Below are positions 1 through 51,223 of a stretch of 51,223 nucleotides of DNA, one piece after another. Numbering within the stretch: the first letter of the stretch is position 1; the number at the start of each line of letters is the position of its first letter. The stretch covers positions 1 to 51,223 of the forward strand of contig JAAXJD010000042.1 of assembly GCA_012270005.1 (NCBI GenBank), in the 5' to 3' direction. The notes under the pieces are model-generated. The model saw only the letters and a list, made by a program, of their open reading frames with translations. It was not told the DNA's origin and searched no databases. This DNA is from Flavobacterium sp. Its GTDB lineage: Bacteria > Bacteroidota > Bacteroidia > Flavobacteriales > Flavobacteriaceae. The position numbers and the translations under genes are program-made.

Positions 1-1
1 T

Positions 2-82
2 GCTACCTATGCCGAAGCCCAGCAAAATGCTAACGAAATACACCAAAATGGCGATATAGATGCCTGGATTTTGGTAAAATAA
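2..82 (+). CDS. 3' end of a gene cut by the window edge, possible SPOR-domain protein
   Basis: An open frame enters from the left edge and stops at TAA 80-82, giving 26 residues that end in DAWILVK. The pattern of an EAQQNA helix, a glycine turn and a DAWI strand resembles the last part of a SPOR peptidoglycan-binding repeat, in which Bacteroidota proteins often end in a DA(W/Y/F)I strand. That reading is inference from a very short piece, and the start and main part of the gene lie outside the window. The thioesterase gene follows about 100 bases downstream on the same strand. Confidence 0.45.
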   Translation, partial: ATYAEAQQNANEIHQNGDIDAWILVK

Positions 83-144
83 CAACAATATCGTAAAAAA
101 GTTCCTCCCGTTGCTGAGGATTTTTTTTGCCCGGCGGTTAGCAT

Positions 145-153
145 TATCTTTGC
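145..153 (+). promoter_or_regulatory. Bacteroidota-type -7 element before the thioesterase gene
   Basis: TATCTTTGC fits the Bacteroidota -7 consensus TAnnTTTG and lies about 33 bases before the chosen start at 186. The nearest upstream TTTG (126-129) is only 15 bases away, shorter than the usual 17-23, so the -33 element is uncertain. Confidence 0.4.
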
Positions 154-185
154 GCAAAACGCAACAAATACACGCAAATAAAATA

Positions 186-698
186 ATGCAGCCAAAACAC
201 CCCTCAGATTCTGTTTGTATTATGACCGACATAGTACTGGCGGGAGAAACTAATCCGCTTAATAACCTTTTTGGTGGCGAGCTCCTTGCCCGTATGGATC
301 GATGCGCAAGTATTGCAGCCCGCAGGCACAGTGGCCGCATTGTGGTTACGGCATCTGTAAACCACGTAGCATTTAACCATTCTATTCCGCTGGGCAGCGT
401 GGTAACCATGGAAGCAAAAGTGAGCCGTACCTTTACATCGAGCATGGAAACGTTTATAGACGTTTGGATTGAAGACCGGGTAAGCGGAAACAAAACCAAG
501 GCAAATGAGGCCATATATACTTTTGTAGCCGTAGACGATTACGGCAGCCCGGTGCCTGGACCCGCACTAATACCGGAAACCGACCTCGAAAAACAACGCT
601 ATGAAGCGGCGCTGCGCCGCAAACAGCTTAGCCTGGTACTTGCCGGCAAAATGAAACCTAACGAGGCTACCGAACTAAGAGCCCTTTTTACAGAATAA
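186..698 (+). CDS. acyl-CoA thioesterase, YciA/BACH-like hotdog family
   Basis: A 170-residue protein that should hydrolyse acyl-CoA to free fatty acid and CoA in the cytoplasm. The N-terminal half shows the acyl-CoA thioesterase pattern: a segment ending NPLNNLFGGELL, the helix MDRCASIAARRH, then VVTASVNHVAFNHSIPLGS, as in single-hotdog enzymes that form oligomers. I chose ATG 186 rather than the in-frame ATG at 111: the family begins close to this point, the -7 promoter element lies between the two ATGs, and an A-rich leader typical of this phylum comes just before 186. A hairpin terminator follows the stop within 10 bases, so it is probably a single-gene unit. The physiological acyl chain length cannot be told from the sequence. 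Confidence 0.88.
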   Translation: MQPKHPSDSVCIMTDIVLAGETNPLNNLFGGELLARMDRCASIAARRHSGRIVVTASVNHVAFNHSIPLGSVVTMEAKVSRTFTSSMETFIDVWIEDRVSGNKTKANEAIYTFVAVDDYGSPVPGPALIPETDLEKQRYEAALRRKQLSLVLAGKMKPNEATELRALFTE

Positions 699-704
699 AA
701 CACA

Positions 705-726
705 AGCACCGTAAGGTGCTTTTTTA
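705..726 (+). terminator. rho-independent terminator after the thioesterase gene
   Basis: Six-base perfect stem AGCACC/GGTGCT with loop GTAA, followed by a T-rich run. It starts seven bases after the stop codon. Confidence 0.8.
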
Positions 727-938
727 TTAGGTTATAGTATAGGATTTTGTAAAGCATTCTTCATTTCAGCACTACAGCAACTGAAAAACAGTTTATTAAA
801 GTTACATTTTTTTGTAAAACAGCTCAATTAGTTAAAATTTACCATTTCACAAGATAATTGTTATAATACTAAACCTTTGTTAAAACCACGCTGTTTTCTG
901 TGTATTTTTATCATTCAGTATAAACAACTATTACATTT

Positions 939-3900
939 ATGAAAAGAAATTTACGCTCACTTACGGGATTCCTTATGTTCACAGCATTTGGGATTTCGTA
1001 TGGTCAAAGCTATCAGCCCCTAAGCGTATCGTCTGGGTTTAACCAAGACGTTATAGCAAACGGGCTAGGTGGCGCGTCATCCAGCACTACATCTGATGTA
1101 GATAATGCCGGATACGCTTTTGTGGCTAATGACTTTCAGGCAACTGGATCGTCTACTCCACCTGCTTATGGCCTGCCTGTAGGAGGATTAATTAACTCTG
1201 CAGTAGCGGCCACTACCGGCCTAAGCTATCAGCTTGCATCATTTTCTGACAGCAATTCGCTAAAACTTAGTGCTGCCGGCGAAAGCGGAACACTAACGTT
1301 TTCTAACCAGCTGTCGGCAACTAAACTTTACTTCCTGGCTACCTCGGGTAGTGGAGATTCTGACATTATCGTAGAAATCAATTTTACCGATGGTACGTCT
1401 CAAACCGCAATATCTGCCACAATACCTGACTGGTATTACAGTACTGATTTACCGGTGGCTGCCTCTGGCTTTGGCCGTGTAAATGTAAATACTAACGGGC
1501 TAGACAATCCTTCTGATAATCCGCGTTTATATCAGCTTACAGCAAATATAGATTTGGAAAACCAATCGAAACAGATTGAAACCATAACCATTACAAAAAG
1601 CAGTTCGTCGGGTGCGTTAAATATTTTCGCTGTGTCCGCCAAGGTACTTTCTAACTGTCCTGAGCTGGCATCAGTAAATGCAGAAATAACCGGGATTGGC
1701 ACTGCAAACATCACCTGGGAACTTGCCTCTAACGGTTCAGGCAGCGTGCCTGCAACCTACACTGTAGAGGTTTACACAGATGTAGCCTTCACAGAAGCCC
1801 TACCAGGCTCACCTTTTACGGGACTTACCGGTTTGGTACAACCCATAACCGGCCTTGCTAATGATACAAGATATTACTACAGGGTTAAGGCAAACAACGG
1901 TATATGCGATTCTAACTACGTTTCGGGCACGTTTTTCTCTGGCTACTGTATCCCTACAGGCCTTACCAGCAGTACATCTTACTATCTTACAAATGTGTCT
2001 ACCACAAATGGCGCTACAAACATTGCAAGCCAAAGCGACGTGAGCAGTACGGGCTATACTGATTTTTCTGACCAGGCTGTATCTCAGGTACCTGGCGGGT
2101 CTTTCAATATTGATTTAGAAGTAAGCAGTGGTACCCACTACTTTTATGTTTGGGTAGACTGGAATAAAGACCTGGATTTTTCTGACGAAGGAGAAACCAT
2201 TGTAGCTACTACCACCTACACAGACAGCTACAACGGTACGGTAAACATTCCGGGCACGCAAACTCCGGGCGATTATCGCATGAGGGTTGCAAACAGCTAC
2301 ATAGGCTACATTGAAAGTGCCTGTGGGCCTGCACCATGGGGAGAATTTGAAGATTATACCATTACCGTACTAGCTCCACCAAGCTGTTATTTCCCAACAG
2401 GACTTGCGGCTAACTACGGATTTACAAGCAGCACATTTAGCTGGAACACACCTACACTGGGCACCGCCCCTACAGGATACGAATACGTATTGTCTACAGA
2501 ACCTGTAGCGCCGACAGATGCAACTGCTACCACAACACCTTCATTTACCGCAAATACCACTATGGGTACTACGTATTACCTTTATGTACGTACTAATTGC
2601 GGAAACGGCGATTACAGTTCATGGTCTGTAGCTTCGTTTACGCCTAACTACTGTATACCTGTAATTAACTTCCCTACTGATGACTACATTACGCAGGTAA
2701 CAACCACAGGCGGATATACTAACATAAATAACAGTACAGAATCAGACAGTGGCTACGAAAACTATACCGATATGGAGGTAAGTAAAGCCGCAGGTTCTTC
2801 TTTTGACATCAGCGTTACCCGTTTGGGTGGTTATGATTCGGTAAGTGTATTTGTAGACTGGAATCAAAACTTAAACTTCGACGACGAGGGTGAACACCCA
2901 ATAAGCGTTGATGGCTCTTGGGGTGATGATGCTACTTACACCGGCACCATAAACATTCCGGCAGGTACTCTGCAAGGAAACTACAGAATGCGTGTTCGTT
3001 CTTACTATTTCTCTGACATGACTCCTTGTGGAGACGAAAGCTACGGTGAAACAGAAGATTATACTATTGTAGTAGCAGAACAACCTGCTAACTGCACCAC
3101 ACCAGGAATTCCGTTAGTAGATAGTAGTAATGTTACCGAAAGTGGGGCAACAATTACAGTAAGCCCATCTGACGCTTCTTTAATCCCTACAGGATATATA
3201 CTGGTACGCAGCACAGCGCCTTTAACGGCATCGCCTGTATTAGGCACTACATACGCGGTAGGAACTGCCTTTGGTGGGGGTACTGTAGTGGCTACAGGCA
3301 CAACAGCCCCTGTGTTTACAGACTTTGCATCGGCTAACACTAAATATTATTATACTGCCTATGCTTATAACGATGGCGGTATAGAGTGTTTTGGCCCGGT
3401 ATACAGCGAGGCAGCCGTATACAATGTTATTACATGTGCTAAAGCTACAGTAAACGCTGGAGCAAGCAACATTACAAACTCTGGTGCTAACCTAAACTGG
3501 ACATCGGTAATGGGTACAGGTGGCCTTACTCCTTCTTACACAGTAGAAGTTTATGCTGATGCCGCTATGAGCAACCTGTTAACTACGTATGTAGCAACTA
3601 CAAATACCTATACGCTTACTAACCTGCAAACAGGCACAGCATACTATTACAGGGTAAAAGCTGAAACCACAGGATGTTTTAACGCCACATGGTCTGCTTT
3701 GGCTAGCTTTACAACCCAAAGTATGTATACTCCAATAGATGTTACCGGCTTTGACAGCGATGTTATTGCTAACGGTACAGGTATAGCTAACCTAAGCACT
3801 ACAGCTGCTGTAGATGGAGCAAACAACTCATACATTTCACTTGATTATCAAAACAATAGCACTTCGGGTGTTAGCGGAATTGGTTTGCCTTTAAATAGAA

Positions 3901-5588
3901 GGCTTACAAACAGTGGCATTACAGGACTGGAGTTCTTACTGAACGACTATAGCGTAAACAACTCGTTAAGACTTCCTGCACAAAACCAAAGCGGAACCCT
4001 TACGCTTACAACCCCTGTTAAAGCTACTATCCTTTATGTAGCAGTAACCTCGGGTAGCGGTAGTTCTACAATTAATGCACAAATAAACTTTACCGATAAC
4101 ACCAGCCAGGCTGCAACATCTGTTTCATTACTGGATTGGTACGGTACAGCTACAGCAACCCAGCCAGCACTAATATCTGGCATAGGACGTGCAAACAGGG
4201 CTAACGCTACAGGAGGTGTAGAAACCGGTGCTTCTAAAGTGTTCTATGTAACACTACCGGTAGATGCGGCTAACCAGTCTAAAAACATTGCATCGGTAAC
4301 CTTTACTAAAACATCGTCTGGTGCTACAGAACCGGTACCGAACATTTTCGCAATATCTGCACAACTTGTAAATGAATGTCCTGTGCTTAACAGTGCATTT
4401 GCTTTTGCAACTTCTAACGGTGCAAACGTAAGTTTTGGCCTTTTAGCAGGCAGTGCGCCGGCTACCGGCTATACGTACAACTTGTATACTGATGAAGCCA
4501 TGACTACACCGGTAACCGGATCTCCGTTTAACACCACTACAAGTACTTTACAAGTTACAGGCCTATTGCCATCTACAACATACTATTATAGTGCTACTGC
4601 ATATAACAGCGTGTGTTCATCAGGAGCTGTAACAGGTAGTTTCACTACAAACTGCGAAACTCCGGCTGCACCACAGGCAAGCGCACAAACATTCTGCGGA
4701 AGCGCTACTGTAGCTCAGCTTACGGCTACAGCGGCACAAGGTACTACCCTTACATGGTCTGCCACTCAGGGTGGTACAGCACTTACTTCAGGTACAGCGC
4801 TTAACACAGGTACCTATTATGTTACTGCGGCAAACGGTACATGTGTAAGTACTGCTACTGCCGTACAGGTAACGGTTACAAACCTTGCAGCTCCTGCAGC
4901 TACCGCTCAGAGTTTCTGTAATGGGGCTACTGTAGCACAGCTTACCGCCACGGCAAGTCAGGGTGCTACATTAAACTGGTACGCTACTGAAACAGGCGAA
5001 GCTCTAAGCAGCACTACAGCCCTTACTACAGGTACATACTACGTTAACCAGACACTAGGAAACTGCAGCAGCGAAAAACAAGCTGTTAGCGTTACCGTAA
5101 ATGTTGTAGATGCTCCGGTTGCAGCAGCCGATCAAAACTTTACCGATGGCGATACGGTAGCCGCGCTTAGCGCTACTACAGCAGACAACGCTACTGTGTC
5201 ATGGTATGTAATGGTAGACGGTCAGTACGTTTCGGTAGAAACTTCTGCTACGCTTACTAATGATACTACATATTACGTAACACAAACCGTAAACGGTTGT
5301 ACAAGTACTTATACTGCAATTACCGCTCACAACGTATCTGGCACAGATACTTTTGGTAAAAACGGATTTGTAGTATACCCTAACCCTACTAACGATGTAC
5401 TGAACATTCAGTCATCTACAGTAATAAACAGGGTGGCACTTGTAAACCTTTTAGGTCAAACCGTGCTACAGCAAAATGCATCTGCAGTACAACTACAACT
5501 AAACCTTGGCAATGTTGCCGAAGGAACGTATATACTTCAAATTACATCGGCCGATAAAACATCGTCTGTAAAAGTGATAAAGAGGTAA
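939..5588 (+). CDS. giant multidomain T9SS surface/secreted protein with GEVED and Fn3/Ig-like modules
   Basis: A 1549-residue protein with a signal peptide (residues 1-22, basic start, hydrophobic core, cleavage near YGQS) and a type A T9SS sorting domain at about 1471-1549 (VYPNPTNDVLNI, GTYILQI, end KVIKR). Modules in order: unknown beta-rich module about 23-238; Fn3-like about 240-335; GEVED domain about 336-477 (VWVDWNKDLDFSDEGE, GDYRMRV, GEFEDYTI); Fn3-like about 478-570; second GEVED about 571-712 with the same hallmarks; Fn3-like segments about 715-925; a second copy of the N-terminal module about 929-1146; Fn3-like about 1147-1225; then two or three Ig-like repeats. GEVED domains are typical of Bacteroidota secreted adhesins and enzymes, but no catalytic domain is visible, so a role in adhesion or glycan binding is inference. 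It would leave the cell through the machine to which the PorW encoded nearby belongs. Confidence 0.9.
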   Translation: MKRNLRSLTGFLMFTAFGISYGQSYQPLSVSSGFNQDVIANGLGGASSSTTSDVDNAGYAFVANDFQATGSSTPPAYGLPVGGLINSAVAATTGLSYQLASFSDSNSLKLSAAGESGTLTFSNQLSATKLYFLATSGSGDSDIIVEINFTDGTSQTAISATIPDWYYSTDLPVAASGFGRVNVNTNGLDNPSDNPRLYQLTANIDLENQSKQIETITITKSSSSGALNIFAVSAKVLSNCPELASVNAEITGIGTANITWELASNGSGSVPATYTVEVYTDVAFTEALPGSPFTGLTGLVQPITGLANDTRYYYRVKANNGICDSNYVSGTFFSGYCIPTGLTSSTSYYLTNVSTTNGATNIASQSDVSSTGYTDFSDQAVSQVPGGSFNIDLEVSSGTHYFYVWVDWNKDLDFSDEGETIVATTTYTDSYNGTVNIPGTQTPGDYRMRVANSYIGYIESACGPAPWGEFEDYTITVLAPPSCYFPTGLAANYGFTSSTFSWNTPTLGTAPTGYEYVLSTEPVAPTDATATTTPSFTANTTMGTTYYLYVRTNCGNGDYSSWSVASFTPNYCIPVINFPTDDYITQVTTTGGYTNINNSTESDSGYENYTDMEVSKAAGSSFDISVTRLGGYDSVSVFVDWNQNLNFDDEGEHPISVDGSWGDDATYTGTINIPAGTLQGNYRMRVRSYYFSDMTPCGDESYGETEDYTIVVAEQPANCTTPGIPLVDSSNVTESGATITVSPSDASLIPTGYILVRSTAPLTASPVLGTTYAVGTAFGGGTVVATGTTAPVFTDFASANTKYYYTAYAYNDGGIECFGPVYSEAAVYNVITCAKATVNAGASNITNSGANLNWTSVMGTGGLTPSYTVEVYADAAMSNLLTTYVATTNTYTLTNLQTGTAYYYRVKAETTGCFNATWSALASFTTQSMYTPIDVTGFDSDVIANGTGIANLSTTAAVDGANNSYISLDYQNNSTSGVSGIGLPLNRRLTNSGITGLEFLLNDYSVNNSLRLPAQNQSGTLTLTTPVKATILYVAVTSGSGSSTINAQINFTDNTSQAATSVSLLDWYGTATATQPALISGIGRANRANATGGVETGASKVFYVTLPVDAANQSKNIASVTFTKTSSGATEPVPNIFAISAQLVNECPVLNSAFAFATSNGANVSFGLLAGSAPATGYTYNLYTDEAMTTPVTGSPFNTTTSTLQVTGLLPSTTYYYSATAYNSVCSSGAVTGSFTTNCETPAAPQASAQTFCGSATVAQLTATAAQGTTLTWSATQGGTALTSGTALNTGTYYVTAANGTCVSTATAVQVTVTNLAAPAATAQSFCNGATVAQLTATASQGATLNWYATETGEALSSTTALTTGTYYVNQTLGNCSSEKQAVSVTVNVVDAPVAAADQNFTDGDTVAALSATTADNATVSWYVMVDGQYVSVETSATLTNDTTYYVTQTVNGCTSTYTAITAHNVSGTDTFGKNGFVVYPNPTNDVLNIQSSTVINRVALVNLLGQTVLQQNASAVQLQLNLGNVAEGTYILQITSADKTSSVKVIKR

Positions 5589-5613
5589 GTTTATACTGAA
5601 TTTACTTAACTGA

Positions 5614-5640
5614 AACGCCACCCGTATGGGTGGCGTTTTT
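5614..5640 (+). terminator. strong terminator after the T9SS surface protein
   Basis: Perfect 10-base stem AACGCCACCC/GGGTGGCGTT with loop GTAT and a T run, 25 bases after the stop codon. The convergent gene on the minus strand ends at 5644. Confidence 0.88.
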
Positions 5641-5643
5641 AAT

Positions 5644-6486
5644 TTATTTGGCATCAGATAATACGGCACTCTTAATATCATAGTGCATTTCTGAGGCTAT
5701 GTCCATATCAAACTCCTTATAGGTAAAGGCCATTTGCATTAAAATGTCGCTTTTCTGGGCCACTGCAAAAGACTTCTTAATATCGTAGTCCATAAAGCCC
5801 TTACCTCTGCCTGTAGCCGTGATATTATACTTAGGATCGTTATTCTTTGCCTTGTAGCTAATGGCAATATCAAACCGGGCAATGCCATTTTTAATCTCAA
5901 CCAGTGTGTAATCGGTTATCAGATCCATTTCCAGCACCGTACCGGCAAGGGGCATGGTAACCGGCGAAACTACCTGCTGGGTATCGCCCCGCTTAAACGG
6001 CCTTTCAGGATATTTTACCTGGTTAAACATACCATCAAGCGTTTTAAGTACAGACTTTTTTAAAGCATCCGCCATTTCAGGTGCTACGATAGAATCTATC
6101 TTAGGAAGTGCATTAACCTCGCCATGGCCATATATTTTAGTAGCCGAAGTAATCCCATTCCTGCCAAAGCTATCTGGCGCTTTTATAAACTTTATGGTAA
6201 GCGGAAAGGTTTTGCCGTCTAACGACTTCCCGGTGCTTACCTCGCTGGTATAGTCTGATTTTACCTCCTGGATCGTAGGGTTTTGCACTCCCTGCTCTTT
6301 CAGTACATTCAGCACATCTTCATTTGCCTTGTATTGTATGGTAGTGCTATGCTGCTGGGCAAGGGTCTGCTTGTAGGTAGTTTCCGGCCTGTAACCGTGG
6401 CTTAGCGTAACCTGCTTACCAGTTTGCGCATAAACCGTAATACCTGCCATAGCGAGCAGCACTATAGAAAACTTTCTTATAAACAT
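5644..6486 (-). CDS. exported protein of unknown function, about 280 residues
   Basis: A 280-residue protein with a signal peptide (MFIRKFSIVLLAMAGITVYA, cleavage before QTGK) and no lipobox cysteine, so it is probably periplasmic or outer-membrane associated. The mature part alternates beta-rich and polar segments, including a KRGDTQQVV stretch and a repeated YKAK/YKEF pattern. It loosely resembles Bacteroidota secreted proteins of the DUF6263 type, but I am not sure of the family. No catalytic motif is visible. It is monocistronic, convergent with the T9SS cargo gene and separated from the gene upstream of it by a terminator. The start codon at 6486 is supported by the signal peptide that begins there. 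Confidence 0.7.
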   Translation of the reverse strand: MFIRKFSIVLLAMAGITVYAQTGKQVTLSHGYRPETTYKQTLAQQHSTTIQYKANEDVLNVLKEQGVQNPTIQEVKSDYTSEVSTGKSLDGKTFPLTIKFIKAPDSFGRNGITSATKIYGHGEVNALPKIDSIVAPEMADALKKSVLKTLDGMFNQVKYPERPFKRGDTQQVVSPVTMPLAGTVLEMDLITDYTLVEIKNGIARFDIAISYKAKNNDPKYNITATGRGKGFMDYDIKKSFAVAQKSDILMQMAFTYKEFDMDIASEMHYDIKSAVLSDAK

Positions 6487-6561
6487 TTTTAAATCTTAAA
6501 AGTAATTGAACAACAAACGTACAAAATACCGAAAAAGTACATTGGCGCATTTCGGTATAAA

Positions 6562-6587
6562 TAAAAAAGGCCACCTTAAAGTGACCT
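6562..6587 (-). terminator. terminator after the acyltransferase gene
   Basis: On the minus strand AGGTCAC pairs with GTGGCCT (one G-U pair), followed by a run of six T. It lies 22 bases past the acyltransferase stop codon. Confidence 0.72.
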
Positions 6588-6608
6588 AAAACATAGTATG
6601 TAAACTGT

Positions 6609-7672
6609 TTATGCTTGCGCTTTATTAAAAAAACGTTGCATTATATACTTATTAAGTTTTACATATATAATCTTCTCTACCAGGTAAGCAAATGCAACGC
6701 AAACCACAATGTAAAGTAATGTTCGTACAATAGGATTCGTCACGACAGCATCAAGGTAATGAGCATCTACGATAAGAAACCAGTGCGATATGTAAATACC
6801 AAATGATATTGGGGCGATAAACTCGAAAATGCCAAAAGTATATTTAAAACCAACCCAATGTAACTTATTCCATAAAAAAGCGCATATTATGGCTACAATA
6901 GAAAATGCAAAGTGCCTAAGCTCTAAAAATGGACTCACACCTATGGTAACATTAGCATTTTGAAGCTTGACATTAACAGCAAGTAACAAAGTACAGATTG
7001 TAAGAAATATAAGCGGTGTTTTTACATTTAAAAGACTCATAGGCTTATCTTCAAGGAAAAGCTTAGCAATATCAGCCCCAGCCCACCAAATGACAAGATA
7101 CATAAGCTCCCTATTCACAAAATTGGGGTAAATCAAATAGGTTATAGTAGCTATGGTTCCTATTAAATAAACTATGAGCGAAGATTTGTCTTTGAATTTA
7201 TTGTATACAAAAAAGAAAACAAGATAAAACCACCACTCATAAGAAAGAGACCATAACGGACTATTCCCTAAAAAAGGTGAGCAAACAACATTCGGCTTTA
7301 GGCTTGCTACATCCTGTAACATAAGAATATTACCAACTAAATCGTATAATGTGTTTTTTGTAAACTCATAACCACCGGCTTTCTTAAGAATGGCATCAGT
7401 GGCGAAAACTATAAATAAAGGTATATAAATACGCAGGAAACGCTTTAAAAAAAAAGTTTTAAATGATTTATCCTTACCCACATTGTAAGAATAATAAATC
7501 ACAAAACCAGAAAGTACGAAGAACAAAATCACAGCTTCCTGTCCAAATTTGAACAACACGTTAATGTTCTTTCCAAAAAGTGTTAAACCATCAGCAAATA
7601 AATGGTGAAATACAACATATATACTGCAGCAAAGCCCCTCAATGCCTCAAGTTTGGTTAGTTTTTTTCTCAT
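6609..7672 (-). pseudogene. membrane O-acyltransferase (acyltransferase 3 family), broken by a frameshift
   Basis: The intact downstream frame (from GTG 7559) gives 316 residues with FFVLSGFVIYYS, a basic KRFLRIYIPL segment, SPLWSLSYEWWFY and about nine membrane helices. This matches acyltransferase-3 enzymes, which O-acetylate surface glycans at the inner membrane. The family N-terminus is present but in another frame: from ATG 7672 it reads KLTKLEALRGFAAVY, then shifts at 7617-7623 (ATATATA) and stops at 7583. Removing one AT unit joins it to VVFHHLFADGLTLFGK and gives about 353 residues, the normal family length. The lost piece holds the conserved LRG arginine and the first-helix His, both thought essential, so the gene is probably inactive as read. 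A real mutation or a base-calling error would both explain it. Confidence 0.8.
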
Positions 7673-7735
7673 AGTAGAAATTTGGGCGTAAATTAAGTAA
7701 AAAATTTTAACATATCGTTACAACTAAATGACTAA

Positions 7736-7762
7736 ATAAAAAAGGCCACCCGTAGGCAGCCT
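7736..7762 (-). terminator. terminator of the ATP synthase operon after atpG
   Basis: On the minus strand AGGCTGCC pairs with GGTGGCCT (two G-U pairs) around a TACG loop, followed by a T run. It lies 26 bases past the atpG stop. Confidence 0.78.
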
Positions 7763-7787
7763 CTTCATTATGTTTGTTTTGTATATA

Positions 7788-8654
7788 TTAATTGTTAAGC
7801 GCTTCAGCACCACCTACAATTTCAAGGATTTCGCCGGTAATGGCAGCCTGGCGGGCCTTGTTATAAGTAAGTTTAAGCTGGTTGCGCAGTGCGGTAGCGT
7901 TATCAGTAGCTTTGTGCATGGCCGTCATACGGGCGCCGTGCTCTGAAGCAAATGAATCACGAACCGCTTTGTAAAGCTGGGTTTTAAGCGAAAGCGGAAT
8001 AAGGCTAAGCACGATTTCCTCTTTAGATGGCTCAAAGATGTAATCAAGCTCAGTATTGCTTTCTTTACCTGCCTGTGGCGGTACCAGTGGTAAAAACTGT
8101 TCTGTTATTACTACCTGTGTACCTGCATTTTTAAAGTGGTTGTATACAAGCTCTATTTTGTCGTACTCACCGGCAGTAAACCTGTCCATAAGCGATTGTG
8201 CTATATGGGCTGTGTTTTCAAAGGTAAGCGCGTCGTACAGGCTGCTTTTGTTTTCTACCACATTAGAAAGCTTCTTTAAAACGTCGTTACCTTTTTTACC
8301 AATAGCCAGTACTTCTACCTGCTTACCGGCATAAACAACGTCTTGCAGGTTTTTTACCTGCTTTATAATGTTAGTATTAAAAGCACCACAAAGACCCCTG
8401 TTAGAGGTTATGGCCACGATAAGGACTTTATTTACCGGGCGTTGCTCGGCAAATGCTCCACCTGTATCACCCTCCAGCGTAGCGCTAAGATTTTGCAATA
8501 GCTCAGTTAGCTTTTGAGAGTAAGGCCTCATGGCAGTAATAGCATCCTGAGCCTTTTTTAGCTTTGCAGCCGAAACCATTTTCATCGCGCTGGTAATCTG
8601 CATGGTCGATGAAACGGAAGCAATCCTGTTACGTATTTCCTTTAAGTTTGCCAT
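7788..8654 (-). CDS. atpG: F1 ATP synthase gamma subunit
   Basis: A 288-residue central stalk subunit that rotates inside the alpha3beta3 head and couples proton flow to ATP synthesis. The start is MANLKEIRNRI at 8654, where all gamma subunits begin; the in-frame ATG at 8678 would add eight unusual residues. The N-terminal helix TMQITSAMKMVSAAKLKKA and the C-terminal helix ITGEILEIVGGAEAL, the two strands of the gamma coiled coil, are both intact. It is the last gene of the minus-strand operon. The spacer from atpA (72 bases) is longer than others in the operon and contains a hairpin. Confidence 0.97.
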   Translation of the reverse strand: MANLKEIRNRIASVSSTMQITSAMKMVSAAKLKKAQDAITAMRPYSQKLTELLQNLSATLEGDTGGAFAEQRPVNKVLIVAITSNRGLCGAFNTNIIKQVKNLQDVVYAGKQVEVLAIGKKGNDVLKKLSNVVENKSSLYDALTFENTAHIAQSLMDRFTAGEYDKIELVYNHFKNAGTQVVITEQFLPLVPPQAGKESNTELDYIFEPSKEEIVLSLIPLSLKTQLYKAVRDSFASEHGARMTAMHKATDNATALRNQLKLTYNKARQAAITGEILEIVGGAEALNN

Positions 8655-8675
8655 TTTATCAATGTAATAATGAAA

Positions 8676-8713
8676 CAATTAATCAATGTAACAACTGCTA
8701 CACTGATTAATTG
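8676..8713 (-). repeat. inverted repeat in the atpA-atpG spacer
   Basis: CAATTAATCA (8676-8685) is the perfect inverted complement of TGATTAATTG (8704-8713), with an 18-base loop. A ten-base direct repeat, ATCAATGTAA, also occurs at 8659-8668 and 8683-8692. There is no U-tract, so it is not a normal terminator; it could affect mRNA stability or be a degenerate intergenic repeat. Confidence 0.5.
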
Positions 8714-8726
8714 CTAAATTAATTTT

Positions 8727-10301
8727 TTAGTATTTTGAAGCGATTTCAGCAGCAGCTTTTTCAAGCACGTCTGTGATTTCGTCTGTAAACTTACCAGCTT
8801 TAAGCGCATCAAGTGTAGACCTGTGTGTAGCGTTTAGGTAAGACAGGTAGTCTTTTTCAAATTCTTTTACCTTGTTTACAGGTACGCTCTTAAGCAGGTT
8901 TTTAGAACCGGCGTAGATAATAGCAACCTGATCTTCTACTGTAAACGGATCGTTTACACTTTGCTTAAGGATTTCTACGTTACGCTTACCTTTTTCGATT
9001 ACGTTCATAGTAGCCGCATCAAGGTCTGAACCAAATTTAGCAAACGCTTCAAGTTCGCGGTACTGAGCCTGATCCAGCTTAAGTGTACCCGCTACTTTTT
9101 TCATTGACTTAATCTGTGCGTTACCACCTACACGAGATACCGAAATACCTACGTTAATTGCAGGGCGTACACCTGAGTTAAATAAATCTGACTCAAGGAA
9201 GATCTGACCATCTGTAATCGAGATTACGTTTGTAGGAATGTATGCAGAAACGTCACCCGCCTGTGTTTCGATGATAGGAAGCGCCGTAAGCGATCCGCCA
9301 CCTTTAACAATTGGCTTAAGTGATTCCGGAAGGTCGTTCATTTCTTTAGCAATGCTATCATCGGCAATAACCTTAGCGGCACGCTCAAGAAGGCGAGAGT
9401 GAAGGAAGAATACGTCACCCGGATATGCCTCACGTCCTGGTGGACGACGAAGTAGAAGCGACACCTCACGGTATGCTACTGCTTGCTTAGAAAGGTCATC
9501 ATAAATAATAAGCGCCGGACGGCCTGTATCGCGGAAGTACTCGCCTATAGCAGCACCTGCCATTGGCGCGTATACCTGCATAGGAGCCGGATCACTAGCG
9601 TTAGCAGCAACGATGATGGTATATGCAAGAGCACCTTTTTCTTCAAGGGTTTTAGCAATACCTGCTACTGTAGAGGCTTTTTGGCCTACAGCAACGTATA
9701 TACAGAATACAGGCTTACCTGCATCATAAAATTCTTTCTGGTTAAGAATGGTGTCTATACAAACGGTAGTTTTACCGGTTTGACGGTCACCAATCACAAG
9801 CTCACGCTGGCCACGTCCTACAGGGATCATGGCATCGATAGCCTTAATACCGGTTTGTAGCGGCTCAGTTACCGGCTGACGGTAAATTACACCCGGAGCT
9901 TTACGCTCTAGCGGCATCTCATAAAGATCTCCACCAATAGGTCCTTTACCATCTATAGGGTTACCCAGTGTATCTACAACACGGCCAAGCATTTGCTCAC
10001 CTACTTTTAGCGAAGCAATGCGGTTTTGCCTTTTTACTGTAGAACCCTCTGCAACACCTACTGATGAGCCAAGCAATACTACGCCCACATTGTCTTGTTC
10101 AAGGTTCAATACAATACCTTCTAACCCGCTTTCAAACTGTACAAGCTCACCATACTGAGCATTGTTAAGTCCGTACACACGGGCAATACCGTCACCTACC
10201 TGAAGTACGGTACCTACCTCTTCCAGTGTAGCACCCGATTCAAAACCGGACAATTGTTTCTTTAATATTGCTGAAATTTCAGCAGCTTTAATTTCTGCCA
10301 T
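8727..10301 (-). CDS. atpA: F1 ATP synthase alpha subunit
   Basis: A 524-residue regulatory nucleotide-binding subunit of the F1 head. Residues 1-90 form the beta-barrel cap, followed by the RecA-like core with the P-loop GDRQTGKT (171-178), a Walker B region ALIIYDDLS (263-271), the [17 protein letters not shown] segment (282-298) and SVSRVGG (387-393), whose arginine completes the neighbouring beta-subunit site. The length is slightly above the E. coli subunit, with a modest insertion near 311-333 as is usual in Bacteroidota. It is transcribed between atpH and atpG. The catalytic beta subunit gene is not in this window. Confidence 0.98.
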
Positions 10302-10362
10302 CTGTATAATTAAGTTTAATTACCTGTTTTATGAACTACTCTAAATAATAGCCTGGTTATAA

Positions 10363-10890
10363 TTAGTTGGCCAGCTCCCTTTTTAGGTTAAGCAACCTTG
10401 CCGCTATACTGGCATTAAATTGCTTATCGCCAAGCCTTATAATAAACCCGCCTATGATAGAAGGGTCTACTACATTTTTAATGGTTACCTGGTTAGTGGT
10501 AAACTGTTTTATTTTAGCAAGTACCTTAGCCTCTAAATCTGCATCTATAGGAAACGCGGTAGTTACCACAGCTGTTTCTACACCACTGGCAGCATCAAAC
10601 TGTTCTTTGTACTGTGCGGCGATTGCAGCAAGTATGCCAAACCTTTTGTTTTCCTGTAGCAACTGAAAAAGCGACCCTGTTATTTGTTGTGCACCGGCAA
10701 ATATCTCTTTAAGCGCACTTAGCTTTACATCGCCTTTTACATTAGGGCTGTTTAAAAAGTTAGACAGCTCCTTACTTTCTTTTACGGCAGCAGTAATCTG
10801 CTCCATGTCGGCAGCTACCTGTGGGGCTACGCCCTGGGCTTGTGCAAGGTCTAGTATTGCTTTTGCGTATCGTACTGCAGCTCTGCTCAT
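10363..10890 (-). CDS. atpH: F1 ATP synthase delta subunit (OSCP)
   Basis: A 175-residue subunit that joins the peripheral stalk (subunit b) to the top of the F1 head. It begins MSRAAVRYAKAILDLAQ, the family's first helix, and ends with the conserved segment VDPSIIGGFIIRLGDKQFNASIAARLLNLKREL (about 143-173; the IGGFIIRLGDK part is the hallmark). It starts 10 bases after the atpF stop, typical of tight coupling within the operon. Length and both motifs are normal. Confidence 0.96.
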   Translation of the reverse strand: MSRAAVRYAKAILDLAQAQGVAPQVAADMEQITAAVKESKELSNFLNSPNVKGDVKLSALKEIFAGAQQITGSLFQLLQENKRFGILAAIAAQYKEQFDAASGVETAVVTTAFPIDADLEAKVLAKIKQFTTNQVTIKNVVDPSIIGGFIIRLGDKQFNASIAARLLNLKRELAN

Positions 10891-10900
10891 ACGGGTGAAA

Positions 10901-11401
10901 TTAGTTTAGTTTTACTTCGTCAAGCATTTTTTCTACAAGGCCGGTCTGTGCTTCTTTATTAGCAAGCTCTGCCTTAAGTAGTTTTTCTGCAATTTCTACC
11001 GAAAGCGCAGATACATGGCTCTTAAGCTCTGCCATGGCAGCATTTTTCTCAGCAGCTACTTCAGCTTTAGCTTTCTCTACAATAGCATCAGCTTTTACTT
11101 TAGCTTCTGTTTCGGCAGCAGCAATCATTTTATCTTTTATTTCGCGGGCTTCTTTCATAATAGCATCCCTTTCGGCACGTGCCTGGTGAAGGATAGCATC
11201 GTTTTCAGCCTTAAGTGTAGCCATTTCTTTACGGGCAAGTTCTGCAGATGCAATAGCATTAGCTATACCTTCTTCCCTTGCGTTAAGCGCTTCGATGATA
11301 GGTTTCCAAGCAAATTTTCCAAGAAGGAAAATAATTACTACAAGGATAATAGCCTGCCAAAAGAACAAACCAAACGAAAAATCATTAATTAACTTATCCA
11401 T
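10901..11401 (-). CDS. atpF: F0 ATP synthase subunit b
   Basis: A 166-residue peripheral stalk subunit. One membrane helix near residues 10-28 (FFWQAIILVVIIFLLGKFAW) is followed by KPIIEALNAREE and a long charged, alanine-rich coiled coil to the C-terminus, which dimerises and contacts delta. The sequence and length are typical. The gene is separated from atpE by an 85-base spacer with a strong hairpin, so its translation or transcript level may differ from that of atpE. Confidence 0.96.
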   Translation of the reverse strand: MDKLINDFSFGLFFWQAIILVVIIFLLGKFAWKPIIEALNAREEGIANAIASAELARKEMATLKAENDAILHQARAERDAIMKEAREIKDKMIAAAETEAKVKADAIVEKAKAEVAAEKNAAMAELKSHVSALSVEIAEKLLKAELANKEAQTGLVEKMLDEVKLN

Positions 11402-11450
11402 ATATTTTTATTACTGGTATTGTTGTTGTTTTTCTAATTAGCTTTAAAAC

Positions 11451-11479
11451 AACACCTGCAACCAACCGTTGCAGGTGTT
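11451..11479 (-). promoter_or_regulatory. strong hairpin in the atpE-atpF spacer, possible attenuator or stabiliser
   Basis: Perfect 11-base stem AACACCTGCAA/TTGCAGGTGTT with a seven-base loop, right after the atpE stop in transcription order. Only a short T tract follows on the minus strand, so partial termination or 3'-end protection of the atpB-atpE transcript is more likely than full termination. This would fit the need for many c subunits per complex, but the role is inference. Confidence 0.6.
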
Positions 11480-11486
11480 TGTTTAA

Positions 11487-11681
11487 TTATTTTCCTAGGA
11501 TTAGAGCACCGAATGCAAGACCTTCAAGAAGTGCGCCGATGATGATCATTGCAGTCTGGATTTTACCAGCAGCCTCTGGCTGACGGGCAATAGCATCCAT
11601 TGCAGAACCACCAATTTTACCTAAACCAAGACCGGCACCTATTACAATAAGACCGGCTCCAACTAGACCTGGAATTTCCAT
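11487..11681 (-). CDS. atpE: F0 ATP synthase subunit c
   Basis: A 64-residue proteolipid with two membrane helices joined by the polar loop ARQPE. The proton-binding carboxylate is Glu53 in GALLEGLAF. At the positions where sodium-dependent rings have Gln in helix 1 and Ser/Thr after the Glu, this protein has Leu and Gly, so it should be proton-coupled. The chain is short but normal for Bacteroidota. It lies between atpB and atpF and is followed by the spacer hairpin. Confidence 0.97.
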   Translation of the reverse strand: MEIPGLVGAGLIVIGAGLGLGKIGGSAMDAIARQPEAAGKIQTAMIIIGALLEGLAFGALILGK

Positions 11682-11736
11682 GATATATAATTAATTAAAT
11701 TAATGTTCTATTTTAAATTAGTTGTTTTCTCAAAAA

Positions 11737-12963
11737 TTAGATTACCGGGATTTCCGGATCCTCTACATGATGATCGTCATGGCTATGTGCGTGGTCATGG
11801 TGATGATCATGCTCTTGCACTGCCATACCTATGAACAGCGATGAAAGCATGGTAAAGATAAACGCCTGAAGGAACGCCACAAGCAATTCTATTACAGAGA
11901 TAAACAGTGTTAGCACCATTGACGCACCTATACTACCACCTATGGTAAGTTGGTTCTTCATTACGTAGATTACCGCTATAAGACCCATAACCACCGTGTG
12001 ACCCGCAGTAATGTTTGCAAATAAACGGATAAGTAGTGAGAATGGCTTAGTAAAAAGACCAAGTACTTCTATAGGCGCAAGTACTATCCTCATTACATAA
12101 GGAACACCCGGCATCCAGAAGATGTGGCCCCAGTACTCTTTGTTAGCACTAAATTGTGTTATAAAGAATGTAAACAGTGCAAGACATACCGTTACAGCAA
12201 TGTTACCGGTAACGTTTATACCCAGTGGCGTAAGGCCAAGAAGGTTTAGCGTCCAGATAAGGAAAAACACTGTAAGCAGGTACGGCATAAATTTCTTATA
12301 CTTTTCCTCGCCAATGTTTGGCCTGGCTATTTCATCCCTTACATATATAACAAGTGGCTCCAGTACACGTGCAAAACCTGTAGGCAGCGCGTTCGGACTT
12401 TTTTTATACGTTTTAGCAAGACCTGTAAATAACACAAACATAAGTAACGCCGTGAACAATAAAGCCACTACGTTTTTAGTTATAGAAAAATCCATAGCCT
12501 GAGCCACGGTTGGGTGACCATGATGATCCAGCTTAAGATCGCCGGCAGCATCTGTCTTGTATATTTTGTTATGGAAAAGCTTGTAGTAGTTACCATCTAC
12601 ATTAGCCACAGATTCGCCATGGTTAAATGCAGACGACATAAAAAATTTCACGCCGTTATCATAAAGGATAACCGGTAGCGGAAAACCGTAGTGTTCACCT
12701 GTTTCCTCGTCAGAGAAGAACACAAACTCATGAGAGTCCTGAAGGTGGTGGGCAATATGCTCGTTGATTTTTGATTTTTCATCAGCAGGCTCTGCAGCAT
12801 GACCCTCATGGGCTTCATGTGCAGCAGGGGCTTCAGCATGTACGGCAGCGCTATCGTGCTGTACGTGGATTGAATCCTCAGTTGAACCAGCAGAAGAAAT
12901 AAGGGGCAGAACCAGCAACAGGGCCGCAACTGAGTTCTTTAGAAATTGTCCGGAAAACACCAT
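11737..12963 (-). CDS. atpB: F0 ATP synthase subunit a, with long extension and His-rich tail
   Basis: A 408-residue proton-channel subunit. The core (about 160-380) holds several membrane helices and the essential arginine, Arg313 in LIRLFANITAGH, which faces the c ring. Residues 1-25 look like a signal sequence and are followed by a His/Glu/Ala-rich soluble region of about 130 residues, as in other Bacteroidota AtpB proteins and unlike the shorter E. coli protein. The C-terminal tail (385-399) carries nine histidines in 15 residues, a possible metal-binding patch. This is the first classical atp gene, with its own promoter at 13004-13032. Confidence 0.96.
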   Translation of the reverse strand: MVFSGQFLKNSVAALLLVLPLISSAGSTEDSIHVQHDSAAVHAEAPAAHEAHEGHAAEPADEKSKINEHIAHHLQDSHEFVFFSDEETGEHYGFPLPVILYDNGVKFFMSSAFNHGESVANVDGNYYKLFHNKIYKTDAAGDLKLDHHGHPTVAQAMDFSITKNVVALLFTALLMFVLFTGLAKTYKKSPNALPTGFARVLEPLVIYVRDEIARPNIGEEKYKKFMPYLLTVFFLIWTLNLLGLTPLGINVTGNIAVTVCLALFTFFITQFSANKEYWGHIFWMPGVPYVMRIVLAPIEVLGLFTKPFSLLIRLFANITAGHTVVMGLIAVIYVMKNQLTIGGSIGASMVLTLFISVIELLVAFLQAFIFTMLSSLFIGMAVQEHDHHHDHAHSHDDHHVEDPEIPVI

Positions 12964-13003
12964 CTTATTAACTATCTTAATTTTACAGTCCTCAAATTTT
13001 GCG

Positions 13004-13032
13004 CAAAGGTACGCTTTAATTTAATATATCAA
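13004..13032 (-). promoter_or_regulatory. promoter of the atpB operon
   Basis: On the minus strand TTG (13032-13030), then an 18-base spacer, then TACCTTTG (13011-13004). This is an excellent match to the Bacteroidota pattern TTG-N17-23-TAnnTTTG. It lies in the 115-base gap before atpB and would allow the ATPase genes to be expressed apart from the upstream porW-bactofilin genes. Confidence 0.75.
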
Positions 13033-13078
13033 TGTTGAAAATCTACTTTTTTCGAGAATTTTCAGCCTTTGGAAAAAA

Positions 13079-13474
13079 TCATTGTTTTTTGTTTAAGAGA
13101 ACCGTTGTAAAATAGGCCTCCAACATTAAAAATAACATAAAAATAACAAAAATGTTGACTTTCTCTGTAGGGGCTTCAATCGTTTTCGATAAAACAGGCC
13201 TGATATACAAATAGCCCGCTACAACCTGTAAGGTGGTTAAGAATAGGAAAATATACCCTGTTTGCCCGGGATTTTTTTTGGATATAAAATGCAATACAAA
13301 TAATATTGCTGCACAAACGGCATAAAAGAAAAGTACTGTTACATACACAGGATAAACAAAATCAGCACTTTGCGCTTTTAAATCAGGCAACTGAAACAGT
13401 AACACGTTGGTAATTAGAAATACACAGGCAAGGCCCGAAACAATAGCAAAGGTTTTAAAAAAGCTTTTATCCAT
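13079..13474 (-). CDS. small four-helix membrane protein upstream of atpB, possibly DUF6168
   Basis: A 131-residue protein with four predicted membrane helices (about 10-30, 40-62, 72-92 and 107-127) and basic ends. It stands where many ATP synthase operons carry atpI, just after the AtpZ-like gene (its start abuts that gene's stop). From memory it resembles the Flavobacteriaceae family called DUF6168, which is often found at this place. A role in assembly of the ATP synthase or in ion supply is inference from position only. Confidence 0.65.
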   Translation of the reverse strand: MDKSFFKTFAIVSGLACVFLITNVLLFQLPDLKAQSADFVYPVYVTVLFFYAVCAAILFVLHFISKKNPGQTGYIFLFLTTLQVVAGYLYIRPVLSKTIEAPTEKVNIFVIFMLFLMLEAYFTTVLLNKKQ

Positions 13475-13702
13475 TTATTTATTAAGTTTATTTACCTGAC
13501 GTACAACATTATATAATGCCACAGCAACACCTGCCATAGTGCAGATAATAAAATATAGTCCGTTAGGGTTTGGGTATTTTTCGTCGAGCCATGAGCCCAG
13601 TTTACTAAATAAAAAAATGATAAGCCCCATTTGTGTAGGGATGCTTATCAGTGCCAGCCAGGGGTTTGGTTTTTTATTATTGTCCTGCGGGTTGTTTGTC
13701 AT
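13475..13702 (-). CDS. AtpZ/AtpI family protein
   Basis: A 75-residue protein with two membrane helices separated by a short loop: a polar N-terminus, WLALISIPTQMGLIIFLFSK, then GSWLDEKYPNPNGLYFI and a second helix ending VRQVNKLNK. The GSWLDEK segment and the two-helix layout fit the AtpZ/AtpI group, small proteins that help build the c ring or supply magnesium or calcium. Its start overlaps the bactofilin gene by 26 bases and its stop touches the next gene, so the three are probably translationally coupled. Confidence 0.8.
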   Translation of the reverse strand: MTNNPQDNNKKPNPWLALISIPTQMGLIIFLFSKLGSWLDEKYPNPNGLYFIICTMAGVAVALYNVVRQVNKLNK

Positions 13703-14075
13703 GGGCCGGATTGTTTTTTGGCGTATTTTTCATGGTGCAGGTAGCAGTAAAAACCGCACCTGGTTCTACAGCAAGCTTGCCGGCTACTACCTCACCCTGA
13801 ATGTGAGCTTTGTTTTTTATGCTAAGAAGTTCCTGCACCTCTATGTGCCCGTTAAATTTTCCTTCTATATCGGCGCTCTTGCATTTTACATCTCCGGTAA
13901 CGCTGGCGGCGGGGCCTATAACCACCCTGCCCTGTGTTGTTATATTACCTACTATAACACCGTCGAGCCTTAGGTCGGCCTGAGAGACTATGTCGCCCGT
14001 TATAGACGTACCTTCTACAATACGGTTTGTTTTTCCTAAAAGATCTGTATATGATTTCTGCGATTTCTCAAACAT
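13677..14075 (-). CDS. bactofilin-family polymer-forming cytoskeletal protein
   Basis: A 132-residue cytoplasmic protein with the bactofilin beta-helix core (about 20-115): TSITGDIVSQADLRLDG, then repeated G-x-hydrophobic turns such as GRVVIGPAASVTGDVKC and AVEPGAVFTATC. Bactofilins form non-polar filaments without nucleotide and organise wall growth or polar structures. It lies 22 bases after porW and overlaps the AtpZ-like gene, linking a cell-envelope gene to the ATP synthase operon. Which envelope process it serves here is unknown. Confidence 0.9.
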   Translation of the reverse strand: MFEKSQKSYTDLLGKTNRIVEGTSITGDIVSQADLRLDGVIVGNITTQGRVVIGPAASVTGDVKCKSADIEGKFNGHIEVQELLSIKNKAHIQGEVVAGKLAVEPGAVFTATCTMKNTPKNNPAHDKQPAGQ

Positions 14076-14097
14076 ACTACTCCTATATATATACGTG

Positions 14098-16812
14098 TTA
14101 CTTTACAGGCTGGTACTGCCCAAAGTTTTTCTTTATTTGTATTACCTTATAATCCTCAGCACTTATAATGGTAGGCACCTGTGCTATTTTATATTCTTTG
14201 TAATCCCTTAGTATGGTGGCCACATCATTAGCGGCAAGCTTGTTTATAAGGCCGTGGATAACCACTATATTTTCGTTAACCGTATATATGTCGTTACTTA
14301 CGGTAATATTATTGTTATTGTTGTCTTTTATAAACTGCTGAATGGTTTTTATAAGAGTTGCAATTTTAGGGTCGTTAGCCTCAAACTTAAAAATGATTTT
14401 AAAGCTGGTGGGCGCCGCGCCAAAGGCTACTTTTTCCAGTGCCGGTATGTCTTTTTTAAGCAGGGCATCGGCCTCCTTACCTTCTTTTGCGTTAGCATAG
14501 GTAAGGGCTACATAATTAAGCGCTTTTCTATACTCTTCTACACCCTGGAGCCTTCCTGCAAGCCTGGCTTTTAGAAGCTCCAACTTTGGTAGTATATCTT
14601 CCCCTTCATAGGTATCTATATATTGGCCAATGTTTTCGTACACCTCGCGAATATCGCCCTTACGGTACTCATCGTATAATTTTTTATACACCGCCTCCGG
14701 GCTTCCGGCAAACAGTTCTTCCGGGTTAGGGTTTTTAATGATTGCCGCATAACGGGTATCCGGGTATTGTGAAAGTATGCGTTGCTTATACACTTCTGCC
14801 TTTGCAGGATCCAGCGTTTGGTATATACGATACAAATTGTAAAGAGCCGGCGGCACAAGGCGCTCCTCCGGATTATACGTCAGCAGCTTTTCCAGCTTAT
14901 CGGCAGCACGGTTATACTCTTTAAATTTATCCTTGTAAATGGCGCCTAGCTGAAAGTACGCATAATTGCGGTCTTTGGCAAGGCTGTCTAATACCTTTTG
15001 CGACTGCGGAAGCTGCCCTATGTAAAACTCAGGGTCGTAACGCGGTTTCAGCGGCTTGTCTTTTTTGTTATCTTTACCCGAAGCCGTACCATTGTTATCT
15101 GCGTCTTCCAGGTCTGCAGCGCTAACATCTGAACCTGCGCCACCAGACTTCATTTCAGAAAGTACCCTCCAGTTATCATCAAGCGGCCTTTTGCCCCACT
15201 TGGCTGCAAACGAAGCTTTACCCGAACTTACATTAGCATCGTTGTAAAAATAGAACGGACCCGATGCCGCACCACCTGCGCTTCTGGCTACGCCACTACT
15301 TTTAGGGCTATTACTGGCAAAAACCGAAGATGCCTCGCGATTCCTTGCCATTTCGGCAGCAGATATGTTGCCTTTGTTAGCGGCAAAAGCATTTTTAGCG
15401 TCCGGGGCATCTTGCCCCATAGGATCATCGCCTGCTGCATTAGCCGCACGGTTCTCTTGCTTACGGAGTTCAAGCTCTGCCTTTTTACGGGCTTCCTCGT
15501 CTTGTTTTTTTAGTTTTTCGATATAGTCATTATAGTATGCCACTCGCTTTTCGGGCGAAAGCCCTGCCACATATAAAATACTGTCGTTAGTATTAGCTAT
15601 GTTTTCGTATTTAATAACATCTTCAAGGTTATCGCGTTTCTTTTTAATGGCTTTATATTCGCGGGTGCGGAAATCCATATTTACCAGTGTACTATCGTAG
15701 TACTTGCCCGCCACAAGATACTTGGCCTGCTTAAAGTTTATCTCGGCTATGTTTCGGTAATTACTGGCAGTAAGGTATTTGTCCGCGCCTTTTTTCTTTA
15801 TGGATACATTATAGTACTTAACCGCGTTTTTAGTATTGCCCTGGCGGTCATAGAACAAACCTACCTGATGGTTAATGATATCAAGGAATGGCCTGTTTTC
15901 TCTATCGGCAAGCATTTTACGGTATTTTTCCATAAAGGCAAGGGTATCGCCACCTTTGTGGTTAAACATACCCGCCTGCATGGCATGTGCCTGCACGGTG
16001 TATATGCGCGGCGACTTACGCTTCATGTCTATCACCTTCTGGAAATAGGCAAAAGCGCTGTCGGGCTTATCCATTTTACCGTAAAGCTGCCCGGTAATAA
16101 AATAATAACGGGCTCTCTTTTCTTTATCGCGGCTGGATTTAGCTGCCTCTTTAAGTACGGTTGCAGCACTGTCTTTATACTCTTCGTTTATGTAAGCCTG
16201 GGCCAGTATGGCATTAGCATCGCTATAAATTTGCCTGTCCATAACCTCCTTTTTTTCTTTAAGGAGCTGTTTAAGGTTTTTAATGGCTACACCAGTGTTA
16301 TCCAGCCTTATGTTGGTTTTTTCGCGCCATACTTTTACCTCATCTATGGCACTGCTCTTAGGGTATTTGTATAACACATAGTTAAACGCCTCCATAGCCG
16401 GAATAAAACGGTTATCGTAGTAGCGCGCTTCGCCCAGTAACAGGTAGGCTTCATCCATTTGCGGATTACGCTCCTGCCCGCCTATGTCCATAGAGTGTTT
16501 TTGTATGGCTTTAACGGCCTTTGTTTCGGCACGTTCTATGTTAGCATTACGGCGGTCAGTGGGTTCCATTTCTTCAGGGGGCCGCTGCATACGTTCTACG
16601 GGGAGCACGTCCCAGTAGTTGTCTTTAAGATTGGTTTTAAGCTCCTTAACACCTGCCACAAGCGCATTGTTACCATTATACATAACGTTGTATTTGGTAG
16701 ACATGGCATGGTATTTACGGTTTATAAATTTGTCTTTTTTTGTAGAGCAGCCTATGGCAAAAATAGCCGCCCCGAAAAACAAAATATATTTTGAGTAACT
16801 GGTTTTCAACAC
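14098..16812 (-). CDS. porW: type IX secretion / gliding lipoprotein PorW (SprE)
   Basis: A 904-residue protein with a lipoprotein signal (FAIGC, Cys22) followed by a region of TPR-like helical repeats (about 100-420; e.g. EAYLLLGEARYYDNRFIPAMEAF), a low-complexity charged segment (about 420-590) and further helical repeats in the C-terminal half. This layout, together with the INRKYHAMSTKYNVMYNG start of the mature chain, matches PorW/SprE. That lipoprotein is needed for T9SS secretion and gliding and is thought to bridge the inner-membrane motor and the outer-membrane translocon. The 1549-residue T9SS cargo in this window is a plausible client. It is the first gene of the minus-strand run leading into the ATP synthase genes. 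Confidence 0.88.
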   Translation of the reverse strand: MLKTSYSKYILFFGAAIFAIGCSTKKDKFINRKYHAMSTKYNVMYNGNNALVAGVKELKTNLKDNYWDVLPVERMQRPPEEMEPTDRRNANIERAETKAVKAIQKHSMDIGGQERNPQMDEAYLLLGEARYYDNRFIPAMEAFNYVLYKYPKSSAIDEVKVWREKTNIRLDNTGVAIKNLKQLLKEKKEVMDRQIYSDANAILAQAYINEEYKDSAATVLKEAAKSSRDKEKRARYYFITGQLYGKMDKPDSAFAYFQKVIDMKRKSPRIYTVQAHAMQAGMFNHKGGDTLAFMEKYRKMLADRENRPFLDIINHQVGLFYDRQGNTKNAVKYYNVSIKKKGADKYLTASNYRNIAEINFKQAKYLVAGKYYDSTLVNMDFRTREYKAIKKKRDNLEDVIKYENIANTNDSILYVAGLSPEKRVAYYNDYIEKLKKQDEEARKKAELELRKQENRAANAAGDDPMGQDAPDAKNAFAANKGNISAAEMARNREASSVFASNSPKSSGVARSAGGAASGPFYFYNDANVSSGKASFAAKWGKRPLDDNWRVLSEMKSGGAGSDVSAADLEDADNNGTASGKDNKKDKPLKPRYDPEFYIGQLPQSQKVLDSLAKDRNYAYFQLGAIYKDKFKEYNRAADKLEKLLTYNPEERLVPPALYNLYRIYQTLDPAKAEVYKQRILSQYPDTRYAAIIKNPNPEELFAGSPEAVYKKLYDEYRKGDIREVYENIGQYIDTYEGEDILPKLELLKARLAGRLQGVEEYRKALNYVALTYANAKEGKEADALLKKDIPALEKVAFGAAPTSFKIIFKFEANDPKIATLIKTIQQFIKDNNNNNITVSNDIYTVNENIVVIHGLINKLAANDVATILRDYKEYKIAQVPTIISAEDYKVIQIKKNFGQYQPVK

Positions 16813-16901
16813 AAAAGAATTTTTTATCCTAAACTTTCAAAATTACTTTTTAGTATAGTAGAGGGTAAAAATACGGTTCTTTTTTGTAATGGCAGTTGTT
16901 T

Positions 16902-16934
16902 TAAAAAAAATTCCCCGCCACAGGGCAGGGAATT
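16902..16934 (-). terminator. terminator of the PadR-array-ABC operon
   Basis: On the minus strand AATTCCCTGCC pairs with GGCGGGGAATT (11 bases, one G-U pair, loop CTGT), followed by a run of T. It begins six bases after the ABC ATPase stop and closes the operon that starts at padR. Confidence 0.88.
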
Positions 16935-16940
16935 AACTTT

Positions 16941-17636
16941 TTATACTGCAAAAAACGCTTCCAGTTCCTCCAGCGTTTCTGCCGATGTATACAGGTCTTT
17001 TACCACGTGTCCTTTGTGCATGGCCACTATGCGGTTACTCACCTCTGTAGTATGCGCCAGGTCATGGCTGCTTACCAGTATGGTTTTGGTTTTATCTTCG
17101 GCAAGGTCTTTTATAATTTTCTTTAGCCTAAACTGCGTGGTAGGGTCCAGGTTTGCAAACGGCTCATCGAGTATTATAACATCAGGATTACCTATAAGGG
17201 TAGCTATAATGCCCACCTTTTTTTGGTTACCCTTACTCAGGTCGCGAAGGTATTTCTTTTTGCCCAATATTTCATCGTTAAAAAAATCAGTGTGCTTAGC
17301 CAGCAGCTCATTTACCGATGCTTTGTTTTGCCCGCGAAGTTCGCCTATAAAATAAAAGTACTCTTCGGCGGTAAGGTACCCTATAAGGAAGCTTTCGTCC
17401 AGGAACGCAGCGGTAAGGGGTTTCCAGTCTTCGCTTTTGTTTACCTGTATGCCGTTAATTTCTACATGCCCGGTGCTGGGCTCTATAAGATCCAGCAGCA
17501 AGCTGAACAGGGTGGTTTTACCGGCACCGTTATTACCTACCAGACCAAAGCTTTCGCCTTTGTTAATGGTAAGGTTTGGTATGTTTAGCACTACTGTGCC
17601 GTTATATGCTTTTTTAAGGTCTTGTATCTGTATCAT
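16941..17636 (-). CDS. ABC transporter ATP-binding protein
   Basis: A 231-residue cytoplasmic ATPase partner of the permease encoded just upstream. Motifs: Walker A GNNGAGKTT (34-42), signature LSKGNQK (133-139), Walker B VIILDEP (153-159), D-loop ANLDP, H-loop His191 in VSSHDL. The position of the usual Q-loop glutamine reads AAFLDESFL, with no obvious Gln, which is seen in some exporter ATPases. It starts 25 bases after the permease stop, and a terminator follows directly. The GNQKK form of the signature is common in export-type and antibiotic-resistance-like ABC ATPases. The substrate is unknown. Confidence 0.93.
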   Translation of the reverse strand: MIQIQDLKKAYNGTVVLNIPNLTINKGESFGLVGNNGAGKTTLFSLLLDLIEPSTGHVEINGIQVNKSEDWKPLTAAFLDESFLIGYLTAEEYFYFIGELRGQNKASVNELLAKHTDFFNDEILGKKKYLRDLSKGNQKKVGIIATLIGNPDVIILDEPFANLDPTTQFRLKKIIKDLAEDKTKTILVSSHDLAHTTEVSNRIVAMHKGHVVKDLYTSAETLEELEAFFAV

Positions 17637-17661
17637 GGTTGATGAAGCGTTGTATTAGTAA

Positions 17662-19134
17662 TTAGTTCTTTTGTTTGTAAGCCGCTATGGTATCGTACTT
17701 TTCTGACTTATAAATGCGCTCTATGGCCTTAAAGGCTGCCTTGCGGAATATAAGCCCCAATAATCCCGCAGCTGTTACAAATATAAAGCCGTAAAGCGGG
17801 CTTATAAGCTTGGCGCCCAGCGTGTACAATAGCATAGGCAGCAACAGTTTAGGTAATGATATTAAAAAGGTTTTTATGTTAAATGCCTGCTTATTACCAA
17901 AAGCCTGCTTGGCACTGGCCAGGTCTATAGGCGTTTTTACATAGGCTCCGCCCAAAAGTACTAAAAGCGAATTAACACCTATATTAAACACAGCGCCAGA
18001 TAGTATCATAAGGTAAATTTCTACCCCGTAGTACAAATAAAACGAACAGATAAGGGTACTAAATGCCACGCCTACCACCATAAGCCACCATTTACTGGCT
18101 ATGTATTGGCTATACGGAATGTTTTGGCTCATCATTAGCGGGTAATAAGAGCTGTCCCAGCTGGGCACAAACTGCCCGAAGGTCATCATAAAACCACCGG
18201 TTACAAATATAGAGGCAAACATTTTCATGGGGGTATTGTCATAAGCCTCTATACCGCCACTGTAAAATAATATGCCGTAAAAAATAAATATGACACTCAT
18301 TATAACCGTAGTCTTGCTGCGCTTGTTTCTAAGGATTAGCCTTAGATCATTTTTAAGGAAAGTACCCATGGTACCAAAACGATTAAGGAACGTATATTCG
18401 CGCCCGTCGGCAATTTCAGACTTTGATTTAAGGCCGGTATCCAGGTAAAGTTTTTTGCTGAAAAACTTATGGCTGTACCAAAATAATCCCGCAAATATCC
18501 CTGCCGGAACCAGTAAGGCAAAGTAGGTGCTGTACAGGCTATGGAACAATACCCCGGTGATAAGGGTAACATCGAAATAACCAAAGTAGTGCGATGCTCC
18601 CAGAGCGCCAAGTATACCTACGAAGATGATAAAGATAAAATCATTATCGCCCATAAGCAGGTTTGCGAGGTTGTTTATGTATACTATAAGCCACAAGCCC
18701 AGCCACCAGAACACAACCCCCACTGGATCGTACCCCTCTATGAGCAATACAATATTAAAGGGAACCAACAGAAATACGTGCAGCAGGCAGAAAAACGACA
18801 GAAACGTTTTGCCTAACACAAAGTTTATAACTGTGCTCCGCTTTATGGGCAGCGGCAGCAACGGCCGTGTGTTAAGTACAGGTACTTTTTGAAGCAATGC
18901 CCGTATTACCATATCGGCAAGGAAATAATAAATAAGGTATTTACTTACTACCACTAAAGGATCCTGGTGAAGTTCTTCTTTAATGCCATAGTATGCACCG
19001 GCACTAAGAAACAGGAACATGATGCTGTAAATTACTGCCAAAAAGCCCAGTATAATCTTAATGACCATGTTAACGCCGAAGGAAGCCGACCTTGTAAAGG
19101 ACTTCCACTCTAGCCAGAGGAATTTTTTAAACAT
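17662..19134 (-). CDS. DUF5687-type ABC transporter permease
   Basis: A 490-residue integral membrane protein with about ten to twelve hydrophobic segments. The start MFKKFLWLEWKSFTRS and the later block FGTMGTFLKNDLRLILRNKRSKT fit the DUF5687 family, known in Bacteroidota as the membrane partner of a single ABC ATPase. It lies between the last of the ten array genes (47-base gap) and the ATPase gene, all on the minus strand. Together the two proteins should form an ABC-2-like exporter. The substrate is not known for this family as far as I can tell. Confidence 0.85.
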   Translation of the reverse strand: MFKKFLWLEWKSFTRSASFGVNMVIKIILGFLAVIYSIMFLFLSAGAYYGIKEELHQDPLVVVSKYLIYYFLADMVIRALLQKVPVLNTRPLLPLPIKRSTVINFVLGKTFLSFFCLLHVFLLVPFNIVLLIEGYDPVGVVFWWLGLWLIVYINNLANLLMGDNDFIFIIFVGILGALGASHYFGYFDVTLITGVLFHSLYSTYFALLVPAGIFAGLFWYSHKFFSKKLYLDTGLKSKSEIADGREYTFLNRFGTMGTFLKNDLRLILRNKRSKTTVIMSVIFIFYGILFYSGGIEAYDNTPMKMFASIFVTGGFMMTFGQFVPSWDSSYYPLMMSQNIPYSQYIASKWWLMVVGVAFSTLICSFYLYYGVEIYLMILSGAVFNIGVNSLLVLLGGAYVKTPIDLASAKQAFGNKQAFNIKTFLISLPKLLLPMLLYTLGAKLISPLYGFIFVTAAGLLGLIFRKAAFKAIERIYKSEKYDTIAAYKQKN

Positions 19135-19181
19135 AATTGTGTGACGGTTTTTAAAGATTAGTGTAACTACATTACAGAACG

Positions 19182-19883
19182 TTACACTTTTTGAGGGATA
19201 TTTTCAAAAGCATACTCCGGATAGGTTTGCATCAAATGCTCCTCAGACCGTGATGCCACAGTAAAAAGCATAACATAATAATACAGCACCATTCCGGTAA
19301 AGTAAGCTGCATTTACCCAGACCAATACCACCGGAACCCTGTACTCAAAATAAAAATGCACCAGTTGAAAAGGCAGCATTGTGGGCGCTCCTAAACCTGC
19401 GAAGTTAAAAATAACATGTTCAAACAGCCATTTTTTACCCGTAGCACGTACTTTTTTACGATAGCGCCGCCACAGTTGTATTGCACGCGTTAAAAACAGC
19501 AACAAAGCGGCTGCAGGCAACAGGCTCATCCAAATTTCATTTTCTGTAAAAAGAAACAGCACTGCGCTGAAAAACACCAACGTAAACAGGATGCGAGGTA
19601 CTTGTAAAAAATCTTTGTAATAACGCCATACCAAGCTATTGTATTTTTTGGTAAGCGATAGTTGGCGCTGTTCGGCAAGAGTGGTAAACCCAAAGATGCC
19701 AAACTTTTTAAACTCATCTTGTAATGCGTCCTCAAACGGAATGTTGGGTTCTGTAACCCAGCGTTGCTCTATGGCATTTGCAAGGTGGTCTACAAGTTCT
19801 TTTTGCAGTTCATAATATTCTATGTAATGCTTTTTTGTTATAGCATATAATGCGTATATCTTTTTTGCGGTAATCTTTTTCAT
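19182..19883 (-). CDS. array membrane protein A1, long type
   Basis: A 233-residue protein, tenth in transcription order of the tandem array. An N-terminal helical domain (1-90) carries YYELQKELVDHLANAIE with the invariant Asp32-His33 pair and NIPFEDAL...FGIFGF. Four predicted membrane helices follow, in two hairpins separated by TGKKWLFEHVIF, and the C-terminal tail SEEHLMQTYPEY has eight extra residues compared with the sister proteins. The layout recalls the DUF1700/HAAS-type membrane proteins often encoded next to PadR regulators, but I see no clear match and the function is unknown. It is closest to A3, with which it shares EPN(I/V)PFEDAL and the FKKFG block. Confidence 0.75.
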   Translation of the reverse strand: MKKITAKKIYALYAITKKHYIEYYELQKELVDHLANAIEQRWVTEPNIPFEDALQDEFKKFGIFGFTTLAEQRQLSLTKKYNSLVWRYYKDFLQVPRILFTLVFFSAVLFLFTENEIWMSLLPAAALLLFLTRAIQLWRRYRKKVRATGKKWLFEHVIFNFAGLGAPTMLPFQLVHFYFEYRVPVVLVWVNAAYFTGMVLYYYVMLFTVASRSEEHLMQTYPEYAFENIPQKV

Positions 19884-19891
19884 AGCAAGGT

Positions 19892-20587
19892 TTATTTTCC
19901 GTATTCTGGATAAACTTCTTTAAGATAGGCTTCGGCGCGGTTGGGTATTATTATCAGTTTTACATATACGTACAGCATTAGTAAGGTGTACAGTATCGAT
20001 TCGAACAGTAGCAATATGGGTGGATATTCATCCCGCCACATTTGCCAGGCAAGATTAATAAAAAAGACCATGTACCCAAACCCATCTCGGGCATATATCA
20101 TTTCTTCCATAAGCCAGTGATGTCCATGCGGACTAGTCGCATATCTTCTGCTTAAACTTCTGACTCTTAAAATCATAATGAATAGAGATACTACAAACAA
20201 CAAAATATAGGCCTTGGGCCACCACAATAACAACCGGAATACCGCATAGCCAAAAGCCGCCACGCCTATTAGCTGTGGTAATTTAAAAAACGAGAAAAAA
20301 TAACCTCTAAACATTTTACGGTATCTTTTGCGCAAGGCAGCCTGGCGTTTAAGCATTATCTTCATAAACCCGAACTTACCGCCAAACTTTTCTTCTTCTA
20401 TTGCAAGAGCGTCGGCAAAAGATATATCGGGGTTTTGTTCCCAGATTTGTTCTATGGCATTGGCTATATGGTCGGCAAGTTCGCACTGTACGTCGTAATG
20501 TTTTATGTTCCTGCTTTTCAGGAAATAAAACAATGCTTCCACTTGTGTAGCCGATACTGTTTTTCTTGGTTTTGTATTGTTCTCCAT
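19892..20587 (-). CDS. array membrane protein A2, long type
   Basis: A 231-residue member of the array and the most divergent of the long type. It has a polar start (MENNTKPRKT) about seven residues longer than its sisters, the core HYDVQCELADHIANAIE with Asp39-His40, PDISFADAL and KFGFMK. Four membrane helices follow, with HHWLMEEMIY in the middle linker (the sisters have G(R/K)KWLFEE) and a tail AEAYLKEVYPEYGK. It starts 4 bases after the A3 stop and ends 8 bases before A1, so translation is likely coupled. Function unknown. Confidence 0.75.
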   Translation of the reverse strand: MENNTKPRKTVSATQVEALFYFLKSRNIKHYDVQCELADHIANAIEQIWEQNPDISFADALAIEEEKFGGKFGFMKIMLKRQAALRKRYRKMFRGYFFSFFKLPQLIGVAAFGYAVFRLLLWWPKAYILLFVVSLFIMILRVRSLSRRYATSPHGHHWLMEEMIYARDGFGYMVFFINLAWQMWRDEYPPILLLFESILYTLLMLYVYVKLIIIPNRAEAYLKEVYPEYGK

Positions 20588-20591
20588 AGTA

Positions 20592-21272
20592 TTACACCAT
20601 TTTGTACTCCGGATAGGTTTCTATTAAATATTGTTCTGCTTTTGATGGGATGATAAACAGTACTATATAATTATGCAATAACAACACTACACTAAGCACG
20701 GCTATAAGCCACTGCCCGGCTACGCTTTGGGTATTGTACATCATTTGCCCAAACTGAAACCAAAACCCCGCCAGGGCAGAGAACGTAACACCCCTAAAAA
20801 TCATTTCCTCAAACATCCACTTACGGCCTGTTTCCTTAGCTTTTTGGTTAAATGCTTTTATGTTTACGCTCATGCGGTACAGGGAATATACCTGCATACT
20901 TATGTACAGGGCCAACATTACATATACGTTATATGCCAAAATAAGCTTTGCACAGACTATAAGTGCCAGGGTAAGCAGCGACCTTGGTACAGTAAAAAAA
21001 GTTTTAAAATACCCCCACATCAGTTTTTGGTACCTTTTACCAAGCGCTTTGCTGCGCTGTTCTACAACATCGCTAAACCCGAAGACGCCAAACTTTTTAA
21101 ACGCAGCCTGCAGTGCATCTTCAAATGGCACATTGGGTTCATTAACCCAGCGCGTTTCTATGGCATTGGCAAGGTGGTCTACCAGTTCGGTTTGCAGGTC
21201 GTAATGCTCTACAAAGTGCTGCCTGGTAAAGGTGTACAGTTGGTCTATTTGTTCGGCTGTTAGTTGCTTCAT
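20592..21272 (-). CDS. array membrane protein A3, long type
   Basis: A 226-residue member of the array. Residues 1-95 form the helical domain: LTAEQIDQLYTF, HYDLQTELVDHLANAIE (Asp32-His33), EPNVPFEDAL and KKFGVFGF. Four membrane helices follow (about 98-115, 117-132, 161-178 and 190-212), with the linker TGRKWMFEEMIF and the tail AEQYLIETYPEYKMV. The leader before its ATG (ATTATAATTCATCTTC read on the plus strand) is almost the same as the one before A4, so even the ribosome-binding region has been copied. Function unknown; it probably acts at the inner membrane with the helical domain in the cytoplasm (inference). Confidence 0.77.
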   Translation of the reverse strand: MKQLTAEQIDQLYTFTRQHFVEHYDLQTELVDHLANAIETRWVNEPNVPFEDALQAAFKKFGVFGFSDVVEQRSKALGKRYQKLMWGYFKTFFTVPRSLLTLALIVCAKLILAYNVYVMLALYISMQVYSLYRMSVNIKAFNQKAKETGRKWMFEEMIFRGVTFSALAGFWFQFGQMMYNTQSVAGQWLIAVLSVVLLLHNYIVLFIIPSKAEQYLIETYPEYKMV

Positions 21273-21290
21273 TATAATTCATCTTCATGG

Positions 21291-21983
21291 TTAAACCAAA
21301 TCATATTCCGGATACGTATCCCTTAAGTATTCTTCTGCTCTATAAGGTATTACATAAAGTACAATATAGTTGTGCAAAAAAACCAGGGTAAATATCCCGG
21401 ACAGCACCCATTGTGCTACAACCCCCGGGCCGTTAAAGTTATCTGTAAACTGAAATGAGATACCGGTAATAAAAAGAGTCGCCGGCATAGTGGTGCTTTT
21501 ATAAACCAACTGTTCCAGCAGCCATACTTTTTCTTTTTGTTTCAAACGTTTTTCAAAATGTTTTTTTGTAAGGTTAAATTTTGCTAAACACATAAGTTGC
21601 AATGCAAGTACTGAGAGCTGAAAAATAGGTACTTCAGTATCAATCAAAAAAATACTGTGCAGCGAGAAAAACAAGGCAACAGTAACAATGAGCTTCGGGA
21701 ATGTAAAAAAGGAAACGAAACAACTTCCTACAAACCTCATATGCTTTTTTAAAAGCGCTTTTGTTCGGGCGGCAACCAATGTTGTAAAACTATTTTTTTC
21801 GAACCCCGAATACGCAAAACTAAGCGCGTCTTCGAAATCCGGGTTTTGGTTATACATCCACTGGCTTTCTATATGATTCGCCAGATGATCTACCAGCTCG
21901 GTTTGCAGGTCGTAATAGTGTACGCCGTTATTTTGTACAAAAAGGTACAGTTGTTCTATTTGTTCGGCTGATAATTGCTTCAT
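21291..21983 (-). CDS. array membrane protein A4, long type
   Basis: A 230-residue member of the array. The N-terminal domain reads LSAEQIEQLYLFVQNNG, YYDLQTELVDHLANHIES (Asp32-His33) and NPDFEDALSFAYSGF. It is almost identical to A5 up to about residue 42, and there the DNA itself differs at only one of 116 bases. The membrane half is clearly diverged: the linker reads KEKVWLLEQLVY and lacks the TGRK residues. The tail AEEYLRDTYPEYDLV is identical to that of A5. Both 18-base gaps around the gene share the same sequence. Confidence 0.77.
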   Translation of the reverse strand: MKQLSAEQIEQLYLFVQNNGVHYYDLQTELVDHLANHIESQWMYNQNPDFEDALSFAYSGFEKNSFTTLVAARTKALLKKHMRFVGSCFVSFFTFPKLIVTVALFFSLHSIFLIDTEVPIFQLSVLALQLMCLAKFNLTKKHFEKRLKQKEKVWLLEQLVYKSTTMPATLFITGISFQFTDNFNGPGVVAQWVLSGIFTLVFLHNYIVLYVIPYRAEEYLRDTYPEYDLV

Positions 21984-22001
21984 TATAATTCATCTTCGTG
22001 G

Positions 22002-22700
22002 TTAAACCAAATCATATTCAGGGTAGGTATCCCTTAAGTATTCTTCTGCCCTGGACGGAATCATAAAAATCCCTATGTAACTGTTTAACGTAAGCACCGT
22101 AACCACTAACGGGATACCATAGGTAAAGAAATCAACAGTATACTTCATAAAACAGAGCCTTACTATCTGGAAAGAAAATCCCATGTATGCCAATACAATT
22201 GCACTACTGTATATGAGTTCTTCAAAAAGCCACTTGCGCCCGGTTATCTCTGCTTTTTTCTTTATTTTATTCCGTTGATAAAGGACCCACGCCAAAACAG
22301 CCATTTGCATAGCGGCAAACAGCACCCCAAAAATCTCTTTATCAAACCTGAACAAATAATACCACCCAAATAATAACGCTACGGTAACCAGGATAGCCGG
22401 AGGAGTAAAAAAGGCTATAAACCCTTTTGTTACCAACTTTACATAACGCTTACCCAATGCCTCTTTCCTGAGCTTCACCAAGGATGGAAAACCATCATCA
22501 GAAAATCCAGAATAGGCAAAACTAAGGGCAGCTTCAAAGTCAGGATTCTGATTACTTTTCCACTGGCTTTCTATATGATTCGCCAGATGATCTACCAGCT
22601 CGGTTTGCAGGTCGTAATAGTGTACGCCGTTATTTTGTACAAAAAGGTACAGTTGGTCTATTTGTTCGGCTGATAGCTTATTATGCTGCATAACGGGCAT
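22002..22700 (-). CDS. array membrane protein A5, long type
   Basis: A 232-residue protein, the first long-type gene in transcription order. The helical domain carries YYDLQTELVDHLANHIES (Asp37-His38) and NPDFEAALSFAYSGF. Four membrane helices follow, with the linker TGRKWLFEELIYS and the tail AEEYLRDTYPEYDLV. The start could be ATG 22700 or ATG 22691 (MQHNKLSAEQ), because the sister proteins begin nearer the second. With the first, the gene overlaps B1 by 20 bases. It marks the switch in the array from the short type upstream to the long type downstream. Confidence 0.76.
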   Translation of the reverse strand: MPVMQHNKLSAEQIDQLYLFVQNNGVHYYDLQTELVDHLANHIESQWKSNQNPDFEAALSFAYSGFSDDGFPSLVKLRKEALGKRYVKLVTKGFIAFFTPPAILVTVALLFGWYYLFRFDKEIFGVLFAAMQMAVLAWVLYQRNKIKKKAEITGRKWLFEELIYSSAIVLAYMGFSFQIVRLCFMKYTVDFFTYGIPLVVTVLTLNSYIGIFMIPSRAEEYLRDTYPEYDLV

Positions 22701-23304
22701 TATATTTTTTAGTTAACACAATATAGTTTACAAAAACAGCTAGTATAAAAACCAGGTAAAAAGAGTTAATCAATGCCGCCAACAAATAGGGAGATGTTAT
22801 TCGTAACGGATTCACTACAATTTGGAATACATATATAAACAAGCAGGGTACAGTAAGGGCTTTAAATGCGACCGAATAACCTCTGTCCGCAGTAATCCTC
22901 CCTTTTATAGTTATAAATACGGCTGTAAGAAACAAACCCGAAAAAACAATATACAAGGTCTCCCCGACCCGCTCTACACCATATAATGAAACCGCTTTAT
23001 ATGAAATAAAACTCAAAACCAAAAACAGTAATGCAGCATACCAACTTAACAGTACTGAAAAGAAATGCTTGACTGCGCGCCTACCAGCTTTCCATCCAAA
23101 TGCCTTGCCTTGAAGCAATAGTTGGCTTTTGTTCTGGGCCATATATCGTTCAAAATTCTCCATAAAATCACCTTCCTGTTCCTCAAGGGCACAGGCTATG
23201 TGGTCTGTCATTTCATACCGTATGTCTACATACTCTACCCCCGAATTTTTAAGGTAGGTATCTATAAAATGTAATTGGTCTGTGGTTAGTTTGTTAAGTT
23301 GCAT
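22681..23304 (-). CDS. array membrane protein B1, short type
   Basis: A 207-residue member of the array. The N-terminal domain reads LTTDQLHFIDTYLKNSG, YVDIRYEMTDHIACALEE (Asp34-His35), QEGDF and a basic GRRAVKHF segment; four to five membrane helices and a tail TKKYNARYAA follow. The DNA for the first 44 residues is the same as in B2 except for one base in 119, while the membrane half has little in common with B2. Its stop lies inside the A5 start and its start overlaps the B2 stop by 11 bases. Function unknown. Confidence 0.76.
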   Translation of the reverse strand: MQLNKLTTDQLHFIDTYLKNSGVEYVDIRYEMTDHIACALEEQEGDFMENFERYMAQNKSQLLLQGKAFGWKAGRRAVKHFFSVLLSWYAALLFLVLSFISYKAVSLYGVERVGETLYIVFSGLFLTAVFITIKGRITADRGYSVAFKALTVPCLFIYVFQIVVNPLRITSPYLLAALINSFYLVFILAVFVNYIVLTKKYNARYAA

Positions 23305-23896
23305 AATTTAGTTTGTATTTTTTATGTACTCTCAAAGCTGTAACACTAAGGGCACATCCCATTGTAATTACTACGGAATACACAGTAAACACTATCCATA
23401 AATTCTTGATGAAGCGTTCGGGTATAATTATAATATTGCCATAATATAAAATAAACCCACATACACCATACAACTTAGAGCTAACGGAAAACTTACTTTT
23501 GTCGGATACCTTTGCCAGCCCCACAAAATATGCAGCTACAAATATTAGTCGCATATAACTGGCTGCATCCGAAAGATTAGTACCTGAAAAGAGATAGTGG
23601 TTTACAAAAACCAATACCATTAACACAGGAAATACCCACGGCTGGCGCAGCGTTTTCAATAGTTCTGACCCGGCGCGCCTTAATGCAAGCCGTTTAAACC
23701 TACTGTTCCCAGACAGCAGGCTGAGTTTATTCTGTATCATATACTCCCTAAAGCGCTCACTAAAATCGCCCTCCTGTTCCTCAAGGGCACAGGCTATGTG
23801 GTCTGTCATTTCATACCGTATGTCTACATACTCTACCCCCGAATTTTTAAGGTAGGTATCTATAAAATGCAATTGGTCTGTGGTTAGTTTAGGCAT
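23294..23896 (-). CDS. array membrane protein B2, short type
   Basis: A 200-residue member of the array with the N-terminal block LTTDQLHFIDTYLKNSG...YVDIRYEMTDHIACALEE (Asp32-His33), then RFKRLALRRAGSELLK, a basic helix shared in form with B4 and B5, four to five membrane helices and the tail HKKYKLNYAT. It is translated overlapping both neighbours (11 bases with B1, 8 bases with B3). The very high DNA identity to B1 in the N-terminal part only suggests gene conversion. Function unknown. Confidence 0.76.
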   Translation of the reverse strand: MPKLTTDQLHFIDTYLKNSGVEYVDIRYEMTDHIACALEEQEGDFSERFREYMIQNKLSLLSGNSRFKRLALRRAGSELLKTLRQPWVFPVLMVLVFVNHYLFSGTNLSDAASYMRLIFVAAYFVGLAKVSDKSKFSVSSKLYGVCGFILYYGNIIIIPERFIKNLWIVFTVYSVVITMGCALSVTALRVHKKYKLNYAT

Positions 23897-24515
23897 AATA
23901 TTTACGATTGTGTTTTCGGTTTATCTGCCACATAAGCAATACTATATTTGCTATTAAAGCCATACTAACGGCACTGCTTGCATTAAAGATTAATGTATCT
24001 GGTGTTATAAACCGGCTTTGCTGGCTAAACCATAGTAGAGGTATCACAAAATAAAAACCAGTTTGTGTTATAAGCTTTTTATAGTCGGGTAAGGCTTTTG
24101 CCCCTCTCTTAAAACCCATGGCCCACATACCAAATAACATTCCTATTACAAACACGGCTTCAGCCATATATTTAGTAACTTCATTTTGGTACGCCGCATA
24201 AAATAACCCAAAAAAAAGAATTAACTGCAATAGCCCTTTTGGGGAGGCTAATCCTTTTACCATTTCTTTACGGTAACCTCTTTCGCGTAGGCGCACCTGT
24301 TCCTTAGCAGCCGTAATCATAGCCACCATATTATGGGAATGGATATAAGCGTTTAAACGTTCCTGAAAGTTTTCGGGAGTTACTGTAGTGTCTTGCTCCA
24401 GGGCGCAAATAACATGGTCTGCCAGTTCATGGCAAATATCGTCGTACACTATACCCTGTTGCTTTATATAGCGGTATAGTACATTAACCGGAACCTGAGT
24501 TGTTACTTGATTCAT
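23889..24515 (-). CDS. array membrane protein B3, short type
   Basis: A 208-residue member of the array and the most divergent of the short type. The helical core YDDICHELADHVICALE keeps Asp33-His34, but the LTTDQLHFIDTYLKNSG start of its sisters is replaced by VPVNVLYRYIKQQG. A basic segment (KEQVRLRERGYRKEMVK), four to five membrane helices and the tail NRKHNRKYYA follow. It overlaps the B4 stop by the four-base ATGA type junction and B2 by 8 bases, which indicates coupled translation. Function unknown. Confidence 0.75.
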   Translation of the reverse strand: MNQVTTQVPVNVLYRYIKQQGIVYDDICHELADHVICALEQDTTVTPENFQERLNAYIHSHNMVAMITAAKEQVRLRERGYRKEMVKGLASPKGLLQLILFFGLFYAAYQNEVTKYMAEAVFVIGMLFGMWAMGFKRGAKALPDYKKLITQTGFYFVIPLLWFSQQSRFITPDTLIFNASSAVSMALIANIVLLMWQINRKHNRKYYA

Positions 24516-25120
24516 GATAATATTACATTATAACGTGCCTTTTGTAATTTTGCAGCACTGTAAAAAGCAAAGCAAACACTGCCTATAAGCGCATAACCCG
24601 CAATTATGAGATGCACATAAACCCCCGAAGAAATAGCGGAAAGCTTAAGCAAACCCATGCAAAACGCGGTAATGCTATAGTCTATTAGCCTGTAACGCTC
24701 CCTAAACGAAAACACGGGCCCCTTGCCCTGTACTACAGGCCTGAACGATACGCCCAAAAAGGATGCAAGAACAACAAACATAAGTGTCATCAAAGCCGTG
24801 TTTTGTGATGTAAAATACAGTAATACTTCTGTAGTGGCTATAAGCCCTGCAATTACGTTCCAAAATCCCGGTTTACACACCTCTATCATTACTGCCTTAA
24901 AGTTTCTGCGCAGGGCTATCCGTTCAAAATGGCGATTCATGTGTTTTATCTGCTGCTTTATGGCCGGCAGATACTCCTGTAAGTCTACTTCTTTACCCGA
25001 CGCCTCTATTCCAGAGGCGATGTGGTCTGTAAGTTCGGCCCTTATATCCATATAAAATACCCCTGAATTTTTCAGGTAGGTGTCTATGAATTTTATTTGG
25101 TTTGCAGTTAACTTAGGCAT
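24512..25120 (-). CDS. array membrane protein B4, short type
   Basis: A 202-residue member of the array with LTANQIKFIDTYLKNSG and YMDIRAELTDHIASGIEA (Asp32-His33), a helix RHFERIALRRNFKAVMIE, four to five membrane helices and the tail KLQKARYNVILS, which departs from the KxYxxxYA ending of most short-type sisters. It overlaps B5 by 8 bases and B3 by 4 bases. The N-terminal protein sequence is near that of B2, but the DNA is clearly more diverged than in the B1/B2 pair. Function unknown. Confidence 0.75.
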   Translation of the reverse strand: MPKLTANQIKFIDTYLKNSGVFYMDIRAELTDHIASGIEASGKEVDLQEYLPAIKQQIKHMNRHFERIALRRNFKAVMIEVCKPGFWNVIAGLIATTEVLLYFTSQNTALMTLMFVVLASFLGVSFRPVVQGKGPVFSFRERYRLIDYSITAFCMGLLKLSAISSGVYVHLIIAGYALIGSVCFAFYSAAKLQKARYNVILS

Positions 25121-25718
25121 AGTATATACGTGTATATTTGTGGTAAAGCGCCCTTGTAGTAAAATTTATGTTTATCATAAAAGCCGCAACGGCAGCATAA
25201 TACACAATCAGGAAATCTGGATTTGGAATTCGGCTTAGCATCAGTATACTGGGGTAAAGCAATAGAGAGGGCAGCACAGCTATACCGCTATCAAACGAAA
25301 AATTTTGCTTTTTCAACATAATACTCTTAATACCCGGATAACACCCTATACAAGTGCATGCATTAAAAATCAGGAACATAAAAATTCCCATGTCATCTTG
25401 ATTGGCAAATAGTTGTATAACCTTACCAAGGCTAATTATGCCTGCAAAAACTAATAGTATTCTCCACGAAAACAGGTTAGCAAAAAGCAGCCTCATCCCC
25501 CTGGCGGCACCCATACGCTTAAATTTTCGGTTCAGCGTTTGCAGTTCGGCTTTATTATCCTGTATATAGCACGTAAGGTTTTCTTTAAAATCGCCTTCCT
25601 GCTTTTCCAGCACAGAAGCCACATGGTCTGTGATTTCAATTAAAATATCGTAGTGTATCACACGGGTAGCACCCAAGGCATTTTGTACCTCTTTTATTTG
25701 TTCGGTTGTAAGCTTCAT
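25113..25718 (-). CDS. array membrane protein B5, short type, first after padR
   Basis: A 201-residue protein and the first of the ten array genes in transcription order, starting 4 bases after the padR stop. The helical core HYDILIEITDHVASVLEK carries Asp31-His32, followed by QEGDF, KFKRMGAARGMRLLF, four to five membrane helices and the tail HKYTRIYYA. The position directly after padR is where PadR partners with a helical domain plus membrane segments are commonly encoded in Bacillota and Bacteroidota. B5 may therefore resemble the ancestral single partner from which the array grew (inference). Confidence 0.77.
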   Translation of the reverse strand: MKLTTEQIKEVQNALGATRVIHYDILIEITDHVASVLEKQEGDFKENLTCYIQDNKAELQTLNRKFKRMGAARGMRLLFANLFSWRILLVFAGIISLGKVIQLFANQDDMGIFMFLIFNACTCIGCYPGIKSIMLKKQNFSFDSGIAVLPSLLLYPSILMLSRIPNPDFLIVYYAAVAAFMININFTTRALYHKYTRIYYA

Positions 25719-25722
25719 ACGT

Positions 25723-26070
25723 TTAAAATTGAAGGTCTGGGTTAGGCGCAGGGTTTACCAGCGACTGCATGTTTTTAATAAATTCCTGCAGTTCTTCCAG
25801 GCGGTTTACGGTTTCTTTTTCGCCCTGCTCTGTAAGCTTGTAATACTTACGCAGGCGGTTATCTACACGTTCTACCTCCACATCCAGCAGGCCATCGGCC
25901 TCCAGCTTATGTAATGCAGGGTACAGCGCACCCTCGGTTATGTTTAGTTCACCGCGGGTTATCAGCTTTACCTTTTGGGTAATTTCATAACCATACATGC
26001 GGCCGTTTTCTTCCAGCAGCTTCATTATTATAGTATTAAGGCTACCTTTATACAGTTGGGAGTTTTTCAT
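25723..26070 (-). CDS. PadR-family transcriptional regulator
   Basis: A 115-residue winged-helix regulator. It shows the PadR signature: LYKGSLNTIIMKLLEENGRMYGYEI (the MYGYEI turn is diagnostic), ITEGALYPALHKLEADGLL as the recognition helix and wing entry, and RKYYKLTEQGEKE, then a C-terminal dimerisation helix. PadR proteins usually repress their own operon, often together with a transporter, and are relieved by a ligand. The gene leads the minus-strand operon with ten membrane proteins and an ABC exporter. Its promoter is overlapped by inverted repeats, consistent with autorepression. Confidence 0.93.
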   Translation of the reverse strand: MKNSQLYKGSLNTIIMKLLEENGRMYGYEITQKVKLITRGELNITEGALYPALHKLEADGLLDVEVERVDNRLRKYYKLTEQGEKETVNRLEELQEFIKNMQSLVNPAPNPDLQF

Positions 26071-26074
26071 GTAC

Positions 26075-26118
26075 TACAAATTTGTACAGCAAATGTATAC
26101 ATAAAAATCTTATGTATA
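26075..26118. promoter_or_regulatory. probable PadR operator cluster
   Basis: Three overlapping or adjacent inverted repeats lie just upstream of padR: perfect palindrome TACAAATTTGTA (26075-26086), perfect palindrome ATGTATACAT (26093-26102), and TATACATAA (26096-26104) with its exact complement TTATGTATA (26110-26118) around a five-base spacer. ATGT...ACAT half sites are typical of PadR operators. They overlap the padR -7 element and lie about 60 bases upstream of the divergent -7 element, so both directions could be controlled. Confidence 0.65.
26090..26097 (-). promoter_or_regulatory. -7 element of the padR-array operon
   Basis: TACATTTG on the minus strand fits TAnnTTTG, 20 bases before the padR ATG, and overlaps the ATGTATACAT palindrome. 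No clear -33 TTTG is present at the right distance, which would fit a weak promoter or one whose upstream part has been given over to the operator. Confidence 0.5.
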
Positions 26119-26145
26119 ACTTTCTTAGGTATATAAATTTTAACC

Positions 26146-26181
26146 TTTGGTTTATTACTCATGTCATAATCTGTATTTTTG
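26146..26181 (+). promoter_or_regulatory. promoter of the PaaE-like reductase gene
   Basis: TTTG (26146-26149) and TATTTTTG (26174-26181) form a Bacteroidota promoter with a 24-base spacer, slightly longer than usual. It lies 20 bases before the chosen ATG at 26202 and supports that start over the earlier in-frame ATG at 26082. Confidence 0.6.
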
Positions 26182-26201
26182 CAGTAAATAACAAGCAAGC
26201 A

Positions 26202-27254
26202 ATGTCAACATTCTATTCGTTAAAAATAAAAGACATCCGCAGGGAAACCCCTCATGCGGTTTCTATAGCCTTTGAGGTTCCGCAAGACCTTTCGGCAGCA
26301 TATAACTTTACAGCCGGCCAGTACATTAACATAAAAACCCAGTACGAAGGGCAAGAAGTGCGCAAAGCCTACTCTATTTGTTCTGCACCCGGCAGCGGCG
26401 AACTTCGCGTAGCCATTAAAGCGGTTAAGAACGGTGGGTTTTCAGCTTTTGCCAATGAAAAACTGGCTGTAGGAGACAGCATGGAGGTAGGTGTGCCCGA
26501 AGGTAAATTTATCTTTGAACCGAAATCCGACAGGCAGCGTAACTATGCAGCGTTTGCTGCCGGCAGCGGTATTACCCCTGTTATGAGCATACTGCAGTCT
26601 GTACTTATACACGAGCCCGACAGTACTTTTGTACTGGTATACGGTAATAAAAGCCCTGAGGATACTATTTTCCACGACCAGCTGCACCAGCTGCAGGAAA
26701 AATACCTCGGCAGGTTTTTTGTACACTTTGTATACAGCCGTGCCCACGCCGGCGATGCGCTTTTTGGACGTATAGAGCGTGCCGCAGTAAACTTTGTGCT
26801 AAACAACAAGCATAAGGAAAAAGAGTTTGCCAAGTTTTACCTGTGTGGCCCGGAGGAAATGATACTTACCGTAAACGACGTGCTAAAAGAGCACAACGTT
26901 CCGGAGAAGAACATTAAGTTTGAGCTGTTTTCTACCCCCATAGCCGAGAAAAAAATAGAGGCCGACCTAAGTGGACAGACTAAGGTAACCGTACTGGTAG
27001 ACGACGAGGAAACCACCTTTTTTATGCCAAAGGAAATCACCGTACTAGACGCCGCGCTAAAACAGGGCGTAGACGCTCCATACTCTTGCCAGGGTGGTAT
27101 TTGCAGCAGCTGTGTGTGCCGTGTTAAATCAGGTTCGGCAGAAATGAAGAAAAACGCTATACTTACCGATGGTGAAATAGCCGAAGGCCTTGTACTGGCC
27201 TGCCAGGCACACCCTACATCAGAAGAACTATATGTTGATTTTGATGATGTGTAA
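26202..27254 (+). CDS. PaaE-like ferredoxin-NADP reductase with C-terminal 2Fe-2S domain
   Basis: A 350-residue flavo-iron-sulfur reductase. The FAD-binding part has RKAYS (54-58), the NAD(P)-binding part has GSGITP (121-126) and a CGPEEM motif, and the C-terminal plant-type ferredoxin domain holds Cys296, Cys301, Cys304 and Cys334 as 2Fe-2S ligands. Electrons pass from NAD(P)H through FAD to the cluster. The order matches PaaE of the phenylacetyl-CoA epoxidase, but no paaABC genes are nearby, so it more likely serves another oxygenase or desaturase. The start at 26202 (MSTFYSLKIKD) follows the promoter; the frame extends back to 26082, but those residues look like noncoding sequence. Confidence 0.88.
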   Translation: MSTFYSLKIKDIRRETPHAVSIAFEVPQDLSAAYNFTAGQYINIKTQYEGQEVRKAYSICSAPGSGELRVAIKAVKNGGFSAFANEKLAVGDSMEVGVPEGKFIFEPKSDRQRNYAAFAAGSGITPVMSILQSVLIHEPDSTFVLVYGNKSPEDTIFHDQLHQLQEKYLGRFFVHFVYSRAHAGDALFGRIERAAVNFVLNNKHKEKEFAKFYLCGPEEMILTVNDVLKEHNVPEKNIKFELFSTPIAEKKIEADLSGQTKVTVLVDDEETTFFMPKEITVLDAALKQGVDAPYSCQGGICSSCVCRVKSGSAEMKKNAILTDGEIAEGLVLACQAHPTSEELYVDFDDV

Positions 27255-27258
27255 TTAA

Positions 27259-27358
27259 GTTTATTCGTGGATTTGTTAATGTGTTAATTCGGAAGTTCAC
27301 TCTGTAGTAACTCTAGTGTGTACAGGGGTATTCCAAATTAACAAATCCACGAATAAAC
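27259..27358. repeat. 22-base perfect inverted repeat between convergent genes
   Basis: Arms at 27259-27280 and 27337-27358 are exact inverted complements, separated by 56 bases. Each arm contains the phrase ATTCGTGGATTTG or its complement. The element fills the space between the convergent reductase and GT9 genes and could fold as a long hairpin acting in both directions. Related phrases recur at 48852-48880, so it is probably a dispersed intergenic repeat and not only a terminator. Confidence 0.75.
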
Positions 27359-27361
27359 AAA

Positions 27362-28420
27362 TTAACTTGATAACACTTCATTTATCTTTTCAGTTATCAT
27401 CTCCGGTGTTATGGTACGCATAGCATCTTCGTAACCCGGCACTACTTTATTTCCGTAAACTGATGTAGGCAACAGCGGATATTTCTCCCTGTCGGCAGTA
27501 ACGGAATTAGACAGCGGCTGGTTATACGGTACAAACCCCGCGTACGGATGCGTGGCACCCCAAAGCGTAATTACAGGCACACCGTACATGGCTGCCATGT
27601 GTCCGTTAGCACTATCCATGCTCAGCATAACGTTTAGGTTTGCTATAAGCTGTAGTTCCTGCTTAAGGGTAAACCTCCCTCCTGCCACAACCTCTATATT
27701 AAGGCACTCAGCAGCCATTTTTTTAAGCTGGTGTGCTTCGTTCTTGTTTCCGCCAAATAAATACAGCCTGGTGCCCGGTTTAGCCGCAAGGGCGCCTATT
27801 ACTTGCTGCATTAGATCTGTAGGGTACACCTTGCCCTTGTGCTGGGCAAAGGGCGCTATACCTATACGTATGGTATCGTTTGGCCCTGCAATATCCTTTA
27901 ATTCGTTAGGCAGTGCAGGCTTGGGTAGCGCCGCACTTTCGTTTAATACCACAGGAAAGCCCAGTGCAGCAAAAACATCGGCATGGCGGTATATAATGGG
28001 CGTTACCGCACTAAAATCCTTGTTTACGGCTGCTGTAAGGCGCTTTTGCGCATCGCGCATTTTGTTAAGGGTAGCTGTTTTTTTACCGCGCCAGGCAAAT
28101 AGTTTGGTAATGATTTTGGTACGCAATACATTGTGTAAATCGGCTACGGCGTATATGTGCAGCGCCTTTAGCTCTTTATACAGGCGCAGTATGCCAAAAA
28201 ATCCTTTATGCGAACCGCTTAAATCAGCCGCGTGGAAACTTACATTAGGTAAACCATCAAAAAAAGGCTTAAAGGCAGCACGCGATGCCACTATAACCCG
28301 CACTTCGGGGTACTGGGTGGTAAGGGCATGGAGTACAGGTACCGTCATGGCTACATCGCCCATGGCCGAAAATCGCAGTACAAGCAAGTGAATGTGGCCT
28401 TTTCCTTTTTTATGCGGCAT
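27362..28420 (-). CDS. glycosyltransferase family 9, heptosyltransferase-like
   Basis: A 352-residue protein of the ADP-heptose:LPS heptosyltransferase type (GT9, GT-B fold). Visible features: LLVLRFSAMGDVAMTVPVL at the N-terminus (the RFSAMGD sugar-acceptor loop), a central RIGIAPFAQHKGKVYP segment and the nucleotide-sugar block LSMDSANGHMAAMYGVPVITLWGATHP. Such enzymes add core sugars to lipopolysaccharide at the inner face of the membrane. A terminator lies upstream, after the DUF4254 gene, but read-through could co-express them: GT9 and DUF4254 genes are often neighbours in this phylum. Confidence 0.88.
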   Translation of the reverse strand: MPHKKGKGHIHLLVLRFSAMGDVAMTVPVLHALTTQYPEVRVIVASRAAFKPFFDGLPNVSFHAADLSGSHKGFFGILRLYKELKALHIYAVADLHNVLRTKIITKLFAWRGKKTATLNKMRDAQKRLTAAVNKDFSAVTPIIYRHADVFAALGFPVVLNESAALPKPALPNELKDIAGPNDTIRIGIAPFAQHKGKVYPTDLMQQVIGALAAKPGTRLYLFGGNKNEAHQLKKMAAECLNIEVVAGGRFTLKQELQLIANLNVMLSMDSANGHMAAMYGVPVITLWGATHPYAGFVPYNQPLSNSVTADREKYPLLPTSVYGNKVVPGYEDAMRTITPEMITEKINEVLSS

Positions 28421-28473
28421 TGTTTAGTAATGGTATTTCACGGAGAGCATACGTGTGTAAAACCGTGTATTAG

Positions 28474-28507
28474 TAAAAAAACCTCCCTGCTACAGGGCAG
28501 GAAGGTT
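28474..28507 (-). terminator. terminator after the DUF4254 gene
   Basis: On the minus strand AACCTTCCTGC pairs with GCAGGGAGGTT (11 bases, one G-U pair), followed by a T run. It lies 22 bases past the DUF4254 stop. Confidence 0.85.
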
Positions 28508-28528
28508 TAGGGTACTATTGTGTTTATA

Positions 28529-29134
28529 TTATTTCTTGCCCTGGTACAACACCGGGTTAAGATCCTCGTCGTTGTACATTTTCATTTGCTTATACACTTT
28601 CATGTATTTATCGCCATTTTCTATATCAGTAAGCAGGTCGTCTATGGCAGTGCTAAGGTCTTTTCTCTGCTCCAGCAGCACGTTTAGCTTTTCCTGGCAT
28701 TTTGCACGGTGCTCTTCGCTGGCATCAGGTCGGTTAGCTTCTTCGGCCATGTGGAATATTTTAAGCGCCAGGATAGACAGGCGGTCTATGGCCCATGCCG
28801 GGCTTTCAGAGTTTATCTTTGCCGTGGCTTTAGGCTGTACATCTTTATATTTGTCCAGGAAATAGCTGTCTATATATTCCACCATATCAGTACGCACCTG
28901 GTTGCTGGCGTCTATTTTACGCTTTAGGTCCAGTGCAGCTACAGGGTCTATGTTCGGGTCGCGTACTATATCCTCGTAGTGCCACTGTACGGTATCTACC
29001 CAGTTTTTTGCATACAAAAGGTGCTCTATACTACCTTTGTCGTATGGGTTGCTAATAGGCTGATCTATACTGTCGTGTACGTGATAGTCTTTTATACTCT
29101 GCTCGAAAATAGGGAATGCAAATCCTGAAAACAT
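28529..29134 (-). CDS. DUF4254 family protein
   Basis: A 201-residue, largely helical soluble protein. Blocks such as WHYEDIVRDPNIDP, SPAWAIDRLSILALKIFHM and ERRK-like helices with many Glu and Arg residues match the DUF4254 family as I remember it. This family occurs in Bacteroidota next to GT9 glycosyltransferases, as here. The biochemical function is unknown; a role in lipopolysaccharide core assembly is suggested by the neighbourhood only. It is divergent from upp, and its promoter lies at 29151-29183. Confidence 0.82.
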   Translation of the reverse strand: MFSGFAFPIFEQSIKDYHVHDSIDQPISNPYDKGSIEHLLYAKNWVDTVQWHYEDIVRDPNIDPVAALDLKRKIDASNQVRTDMVEYIDSYFLDKYKDVQPKATAKINSESPAWAIDRLSILALKIFHMAEEANRPDASEEHRAKCQEKLNVLLEQRKDLSTAIDDLLTDIENGDKYMKVYKQMKMYNDEDLNPVLYQGKK

Positions 29135-29150
29135 ACTTTTTATTTTTTTA

Positions 29151-29183
29151 CAAATATAGTTTTAATACTTTTATAACACCAAA
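29151..29183 (-). promoter_or_regulatory. promoter of the DUF4254 gene
   Basis: On the minus strand TTTG (29183-29180), a 21-base spacer and TATATTTG (29158-29151) fit the Bacteroidota consensus well. The element lies in the short divergent spacer shared with upp. Confidence 0.68.
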
Positions 29184-29200
29184 ACAAATTTTTTCGCAAA

Positions 29201-29854
29201 ATGCAGGTTCATATCCTTTCAGAAAACAACAGTATTTTAAACCGTTTTTTATCGCAGCTGCGCGATGTAAGCATACAGGGCGACAGCATGCGTTTCCGCA
29301 AAAACATTCACCGCATTGGCGAAATCATGGCCTACGAAATAAGCAAATCATTACCCTATGAGCCGCACACCGTAACCACGCCCCTGGGCACTAAAGAAAC
29401 CACCAGACTACAACACGGCATAGTAGTAACCTGTGTACTGCGCGCCGGTTTGGCACTGCATGAGGGGTTTACTTCTTTTTTTGACGATGCCGAAAACGGC
29501 TTTATATCGGCCTACCGCCACCACCCTAACAACGACGATTATTTTGATATAGTAATGGAATACAAGGCAGCGCCTTCCCTTAAAAATAAAACAGTAATAA
29601 TAGCAGATCCTATGCTTGCCACCGGCCTAAGCCTACAGGCGGCCTGCCTTAAATTACTGGAAAACGAAACCCCGGCCGCTGTGCATATAGCCGTAGCCAT
29701 TGCAGCACCCGAAGGCGTAGAATTTTTACAGAAGAACCTGCCCGATAACTTCCACCTGTGGATAGCCGACGTAGACAGCCACCTGAACGAAAAGAAATAC
29801 ATAGTGCCGGGACTGGGCGATGCAGGAGATTTAGCCTACGGGGTAAAGTTATAA
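29201..29854 (+). CDS. upp: uracil phosphoribosyltransferase
   Basis: A 217-residue pyrimidine salvage enzyme that makes UMP from uracil and PRPP. The PRPP-binding loop reads VIIADPMLATGLS (about 131-143), the N-terminal half has TPLGTKETTRL and VLRAGLALHEGF, and the uracil-binding end has IVPGLGDAGDLAYG. All are typical of this family. The terminator hairpin starts inside its stop codon. It is a single-gene unit, divergent from DUF4254 and convergent with the DUF6427-type gene. Confidence 0.95.
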   Translation: MQVHILSENNSILNRFLSQLRDVSIQGDSMRFRKNIHRIGEIMAYEISKSLPYEPHTVTTPLGTKETTRLQHGIVVTCVLRAGLALHEGFTSFFDDAENGFISAYRHHPNNDDYFDIVMEYKAAPSLKNKTVIIADPMLATGLSLQAACLKLLENETPAAVHIAVAIAAPEGVEFLQKNLPDNFHLWIADVDSHLNEKKYIVPGLGDAGDLAYGVKL

Positions 29855-29892
29855 AACAAATAAGGGATGCAGTAGCAACCCTTATTTGTTTT
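29853..29892. terminator. bidirectional terminator between upp and the DUF6427-type gene
   Basis: Perfect 14-base stem AAAACAAATAAGGG/CCCTTATTTGTTTT with a 12-base loop. The A and T ends make it work on both strands. It overlaps the last two bases of the upp stop codon and lies 17 bases past the end of the convergent gene. Confidence 0.87.
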
Positions 29893-29908
29893 ATATAGAC
29901 CTGTAGTT

Positions 29909-30838
29909 TTACAACTGTGCAAAGAATATAAAGAATGCTATGGCCGCTATACTGCATACTATGGCTTCACGCGTCCAGTCGCTTTTTTGGGCTTCCATAA
30001 AGTTAGCACCCATTATGGCTAGTGGCGCAAAGGTAAATATAAGCAGGCTGTTGTTTTTATGATTACTAAGTATGTAAATACCCACACCTATTAAAAACGA
30101 GTACAGCACCTTTTTGTGGCTGGCCTGAAGGTTTAGTGGTTTACTGTTTATACTGCCTACATAAGGCAATAAAAACAGCAGGGCTACCGGGGCAAACAAC
30201 GACAAAGCTATATTTTGGTACACGTTTTCAAAATAGGTAAAATCAAAGCTTACGTACATATCATCAAACAAATGATCGAACAGATTGTGGCCTATGCTAA
30301 GCCCTACCATAGTGTAAATAATGCTTACCGCCATTAGAGCCACAAACGGAATAATCCAGTTGCGGTAATCCCTGGCTACGTGAAATACAATAGACACAAA
30401 TACCATAACCAGGTAAATAATACACCAAAAATGGAATACTGATGCCGCCAAAATCCAGAACGTAGCATCAAATATCTTTTCTTTAGGCGAAATCAACGAT
30501 TGTAAAGATATTAAACGCCTTAATGCCAGGAGCAAAAAAAAGTTGGCCACAATAATTTTACCGTTTACCAGCGTGGTAGGAAACAGTATAAAAAACAGTA
30601 TAAATAGTACCACGGCATAGCTGTTAGCCTTAGTAAGGGTATTGCGCAGGGTAATAAACCCCACAAGCAGTACCGATGCACAAAGCAGCAGCAATAAACC
30701 TGCTTTTTGGCCCAGCAACAGCGGTGCCGAAAGCCAGCTTAGATCGCTGCTTACATTAAGTCCGTAAAATAAAACAAGGGTAATGCCTAATAAAACATAA
30801 TTTATGGGCCTTGTTTTACTGAAAATACTTGCCAGCAT
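29909..30838 (-). CDS. multispanning membrane protein, DUF6427-type
   Basis: A 309-residue integral membrane protein with about nine hydrophobic helices and a short basic start (MLASIFSKTRPINY). Charged residues are few and the helices carry no clear catalytic motif; the loop SNHKNNSLLIF is well defined. From memory it matches the Flavobacteriaceae family DUF6427, found beside upp, a DUF6341 gene and purD, as here. The function is unknown. It is transcribed from the same short region as the divergent DUF6341-type gene. Confidence 0.75.
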   Translation of the reverse strand: MLASIFSKTRPINYVLLGITLVLFYGLNVSSDLSWLSAPLLLGQKAGLLLLLCASVLLVGFITLRNTLTKANSYAVVLFILFFILFPTTLVNGKIIVANFFLLLALRRLISLQSLISPKEKIFDATFWILAASVFHFWCIIYLVMVFVSIVFHVARDYRNWIIPFVALMAVSIIYTMVGLSIGHNLFDHLFDDMYVSFDFTYFENVYQNIALSLFAPVALLFLLPYVGSINSKPLNLQASHKKVLYSFLIGVGIYILSNHKNNSLLIFTFAPLAIMGANFMEAQKSDWTREAIVCSIAAIAFFIFFAQL

Positions 30839-30858
30839 ACTATAATTTTATACTTTTG
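30829..30858 (+). promoter_or_regulatory. promoter of the DUF6341-type gene
   Basis: TTG (30829-30831), a 19-base spacer and TACTTTTG (30851-30858) form a near-perfect Bacteroidota promoter. Its -33 part lies inside the first codons of the divergent DUF6427-type gene. Confidence 0.7.
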
Positions 30859-30886
30859 TGTCTATTAATATAATACTTATTAAAAA

Positions 30887-31117
30887 ATGAAAGCATTTTT
30901 TGAAGGCCTTGGATCTCTTTTTACTGATTTCCTTTTCATCCCTTTGGATTTCTTCCGCAGCCTTGAGCTTAAAAACTGGTGGGCTGCAAACATCATCACC
31001 TGGGTATTTATCCTGATTTGCTGCGCTGCTTTTGTTTACTGGCTAAAACAGCTTAACATATTTAAAGCTAACAACGACGACGACCAGGATACTACGGCAC
31101 ACTCTTTCCTTTCTTAA
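30887..31117 (+). CDS. small membrane protein, DUF6341-type
   Basis: A 76-residue protein with an amphipathic start (MKAFFEGLGSLFTDFLF), one strong membrane helix (about 33-54) and an acidic tail (NNDDDQDTT). It matches the short Flavobacteriaceae family I know as DUF6341, found near upp and purD. Such genes are sometimes mislabelled as uracil phosphoribosyltransferase because of this neighbourhood, but there is no PRPP-binding motif here. Function unknown. Confidence 0.78.
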   Translation: MKAFFEGLGSLFTDFLFIPLDFFRSLELKNWWAANIITWVFILICCAAFVYWLKQLNIFKANNDDDQDTTAHSFLS

Positions 31118-31147
31118 TTAAAGGTCAAAGCCTATATATTTTCTATA

Positions 31148-32389
31148 CTACATATTATCAATATTTATTTTAAATATATTTTGGTAATATTTTTTTATGG
31201 CCTCTTTAAAGTTATCATCATAAGAGGTTACGGCAAGTACCCTGCCCCCTGCGGTTACAACCTCGCCATCTTTTAGCGTAGTGCCGGCATGGAATACCAG
31301 CGAACCCTCAACGGCATCAAGGCCTGTAATTACCTTCCCTTTTTCATAATCTTCAGGGTAGCCACCGCTTACCATCATTACTGTGGTAGCACTGCGTTCG
31401 TCTATTTCAAAAGCCACTTCGTTTAGTTTCTGCTGGCTCATGGCTACAAAAATTTCTACCAGGTCGCTTTTTAGCCTTGGGATAACCACTTCTGTTTCCG
31501 GATCGCCCATGCGCACGTTATACTCTATAACAAATGGGTCGTTACCCACTTTTATCAGCCCTATGAACACAAACCCCTTGTAATCTATATTATCGGCTTT
31601 AAGGCCATTTACAGTAGGTTTTACAATACGGGTTTCTATCTTTTCCATAAACTCGGCATCGGCAAACGGAACCGGGCTTACAGCGCCCATACCGCCAGTG
31701 TTTAGGCCTGTGTCGCCTTCGCCTATACGCTTGTAGTCTTTTGCAGTAGGCAGCAGTTTATAATTTATACCATCGGTAAGTACAAATACGCTTAGTTCTA
31801 TACCATCCAGAAACTCCTCTATAACCACCTTGGCACTGGCATCGCCAAATTTGGCATCTACAAGCATATTCCTAAGCTCTTGCTTCGCCTCTTCAAGGTC
31901 GTTTAATATAAGAACACCTTTACCGGCAGCAAGGCCATCGGCTTTAAGCACATAAGGCGCCTTTAGGGTTTCCAAAAATTTGCATCCTTCCTCTACGGTT
32001 TCTTTAGTAAAGCTGTCGTACGCTGCAGTGGGGATGTTATGTTTTATAAGAAACTTTTTAGCAAACTCTTTACTGCCTTCCAGCTGCGCACCATACTGAG
32101 ACGGGCCTATTACCGGAACGTGTGCCAGTTGTTCATCATTCTTAAAAAAATCGTACACGCCTTTAACCAGCGGGTCTTCCGGGCCTACTACCACCAGTTG
32201 TACATTGTTAGTAAGTACAGCGGTTTTTACAGCCTCAAAATCTACGGGGTTAATAGCAAGGTTAGTAGCTATACCGGCGGTTCCGGCATTACCGGGTGCT
32301 ACAAAAAGAGTATCGCATAGCGGGCTTTGCAGCATTTTCCAGGCAAGGGCATGTTCCCTACCGCCTGAACCAAGTAATAAAATGTTCAT
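31148..32389 (-). CDS. purD: phosphoribosylamine-glycine ligase
   Basis: A 413-residue ATP-grasp enzyme of purine synthesis that joins phosphoribosylamine and glycine to form GAR. It begins [17 protein letters not shown], the family hallmark, and shows PEDPLVKG, the ATP-grasp core ([14 protein letters not shown], about 145-158), [12 protein letters not shown] and [14 protein letters not shown] near 300. It is the last gene of the minus-strand polysaccharide run, 51 bases after the initiating transferase, a neighbourhood also seen in other Flavobacteriaceae. Convergent with the DUF6341-type gene; no strong terminator was seen between them. Confidence 0.96.
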
Positions 32390-32440
32390 GTGTTTATGCA
32401 GATTGTGTGTTTATGTTTTGTAGCTGCAAAGGTAACATTT

Positions 32441-33799
32441 TTAATAGGCTTTATCCTCGCCCATAAAAATGTTTACCACGGTTTGCATGATTATCTTCAT
32501 GTCAAACAGCATAGACCAGTGTTCTATGTAAAAAACATCGTAGCGTATGCGGTTTTGCATTTCGCCATCGCTGTTTATTTCTCCACGGTAGCCGCTTACC
32601 TGCGCAAGGCCGGTAATGCCGGGTTTTATTTTAAGGCGGTCCATAAAGCGGTAAATGTGGTCTTTATACTGGTTATGGTGGCTGTACACTTTAGGCCTTG
32701 GCCCTACAACCGACATATCGCCTATAAGCACGTTTATAAACTGTGGCATTTCGTCCAGGCTTGTTTTACGCAAAAACTTGCCCGTACGGGTTACCCTTGG
32801 GTCATTTTTTACGGTAAGGTTCCCCTCGTTATTAGCCACCTGCATAGAACGGAACTTATAGCACCAAAAGTCCTTACCGTCTACACCCAGGCGGATTTGC
32901 TTAAAAAACACGGGGCCTTTGCTCTCCAATTTAATAAATAAGCCCACTATAGGTATAAGCCATGACATAATAAACACGATAACTAACAGGGAAAAAACCA
33001 CATCGAAAACACGCTTTAAAAGGCGTGCAATGGGGTCGTGTAACGGTGTGCGGTACAGCGTAAAAGAAGGAAAAACTTCGTAATACGAAATCCGGAACTT
33101 TTTAGGAAGTATGGTTACACCGCCATCGGGTACCAGCTTAAACCGGATACCTTTGGTTTCACACAGGGTGGCCAAATGGTTTATTTGCTGTGTAGTAGCT
33201 TCAGATACGCTACAGTAAACAGTATTTACGCCGTTGTTTTGTATGTAGGAGTCGAGTTGCGCTATACCTCCTGTAATGTTTGCCCCGCTATCCCGGTCTG
33301 AGAAAAACCCAAGCACTGCATTATGGTTGTGGCGCAAAAGGGCTTCTTTTACCTGCAACGACGTAGCGTTATACCCTACAATAACCGTATTACCACAACG
33401 GCATTTTGCCTTATAGGCATTTAAGTATACGTATACAAATAGCTTTAATACAAGTACCGGCAAGGCACAGACAGCTGCATAGCCCGCAAGTACGGCGAGC
33501 CCCACCACGGTATGTGCCGAAAATAAAAGGAAGAAGAACATGGCGGCCGTATGCAGTACAAGCTGCACCGCTACTTTGGCTACTATTTTGCCCGGTTTTG
33601 TAAACGGGTACACCTCATAAAAACCCGAAAAATAGCCTATAATGCTCCAGCTGCAAAAAGCGTATATACACAAGTACATATTGCTGCGGGCAACATCCTG
33701 AAATATAAGTACAGATAAAAGCAGGATGCACATAAGGTCTACAACAATGTTTGTTAGCCTTATATAAGCCGGAAATCCTTTATTTTCTGAAGTGTTCAT
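32441..33799 (-). CDS. polyprenyl glycosylphosphotransferase, initiating sugar-phosphate transferase
   Basis: A 452-residue membrane enzyme that transfers a sugar phosphate from a UDP-sugar to undecaprenyl phosphate and so starts the repeat unit. Four N-terminal membrane helices (about 13-125), a CoA-binding-like Rossmann middle domain (about 135-230) and the C-terminal catalytic part with [54 protein letters not shown] and VGPRP are in the normal order of WcaJ/WbaP-type proteins. The sugar cannot be told from sequence. It is the last polysaccharide gene before purD. Confidence 0.93.
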
Positions 33800-33890
33800 A
33801 CTAAATATAATAATTGCACAGGAGCTACCGCACTGTAATACGCGTGATTATAGGCGGCCTGTAAACAGCACGGTGCAAATAAACGATTTT

Positions 33891-35204
33891 TTATACATTA
33901 TTCTGTTTTACAAATATGCCGGGAGTGTTAAAAAGGCAGTAAAAGACCGTAAAAAACACCAGGCCTTTTTGTCTCCATAAAAACGATTCGGTTAAAAACA
34001 GGCTTATCATTAGTACAGAAAAGGCTATGTGTATAAAATACCTGCGCCTTACGGCATTGTACAGGCTGTACACCACCATGGCTATAATAAGCAGGCAGCC
34101 ACCTATGCCTAAATCTGAAAATGCCTCTATATACTGGTTATGGAAGTTCAGCGTATTATAAGGCTGGTCTGCCCAGCCGGTATAGGTAAGGCCGCGGGCT
34201 TCACCACGCTTTTTCACCTCAACCGAAGACGCATTGATTCCGTAACCCGAAAGCATGCGCGACGAGCCTGAAAGCATTTCTTTAGCAGTGCGAAGCTGGT
34301 ACAGGCGAAAGGCATAGCCGTTAAGATAATCAGCAGGTGAAAAGGATTCTTTTGTCCATGCTTCCTGCAGCGTTATATTGTGCACCGTTTCTGTAGCCGG
34401 TGCGCCCGTGCGCCTTTCATTTTCGCGCTCCATAATTTCAGATACGTTACCGTAATAGGCTAATGCCGAGGCCAGCACGGTAAACAACAGTATAGAGTAC
34501 ACGCGGTTTGCACGGTCGTCTTTAGAAAAGAACAGGTAGTATACAATAACCACCAAGGCATCTGTAATGATGATTATTTTTTTTGACAATAAAATGATAA
34601 CAAAGAACAAGAAGTACATGGCCACTTTACCCCAGTATGTATTGTTTTTTTTACCCAAAAAGTAGAACATGGCCAGCGACAGGAATACCGACAGATACAA
34701 GGAAATACTAAGCGTGGCTAAACCGTTAAGGAAAAAAACATGCATTCCTTCCCCCGAAAAAAACCTGAATACCGCCCTTAGGGTTATGTAAATGGCCAGC
34801 AGACACATGGCACTGCTGTAGTAACGTAGTATATCGTTTATGTGCTTGTAGCGCAGCGACCTCATAATACCAAACGCCAGGGGTATAAATAGTAACGGTG
34901 CCTCTTTACTCAGCGCCTTAAATGATACAACCGTATCTACACTCCCCGCTACAGAAGCCGTCATTAGCCCAACAAGTATAATGGGCAGCCACAAGGCAGC
35001 GTGACGGTGTATCTGCATGCTGGCACGCTGGTAAGACAGCACTGTAAACAACACAAACAAAATCACGGCAAGCGTATTGTATACGTGTGCCATGGGTAGT
35101 GTAATAAGCATTAACGATATAAAAAATATTACACTCTTGGTACCCGTAGGCAAGCCCAGTCGGTGTAATAATGTATTTCGGGAATAAACCTGTATGTTGT
35201 TCAT
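33891..35204 (-). CDS. O-antigen ligase/Wzy-like membrane protein, copy 3
   Basis: A 437-residue protein with about ten membrane helices and one large periplasmic loop (about 280-345) containing YGINASSVEVKKRGEARG, NTLNFHNQYIEAFSDLGIGG and several charged residues. The FHNQYIEAFSDLG pattern (N-x-Y-hydrophobic after a loop His) is the hallmark of the Wzy_C/O-antigen ligase family. Proteins of this family either polymerise repeat units or ligate glycan to lipid or protein; homology alone does not separate these roles. It is one of three such genes within 6 kb. Confidence 0.82.
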   Translation of the reverse strand: MNNIQVYSRNTLLHRLGLPTGTKSVIFFISLMLITLPMAHVYNTLAVILFVLFTVLSYQRASMQIHRHAALWLPIILVGLMTASVAGSVDTVVSFKALSKEAPLLFIPLAFGIMRSLRYKHINDILRYYSSAMCLLAIYITLRAVFRFFSGEGMHVFFLNGLATLSISLYLSVFLSLAMFYFLGKKNNTYWGKVAMYFLFFVIILLSKKIIIITDALVVIVYYLFFSKDDRANRVYSILLFTVLASALAYYGNVSEIMERENERRTGAPATETVHNITLQEAWTKESFSPADYLNGYAFRLYQLRTAKEMLSGSSRMLSGYGINASSVEVKKRGEARGLTYTGWADQPYNTLNFHNQYIEAFSDLGIGGCLLIIAMVVYSLYNAVRRRYFIHIAFSVLMISLFLTESFLWRQKGLVFFTVFYCLFNTPGIFVKQNNV

Positions 35205-35238
35205 TGTACGTTTCGTTTCTCAAAAAAAAGCTACTAAA

Positions 35239-36372
35239 TTACTTACGTGCAGCAGCTTCTTTGTAAATATTTTCTATAAGGGATATGTTGTTCTGAAGGT
35301 TAAAATGCTCAGAAAACATTTCGCCCGCGTGCTCGGAAAACTGTTTCTGTAAAACATTATCATTTAACAAGGCCAGTATTTTCTCGGCATAGTCTGCGGG
35401 GTTTTCTGAGGGTATTACATAGCCGTTATAGCCATTTTCCACTAGGTCTTTATTACCGTCGCAATTACTTACCACACACGGCTTTTGCAGGGCAAGTGCT
35501 TCTATAACCGCGTATGGCAAACCCTCGTAACGCGATGTACTGAGGTACACGCTGCAATGGCTGAGTATGTTAAGGGTGTTTTCGCGCGATGTCCAGTCTA
35601 TAATCGTTACATTACTTTCCAGGTTACGGTTACGGATGATTTCCTTTACTGCGCTAAGTTTATCTGATAAAAAGCCTACCCCCACTACTACAAGGTGTAC
35701 CTGGGGCCACTGTTGCTTTACGTGGTAAAGCGATTCTATCATCAGTTCAATATTCTTTTGGTAGCTGGGCCTTCCTATGGTACACAGATACGTATCGGGC
35801 CAGGTTTTTTGCAATGTTAGTGGCTGTATTTGGGCCACAGGGTTAATACTGTTGTTAAACACAATAGTTTTATCCCGGCTAAAGCCTACCTCTGCTATGC
35901 CCCTGCCAGCTTCAGACTGCGATGTAGCCAGTAGCGTAGAACTTCCGCGAAGCAATTTTTCTATGGTTAAAAAGACAAACTTTTTAAACCCCGTTTCGGC
36001 ACTTAGGTAAGAAAATGCGTGTGGTGTAAACAGTACCGGGGTACCGGTAAGTTTCCCCACAATCCTGCCTATTACGCCGCCTTTAGCACTGTGTGCGTGT
36101 ATAACGTCGGGTTTTTCGGCCTTTATAATCTTATAGGCCTTATAAAGGCAAGTGGTATCTTTTGTAACAGATATATTGCGCTCCAGCGGTAAGCGGTAGC
36201 TTTTAAATACAGTTCCGTCCTTTGATTTAAATGGAATATCAGTATCGTTAATGCCATGGATAATAATATGCTCGAAGTTATCGGCATCAGTATTTCCGGT
36301 TATTAAACGGGCATAGGTATCAACCCCGCTTGAAGAAAAAAGGATATGAGCTAATTTGATCTTCCTCATCAA
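35239..36372 (-). CDS. glycosyltransferase family 4
   Basis: A 377-residue GT-B enzyme of polysaccharide assembly. The N-terminal half has VDTYARLI and PDVIHAHSAKGGVIGRI (the HAHS loop is typical). The C-terminal half has IGRPSYQKNIELMIES and the ExnE-type motif YEGLPYAVIEALALQKP with SNCDGNKDLVENGYNG. It should add one sugar to the lipid-linked repeat unit in the cytoplasm. The start MMRKIKLAHIL overlaps the previous Wzy-like gene by 53 bases, an unusually long overlap but with no better start downstream. Confidence 0.88.
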   Translation of the reverse strand: MMRKIKLAHILFSSSGVDTYARLITGNTDADNFEHIIIHGINDTDIPFKSKDGTVFKSYRLPLERNISVTKDTTCLYKAYKIIKAEKPDVIHAHSAKGGVIGRIVGKLTGTPVLFTPHAFSYLSAETGFKKFVFLTIEKLLRGSSTLLATSQSEAGRGIAEVGFSRDKTIVFNNSINPVAQIQPLTLQKTWPDTYLCTIGRPSYQKNIELMIESLYHVKQQWPQVHLVVVGVGFLSDKLSAVKEIIRNRNLESNVTIIDWTSRENTLNILSHCSVYLSTSRYEGLPYAVIEALALQKPCVVSNCDGNKDLVENGYNGYVIPSENPADYAEKILALLNDNVLQKQFSEHAGEMFSEHFNLQNNISLIENIYKEAAARK

Positions 36373-37552
36373 TGATCTGATTATTGTTAATTAGCAGCAA
36401 GGCGATAAAGATACTAAAAATATAGCACCCCATCTGACGGAAAAAGATATTCTCTACTGCCATAAAAAATATAAGCGATAGTACTATAGAAAAATATATA
36501 AAGTTTCGCCTTACGTGGTACAGCAGCATAAGCATAAAACCTGCAAGCAGCAGCAGCCCGGTAAAACCGTGGGCCAGCATATAGTCATGAAACTGGTTGT
36601 GCGAATTAAACTTAACTTTTATAAACCAGGCGCGCTTGGTTTCGTTGTTTGTAATTTTCCCAGCAAAGCAGTCTACATATTCATTTTCAAGCACTTTGTT
36701 AGACGGAAAGCCAAACACGGGGTTATAGTCCGGGTTATGTAACAGGTCGTAGGCACACTGCCATATTACCACACGCGGTTCGTAGTCTATAGTAGTATCC
36801 ATGGTTTGGTCTACAAAAAGGCGGTTATAAAGGTTTTTATTAAGGAACACCGCACCGCTTACCAGCAACAATCCGGCAAATGCTATCAGCAAACGCATAA
36901 AGAGCTTCATACGGGCATAAAACATAATGTATATACCCAAACATATTACCAGCGATATTAACGACATTCTGGCGGCTATAAAAACAATAAAAAAAACACA
37001 CAGCCCTGCTGCTGCAACCAGTAGCCAGCGGTAACGTGGCATTTTAGGAATAAGGTGCAGCGACAGCAGTGTACCGGCTACCGCGTAGAAGCCTGCATAA
37101 GGGCGTTCCAATATTAATATTTCATTTACCTCCAGCCCTATGTTAAACGGAAAGTTACCGTGTGCCGCGTAGTATACAAATGATTTTATAATGCTTACCA
37201 CCACCGTAGCCACTATACCCGCCAGCAATACTTTTTTAATCAGCAGGTAATCTGTTACCTTAGCAAACAGCACCGGCATAACCAGTATGGTGATGTATTT
37301 GCTGTATACCGAAAATTCAGAAAAAAGGCTGCCGCGTAGGGCTCCTTTTATAAACAAATAGCCCATAACCGTGTATAAGGCATATACTACCGGTTGTTTC
37401 AGCTTACTGAAATCTACGTTACGCACATCGGCTACAAACAGTACTACCAGCAGTGGCAGCAGTATATTTGGCAATGCCTTAGAAAATGGAAACAGCGCCA
37501 CAAGCAACGCCAGTACCACCGTATATACTTTTTGTAAGGTTACAGTTTTCAT
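36320..37552 (-). CDS. O-antigen ligase/Wzy-like membrane protein, copy 2
   Basis: A 410-residue protein with about ten membrane helices and a periplasmic loop (about 240-325) holding YEPRVVIWQCAYDLL, PVFGFPSNKVLEN and VKFNSHNQFHDYMLAHGFTG. The SHNQFHDYML block is the family motif of Wzy_C/O-antigen ligases. It starts four bases inside the GT2 stop (ATGA type junction) and its end overlaps the GT4 gene. It may be the polymerase or a ligase of the cluster; both are open. Confidence 0.82.
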   Translation of the reverse strand: MKTVTLQKVYTVVLALLVALFPFSKALPNILLPLLVVLFVADVRNVDFSKLKQPVVYALYTVMGYLFIKGALRGSLFSEFSVYSKYITILVMPVLFAKVTDYLLIKKVLLAGIVATVVVSIIKSFVYYAAHGNFPFNIGLEVNEILILERPYAGFYAVAGTLLSLHLIPKMPRYRWLLVAAAGLCVFFIVFIAARMSLISLVICLGIYIMFYARMKLFMRLLIAFAGLLLVSGAVFLNKNLYNRLFVDQTMDTTIDYEPRVVIWQCAYDLLHNPDYNPVFGFPSNKVLENEYVDCFAGKITNNETKRAWFIKVKFNSHNQFHDYMLAHGFTGLLLLAGFMLMLLYHVRRNFIYFSIVLSLIFFMAVENIFFRQMGCYIFSIFIALLLINNNQIIDEEDQISSYPFFFKRG

Positions 37553-38346
37553 TTGCTCAGCTTCTTTTTAAGTGCAAGTATAAGCCCGGTAGGCATTACA
37601 TACAGCAACAGGCTGCGCAGTATGCCGTAAACCGGATAAAAACCAAAATAAAAATTATCAGCCATAATCCGCAGACGGCTTTGTACCTGCTTCTTCCTCC
37701 TGGTTGCCGATATACCTGAGGGGTTTATTTCTATCTGAACCAGGTTTTGCTGGATGTTAGCAATTTCGTACTTCTTCATTATCTTGAAAAAGTATGCATA
37801 ATCCTCGGCATACTTATAGTTATCAGGATAATAGCCCACGGTGTTAAGTACCTCGGCGTTTAACATGGCCGATGGGTGTATTACCTGGCAGTTCAGGTAC
37901 ATTTTTCGTTTTAGCTGCTCGTACGTTTCCGGCAACACAAGGTTATACAAGTGCCCGCCCTGTAAGTCTACCGCAGCCACGTTAGAGCCTACAAGTTTTA
38001 CGCTTGGGTTAGCTTCTAAAAATTGCTGCTGTACCGCAAACCGGTTGTTTAGGCACAAATCGCCGCAATCCAGCCGTGCTATGTAAGAATACCCCTTTTT
38101 GTGCAAATACTCTAAACCGGTGTTAAGCGCGTACTCTATACCTCTGTTTTGCGGCATATAAATATACATAAGCTGCCCATTTGCCTTAAAGCTCCGGCGC
38201 ATCAGTTCTTCGTTAATAGGGTTTACCCGGCTGCCATCGTCTACCATTAAAACATCTACGTGCTCCTCCTGCCCTATAGAGGCAAGCGAGGCGGCCAGTC
38301 CTTCCGGATTATTATAGTGGGGTATCAGTACTGCTGTCTTGTTCAT
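37549..38346 (-). CDS. glycosyltransferase family 2
   Basis: A 265-residue GT-A enzyme beginning MNKTAVLIPHYNNPEGL, with VLMVDDGS, then YSYIARLDCGD (the metal-binding DxD-like site) and a later segment YAEDYAYFFKI typical of GT2 enzymes acting on polysaccharide intermediates. I prefer the start at 38346, although an in-frame ATG at 38361 would add MPRKK. Either start overlaps the preceding Wzy-like gene by 35 or 50 bases. A weakly hydrophobic C-terminal segment may tether it to the membrane. The donor and acceptor are unknown. Confidence 0.88.
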   Translation of the reverse strand: MNKTAVLIPHYNNPEGLAASLASIGQEEHVDVLMVDDGSRVNPINEELMRRSFKANGQLMYIYMPQNRGIEYALNTGLEYLHKKGYSYIARLDCGDLCLNNRFAVQQQFLEANPSVKLVGSNVAAVDLQGGHLYNLVLPETYEQLKRKMYLNCQVIHPSAMLNAEVLNTVGYYPDNYKYAEDYAYFFKIMKKYEIANIQQNLVQIEINPSGISATRRKKQVQSRLRIMADNFYFGFYPVYGILRSLLLYVMPTGLILALKKKLSK

Positions 38347-39712
38347 TTTTTTGCGTGGCAATAGTTTGAGAAAGCTTTATTAATAACGCCAGGGAAATCC
38401 AGAAACCATAGATCCTGAACGTATCTATCTGCATCCAATTAATAATCAGTCCGGCAAAGGATATGAATAGTATTATGGCTAGTATACGTACATTATTGTC
38501 TTTGTTTTTCATGTAATTATAAGACAGGCGAAGTGTAGTGTACATTAAAAATAAAAATATGCTTATACCCACAATTCCGGTTTCTGCCAGCATCCTTACA
38601 TACAGATTATACCCCGGCGGAAAAGAACGCTCTTTTTGGTTTTTATACAAATATTCGAACTCCCAGTTTTTATGCGTGGCCCAGTTAGGGTAATAAAACC
38701 GACTATGATATGGGCTTTGGCCAAATCCTACGCCAATTACCGGATGGTCTAAAAATACCTGTAGCGTGGCATATTGTATACCAAGCCTTGATTTGTTAGA
38801 TATATCGCGCTTTAAGTTATCTGAAAATTGAAGCGACTCTACTTTCTTTTCTACACTTTCTACTACTTTTTTAGCATTGATGGTTAACAGCAACACCGAG
38901 GCGAAAATCGAAAAAACGGTAAGGTAGGCTATGTGCTTTCTGTACCTTTTGTCGCGGTATAGTATAAACAGGAAAATAGCAAGCTGAATAAAAATGATAA
39001 TCAGTGCCGTACGCGAACCCGAAAAATAAGTTAGTATTAAAATAAGTACCGTAGGCACAAACTTAGTCCATTTATCCTTGGTAAGTATGTAGCTGAACAT
39101 CCACCCGGCAATAGTGGTTAAATATATGGCCAAAAACGGTGGCTCCAGTGCGAAAGACGATATCCTGGCATTTAGGTGATAAGCTACTTCTAAAAACGGC
39201 AGGTAGTTTATACCATCTAAAACATACCGAAACGGCGAAATACCAAAAACAACTGTGGCTATTTCAAAAAAGCCGTACACAGAGCAGCATAGTAATGACC
39301 ACCATATAACTTTTCGCATCCTTAAAAGCAACTCGCTTACAGTAAAGTGTGTAAACACATTCCAGTACAGTATAAAAAAGGCTACGGCCGATATAAATAG
39401 TGAGATGTACTGCCTTATGCTTCGGTTAATACCCGAGGTAAACTTAAAATAGTTAGTAAATATGGTAGGCAGGTTAACCAACGTAGACAGTACACAAGTC
39501 CCTAAAAATGCCACTAACAAAAGCATTACAGGGTTCTTTAAAGGAATGGATACCTTTTTTGAAAGCAACAAAAATAAAAATGCCGGAATAAAGAAAAGTG
39601 CCGCAACCTCTTTTTGAAACTCTCCAAGTATGGGTATACCTTCATACTCGTTAAAGCCAAGGAAAAAGAGTCCGGTAAAAAACAGAAATATGTATATCTT
39701 CTTTATAGGCAT
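38312..39712 (-). CDS. O-antigen ligase/Wzy-like membrane protein, copy 1
   Basis: A 466-residue protein with about eleven membrane helices. The large periplasmic loop (about 285-375) includes GIQYATLQVFLDHPVIGVGFGQ and PPGYNLYVRMLAETGIVG, the N-x-Y...E-x-G pattern of the O-antigen ligase/Wzy family. It follows the Wzx gene by 39 bases and overlaps the GT2 gene. In transcription order it is the first of three such proteins, so it is a reasonable candidate for the true repeat-unit polymerase, but this is inference. Confidence 0.84.
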   Translation of the reverse strand: MPIKKIYIFLFFTGLFFLGFNEYEGIPILGEFQKEVAALFFIPAFLFLLLSKKVSIPLKNPVMLLLVAFLGTCVLSTLVNLPTIFTNYFKFTSGINRSIRQYISLFISAVAFFILYWNVFTHFTVSELLLRMRKVIWWSLLCCSVYGFFEIATVVFGISPFRYVLDGINYLPFLEVAYHLNARISSFALEPPFLAIYLTTIAGWMFSYILTKDKWTKFVPTVLILILTYFSGSRTALIIIFIQLAIFLFILYRDKRYRKHIAYLTVFSIFASVLLLTINAKKVVESVEKKVESLQFSDNLKRDISNKSRLGIQYATLQVFLDHPVIGVGFGQSPYHSRFYYPNWATHKNWEFEYLYKNQKERSFPPGYNLYVRMLAETGIVGISIFLFLMYTTLRLSYNYMKNKDNNVRILAIILFISFAGLIINWMQIDTFRIYGFWISLALLIKLSQTIATQKNEQDSSTDTPL

Positions 39713-39751
39713 TATAGTTCTTTTAAAAGTGTACAGCCGTTTAGCTGTAAG

Positions 39752-41056
39752 TTATACGGCAGATAAATTTTGCCTTCGTAATCCCTTTATGGTTTTGTGG
39801 GCGTAGTAAAACATACCGGCATCTATAAACAACTGTGTTATAAATATAGACACCGCAGTACCTGTAGTACCATAACCCGACATTAATGATGATACGTTAA
39901 GGCTTACATTAAGCAAGGCCGCAAACAGTATAACCTTAAAATATAAATTGTCTTTATTTAGTGTAATAAGTACCTGCTTGCCATACATACTGTCTATAAA
40001 GGTGGTAACGGGTAATATAAGCAGTATCCTGAACAGCAGCACAGCCGGAGAGGTTGCTTCAAGGTCATAACACACGTGTATAATCCACGGTGCCAGGATG
40101 TACAGTGGTACAAGCATAAGTACAAAAACTAACACCCCTACTTTTACCACTTTATTTACCTCCGCATAGCCGGCCTCAAAACTTTCGGTCATTTTTAACG
40201 ACATATACGGGAACATGGCATTAGACAGTGGCGTAGCCAAATGCCCAAGGGCACGGCATATTTTTTCTGCTGCCATAAAATACCCTACAGCCGTCTTGCC
40301 TAAAAACAATCCCATTATAAAGGTATTGGTGTTAGTAAACAGCGATATTTTAAGTTCAGAAAAAAACAGGTACCTACCTATTATAATCTGGGTTTTTATG
40401 GCACTGTAAGAAGGCTTGTGCATTTTAACCTGAAACTGCCTGTACACAAAAAAAAGTGATATAACACCTGCCGTAAGAAATCCGCAGGCTGTAAAAAGGC
40501 TGGCAAGCCAGGTTTCATCCGGGCGGTCTACAAAGACCAGAATTGCTACGGTAAACAACGTTTTGCAAATAATATTAATATACGTTATGTACTTCATTTT
40601 TTGCAATCCCTGAAAAAACCACATTGGGAAAATACCCATACCTACCACATAACCAGCAAAGGATATAAAATGAACCAATGCATCTTTTTTAAACAAAGGA
40701 ACATTAAATACTATCAGGCTCATTATAATAACGCTTATGCACATAAGGAGCAGCTTGGTATAAAACACTTCGCTAAATATTCTGTGTAATGCTTTGGGGT
40801 TATCCCGGTGTAAGGAAACTTCCTTAGTGGCATTCATGTTAAATCCGTAATCCGTAAGGATTTGGAAATAGGTTACAAAAACCAACGAAAATTGTATAAG
40901 CCCAAAATTATCCATTCCCAGCACCTTTATAAGGTGCCTGAAGGTTATAAACGGCAGCAACAGGTTAAGCCCCTGTAGAATAGACAGGGAAAAAAAATTC
41001 TTCAGTACCGTTTTGCGGTCTTTAGATTCAAAGAATTTTTTAAGCTTTTTTATCAT
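39752..41056 (-). CDS. polysaccharide flippase, Wzx-like
   Basis: A 434-residue protein with twelve predicted membrane helices and a basic start (MIKKLKKFFESKDRKTVLK) leading into the first helix SILQGLNLLLPFITF. The pattern LIQFSLVFVTYFQILTDYGF, FPMWFFQGLQKMKYI and the loop FSELKISLFTNTNTFIMG fit the MATE-like polysaccharide transporter family, which moves lipid-linked repeat units across the inner membrane. It lies 7 bases after rfbD. Confidence 0.92.
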   Translation of the reverse strand: MIKKLKKFFESKDRKTVLKNFFSLSILQGLNLLLPFITFRHLIKVLGMDNFGLIQFSLVFVTYFQILTDYGFNMNATKEVSLHRDNPKALHRIFSEVFYTKLLLMCISVIIMSLIVFNVPLFKKDALVHFISFAGYVVGMGIFPMWFFQGLQKMKYITYINIICKTLFTVAILVFVDRPDETWLASLFTACGFLTAGVISLFFVYRQFQVKMHKPSYSAIKTQIIIGRYLFFSELKISLFTNTNTFIMGLFLGKTAVGYFMAAEKICRALGHLATPLSNAMFPYMSLKMTESFEAGYAEVNKVVKVGVLVFVLMLVPLYILAPWIIHVCYDLEATSPAVLLFRILLILPVTTFIDSMYGKQVLITLNKDNLYFKVILFAALLNVSLNVSSLMSGYGTTGTAVSIFITQLFIDAGMFYYAHKTIKGLRRQNLSAV

Positions 41057-41063
41057 CTTGCTC

Positions 41064-41906
41064 TTACAGCAGTGTTTGCCACTGTGGTATGTTTAATTTG
41101 AACGTTTCCTTTATTTTAGATTTATCCATTACACTGTAAGCCGGGCGCGTAGCAGGTGTGCTAAAGTAAGCTGATGTTACCGGGTTAACCTCAGGCGACA
41201 GTTTGTGTTTCTTAAAAATTTCCTGCGCAAAGCCGTACCAGGTTACTTCACCTTCGTTACTGTAATGATACGTACCGAATTGAGCTGAATTATGGCTGTG
41301 CTCATAGATAATTATATCTAGCAATGCCTGTGCAAGGCTCAGCGCATTTGTAGGTGTACCATACTGGTCGTTTACCACATTTAGCGTATTACCGCTATTT
41401 GCAAGACGCAACATGGTCTTCATAAAATTATTTCCGTATTCAGAATATACCCATGAGGTACGTATAATATAATGCGCCGGCAGTATGGCGGCTACCTGAC
41501 GCTCCCCCAGGAGTTTTGTAGCACCGTAAACGTTTATAGGATCCGGTTCATCCTGCTCAGTGTAAGGAGATTTTTTTTTACCGTTAAAAACAAAATCGGT
41601 AGAAATATGTATTAACCTGGCGTGATAAGCCAGGCATGCTTTAGCTACGTTAGCAGCACCGGTTACATTAACCAGGCGGGCTGCTTCCTGCTCAGTTTCG
41701 GCTTTATCTACAGCGGTGTACGCCGCAGCATTAATACAATACTGCGGTTTTACTTTTTCAAAAAGCTTTTCCAGTGTACTGAAGCTGGCTATATTACCTT
41801 CGGCAGAATCTGCAAAGTAAATGCTTAAACCGATGTAGCCTTTAGCCACGTGCTGCAAAGCCTGGCCTAGCTGTCCGCCGGCACCGGTAACTAAAACCTG
41901 TATCAT
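41064..41906 (-). CDS. rfbD: dTDP-4-dehydrorhamnose reductase
   Basis: A 280-residue short-chain reductase of the extended SDR type that makes dTDP-L-rhamnose from the 4-keto sugar with NAD(P)H. Visible: VTGAGGQLG (6-14), INAAAYTAVDKAE, ISTDFVFNGK, the catalytic Tyr127-x3-Lys131 in NVYGATKLLGE and RTSWVYSEYGNNF. Length and motifs are normal. The other rfb genes (rfbA, B, C) are not in the window, so dTDP-rhamnose supply would depend on genes elsewhere. It starts 3 bases after the Wzz-like gene. Confidence 0.94.
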   Translation of the reverse strand: MIQVLVTGAGGQLGQALQHVAKGYIGLSIYFADSAEGNIASFSTLEKLFEKVKPQYCINAAAYTAVDKAETEQEAARLVNVTGAANVAKACLAYHARLIHISTDFVFNGKKKSPYTEQDEPDPINVYGATKLLGERQVAAILPAHYIIRTSWVYSEYGNNFMKTMLRLANSGNTLNVVNDQYGTPTNALSLAQALLDIIIYEHSHNSAQFGTYHYSNEGEVTWYGFAQEIFKKHKLSPEVNPVTSAYFSTPATRPAYSVMDKSKIKETFKLNIPQWQTLL

Positions 41907-41909
41907 ACG

Positions 41910-42896
41910 TTAGCTGGTTTGTAGTTGCCTTTTGGCCATCTGCTTTTTATATGCCTTACGGAAACGCACAACCACCGCAAAAATGATAAGGAATACCAAA
42001 GGGAATATCAGCTTCATTTTTTTTGATATAATGTTAGAATCGTACTGGTTAAGTATCCTCGCTTTATCATTAATTATTTTGCTGAAGTTTATCTTCATCA
42101 CCTTATAGTTGTCCAGCAGTATAACAAAACTGTTTCGCACATTTAGCATTTCGTTTAACTCTGTATTATCGTTATAATACATACTACCCGAATTAGCGCG
42201 CGATGCAGTAAAGCCTGCAAGTACATTGTCTATCTGGGCCACCATTTTTTCCTTTTCAACAATCTTGGTATCAAGGTTTTTACGCTGTTGTGCAGCTATG
42301 GTGTTAAGGTAAGGATCTGCATTTAAAAACTTCATTAGAGGCCCGGCAAGTTCTGATTCTTTATACTTGCCGTTAGTGCTTATTATAATTTCGTGGTTAG
42401 TGTAGTTTTTACTAACCTCTTTATCTTCTATAAGCTTATCTACATCGCCATTTTCGGCCACGGTTTTAAAAAGCTCCAGCCTATTGTTCATGTTACCCTC
42501 TATAGACTCATCCATGTACTTGTAAATTTCAAGTACCGGCTTAATTTCTATTTTGGCAATATCTTTTGGCCTGGTTATACCCAGCTGTTTTAAAAATACG
42601 GTGTCGTTTTCTTTAATTTTGTCGTCTAGAAGTGCTACCGAAGCATACAGATAGTTGTTACTCTCAAAATTAGGGGTAACAAAAATGTGGTGCTGGTAGT
42701 TTTTTTCCGAACGGTCTACCAAAGTACCCAGCACGCCCCCTGCAACAACAAGGATTAAAATAATGATGATGTTCCTTTTTATAAAAAGCACACCATCAAA
42801 AAAAGAATCGTTTACCCTGGTACCGTATTGTTTTAATTTACGGGTTATGGCACCCAGGTCTACCTCAACATTTTGGTTATGTTGTTGATTTTCCAT
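41910..42896 (-). CDS. Wzz-like chain-length protein
   Basis: A 328-residue inner-membrane protein with two membrane helices, at about 45-65 (IIIILILVVAGGVLGTLVD) and about 292-310 (LIFPLVFLIIFAVVV), and a long, charged periplasmic helical domain between them. This layout and its place in a Wzx/Wzy cluster fit the polysaccharide chain-length determinant family. There is no cytoplasmic tyrosine-kinase domain, so regulation by BY-kinase is not built in. It follows the DUF6909-type gene by 9 bases. Confidence 0.83.
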   Translation of the reverse strand: MENQQHNQNVEVDLGAITRKLKQYGTRVNDSFFDGVLFIKRNIIIILILVVAGGVLGTLVDRSEKNYQHHIFVTPNFESNNYLYASVALLDDKIKENDTVFLKQLGITRPKDIAKIEIKPVLEIYKYMDESIEGNMNNRLELFKTVAENGDVDKLIEDKEVSKNYTNHEIIISTNGKYKESELAGPLMKFLNADPYLNTIAAQQRKNLDTKIVEKEKMVAQIDNVLAGFTASRANSGSMYYNDNTELNEMLNVRNSFVILLDNYKVMKINFSKIINDKARILNQYDSNIISKKMKLIFPLVFLIIFAVVVRFRKAYKKQMAKRQLQTS

Positions 42897-42905
42897 TCGT
42901 TTGTC

Positions 42906-44594
42906 TTATTGTATATTAAAAATTTGCTCCAGTATTTTAATGGTTATCAGGTAGGTAGGTTTTACACCTGTGGTACCTAAGCCTCCACTGGCCAGGGTGC
43001 TGCCGGTTTCAAGCGGATTATCAGACGCATAGTACGCATAACGCACTTTTACGTCCGGGTTAATGCTCTTACGTATTTTGCTGGCACTTTGTATGGCTTT
43101 CTGGTAGTAGGCGCCCTCCATTTCAAGTCCTATAACCCCCCAGGTACTTTCGTTAAAAAACTTAAGCAAATCCCTGTTTTGCAACGATGTTCCCAGTACG
43201 CTAACCATAGGGCCACTGTATACCGGTATGCCCTGCCCTTCAAACATTTCTGCTGTAAGCTCGTTGTGGAACGGATAGTTATCTCCCGTACCCTCGTTTA
43301 TGTGCGCAGACGGAATCATAATGTCTCCCTTGTTACCTTCCAGGATGCCCGCTTTACCCATAATAGATACCGACTCTACATTTATTAATGTTTTGGTATC
43401 GTTTTCCTTGTATGGTTTAAGCAGCTCATCTATGGTTTCGTAAGCCTGCTCACCAAATGCATAGTCCATAACAATAATTACAGGCTGTTCGTCGGCCACC
43501 TTAGCACCCGGAAACGCTGTTTTGGTAAAGTCTATCTTAGCCGTATCAAAAATCTGAACGTCTATGTTAGTGCCCGAAGTATCGGGCATATAAATCATAC
43601 CGTTTTTAAGCGCCGTTTCCTGAACCTTATCGCGCAGCGTACCGTTATCTGAACGGCTTAGCTCTTCATATATAAAAAAGTCGTCTTTATCTTTATACTT
43701 ACCTTTAAACAGCGATGGTGCAAAAACCGAGTTCATTACACTGTGCATATTGGCACTTATAATGTGTATAGGACGTTGCAGGAGTCCGTTTTGCTTAAGT
43801 ACGGCCTTTATGTTATCGGCCCATATTTCGCCATGTATGTGGTGACCCAGCCTTTCGCGCAGTACCGGGGTAAAGGTTACCGTACGCTTACCGGCACCCA
43901 GGGCTTCTTCTATAGCCAGTTTACCCAGCCAGTAAATTACCCTAAGGAACCTGTCCGGATCTGCCTTTGTCGAAAAACCATCGTATATGGCGTTAATCTC
44001 TGCAAAGGTACGACCCAATATAATACTCAGGTGGCTTATGGCGCGCTCACGCTCTTCCAGTTGCAGCGGCTCTTCGTTCTCTATAACCTGTTCCAGCTTT
44101 ACCCAATCGCGTGCTATTTCGCCGTTATCGTCTATCAGTACGCGGTTTTTTATTTTCTCTGCCTCTATGTAAATAAAGGTAAGGTGAGTAAGAATATCAT
44201 AAATATCGCTACGCCCGCGGGTAATTTCCACGTTCATTTGCTCCTCGTCTATACGATAACAGTTGCGTTTACGCTTAGGCGGCACTATAGCCTTAAAATG
44301 GCTTTTGCCATACCCTTCGTCGCTGGTAAGGTTAATAAAGCGGCATTGCTCTATACCCACAGGGAGGCGTTCTATAACATATAGTAGTCCGTTAAGTTCG
44401 GCTTTTTCTTCGGCAATAGAGCCGTATATTTCCGGGCGAAGCTGTAAAAGGGCTTCGCGCAAGGTTTCGCCACTTACCCCCATCGGTTTATAAAAACCGC
44501 GGTTAAAAAGGTGGCGCATGGTTATGTACAGGCGCTCTATAGCCGCAGACGACTCCTGAGCACGTGAACGTGAAATGTTTTTAGTTCCTTGCAT
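42906..44594 (-). CDS. DUF6909-type protein with nucleoside-phosphorylase-like C-terminal half
   Basis: A 562-residue soluble protein. The N-terminal half is helical and charged (SRAQESSAAIERLYITMRHLF, then a segment of about 250 residues). The C-terminal half contains IPVYSGPMVSVLGTSLQNRD and STWGVIGLEMEGAYYQKA. The EMEGA pattern is the substrate-binding hallmark of purine-nucleoside phosphorylase/AMP-nucleosidase enzymes. From memory the whole protein matches DUF6909 of Flavobacteriaceae. A nucleoside- or nucleotide-processing role is inference from this motif. It carries its own -7 element and precedes the Wzz-like gene by 9 bases, so it is co-transcribed with the polysaccharide genes. Confidence 0.72.
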   Translation of the reverse strand: MQGTKNISRSRAQESSAAIERLYITMRHLFNRGFYKPMGVSGETLREALLQLRPEIYGSIAEEKAELNGLLYVIERLPVGIEQCRFINLTSDEGYGKSHFKAIVPPKRKRNCYRIDEEQMNVEITRGRSDIYDILTHLTFIYIEAEKIKNRVLIDDNGEIARDWVKLEQVIENEEPLQLEERERAISHLSIILGRTFAEINAIYDGFSTKADPDRFLRVIYWLGKLAIEEALGAGKRTVTFTPVLRERLGHHIHGEIWADNIKAVLKQNGLLQRPIHIISANMHSVMNSVFAPSLFKGKYKDKDDFFIYEELSRSDNGTLRDKVQETALKNGMIYMPDTSGTNIDVQIFDTAKIDFTKTAFPGAKVADEQPVIIVMDYAFGEQAYETIDELLKPYKENDTKTLINVESVSIMGKAGILEGNKGDIMIPSAHINEGTGDNYPFHNELTAEMFEGQGIPVYSGPMVSVLGTSLQNRDLLKFFNESTWGVIGLEMEGAYYQKAIQSASKIRKSINPDVKVRYAYYASDNPLETGSTLASGGLGTTGVKPTYLITIKILEQIFNIQ

Positions 44595-44612
44595 ACATTG
44601 TAAATTTTATGG

Positions 44613-44620
44613 CAAATGTA
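44613..44620 (-). promoter_or_regulatory. -7 element before the DUF6909-type gene
   Basis: TACATTTG on the minus strand fits TAnnTTTG, 18 bases before the start codon. No clear -33 TTTG is present. It would start the DUF6909-Wzz-rfbD-Wzx run separately from the GH3 genes. Confidence 0.45.
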
Positions 44621-44734
44621 AGTTTTTTATAATTTAATGTGTTTAAAATGCGGTTACCGATAAAATAACTAACAAATAATTTTATTATCCTCACCTAATT
44701 AAACCTGTTTTGGTTAACATATTCCTGCGACCTG

Positions 44735-44758
44735 TTAACGAAAACTGGGTTTCGTTAA
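44735..44758 (-). other. stem-loop after the GH3 gene
   Basis: Perfect 9-base stem TTAACGAAA/TTTCGTTAA with loop ACTGGG, 12 bases past the GH3 stop. No U-tract follows on the minus strand, so it is not a standard terminator; it may mark the 3' end or a processing site. Confidence 0.45.
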
Positions 44759-44769
44759 GGTATGCTTTC

Positions 44770-46251
44770 TTACTTAAAATAGTCAGCAATATTACGGTCG
44801 TTACTAAGCCTTGGCAGCTTGTTTTGTCCGCCAAGCTTGCCAATGCTCTTCATATACTCCTGAAAGCCGTTTTGCTTTACCTTGGTAATAACTACCGTAC
44901 GGAGCACATTACCCACAATCAGGTCGTCGTAGTACACGTTTTGCTTGCGCATGGCGGCATCTATCTTTAATGCAAAAGCATCCATGTCTTGCGGTTCGTT
45001 TTCAAACTCTATAAGCCACTCGTGATACGGTAAACCCGTTTCAGGGGTTATCTGAGGAGCCACGGTAAACTCGTTTATGCGTACCTCTGTGCCTTCCATA
45101 GCCTGCTTAAGAGCCGTTTCTACCTCCTTGCCTATTACGTGCTCGCCAAATGCCGATATGTAATGCTTTACCCTGCCGGTAACCACAACCCTGTACGGCG
45201 CCAGCGAAGTAAATGCCACAGTATCGCCTATGTTGTAGGCCCAAAGCCCTGCATTAGTACTTATTATTAGCACATAGTTCACGCCTAACTCCACCTCGCC
45301 TATGGTATAGCGACGTGGGTTTTCGGTAAAAAACTCGTCTACCTTTATAAACTCATAGAAAATACCCGAGTTGAGCAACAGCAACATACCTTTCTCCTTT
45401 TGGCTGTCTTGGTAGGCAAAAAAACCTTCCGAAGCCGGAAACAACTCTATACTGTCTACCTTACGGCCTATAAGTTTTTCAAATTTAGCACGGTACGGCT
45501 CGTAATTTACCCCACCGTATATAAACAGGTTAAAATTCCTGAATATCTGCCCCACCGGTTTCCCGGCTTTTTGATGCAGTTTTTCAAAATACATTTGCAC
45601 CCAGCTGGGTATGCCCGATATTACGGTCATATCTTCCTGTATGGTTTCCTGCACTATGGCATCTACCTTGGTTTCCCAGTCGTCTATAATGTTGGTTTCC
45701 CAACTTGGCATGCGGTTTTTTTGCAAATACGCCGGAACGTAATGCGCCACAATACCGCTAAGGCGGCCAAACTTCACCCCGTGCTTTTCTTCGAGCTCCG
45801 GGCTACCCTGCAAAAAAATCATCTTGCCATCTACAAAACCGGCATTACCTGTTTCATGTACGTAGCTAAGTATAGCATTTCGGGCAGCTTGTATATGAAA
45901 AGGCATACTCTCTTTAGTAAGCGGAATGTACTTAGCACCACTGGTTGTACCCGATGTTTTAGCAAAATACAGCGGTTTACCGGGCCAAAGTATATCAGCC
46001 TCACCATGCACTACCCTTTCTACATAATGCTTTAATGCCTCGTAATCGCGTACGGGTACTTTTGCCACATAGTCAGCATAGGTTTGTATTGCGCCGAAGT
46101 CATGGTCTTTGCCAAACTGGGTTTCTTTTGCCTTTGCAATTAATTCTTTAAATACCCTCTCTTGCGTAGCTACAGGGTTTGTAGCCCACTTTTGGGTTTG
46201 CTTATGAACAATGCCGGCAAATATTTTAGCTCCTAATGTTTTTAATGACAT
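44770..46251 (-). CDS. GH3-family acyl-acid-amide synthetase-like protein
   Basis: A 493-residue protein of the GH3 type, an ANL-like adenylating enzyme. The ATP-binding motif TSGTTSGAKYIP (about 97-108) and the second motif FPASEGFFAYQD (about 266-277) are both intact. In plants GH3 proteins join amino acids to jasmonate or auxin; the bacterial members have unknown acyl and amine substrates. It is encoded just after SdpI and M23-like genes and before the DUF6909 gene. The two ANL core motifs make an active adenylate-forming enzyme likely, but the substrate cannot be read. Confidence 0.86.
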   Translation of the reverse strand: MSLKTLGAKIFAGIVHKQTQKWATNPVATQERVFKELIAKAKETQFGKDHDFGAIQTYADYVAKVPVRDYEALKHYVERVVHGEADILWPGKPLYFAKTSGTTSGAKYIPLTKESMPFHIQAARNAILSYVHETGNAGFVDGKMIFLQGSPELEEKHGVKFGRLSGIVAHYVPAYLQKNRMPSWETNIIDDWETKVDAIVQETIQEDMTVISGIPSWVQMYFEKLHQKAGKPVGQIFRNFNLFIYGGVNYEPYRAKFEKLIGRKVDSIELFPASEGFFAYQDSQKEKGMLLLLNSGIFYEFIKVDEFFTENPRRYTIGEVELGVNYVLIISTNAGLWAYNIGDTVAFTSLAPYRVVVTGRVKHYISAFGEHVIGKEVETALKQAMEGTEVRINEFTVAPQITPETGLPYHEWLIEFENEPQDMDAFALKIDAAMRKQNVYYDDLIVGNVLRTVVITKVKQNGFQEYMKSIGKLGGQNKLPRLSNDRNIADYFK

Positions 46252-46264
46252 TATAAGGTTATTT

Positions 46265-46615
46265 TTAATCTTTAAATTTACGTTTCAGTGCTAATTCAGT
46301 AGCTACTATCATACCTACAGAAAGGGTTACAAGCGCTATAAGACCCGCAGTTTGCTTAACAGCTGCTGCTACCGGAAGAAAGTAGCTTAGTGCCGAAAGC
46401 ACTGCCATAACCAGCCCGCCTACCCCCATAATGTTACCGGAATACTTTTGGGAAAAATCCCAATGAGCCTGCGATTTCATGGAACGCCTGGTACGGTAAC
46501 CTACCACACCGTTAATTTCCTGAGGTGGGCTCCATGCCATAAACGAACCTATAAAGGAAAACGCTATACCCGCTATAAAAGATGGTAAGGCTATATTTTG
46601 AAAAAAAGCATCCAT
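46265..46615 (-). CDS. SdpI-family membrane protein
   Basis: A 116-residue protein with three membrane helices and the SdpI hallmark NGVVGYRTRRSMKSQAHWDF between the first and second. In Bacillus SdpI gives immunity to a toxic peptide and signals to a repressor, but short Bacteroidota members are not characterised. Its start overlaps the M23-like stop by one base (TAATG), so the two are translationally coupled, and GH3 follows 13 bases later. Confidence 0.85.
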   Translation of the reverse strand: MDAFFQNIALPSFIAGIAFSFIGSFMAWSPPQEINGVVGYRTRRSMKSQAHWDFSQKYSGNIMGVGGLVMAVLSALSYFLPVAAAVKQTAGLIALVTLSVGMIVATELALKRKFKD

Positions 46616-47481
46616 TACTCAAAATTTATAAACTGGGTGGGGTTAATCGGGTAACCGTCTTTCCAGAGTTCAAAATGCAACTGGGCGTCCTCGCCCTTAC
46701 CGTTAAAGCCCGTTTGTGCCAGCACTTCTCCACTGCGCACCACATCGCCCTGTTCTTTGTTTAGTACCGCCAGGCCTTTATACACAGAGATTATACCATC
46801 GTTATGGCGCACCACCATTACGTTACCGTTTGTAGGTGTCCAGTCGGCAAGCACTACTGTTCCTGCGGCTACGCTCTTTACAGGTGTATTGTTAGCCACA
46901 GCTACGGTTACATACAATTGTTTTTTAGCCGCATTGTACGGCTGGGTTACGGTACCTTTTACCGGTGCGAAAAGCACCTGGCTTACCCTGGGTGTAGCTT
47001 TTTCAAACAGGTTATACTTATCTTCCAGCGCCACCTGTTCGCGCAGCTTTTGGTCGGCTTCGTTAGGCTGCATTTTTTCGGGATCCAGTTCCTGCTGTTC
47101 TGCGGCTACTATACTGTCCCGGCTCAGCTTGGTATGGTCCAGGTCTCCTGTAAGCACTTTTTTAATTGATGCGAGGTAAGCCTTTTCCTGATCCAAAACT
47201 TTTATAAGCGAGTCTGATTTTATGGCGTTTTCGGTAGCCTGGCGTTTTAGCTGGGTACTGGCATACCCGGGTATGTATTCGCGCAGGGGCGTAAAGGCAA
47301 TAATGTAGGTGGTAAGGGCTATCATTACAATGCTAACCGTAGTAAGCCCCACAAAAACATTCATAAGGTTTAGCCTAAGCGAAAATATCTCCTCAAAGGT
47401 ATCTTCATTTAGTATAACCAAACGGTTTTTATTAAAGAGCTTTTTCTTTAATATTTGCTTTTTAAGCCTTTTTGCCGACAT
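46615..47481 (-). CDS. M23-type membrane protein with degenerate LytM active site
   Basis: A 288-residue protein with a basic start (MSAKRLKKQILKKKLF), one membrane helix (about 40-62), a coiled-coil-like periplasmic stalk and a C-terminal LytM/M23 fold (about 170-288). The fold is clear (GTVTQPYNAA, NTPVKSVAAGTVV, GEVLAQTGFNG, QLHFELWKDGYPINP). However, the zinc ligands are missing: where active enzymes have HxxxD the sequence is KKQLYVTV, and the HxH motif is QLH. This resembles the EnvC/NlpD class, which activates amidases instead of cutting. It heads the run leading to the polysaccharide genes, divergent from tatA. Confidence 0.82.
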   Translation of the reverse strand: MSAKRLKKQILKKKLFNKNRLVILNEDTFEEIFSLRLNLMNVFVGLTTVSIVMIALTTYIIAFTPLREYIPGYASTQLKRQATENAIKSDSLIKVLDQEKAYLASIKKVLTGDLDHTKLSRDSIVAAEQQELDPEKMQPNEADQKLREQVALEDKYNLFEKATPRVSQVLFAPVKGTVTQPYNAAKKQLYVTVAVANNTPVKSVAAGTVVLADWTPTNGNVMVVRHNDGIISVYKGLAVLNKEQGDVVRSGEVLAQTGFNGKGEDAQLHFELWKDGYPINPTQFINFE

Positions 47482-47498
47482 AGTAACGGTTTAATTGA

Positions 47499-47506
47499 CA
47501 AATATA
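47499..47506 (-). promoter_or_regulatory. -7 element before the M23-like gene
   Basis: TATATTTG on the minus strand fits TAnnTTTG, 17 bases before the ATG at 47481. A -33 match at the right distance is not seen. Confidence 0.42.
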
Positions 47507-47644
47507 CTAACTCTGCCGTATTAAAAAGGGGCATTAGCGGCAAACGAGCTACCAAAAATAACACCTTAGTTTCAGAATTTCTTAATTAACGCAAACCAAA
47601 GTTAAATATTTGACGTAAATAGAGTCACGAATATATTTTATAGT

Positions 47645-47652
47645 TAACTTTG
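47645..47652 (+). promoter_or_regulatory. -7 element before tatA
   Basis: TAACTTTG fits TAnnTTTG and lies 26 bases before the tatA start. No clear -33 TTTG at 17-23 bases upstream. Confidence 0.45.
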
Positions 47653-47678
47653 TACGATAATTAAATTTTTAATCTGTT

Positions 47679-47870
47679 ATGGGAAAATTAGGACTTACCG
47701 AAATACTTGTAATACTGGTAATTGTGATACTGCTTTTTGGTGGTAAAAAAATTCCTGAACTTATGAAAGGGCTTGGAACCGGCATTAAGGAATTTAAAAA
47801 TGCCGCTAAAGACGAAGACCATACTACTGCGCCTAAAAAAGCACAGGCTCAGGACGAAAATAAACTGTAA
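47679..47870 (+). CDS. tatA: twin-arginine translocase subunit TatA
   Basis: A 63-residue inner-membrane protein: a short N-terminus, one membrane helix ([23 protein letters not shown], with FGGKKIPEL as the TatA hallmark), an amphipathic helix [13 protein letters not shown] and a charged tail. TatA forms the pore-like part of the Tat pathway for folded proteins. TatC is not nearby. A strong terminator follows 21 bases after the stop, so it is a single-gene unit. Confidence 0.95.
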
Positions 47871-47891
47871 CAACTTTGTTGTTTTATTTTT

Positions 47892-47930
47892 AAAAACCCC
47901 TTTAAGGCTCAGGGTCTTAAAGGGGTTTTT
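47892..47930 (+). terminator. strong terminator after tatA
   Basis: Perfect 15-base stem AAAAACCCCTTTAAG/CTTAAAGGGGTTTTT with a nine-base loop. The A- and T-rich ends could stop transcription in both directions. Confidence 0.88.
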
Positions 47931-47933
47931 GTA

Positions 47934-47941
47934 TATATTTG
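47934..47941 (+). promoter_or_regulatory. -7 element before the small membrane-protein gene
   Basis: TATATTTG fits TAnnTTTG and starts right after the tatA terminator, 28 bases before the next ATG. No clear -33 partner. Confidence 0.42.
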
Positions 47942-47969
47942 AGGTAAACAATCGGTTAACCAACAAACA

Positions 47970-48257
47970 ATGTATTTTAATAACCATAAGAGAAATAGTG
48001 TAATAACGCTTACGCTATTCGGTTTTTCCGTGATTCTTAACCTGTGCAAACTCAATATAGCTTTTATCCCTTTTAGAACTTTCGAAAAAGTAAGTATTCT
48101 TTTACTCTTAGCATCATTACTGATTTCTTTGATTAACGTCATTTACATCCTTAGAGGCGTCCATTATAAAGAAACTTCGAAATACTATTGGCTGCTATTA
48201 AACTGCGTACCAATAATATTTATTACCTATATTATGCTTCGAGTAATATATCTTTGA
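47970..48257 (+). CDS. small membrane protein of unknown function
   Basis: A 95-residue protein with three predicted membrane helices (about 10-30, 42-62 and 73-92) and a basic start (MYFNNHKRNS). I do not recognise a family. The codon use and composition are more AT-rich than in the neighbouring housekeeping genes, which fits an accessory or recently arrived gene. The next small gene follows after 31 bases on the same strand, so the two may form a pair. Confidence that it is a real gene rests on the clean frame, the promoter element and the helix pattern. Confidence 0.55.
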   Translation: MYFNNHKRNSVITLTLFGFSVILNLCKLNIAFIPFRTFEKVSILLLLASLLISLINVIYILRGVHYKETSKYYWLLLNCVPIIFITYIMLRVIYL

Positions 48258-48288
48258 TAAATAACGTTCAAGTAAAAAACCACCAATC

Positions 48289-48705
48289 ATGAAAAACGTT
48301 TACCTTTTAGCTGTATTATTCATTTGTAGCTTGTGCCTTGCACAACCCGATGGCCTTAAATATACTCTTACAGCAGGCAGACCAGAAATTAAAAAAGCAT
48401 CGGGTGAGCAATGGTTACAAGTATGGGTAACTCTAACCAATACCACAAAGGATACCCTGAAATATTACACAATGACCTGCTCATGGCAGAATTTTTATTG
48501 TATAGACAACCCTGATGTAAAAATTGAAGATGTGCCGTGTGACAAGAATATTTTTACCCTTATTACATTGCCTCCCGGCAAAAGCAATACAGTGCTACTA
48601 AAACTTTATCCTGCCGATAATTCACATAAACAGTTAAGTTTTAAAATAGGGATGAATCTTGTTTTTTATCGCAAATTATTGTCTTCTAATGAAATAAGCA
48701 ATTAA
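48289..48705 (+). CDS. small exported protein of unknown function
   Basis: A 138-residue protein with a signal peptide (MKNVYLLAVLFICSLCLA, cleavage before QPDG). The mature part is beta-rich (WLQVWVTLTNTT, FTLITLPPGKSNTVLLKLYP) and has cysteines in CSWQNFYC and VPCDK. The strand pattern and PPGKS turn suggest an immunoglobulin-like or chaperone-like beta fold, as in small Bacteroidota exported proteins that follow membrane genes. No family is recognised. The C-terminus (LLSSNEISN) looks short and could be truncated. It probably forms an operon with the preceding membrane-protein gene. Confidence 0.55.
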   Translation: MKNVYLLAVLFICSLCLAQPDGLKYTLTAGRPEIKKASGEQWLQVWVTLTNTTKDTLKYYTMTCSWQNFYCIDNPDVKIEDVPCDKNIFTLITLPPGKSNTVLLKLYPADNSHKQLSFKIGMNLVFYRKLLSSNEISN

Positions 48706-48754
48706 ATGCAGAAGAGAAATATTAGTTGGAAAAAGCCCATACCAGTAATACTCA

Positions 48755-48780
48755 AACAAAAACTCCCGCAATAGCGGGAG
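48755..48780 (-). terminator. terminator downstream of tex
   Basis: Perfect 7-base stem CTCCCGC/GCGGGAG with a TATT loop, followed on the minus strand by TTTTTGTTT. It is oriented for minus-strand transcripts, so it closes the tex unit although it lies about 150 bases past the tex stop. Confidence 0.72.
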
Positions 48781-48797
48781 CCTAACTATATAATTTT

Positions 48798-48880
48798 TAG
48801 ATCGCTTCGTTCCTCGCGATGACGGATGTAGCAGGTGTAATTTGAATGTAGTATCCAAATTAACGAATAAACAAATCAAC
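48798..48880. repeat. intergenic repeat region after tex, REP-like motif and modular AT-rich phrases
   Basis: The segment includes a palindromic motif ATCGCTTCGTTCCTCGCGAT (48800-48819), of a form seen as a dispersed repeat in many genomes, and, at about 48853-48880, phrases TCCAAATTAAC and GAATAAACAAATCAAC. The latter recur with one module more in the inverted repeat at 27331-27366. The whole lies between tex and its terminator. Confidence 0.55.
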
Positions 48881-48929
48881 GCATCCACCAAGAACGAATA
48901 ACCGCATTACCACTTAACCAAATAACCCC

Positions 48930-51053
48930 TTAAAGAATCATCGTAAGCGCCACACGCTTTCTGCTTTCGTCTATTTCGGTAACTTTTACGGTAACGTGCT
49001 GGTGGAGTTTTACCACTTCGTTTACATCGCTTACAAAACCCTCTTTAAGTTGGGAAATGTGTACCAGTCCGCTTTCCTTAATACCTATGTCTACAAAGCA
49101 ACCGAAGTTGGTAATGTTGTTCACAATACCCGGCAGCACCATACCGGTACGCAGGTCTGCCATGGATTTTACGTTAGGGTCAAACTCTAACACCTTAGCG
49201 GCTTTACGCGGATCGAGACCCGGTTTTTCGAGTTCTTTTAATATATCCTGAAGTGTAAGCTTCCCGATTTCCGGGGTTACATACGCATCGATGTTTATCT
49301 TTTTAATCGCTTCTTTGTTGCTTACCAGGTCGGCAGTTTTCAGTTTCAGGTCTTTGGCCATTTTTTCTACAATGGCATAAGCTTCCGGATGCACCGCACT
49401 GTTATCCAGCGGATTCTTAGCATTGGGGATGCGGACAAACGCTGCCGCCTGCTGATAGGCCTTCTCCCCCAGCCTGGCTACTTTTTTCAGTTGCTTACGG
49501 TCTTCAAACGGACCGTTTTCGCTACGGTAGTTTACAATGTTCTCGGCAAGCTTCTCGCCTATGCCACTCACGTAGCCCAGGAGCGATTTACTCGCCGTAT
49601 TAAGGTTTACCCCTACCGAGTTTACGCAACGCATTACCACGGTGTCCAGTTCGCCTTTTAAAAGGCTTTGGTCTACATCGTGCTGGTACTGCCCCACGCC
49701 TATGGCTTTAGGTTCAATTTTTACCAGCTCTGCAAGCGGGTCGCTCAGGCGTCGGCCTATAGAAACCGCTCCCCTAACGGTAACGTCGTATTTAGGGAAT
49801 TCATCGCGGGCAATTTTAGATGCCGAGTACACCGAAGCACCCGCTTCGCTTACTACAAACACCTGCACAGGCTTATCAAAGGCTATCTTCTTGATAAAGG
49901 TTTCCGTTTCGCGGCTTGCTGTACCGTTACCTATAGAAATCGCGTCAATCTTATAAGCATTAACCATAGAACGGATTTTTTTCATGGCAATCGCCGTTTC
50001 ATTTTGTGGCGCATGCGGAAAAATGGTTTCGTTGTACAACAGGTCGCCCTGCTCGTCCAGGCACACAATTTTACAACCCGTACGGTAGCCCGGGTCTATG
50101 GCAAGGATACGTTTTTGACCCAGCGGCGGGGCAAGCAACAACTGCTGCAGGTTGGCTGCAAATACCTGTATGGCTACTGCATCGGCTTTGGCTTTAGCCT
50201 CACTAAGTACCTCGTTGCTAATGGCGGGAGCCAACAAGCGTTTGTAACTGTCGTCTATGGCTTTTTTTAGTTGGGTTGCGGTTTCGCGTTTGTTTTTAAT
50301 GATAGCCTGCTCCATAAAGTCAATCGCCTCATCTTTATCTTCTATGTCTACGCTGAACTTAATTACACCCTCGTTTTCTGCGCGAAGCATGGCCAGCAGG
50401 CGGTGCGACGGTGCTTTTGAGAGGTTTTCGCTCCAGTCCAGGTACTGCTCAAATTTTTTAGCTTTTTCCGGGTCGGCACCCTTAGCTATTTTGGTTGTAA
50501 TGGCCGCTTTGCGGCCGAAAACGCGACGCAGGTTTTTACGGATGTACACATTCTCGTTAATCCACTCGGCTATAATGTCGCGTGCCCCCTGGAGTGCCTC
50601 GTCTTCATTGGCTAATTTATCGTTAAGGTACTTTGCCGCAAGGAAATCCACATCATCGGCATTCTGGCTCATGATGATTTTGGCAAGCGGTTCCAGCCCT
50701 TTTTCGCGGGCGGCATCGGCACGGGTTTTCTTCTTCTTTTTATAGGGCAAGTACAAGTCTTCCAGCTCGGTAAGGTCGAAGCTCTGGTTAATCTTAGCAC
50801 CCAGTTCTGGCGACAGGGCATTTTGTTCCTGTATGCTTTTTATAATGGCATCCTTACGCTTTACAATGGCGTCGTACGCCTGGCTGTATTTGGCTATTTG
50901 CTCTATAATTACCTCATTAAGATTACCGGTCATGTCCTTGCGGTAACGGGATATAAAGGGTATGGTACAGTCTTCTGAAAGGAGTTGCAGCACAGCCTCA
51001 ATGCCTTTAACCGGGGCGCTTACCAGCCCGGCGATGTATTGTATGTTTGTCAT
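48930..51053 (-). CDS. tex: Tex-family RNA-binding protein
   Basis: A 707-residue cytoplasmic nucleic-acid-binding protein related to Tex/Spt6, thought to act in transcription or RNA handling. Order: helical N-terminal part with TIPFISRYRKDMTGNL (about 26-41), a YqgF/RNase-H-like domain (ILAIDPGYRTGCKIVCLDE), helix-hairpin-helix repeats (VNLNTASKSLLGYVSGIG, then FEDRKQLKKVARLG) and a C-terminal S1 domain (PGIVNNITNFGCFVDIG, GLVHISQL, VKVTEID). I chose ATG 51053 (MTNIQYIAGLV) instead of the in-frame ATG at 51149, because homologues begin there. It stands alone, with a terminator far downstream. Confidence 0.93.
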   Translation of the reverse strand: MTNIQYIAGLVSAPVKGIEAVLQLLSEDCTIPFISRYRKDMTGNLNEVIIEQIAKYSQAYDAIVKRKDAIIKSIQEQNALSPELGAKINQSFDLTELEDLYLPYKKKKKTRADAAREKGLEPLAKIIMSQNADDVDFLAAKYLNDKLANEDEALQGARDIIAEWINENVYIRKNLRRVFGRKAAITTKIAKGADPEKAKKFEQYLDWSENLSKAPSHRLLAMLRAENEGVIKFSVDIEDKDEAIDFMEQAIIKNKRETATQLKKAIDDSYKRLLAPAISNEVLSEAKAKADAVAIQVFAANLQQLLLAPPLGQKRILAIDPGYRTGCKIVCLDEQGDLLYNETIFPHAPQNETAIAMKKIRSMVNAYKIDAISIGNGTASRETETFIKKIAFDKPVQVFVVSEAGASVYSASKIARDEFPKYDVTVRGAVSIGRRLSDPLAELVKIEPKAIGVGQYQHDVDQSLLKGELDTVVMRCVNSVGVNLNTASKSLLGYVSGIGEKLAENIVNYRSENGPFEDRKQLKKVARLGEKAYQQAAAFVRIPNAKNPLDNSAVHPEAYAIVEKMAKDLKLKTADLVSNKEAIKKINIDAYVTPEIGKLTLQDILKELEKPGLDPRKAAKVLEFDPNVKSMADLRTGMVLPGIVNNITNFGCFVDIGIKESGLVHISQLKEGFVSDVNEVVKLHQHVTVKVTEIDESRKRVALTMIL

Positions 51054-51155
51054 TTTTTGATTGTAATAAGGGATGCAAATATGAAGAAACTTTTGCAGTT
51101 TATATATTTTTTTTGAGGTAGGGATTTTTGTATGTTTGAGGTAACTCAACCAATT

Positions 51156-51216
51156 AAAAACAAAAAACCCGGCTTCCTCACCAGCACCTAAAATGTCTGG
51201 GAGAGGAATAACCGGG
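51156..51216 (-). terminator. terminator of a gene to the right of the window
   Basis: On the minus strand CCCGG...TTCCTC pairs with GAGGAA...CCGGG across a loop of about 23 bases, followed by TTTTTTGTTTTT. It would end a minus-strand gene beyond the window edge. The pairing is broken by a few unpaired bases. Confidence 0.6.
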
Positions 51217-51223
51217 ACAGCAG

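Follow-up and report, generated by a model that had tools for sequence, protein, structure and literature searches.

Behind a single PadR-family regulator gene, the genome of a Flavobacterium sp. carries ten adjacent paralogous genes for small membrane proteins, followed by genes for a DUF5687 family permease and an ABC transporter ATPase. The best explanation for this arrangement is that many membrane inputs reach one PadR repressor, in an extension of the HAAS-PadR pair, a reading that we consider plausible rather than probable. The unit occupies positions 26118 to 16909 of the window (the whole stretch of 51,223 nucleotides that was analysed). Open reading frame calling and Pfam searches confirmed the original prediction of its layout: padR and ten array genes on the minus strand, with intergenic spacings in the array of -20 to +18 nucleotides, then the permease gene after 47 nucleotides and the ATPase gene after a further 25 (Table 1). 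The regulator matches PF03551 with 71.6 bits (cut-off 27) and the NCBIfam model TIGR03433 with 74.4 bits, under the cut-off of about 101.8; the permease matches PF18940 with 615 bits across residues 9-489. A terminator-like stem 3' of the ATPase gene closes the unit ahead of porW/sprE. This stem, the two array subtypes, the operator at the edge of the range and the identical 5' stretches were absent from the original prediction.

Table 1. Features of the PadR-headed unit (positions in the window)
Feature	Position	Strand	Basis or remark
Second operator-like site, imperfect, 3 mismatches	26111..26133	-	sequence scan; overlaps the first site
Putative PadR operator, perfect inverted repeat TATACATAA-N5-TTATGTATA	26096..26118	-	scan of 113 arrays
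TACATTTG, putative Bacteroidetes-type -7 promoter element	26090..26097	-	consensus; overlaps 3' end of operator
PadR-family regulator, 115 aa	25723..26070	-	PF03551, E=5.4e-20
Array gene 1, short type, 201 aa	25113..25718	-	ORF, E-x-x-D-H core, HMM
Array gene 2, short type, 202 aa	24512..25120	-	ORF, E-x-x-D-H core, HMM
Array gene 3, short type, 208 aa	23889..24515	-	ORF, core, HMM, tree (membrane part with gene 4, 0.93)
Array gene 4, short type, 200 aa, mosaic	23294..23896	-	ORF, core, tree, model
165-nt direct repeat copy, gene 4 N-domain	23726..23890		89% identical to 23128-23292; 98-nt exact run
165-nt direct repeat copy, gene 5 N-domain	23128..23292		partner of 23726-23890
Array gene 5, short type, 207 aa	22681..23304	-	ORF, E-x-x-D-H core
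199-nt direct repeat copy, gene 6 N-domain	22477..22675		86% identical to 21775-21973; 97-nt exact run
Array gene 6, long type (C-terminal YPEY), 232 aa	22002..22700	-	ORF, E-x-x-D-H core
199-nt direct repeat copy, gene 7 N-domain	21775..21973		partner of 22477-22675
Array gene 7, long type, 230 aa	21291..21983	-	ORF, E-x-x-D-H core
Array gene 8, long type, 226 aa	20592..21272	-	ORF, core, model
Array gene 9, long type, 231 aa	19892..20587	-	ORF, E-x-x-D-H core
Array gene 10, long type, 233 aa	19182..19883	-	ORF, E-x-x-D-H core
DUF5687 family protein, taken as ABC-type permease, 490 aa	17662..19134	-	PF18940, E=1.8e-184
ABC transporter ATPase, 231 aa	16941..17636	-	PF00005, E=1.5e-24
Terminator-like stem, 11 pairs and T run	16909..16934	-	consensus scan only

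The ten array proteins are homologous and not members of unrelated families, since a hidden Markov model made from them retrieves those ten alone in their own genome at E<=1 and some of them have direct DNA repeats in common. Five are of 200-208 aa (short type) and five of 226-233 aa (long type). The invariant Asp-His pair that had been predicted is present in all ten within an E-x-x-D-H core, with E28, D31, H32 and E38 invariant; E28, D31 and H32 are also invariant in the 324 covering sequences of a set of 325 (the ten included), where E38 is conserved in 98%. Several membrane helices had also been predicted; by simple hydropathy, each of the ten proteins has three or four membrane segments. 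Structural models of the products of genes 8 and 4 (mean pLDDT 93.9 and 93.5) have N-terminal helices followed by longer helices, the helices of high pLDDT spanning residues 6-18, 24-44 and 50-59 in the former and 6-18, 24-39 and 45-83 in the latter.

Searches of Pfam (the ten, and sets A2 and A3 with 62 and 60 members) and NCBIfam (nine of the ten with the permease, and set A2) gave only scattered weak matches, inconsistent between members, which were taken as membrane-helix look-alikes, including DUF6524 (0.0047) among the ten in Pfam, cytb6_f_IV (0.00092) among the nine and the permease in NCBIfam, and, within set A2, DUF373 (13/62 members, best 0.00023), SLATT_4 (11/62, best 0.00099) and ThrP (1/62, 1.3e-5). 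A PDB sequence search with the long-type profile returned four matches at E<=5, the best at 0.4, and a Foldseek search of the PDB with both models returned none at E<=0.001. In whole-model structure comparison of gene 8 the best match was a designed helical filament (Z 6.7), with oxidase subunit III bundles at about 6; nearly all matches lie on residues 75-226, in a Z range common for helical bundles.

The layout of PadR, array and transporter is widespread in Flavobacteriaceae, usually with two or three array genes, and relatives hold one to nine array proteins, for the most part in the same genomic position. Flavobacterium and its relatives commonly have arrays of one to six genes, so the layout is neither unique to this genome nor isolated as first supposed. 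Ten is the largest number among 113 PadR-headed arrays, followed by nine in one other genome, in a sample that consisted of the best 80 matches to genome contigs plus chosen regions, many of them picked for high copy number, and that therefore overstates large arrays. In these counts genes shorter than 140 aa were excluded, gaps of more than 1 kb split an array, and duplicates were removed by identity over 100 residues of the last gene, which reduced 137 arrays to 116; a per-genome survey scored at most seven matches and cannot rank large arrays. All five of the window's long-type membrane parts belong to a single 19-member clade (support 0.90) that takes in copies of other species, in agreement with the predicted lineage expansion.

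The genome sequence searched, which is 93% complete, holds the perfect operator palindrome only once, ahead of padR. An operator score of at least 15/18 was found ahead of padR in 102 of the 113 arrays (shuffled sequences gave 0.7 per 113), and scores were 12 or less in all seven PadR-less loci. Similar 'ATACCTAA' half-sites lie upstream of the operator in the displayed examples of other species. The operator overlaps a sequence of the form TAnnTTTG, which we take to be the Bacteroidetes-type -7 promoter element; such elements begin at operator offset 19 or 21 in 68/104 arrays, compared with 0.8 and 0.7 after shuffling of the downstream bases. Since the operator is conserved with PadR, is absent from PadR-less loci and overlaps the -7 element, PadR very probably represses its own operon. 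ATGT-N2-ACAT, the first motif found (27 cases), was given up for the 23-bp palindrome: its cases divide into ATGTATACAT, a part of the palindrome (5), and ATGTNGACAT (22), which in the window is the start of a divergent reductase gene in reverse (ATG TCA ACA T, 26202-26211).

The principle of a PadR regulator with a membrane partner has already been published. The text available from PMC11237479 put forward the HAAS-PadR dyad in 2024 as a system that could take the place of two-component systems. HAAS (PF22564; superfamily of DUF1700, DUF1048 and DUF1129) is a small domain of helices, frequently fused to membrane helices and encoded beside a stand-alone PadR. The arrays resemble HAAS in that a stand-alone PadR adjoins 113 of 116 unique arrays; of the other three, two (L161, L063) are extra groups in PadR-bearing loci, and at L076 no PadR was seen. 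They differ from HAAS-PadR in that one PadR can head as many as ten tandem copies, and in their mosaic copies. New here are the operator over the promoter, the mosaics of N-domain and membrane part, and the linkage of the paralogues to PadR and not to the transporter. PF22564 matched none of the ten array proteins at E<=1 and was not among the best 25 of 120 families for set A2 (62 members) or of 78 for set A3 (60 members), and hhalign scores against PadR-linked HAAS of Bacteroidota (8-13) were not above reversed controls. The GxP of the third HAAS helix is absent from the long-type consensus, which has FGVFGF, and the short-type consensus has neither. A separate PadR-HAAS protein, above the Pfam cut-off, is encoded in the same genome (locus L193, C32), and PadR is present in 18/18 HAAS loci; one HAAS locus (L237) was dropped, as its next ORF was another protein.

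The best remote profile match found for the array N-domain was Permease prefix domain 1 (NF038403), with hhalign scores of 22.4 (long type), 19.9 (all) and 20.9 (short type) at probabilities of 8-20%, all three exceeding the highest score from their 50 column shuffles (19.8, 15.9 and 16.6); HAAS scored 23.3 against the same profile, close to the array N-domains. In direct searches NF038403 reached 2/62 members of set A2, below cut-off (best E 0.077), and none of the nine array proteins scanned. The two domains share an EL-x-x-HL ... EAF pattern and PadR linkage, PadR being present in 23 of 28 prefix loci examined (two of 30 were below cut-off and unused, and four of the 28, lacking the trimming motif, were left out of the profile). 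The prefix domain, however, heads a long permease frame, whereas the array N-domain heads a protein of 200-233 aa and the permease is a separate gene. Two genomes have three prefix-type permeases in a row behind one PadR; Permease prefix 2 (NF038404) occurs in 2/149 genomes. These profiles hint that the array N-domain may be distantly related to the PadR-linked 'permease prefix' and HAAS domains.

With many membrane inputs to one PadR repressor, PadR on the palindrome over its own promoter would shut padR, the ten array genes, and the permease and ATPase genes. Each array protein would place a small helical N-domain with the E..DH..E core in the cytoplasm, with about four membrane helices as anchor. 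By analogy with HAAS-PadR the N-domains would be the common PadR contact, and the divergent membrane parts would take different membrane or lipophilic inputs. Occupation of any array protein would loosen PadR from DNA, and the operon, including the exporter, would be made; sensors made only upon derepression would need basal expression. The sequence itself shows the order of the genes, the overlap of operator and promoter, the paralogy, the mosaic copies and the linkage to PadR in preference to the transporter; the repression, the contact, the sensing and the substrate of the exporter are what we infer. The suggestion of a set of sensors in the original prediction fits the constant N-domain and variable membrane part.

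LmrR, the PadR regulator of LmrR-LmrCD in Lactococcus, is held to sense a drug-like ligand, as is LftR of Listeria according to the title of a paper. The array might likewise be an output: PadR itself would sense such a ligand and, on its release, allow the exporter to be made along with ten effectors, membrane protectors or immunity-like proteins. We consider this rather unlikely, although all genes lie behind one PadR operator and fast-changing membrane parts would suit an arms race. In the Listeria lftRS-lieAB and lltR operons, PadR likewise has a DUF1048 or DUF1700 partner and LftR controls a multidrug-type ABC exporter. According to the available portion of PMC4517056, deletion of lftS, the DUF1048 partner gene, left LftR control of the transporter genes lieAB unchanged, and its authors consider LftS independent of LftR, which counts for an output role and against the sensor model; that of PMC6624303, also in favour of an output, gives 118-fold and 107-fold increases of lmo0600 (DUF1700) and lmo0601 in an lltR mutant. 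Unlike the array, as far as these texts describe them, the Listeria systems have one partner protein, dispensable for lieAB control, and exporter genes elsewhere. An output role leaves unexplained the constancy of a cytoplasmic N-domain with an invariant E..DH core and the association with PadR rather than the exporter, and PADLOC gave just two weak matches for the ten proteins (E 0.0044 and 0.0063).

Gene neighbourhoods indicate that the association of the array paralogues is with PadR, not with the transporter. The fetched stretch includes a DUF5687 permease for 93 of the 113 PadR-headed arrays and none for 20; seven fetched loci have permease and ATPase genes without padR or an array there; and at loci L101/L159 the permease gene is divergent from padR and the array. 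One PadR and one exporter, as originally predicted, were supported for the window; the idea of an array tied to its exporter was rejected. It is improbable, on the same counts, that the array proteins are accessory subunits that each pair with the permease and shift its substrate range. The frequent presence of a permease would suit such subunits, as would the long type often found in last place (PEY-type in 47/77 last array genes vs 2/139 others, loci L040-L119), but permease and array distances show no coupling (partial r -0.007 and -0.039).

Within the array, N-domain and membrane part have different histories in the trees: the N-domain of gene 4 groups with gene 5 (0.95) and its membrane part with gene 3 (0.93). 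In pairs 4/5 and 6/7, codons 11-40 and 16-45, respectively, are identical including silent positions, yet the membrane parts have residue identities of 18% and 39%, and whole-gene duplication followed by drift was therefore rejected as the sole origin of these pairs. A third copy of the 199-nt repeat (21064-21262) is 61% identical. Near-identical N-domains with diverged membrane parts are found in neighbouring genes of other species also, and at locus L101 genes 2/3 are near whole-gene duplicates with a 341-nt exact run. Exact runs of at least 24 nt between array mates, which are not independent of one another, are centred in the first 200 nt in 49 of 60 cases, and 29 of the 36 pairs with such a run are neighbours. 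Among pairs with N-domain identity of at least 75%, third-position identity at identical residues is 0.82 for the 18 pairs within arrays and 0.61 for a sample of 600 from the 1,197 pairs between arrays. Identical N-domain DNA beside diverged membrane parts points to gene conversion between neighbouring N-domains. The closest N-domain is seldom in the same array (26/224 members of arrays of at least three; membrane part 9/224), and homogenisation would therefore be episodic. Near-neutral birth and death by unequal crossing-over, with one or two copies that matter and ten reached by drift, has little probability, for although array size varies between one and ten genes and some copies are shortened or split (loci L153, L181, L206), all ten frames of the window are open and keep the E..DH..E core.

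For many membrane inputs to one PadR, gene conversion would keep the PadR-facing domains alike and the membrane parts different, and unequal recombination would alter the number of inputs. In mirror-tree comparisons, coupling of N-domain and PadR was not beyond that of the transporter in 64 arrays (partial r 0.084, p 0.144) or a 59-array subset (partial r 0.036, p 0.336), and the membrane part of the last gene correlated with PadR (0.26, p 0.001), which argues against the sensor model, as it is not predicted by it. A more specific and more doubtful possibility is a combinatorial membrane-sensing array, in which a single transcription factor would respond to ten interchangeable membrane sensors, or to one to nine of them in relatives, conversion keeping the factor-facing domain uniform and the sensing domains being recombined and diversified between neighbours. 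If so, this would be a constant/variable design for phosphorylation-free bacterial signalling. The arrays offer a partner multiplied up to tenfold by nature behind one repressor, and natural chimeras in which the front part is kept and the membrane part changed; with relatives of few copies and array-less loci, these make the questions of partner-PadR contact and of sensing testable by copy deletion and domain swaps.

A PadR gene with ten adjacent paralogues, a permease and an ABC ATPase had been described in the original prediction, and gene calls confirmed this layout. The order on the minus strand is padR, the ten array genes (gene 1 adjoining padR, gene 10 the permease gene), a DUF5687 protein that is taken as the permease of the unit, and the ABC ATPase, with spacing of -20 to +18 bases among the array genes. 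The E-x-x-D-H core is present in all ten array proteins, with E28, D31, H32 and E38 invariant; genes 1-5 form a short subtype (200-208 aa), and genes 6-10 a long subtype (226-233 aa) with a C-terminal YPEY. Three or four membrane segments per protein are predicted from hydropathy, and confident AlphaFold2 models of gene 8 (pLDDT 93.9; helices 6-18, 24-44 and 50-59) and gene 4 (pLDDT 93.5; helices 6-18, 24-39 and 45-83) continue into longer helices. The N-terminal part holds 8-18 Lys/Arg, the first loop beyond it 0-2, so the helical domain that carries the core (the N-domain) is most likely cytoplasmic; the outer loops are most likely short.

Features of the gene unit and its surroundings in the window
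Feature	Position	Strand	Remarks
Three-mismatch operator-like copy	26111-26133		overlaps main palindrome
Putative PadR operator, perfect 23-bp palindrome TATACATAA-N5-TTATGTATA	26096-26118		sequence scan
TAnnTTTG-type element TACATTTG	26097-26090		
padR	25723-26070	minus	head of unit
Terminator-like stem	16934-16909		end of unit
porW/sprE (type IX secretion lipoprotein PorW/SprE)	14098-16812		separate gene past terminator-like stem; NF052312, E=6.2e-233

An HMM built on the ten array proteins recovers these ten alone from the organism's own genome. It matches 61 of 249 Flavobacteriaceae genomes (235 genera; E<=1e-4; own genome counted), with at most four matches in every genome but the window's own, and 80 of 199 genomes of the genus at E<=0.001; a broader profile matches 174 of 398. 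Named relatives with array proteins are mostly Flavobacterium, and also Olleya, Mesonia, Winogradskyella and Paenimyroides; a few further Bacteroidota, such as Draconibacterium, have them too. When paralogues beside padR were counted in relatives, as had been proposed, sizes ranged from 1 to 10: among 113 unique PadR-headed arrays, a sample weighted towards large arrays, 11 have one gene, 45 two, 32 three, 11 four, 7 five, 5 six, 1 nine and 1 ten, the maximum being the window's. The runner-up (locus L149 of genome G370, 6886-13356) has one PadR and then nine array genes, without a permease in the fetched stretch; its genes 4, 5 and 6 have exact N-domain runs of 48-51 nt in common. Truncated or split array genes adjoin intact ones at loci L153, L181 and L206, which suggests birth and death of array genes.

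Of 398 genomes from the genus, 307 have the permease; the closest among the matches listed is 60-61% identical to the window's, so no close relative of the window's strain was available for comparison. Permease and ATPase, with porW/sprE at most 400 nt downstream, occur together with a homologue of the window's reductase in the fetched stretch at 74 of 114 array-bearing loci and likewise at all seven PadR-less loci. Both PadR-less loci whose gene order was inspected (L209 and L211) have a divergent reductase-sized gene directly before the permease, the position of padR and the array in the window. Conversely, 20 of 113 arrays have PadR and array without a permease in the fetched stretch. Thus, padR and the array behave as one module, and the permease and ATPase as another. 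The porW/sprE gene lies directly downstream of the ATPase gene in the window and in most permease-bearing relatives, including the seven PadR-less loci.

The suggested profile-database search of the ten proteins was run (Pfam and PADLOC for all ten, NCBIfam for nine) and yielded no convincing match to a curated family. The N-domain was compared with two PadR-linked domains from Bacteroidota, HAAS (PF22564; 18 loci, PadR in all; one locus dropped) and permease prefix domain 1 (NF038403; PadR in 23 of 28 loci). No hhalign signal was obtained with HAAS. Scores with permease prefix domain 1 were 22.4 for the long, 19.9 for all and 20.9 for the short types, each exceeding the top score from 50 column shuffles (19.8, 15.9 and 16.6) and near the 23.3 of HAAS with the same profile, at hhalign probabilities of only 8-20%. 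The alignment is collinear, running from EL-x-x-HL to E-A in a second helix, and remote homology is possible to probable. Elsewhere in the own genome, another PadR gene precedes one for a HAAS protein of ~584 aa (G000 C32:1271-1444; L193, L221; 29.1 bits against a Pfam cut-off of 27), which offers an internal control for the HAAS-PadR pair. Three prefix-domain permeases stand in a row on one strand in G707 (C1:1408624-1414063; L245, L257, L261) and in G774 (C1:1495824-1501248; L247, L255, L260), with PadR found next to the first-transcribed one alone; independently of the array, a single PadR here goes with several prefix-domain proteins in tandem.

Over codons 11-40, genes 4 and 5 have the same DNA sequence (a 98-nt exact run), but their membrane parts are only 18% identical; in genes 6 and 7 the exact run is 97 nt long, with membrane parts 39% identical. 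The gene 4 N-domain clusters with gene 5 (support 0.95), whereas for the membrane part its partner is gene 3 (0.93). Across the whole set of arrays, same-position exact runs of at least 24 nt are shared by 36 of 434 array-mate pairs; 29 of the 36 are neighbours, against a background of 213 of 434, and 49 of 60 such runs are centred in the first 200 nt (expected ~30%). For pairs with N-domain identity of at least 75%, silent-position identity is 0.82 within arrays (18 pairs) and 0.61 between arrays (600 of 1,197 pairs sampled). Residue identity of membrane parts is as low as 13-23% in window genes 4/5, L116 genes 2/3, L149 genes 8/9 and L184 genes 2/3. Point mutation alone would hardly leave silent sites identical in the N-domain beside such low residue identity in the membrane part. 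Gene conversion or cassette exchange can give this pattern. Homogenisation is episodic: among 224 members of arrays with at least three genes, 26 have their nearest N-domain, and 9 their nearest membrane part, within the own array.

The 23-bp palindrome has its sole perfect copy in the genome assembly (93% complete) at the putative operator; copies with up to three mismatches, 10 including the perfect one against 5 in a reversed control, are not far above control. Palindromes scoring at least 15 of 18 positions lie near the padR start in 102 of 113 arrays (shuffles, 0.7 per 113), and all seven PadR-less loci score at most 12 in the 400 nt scanned before the permease. Of 104 arrays, 68 have a TAnnTTTG that begins at palindrome position 19 or 21, where shuffling leaves 0.8 and 0.7; another 23 have it at 34 or 36, and the examples of these that were inspected show a second palindrome-like half in between. 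Palindrome and overlapping element, with PadR as the predicted binder, make the pattern expected of a self-repressing PadR unit.

The HAAS-PadR pair is proposed (PMC11237479) to relay membrane signals to DNA via conformational change of the helical domain. The array matches this scheme, with many inputs: the N-domain would be the constant part facing PadR and the membrane part the variable one, so that many inputs would reach one repressor and one operon. That the array consists of sensors feeding one PadR is a plausible but tentative reading, and two results count against it: a PadR co-evolution test on the arrays gave no signal, and in Listeria LftS, the DUF1048 partner beside the PadR-type LftR, is dispensable for LftR control (PMC4517056). 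The Listeria result favours a less probable alternative, in which ligands would be sensed by PadR directly, the ten proteins being products and not sensors. No paper on DUF5687 or on the permease prefix domain was found in the literature collection searched, and titles and abstract openings of the matches listed for PadR with tandem paralogues and for HAAS with PadR-like proteins (2024 on) mention no such arrays. The principle of PadR and a partner, on which sensors feeding one PadR would draw, is already proposed in PMC11237479; the ten-gene array is real and, as a kind, well conserved, its size is extreme in the window's genome, and its evolution is striking.
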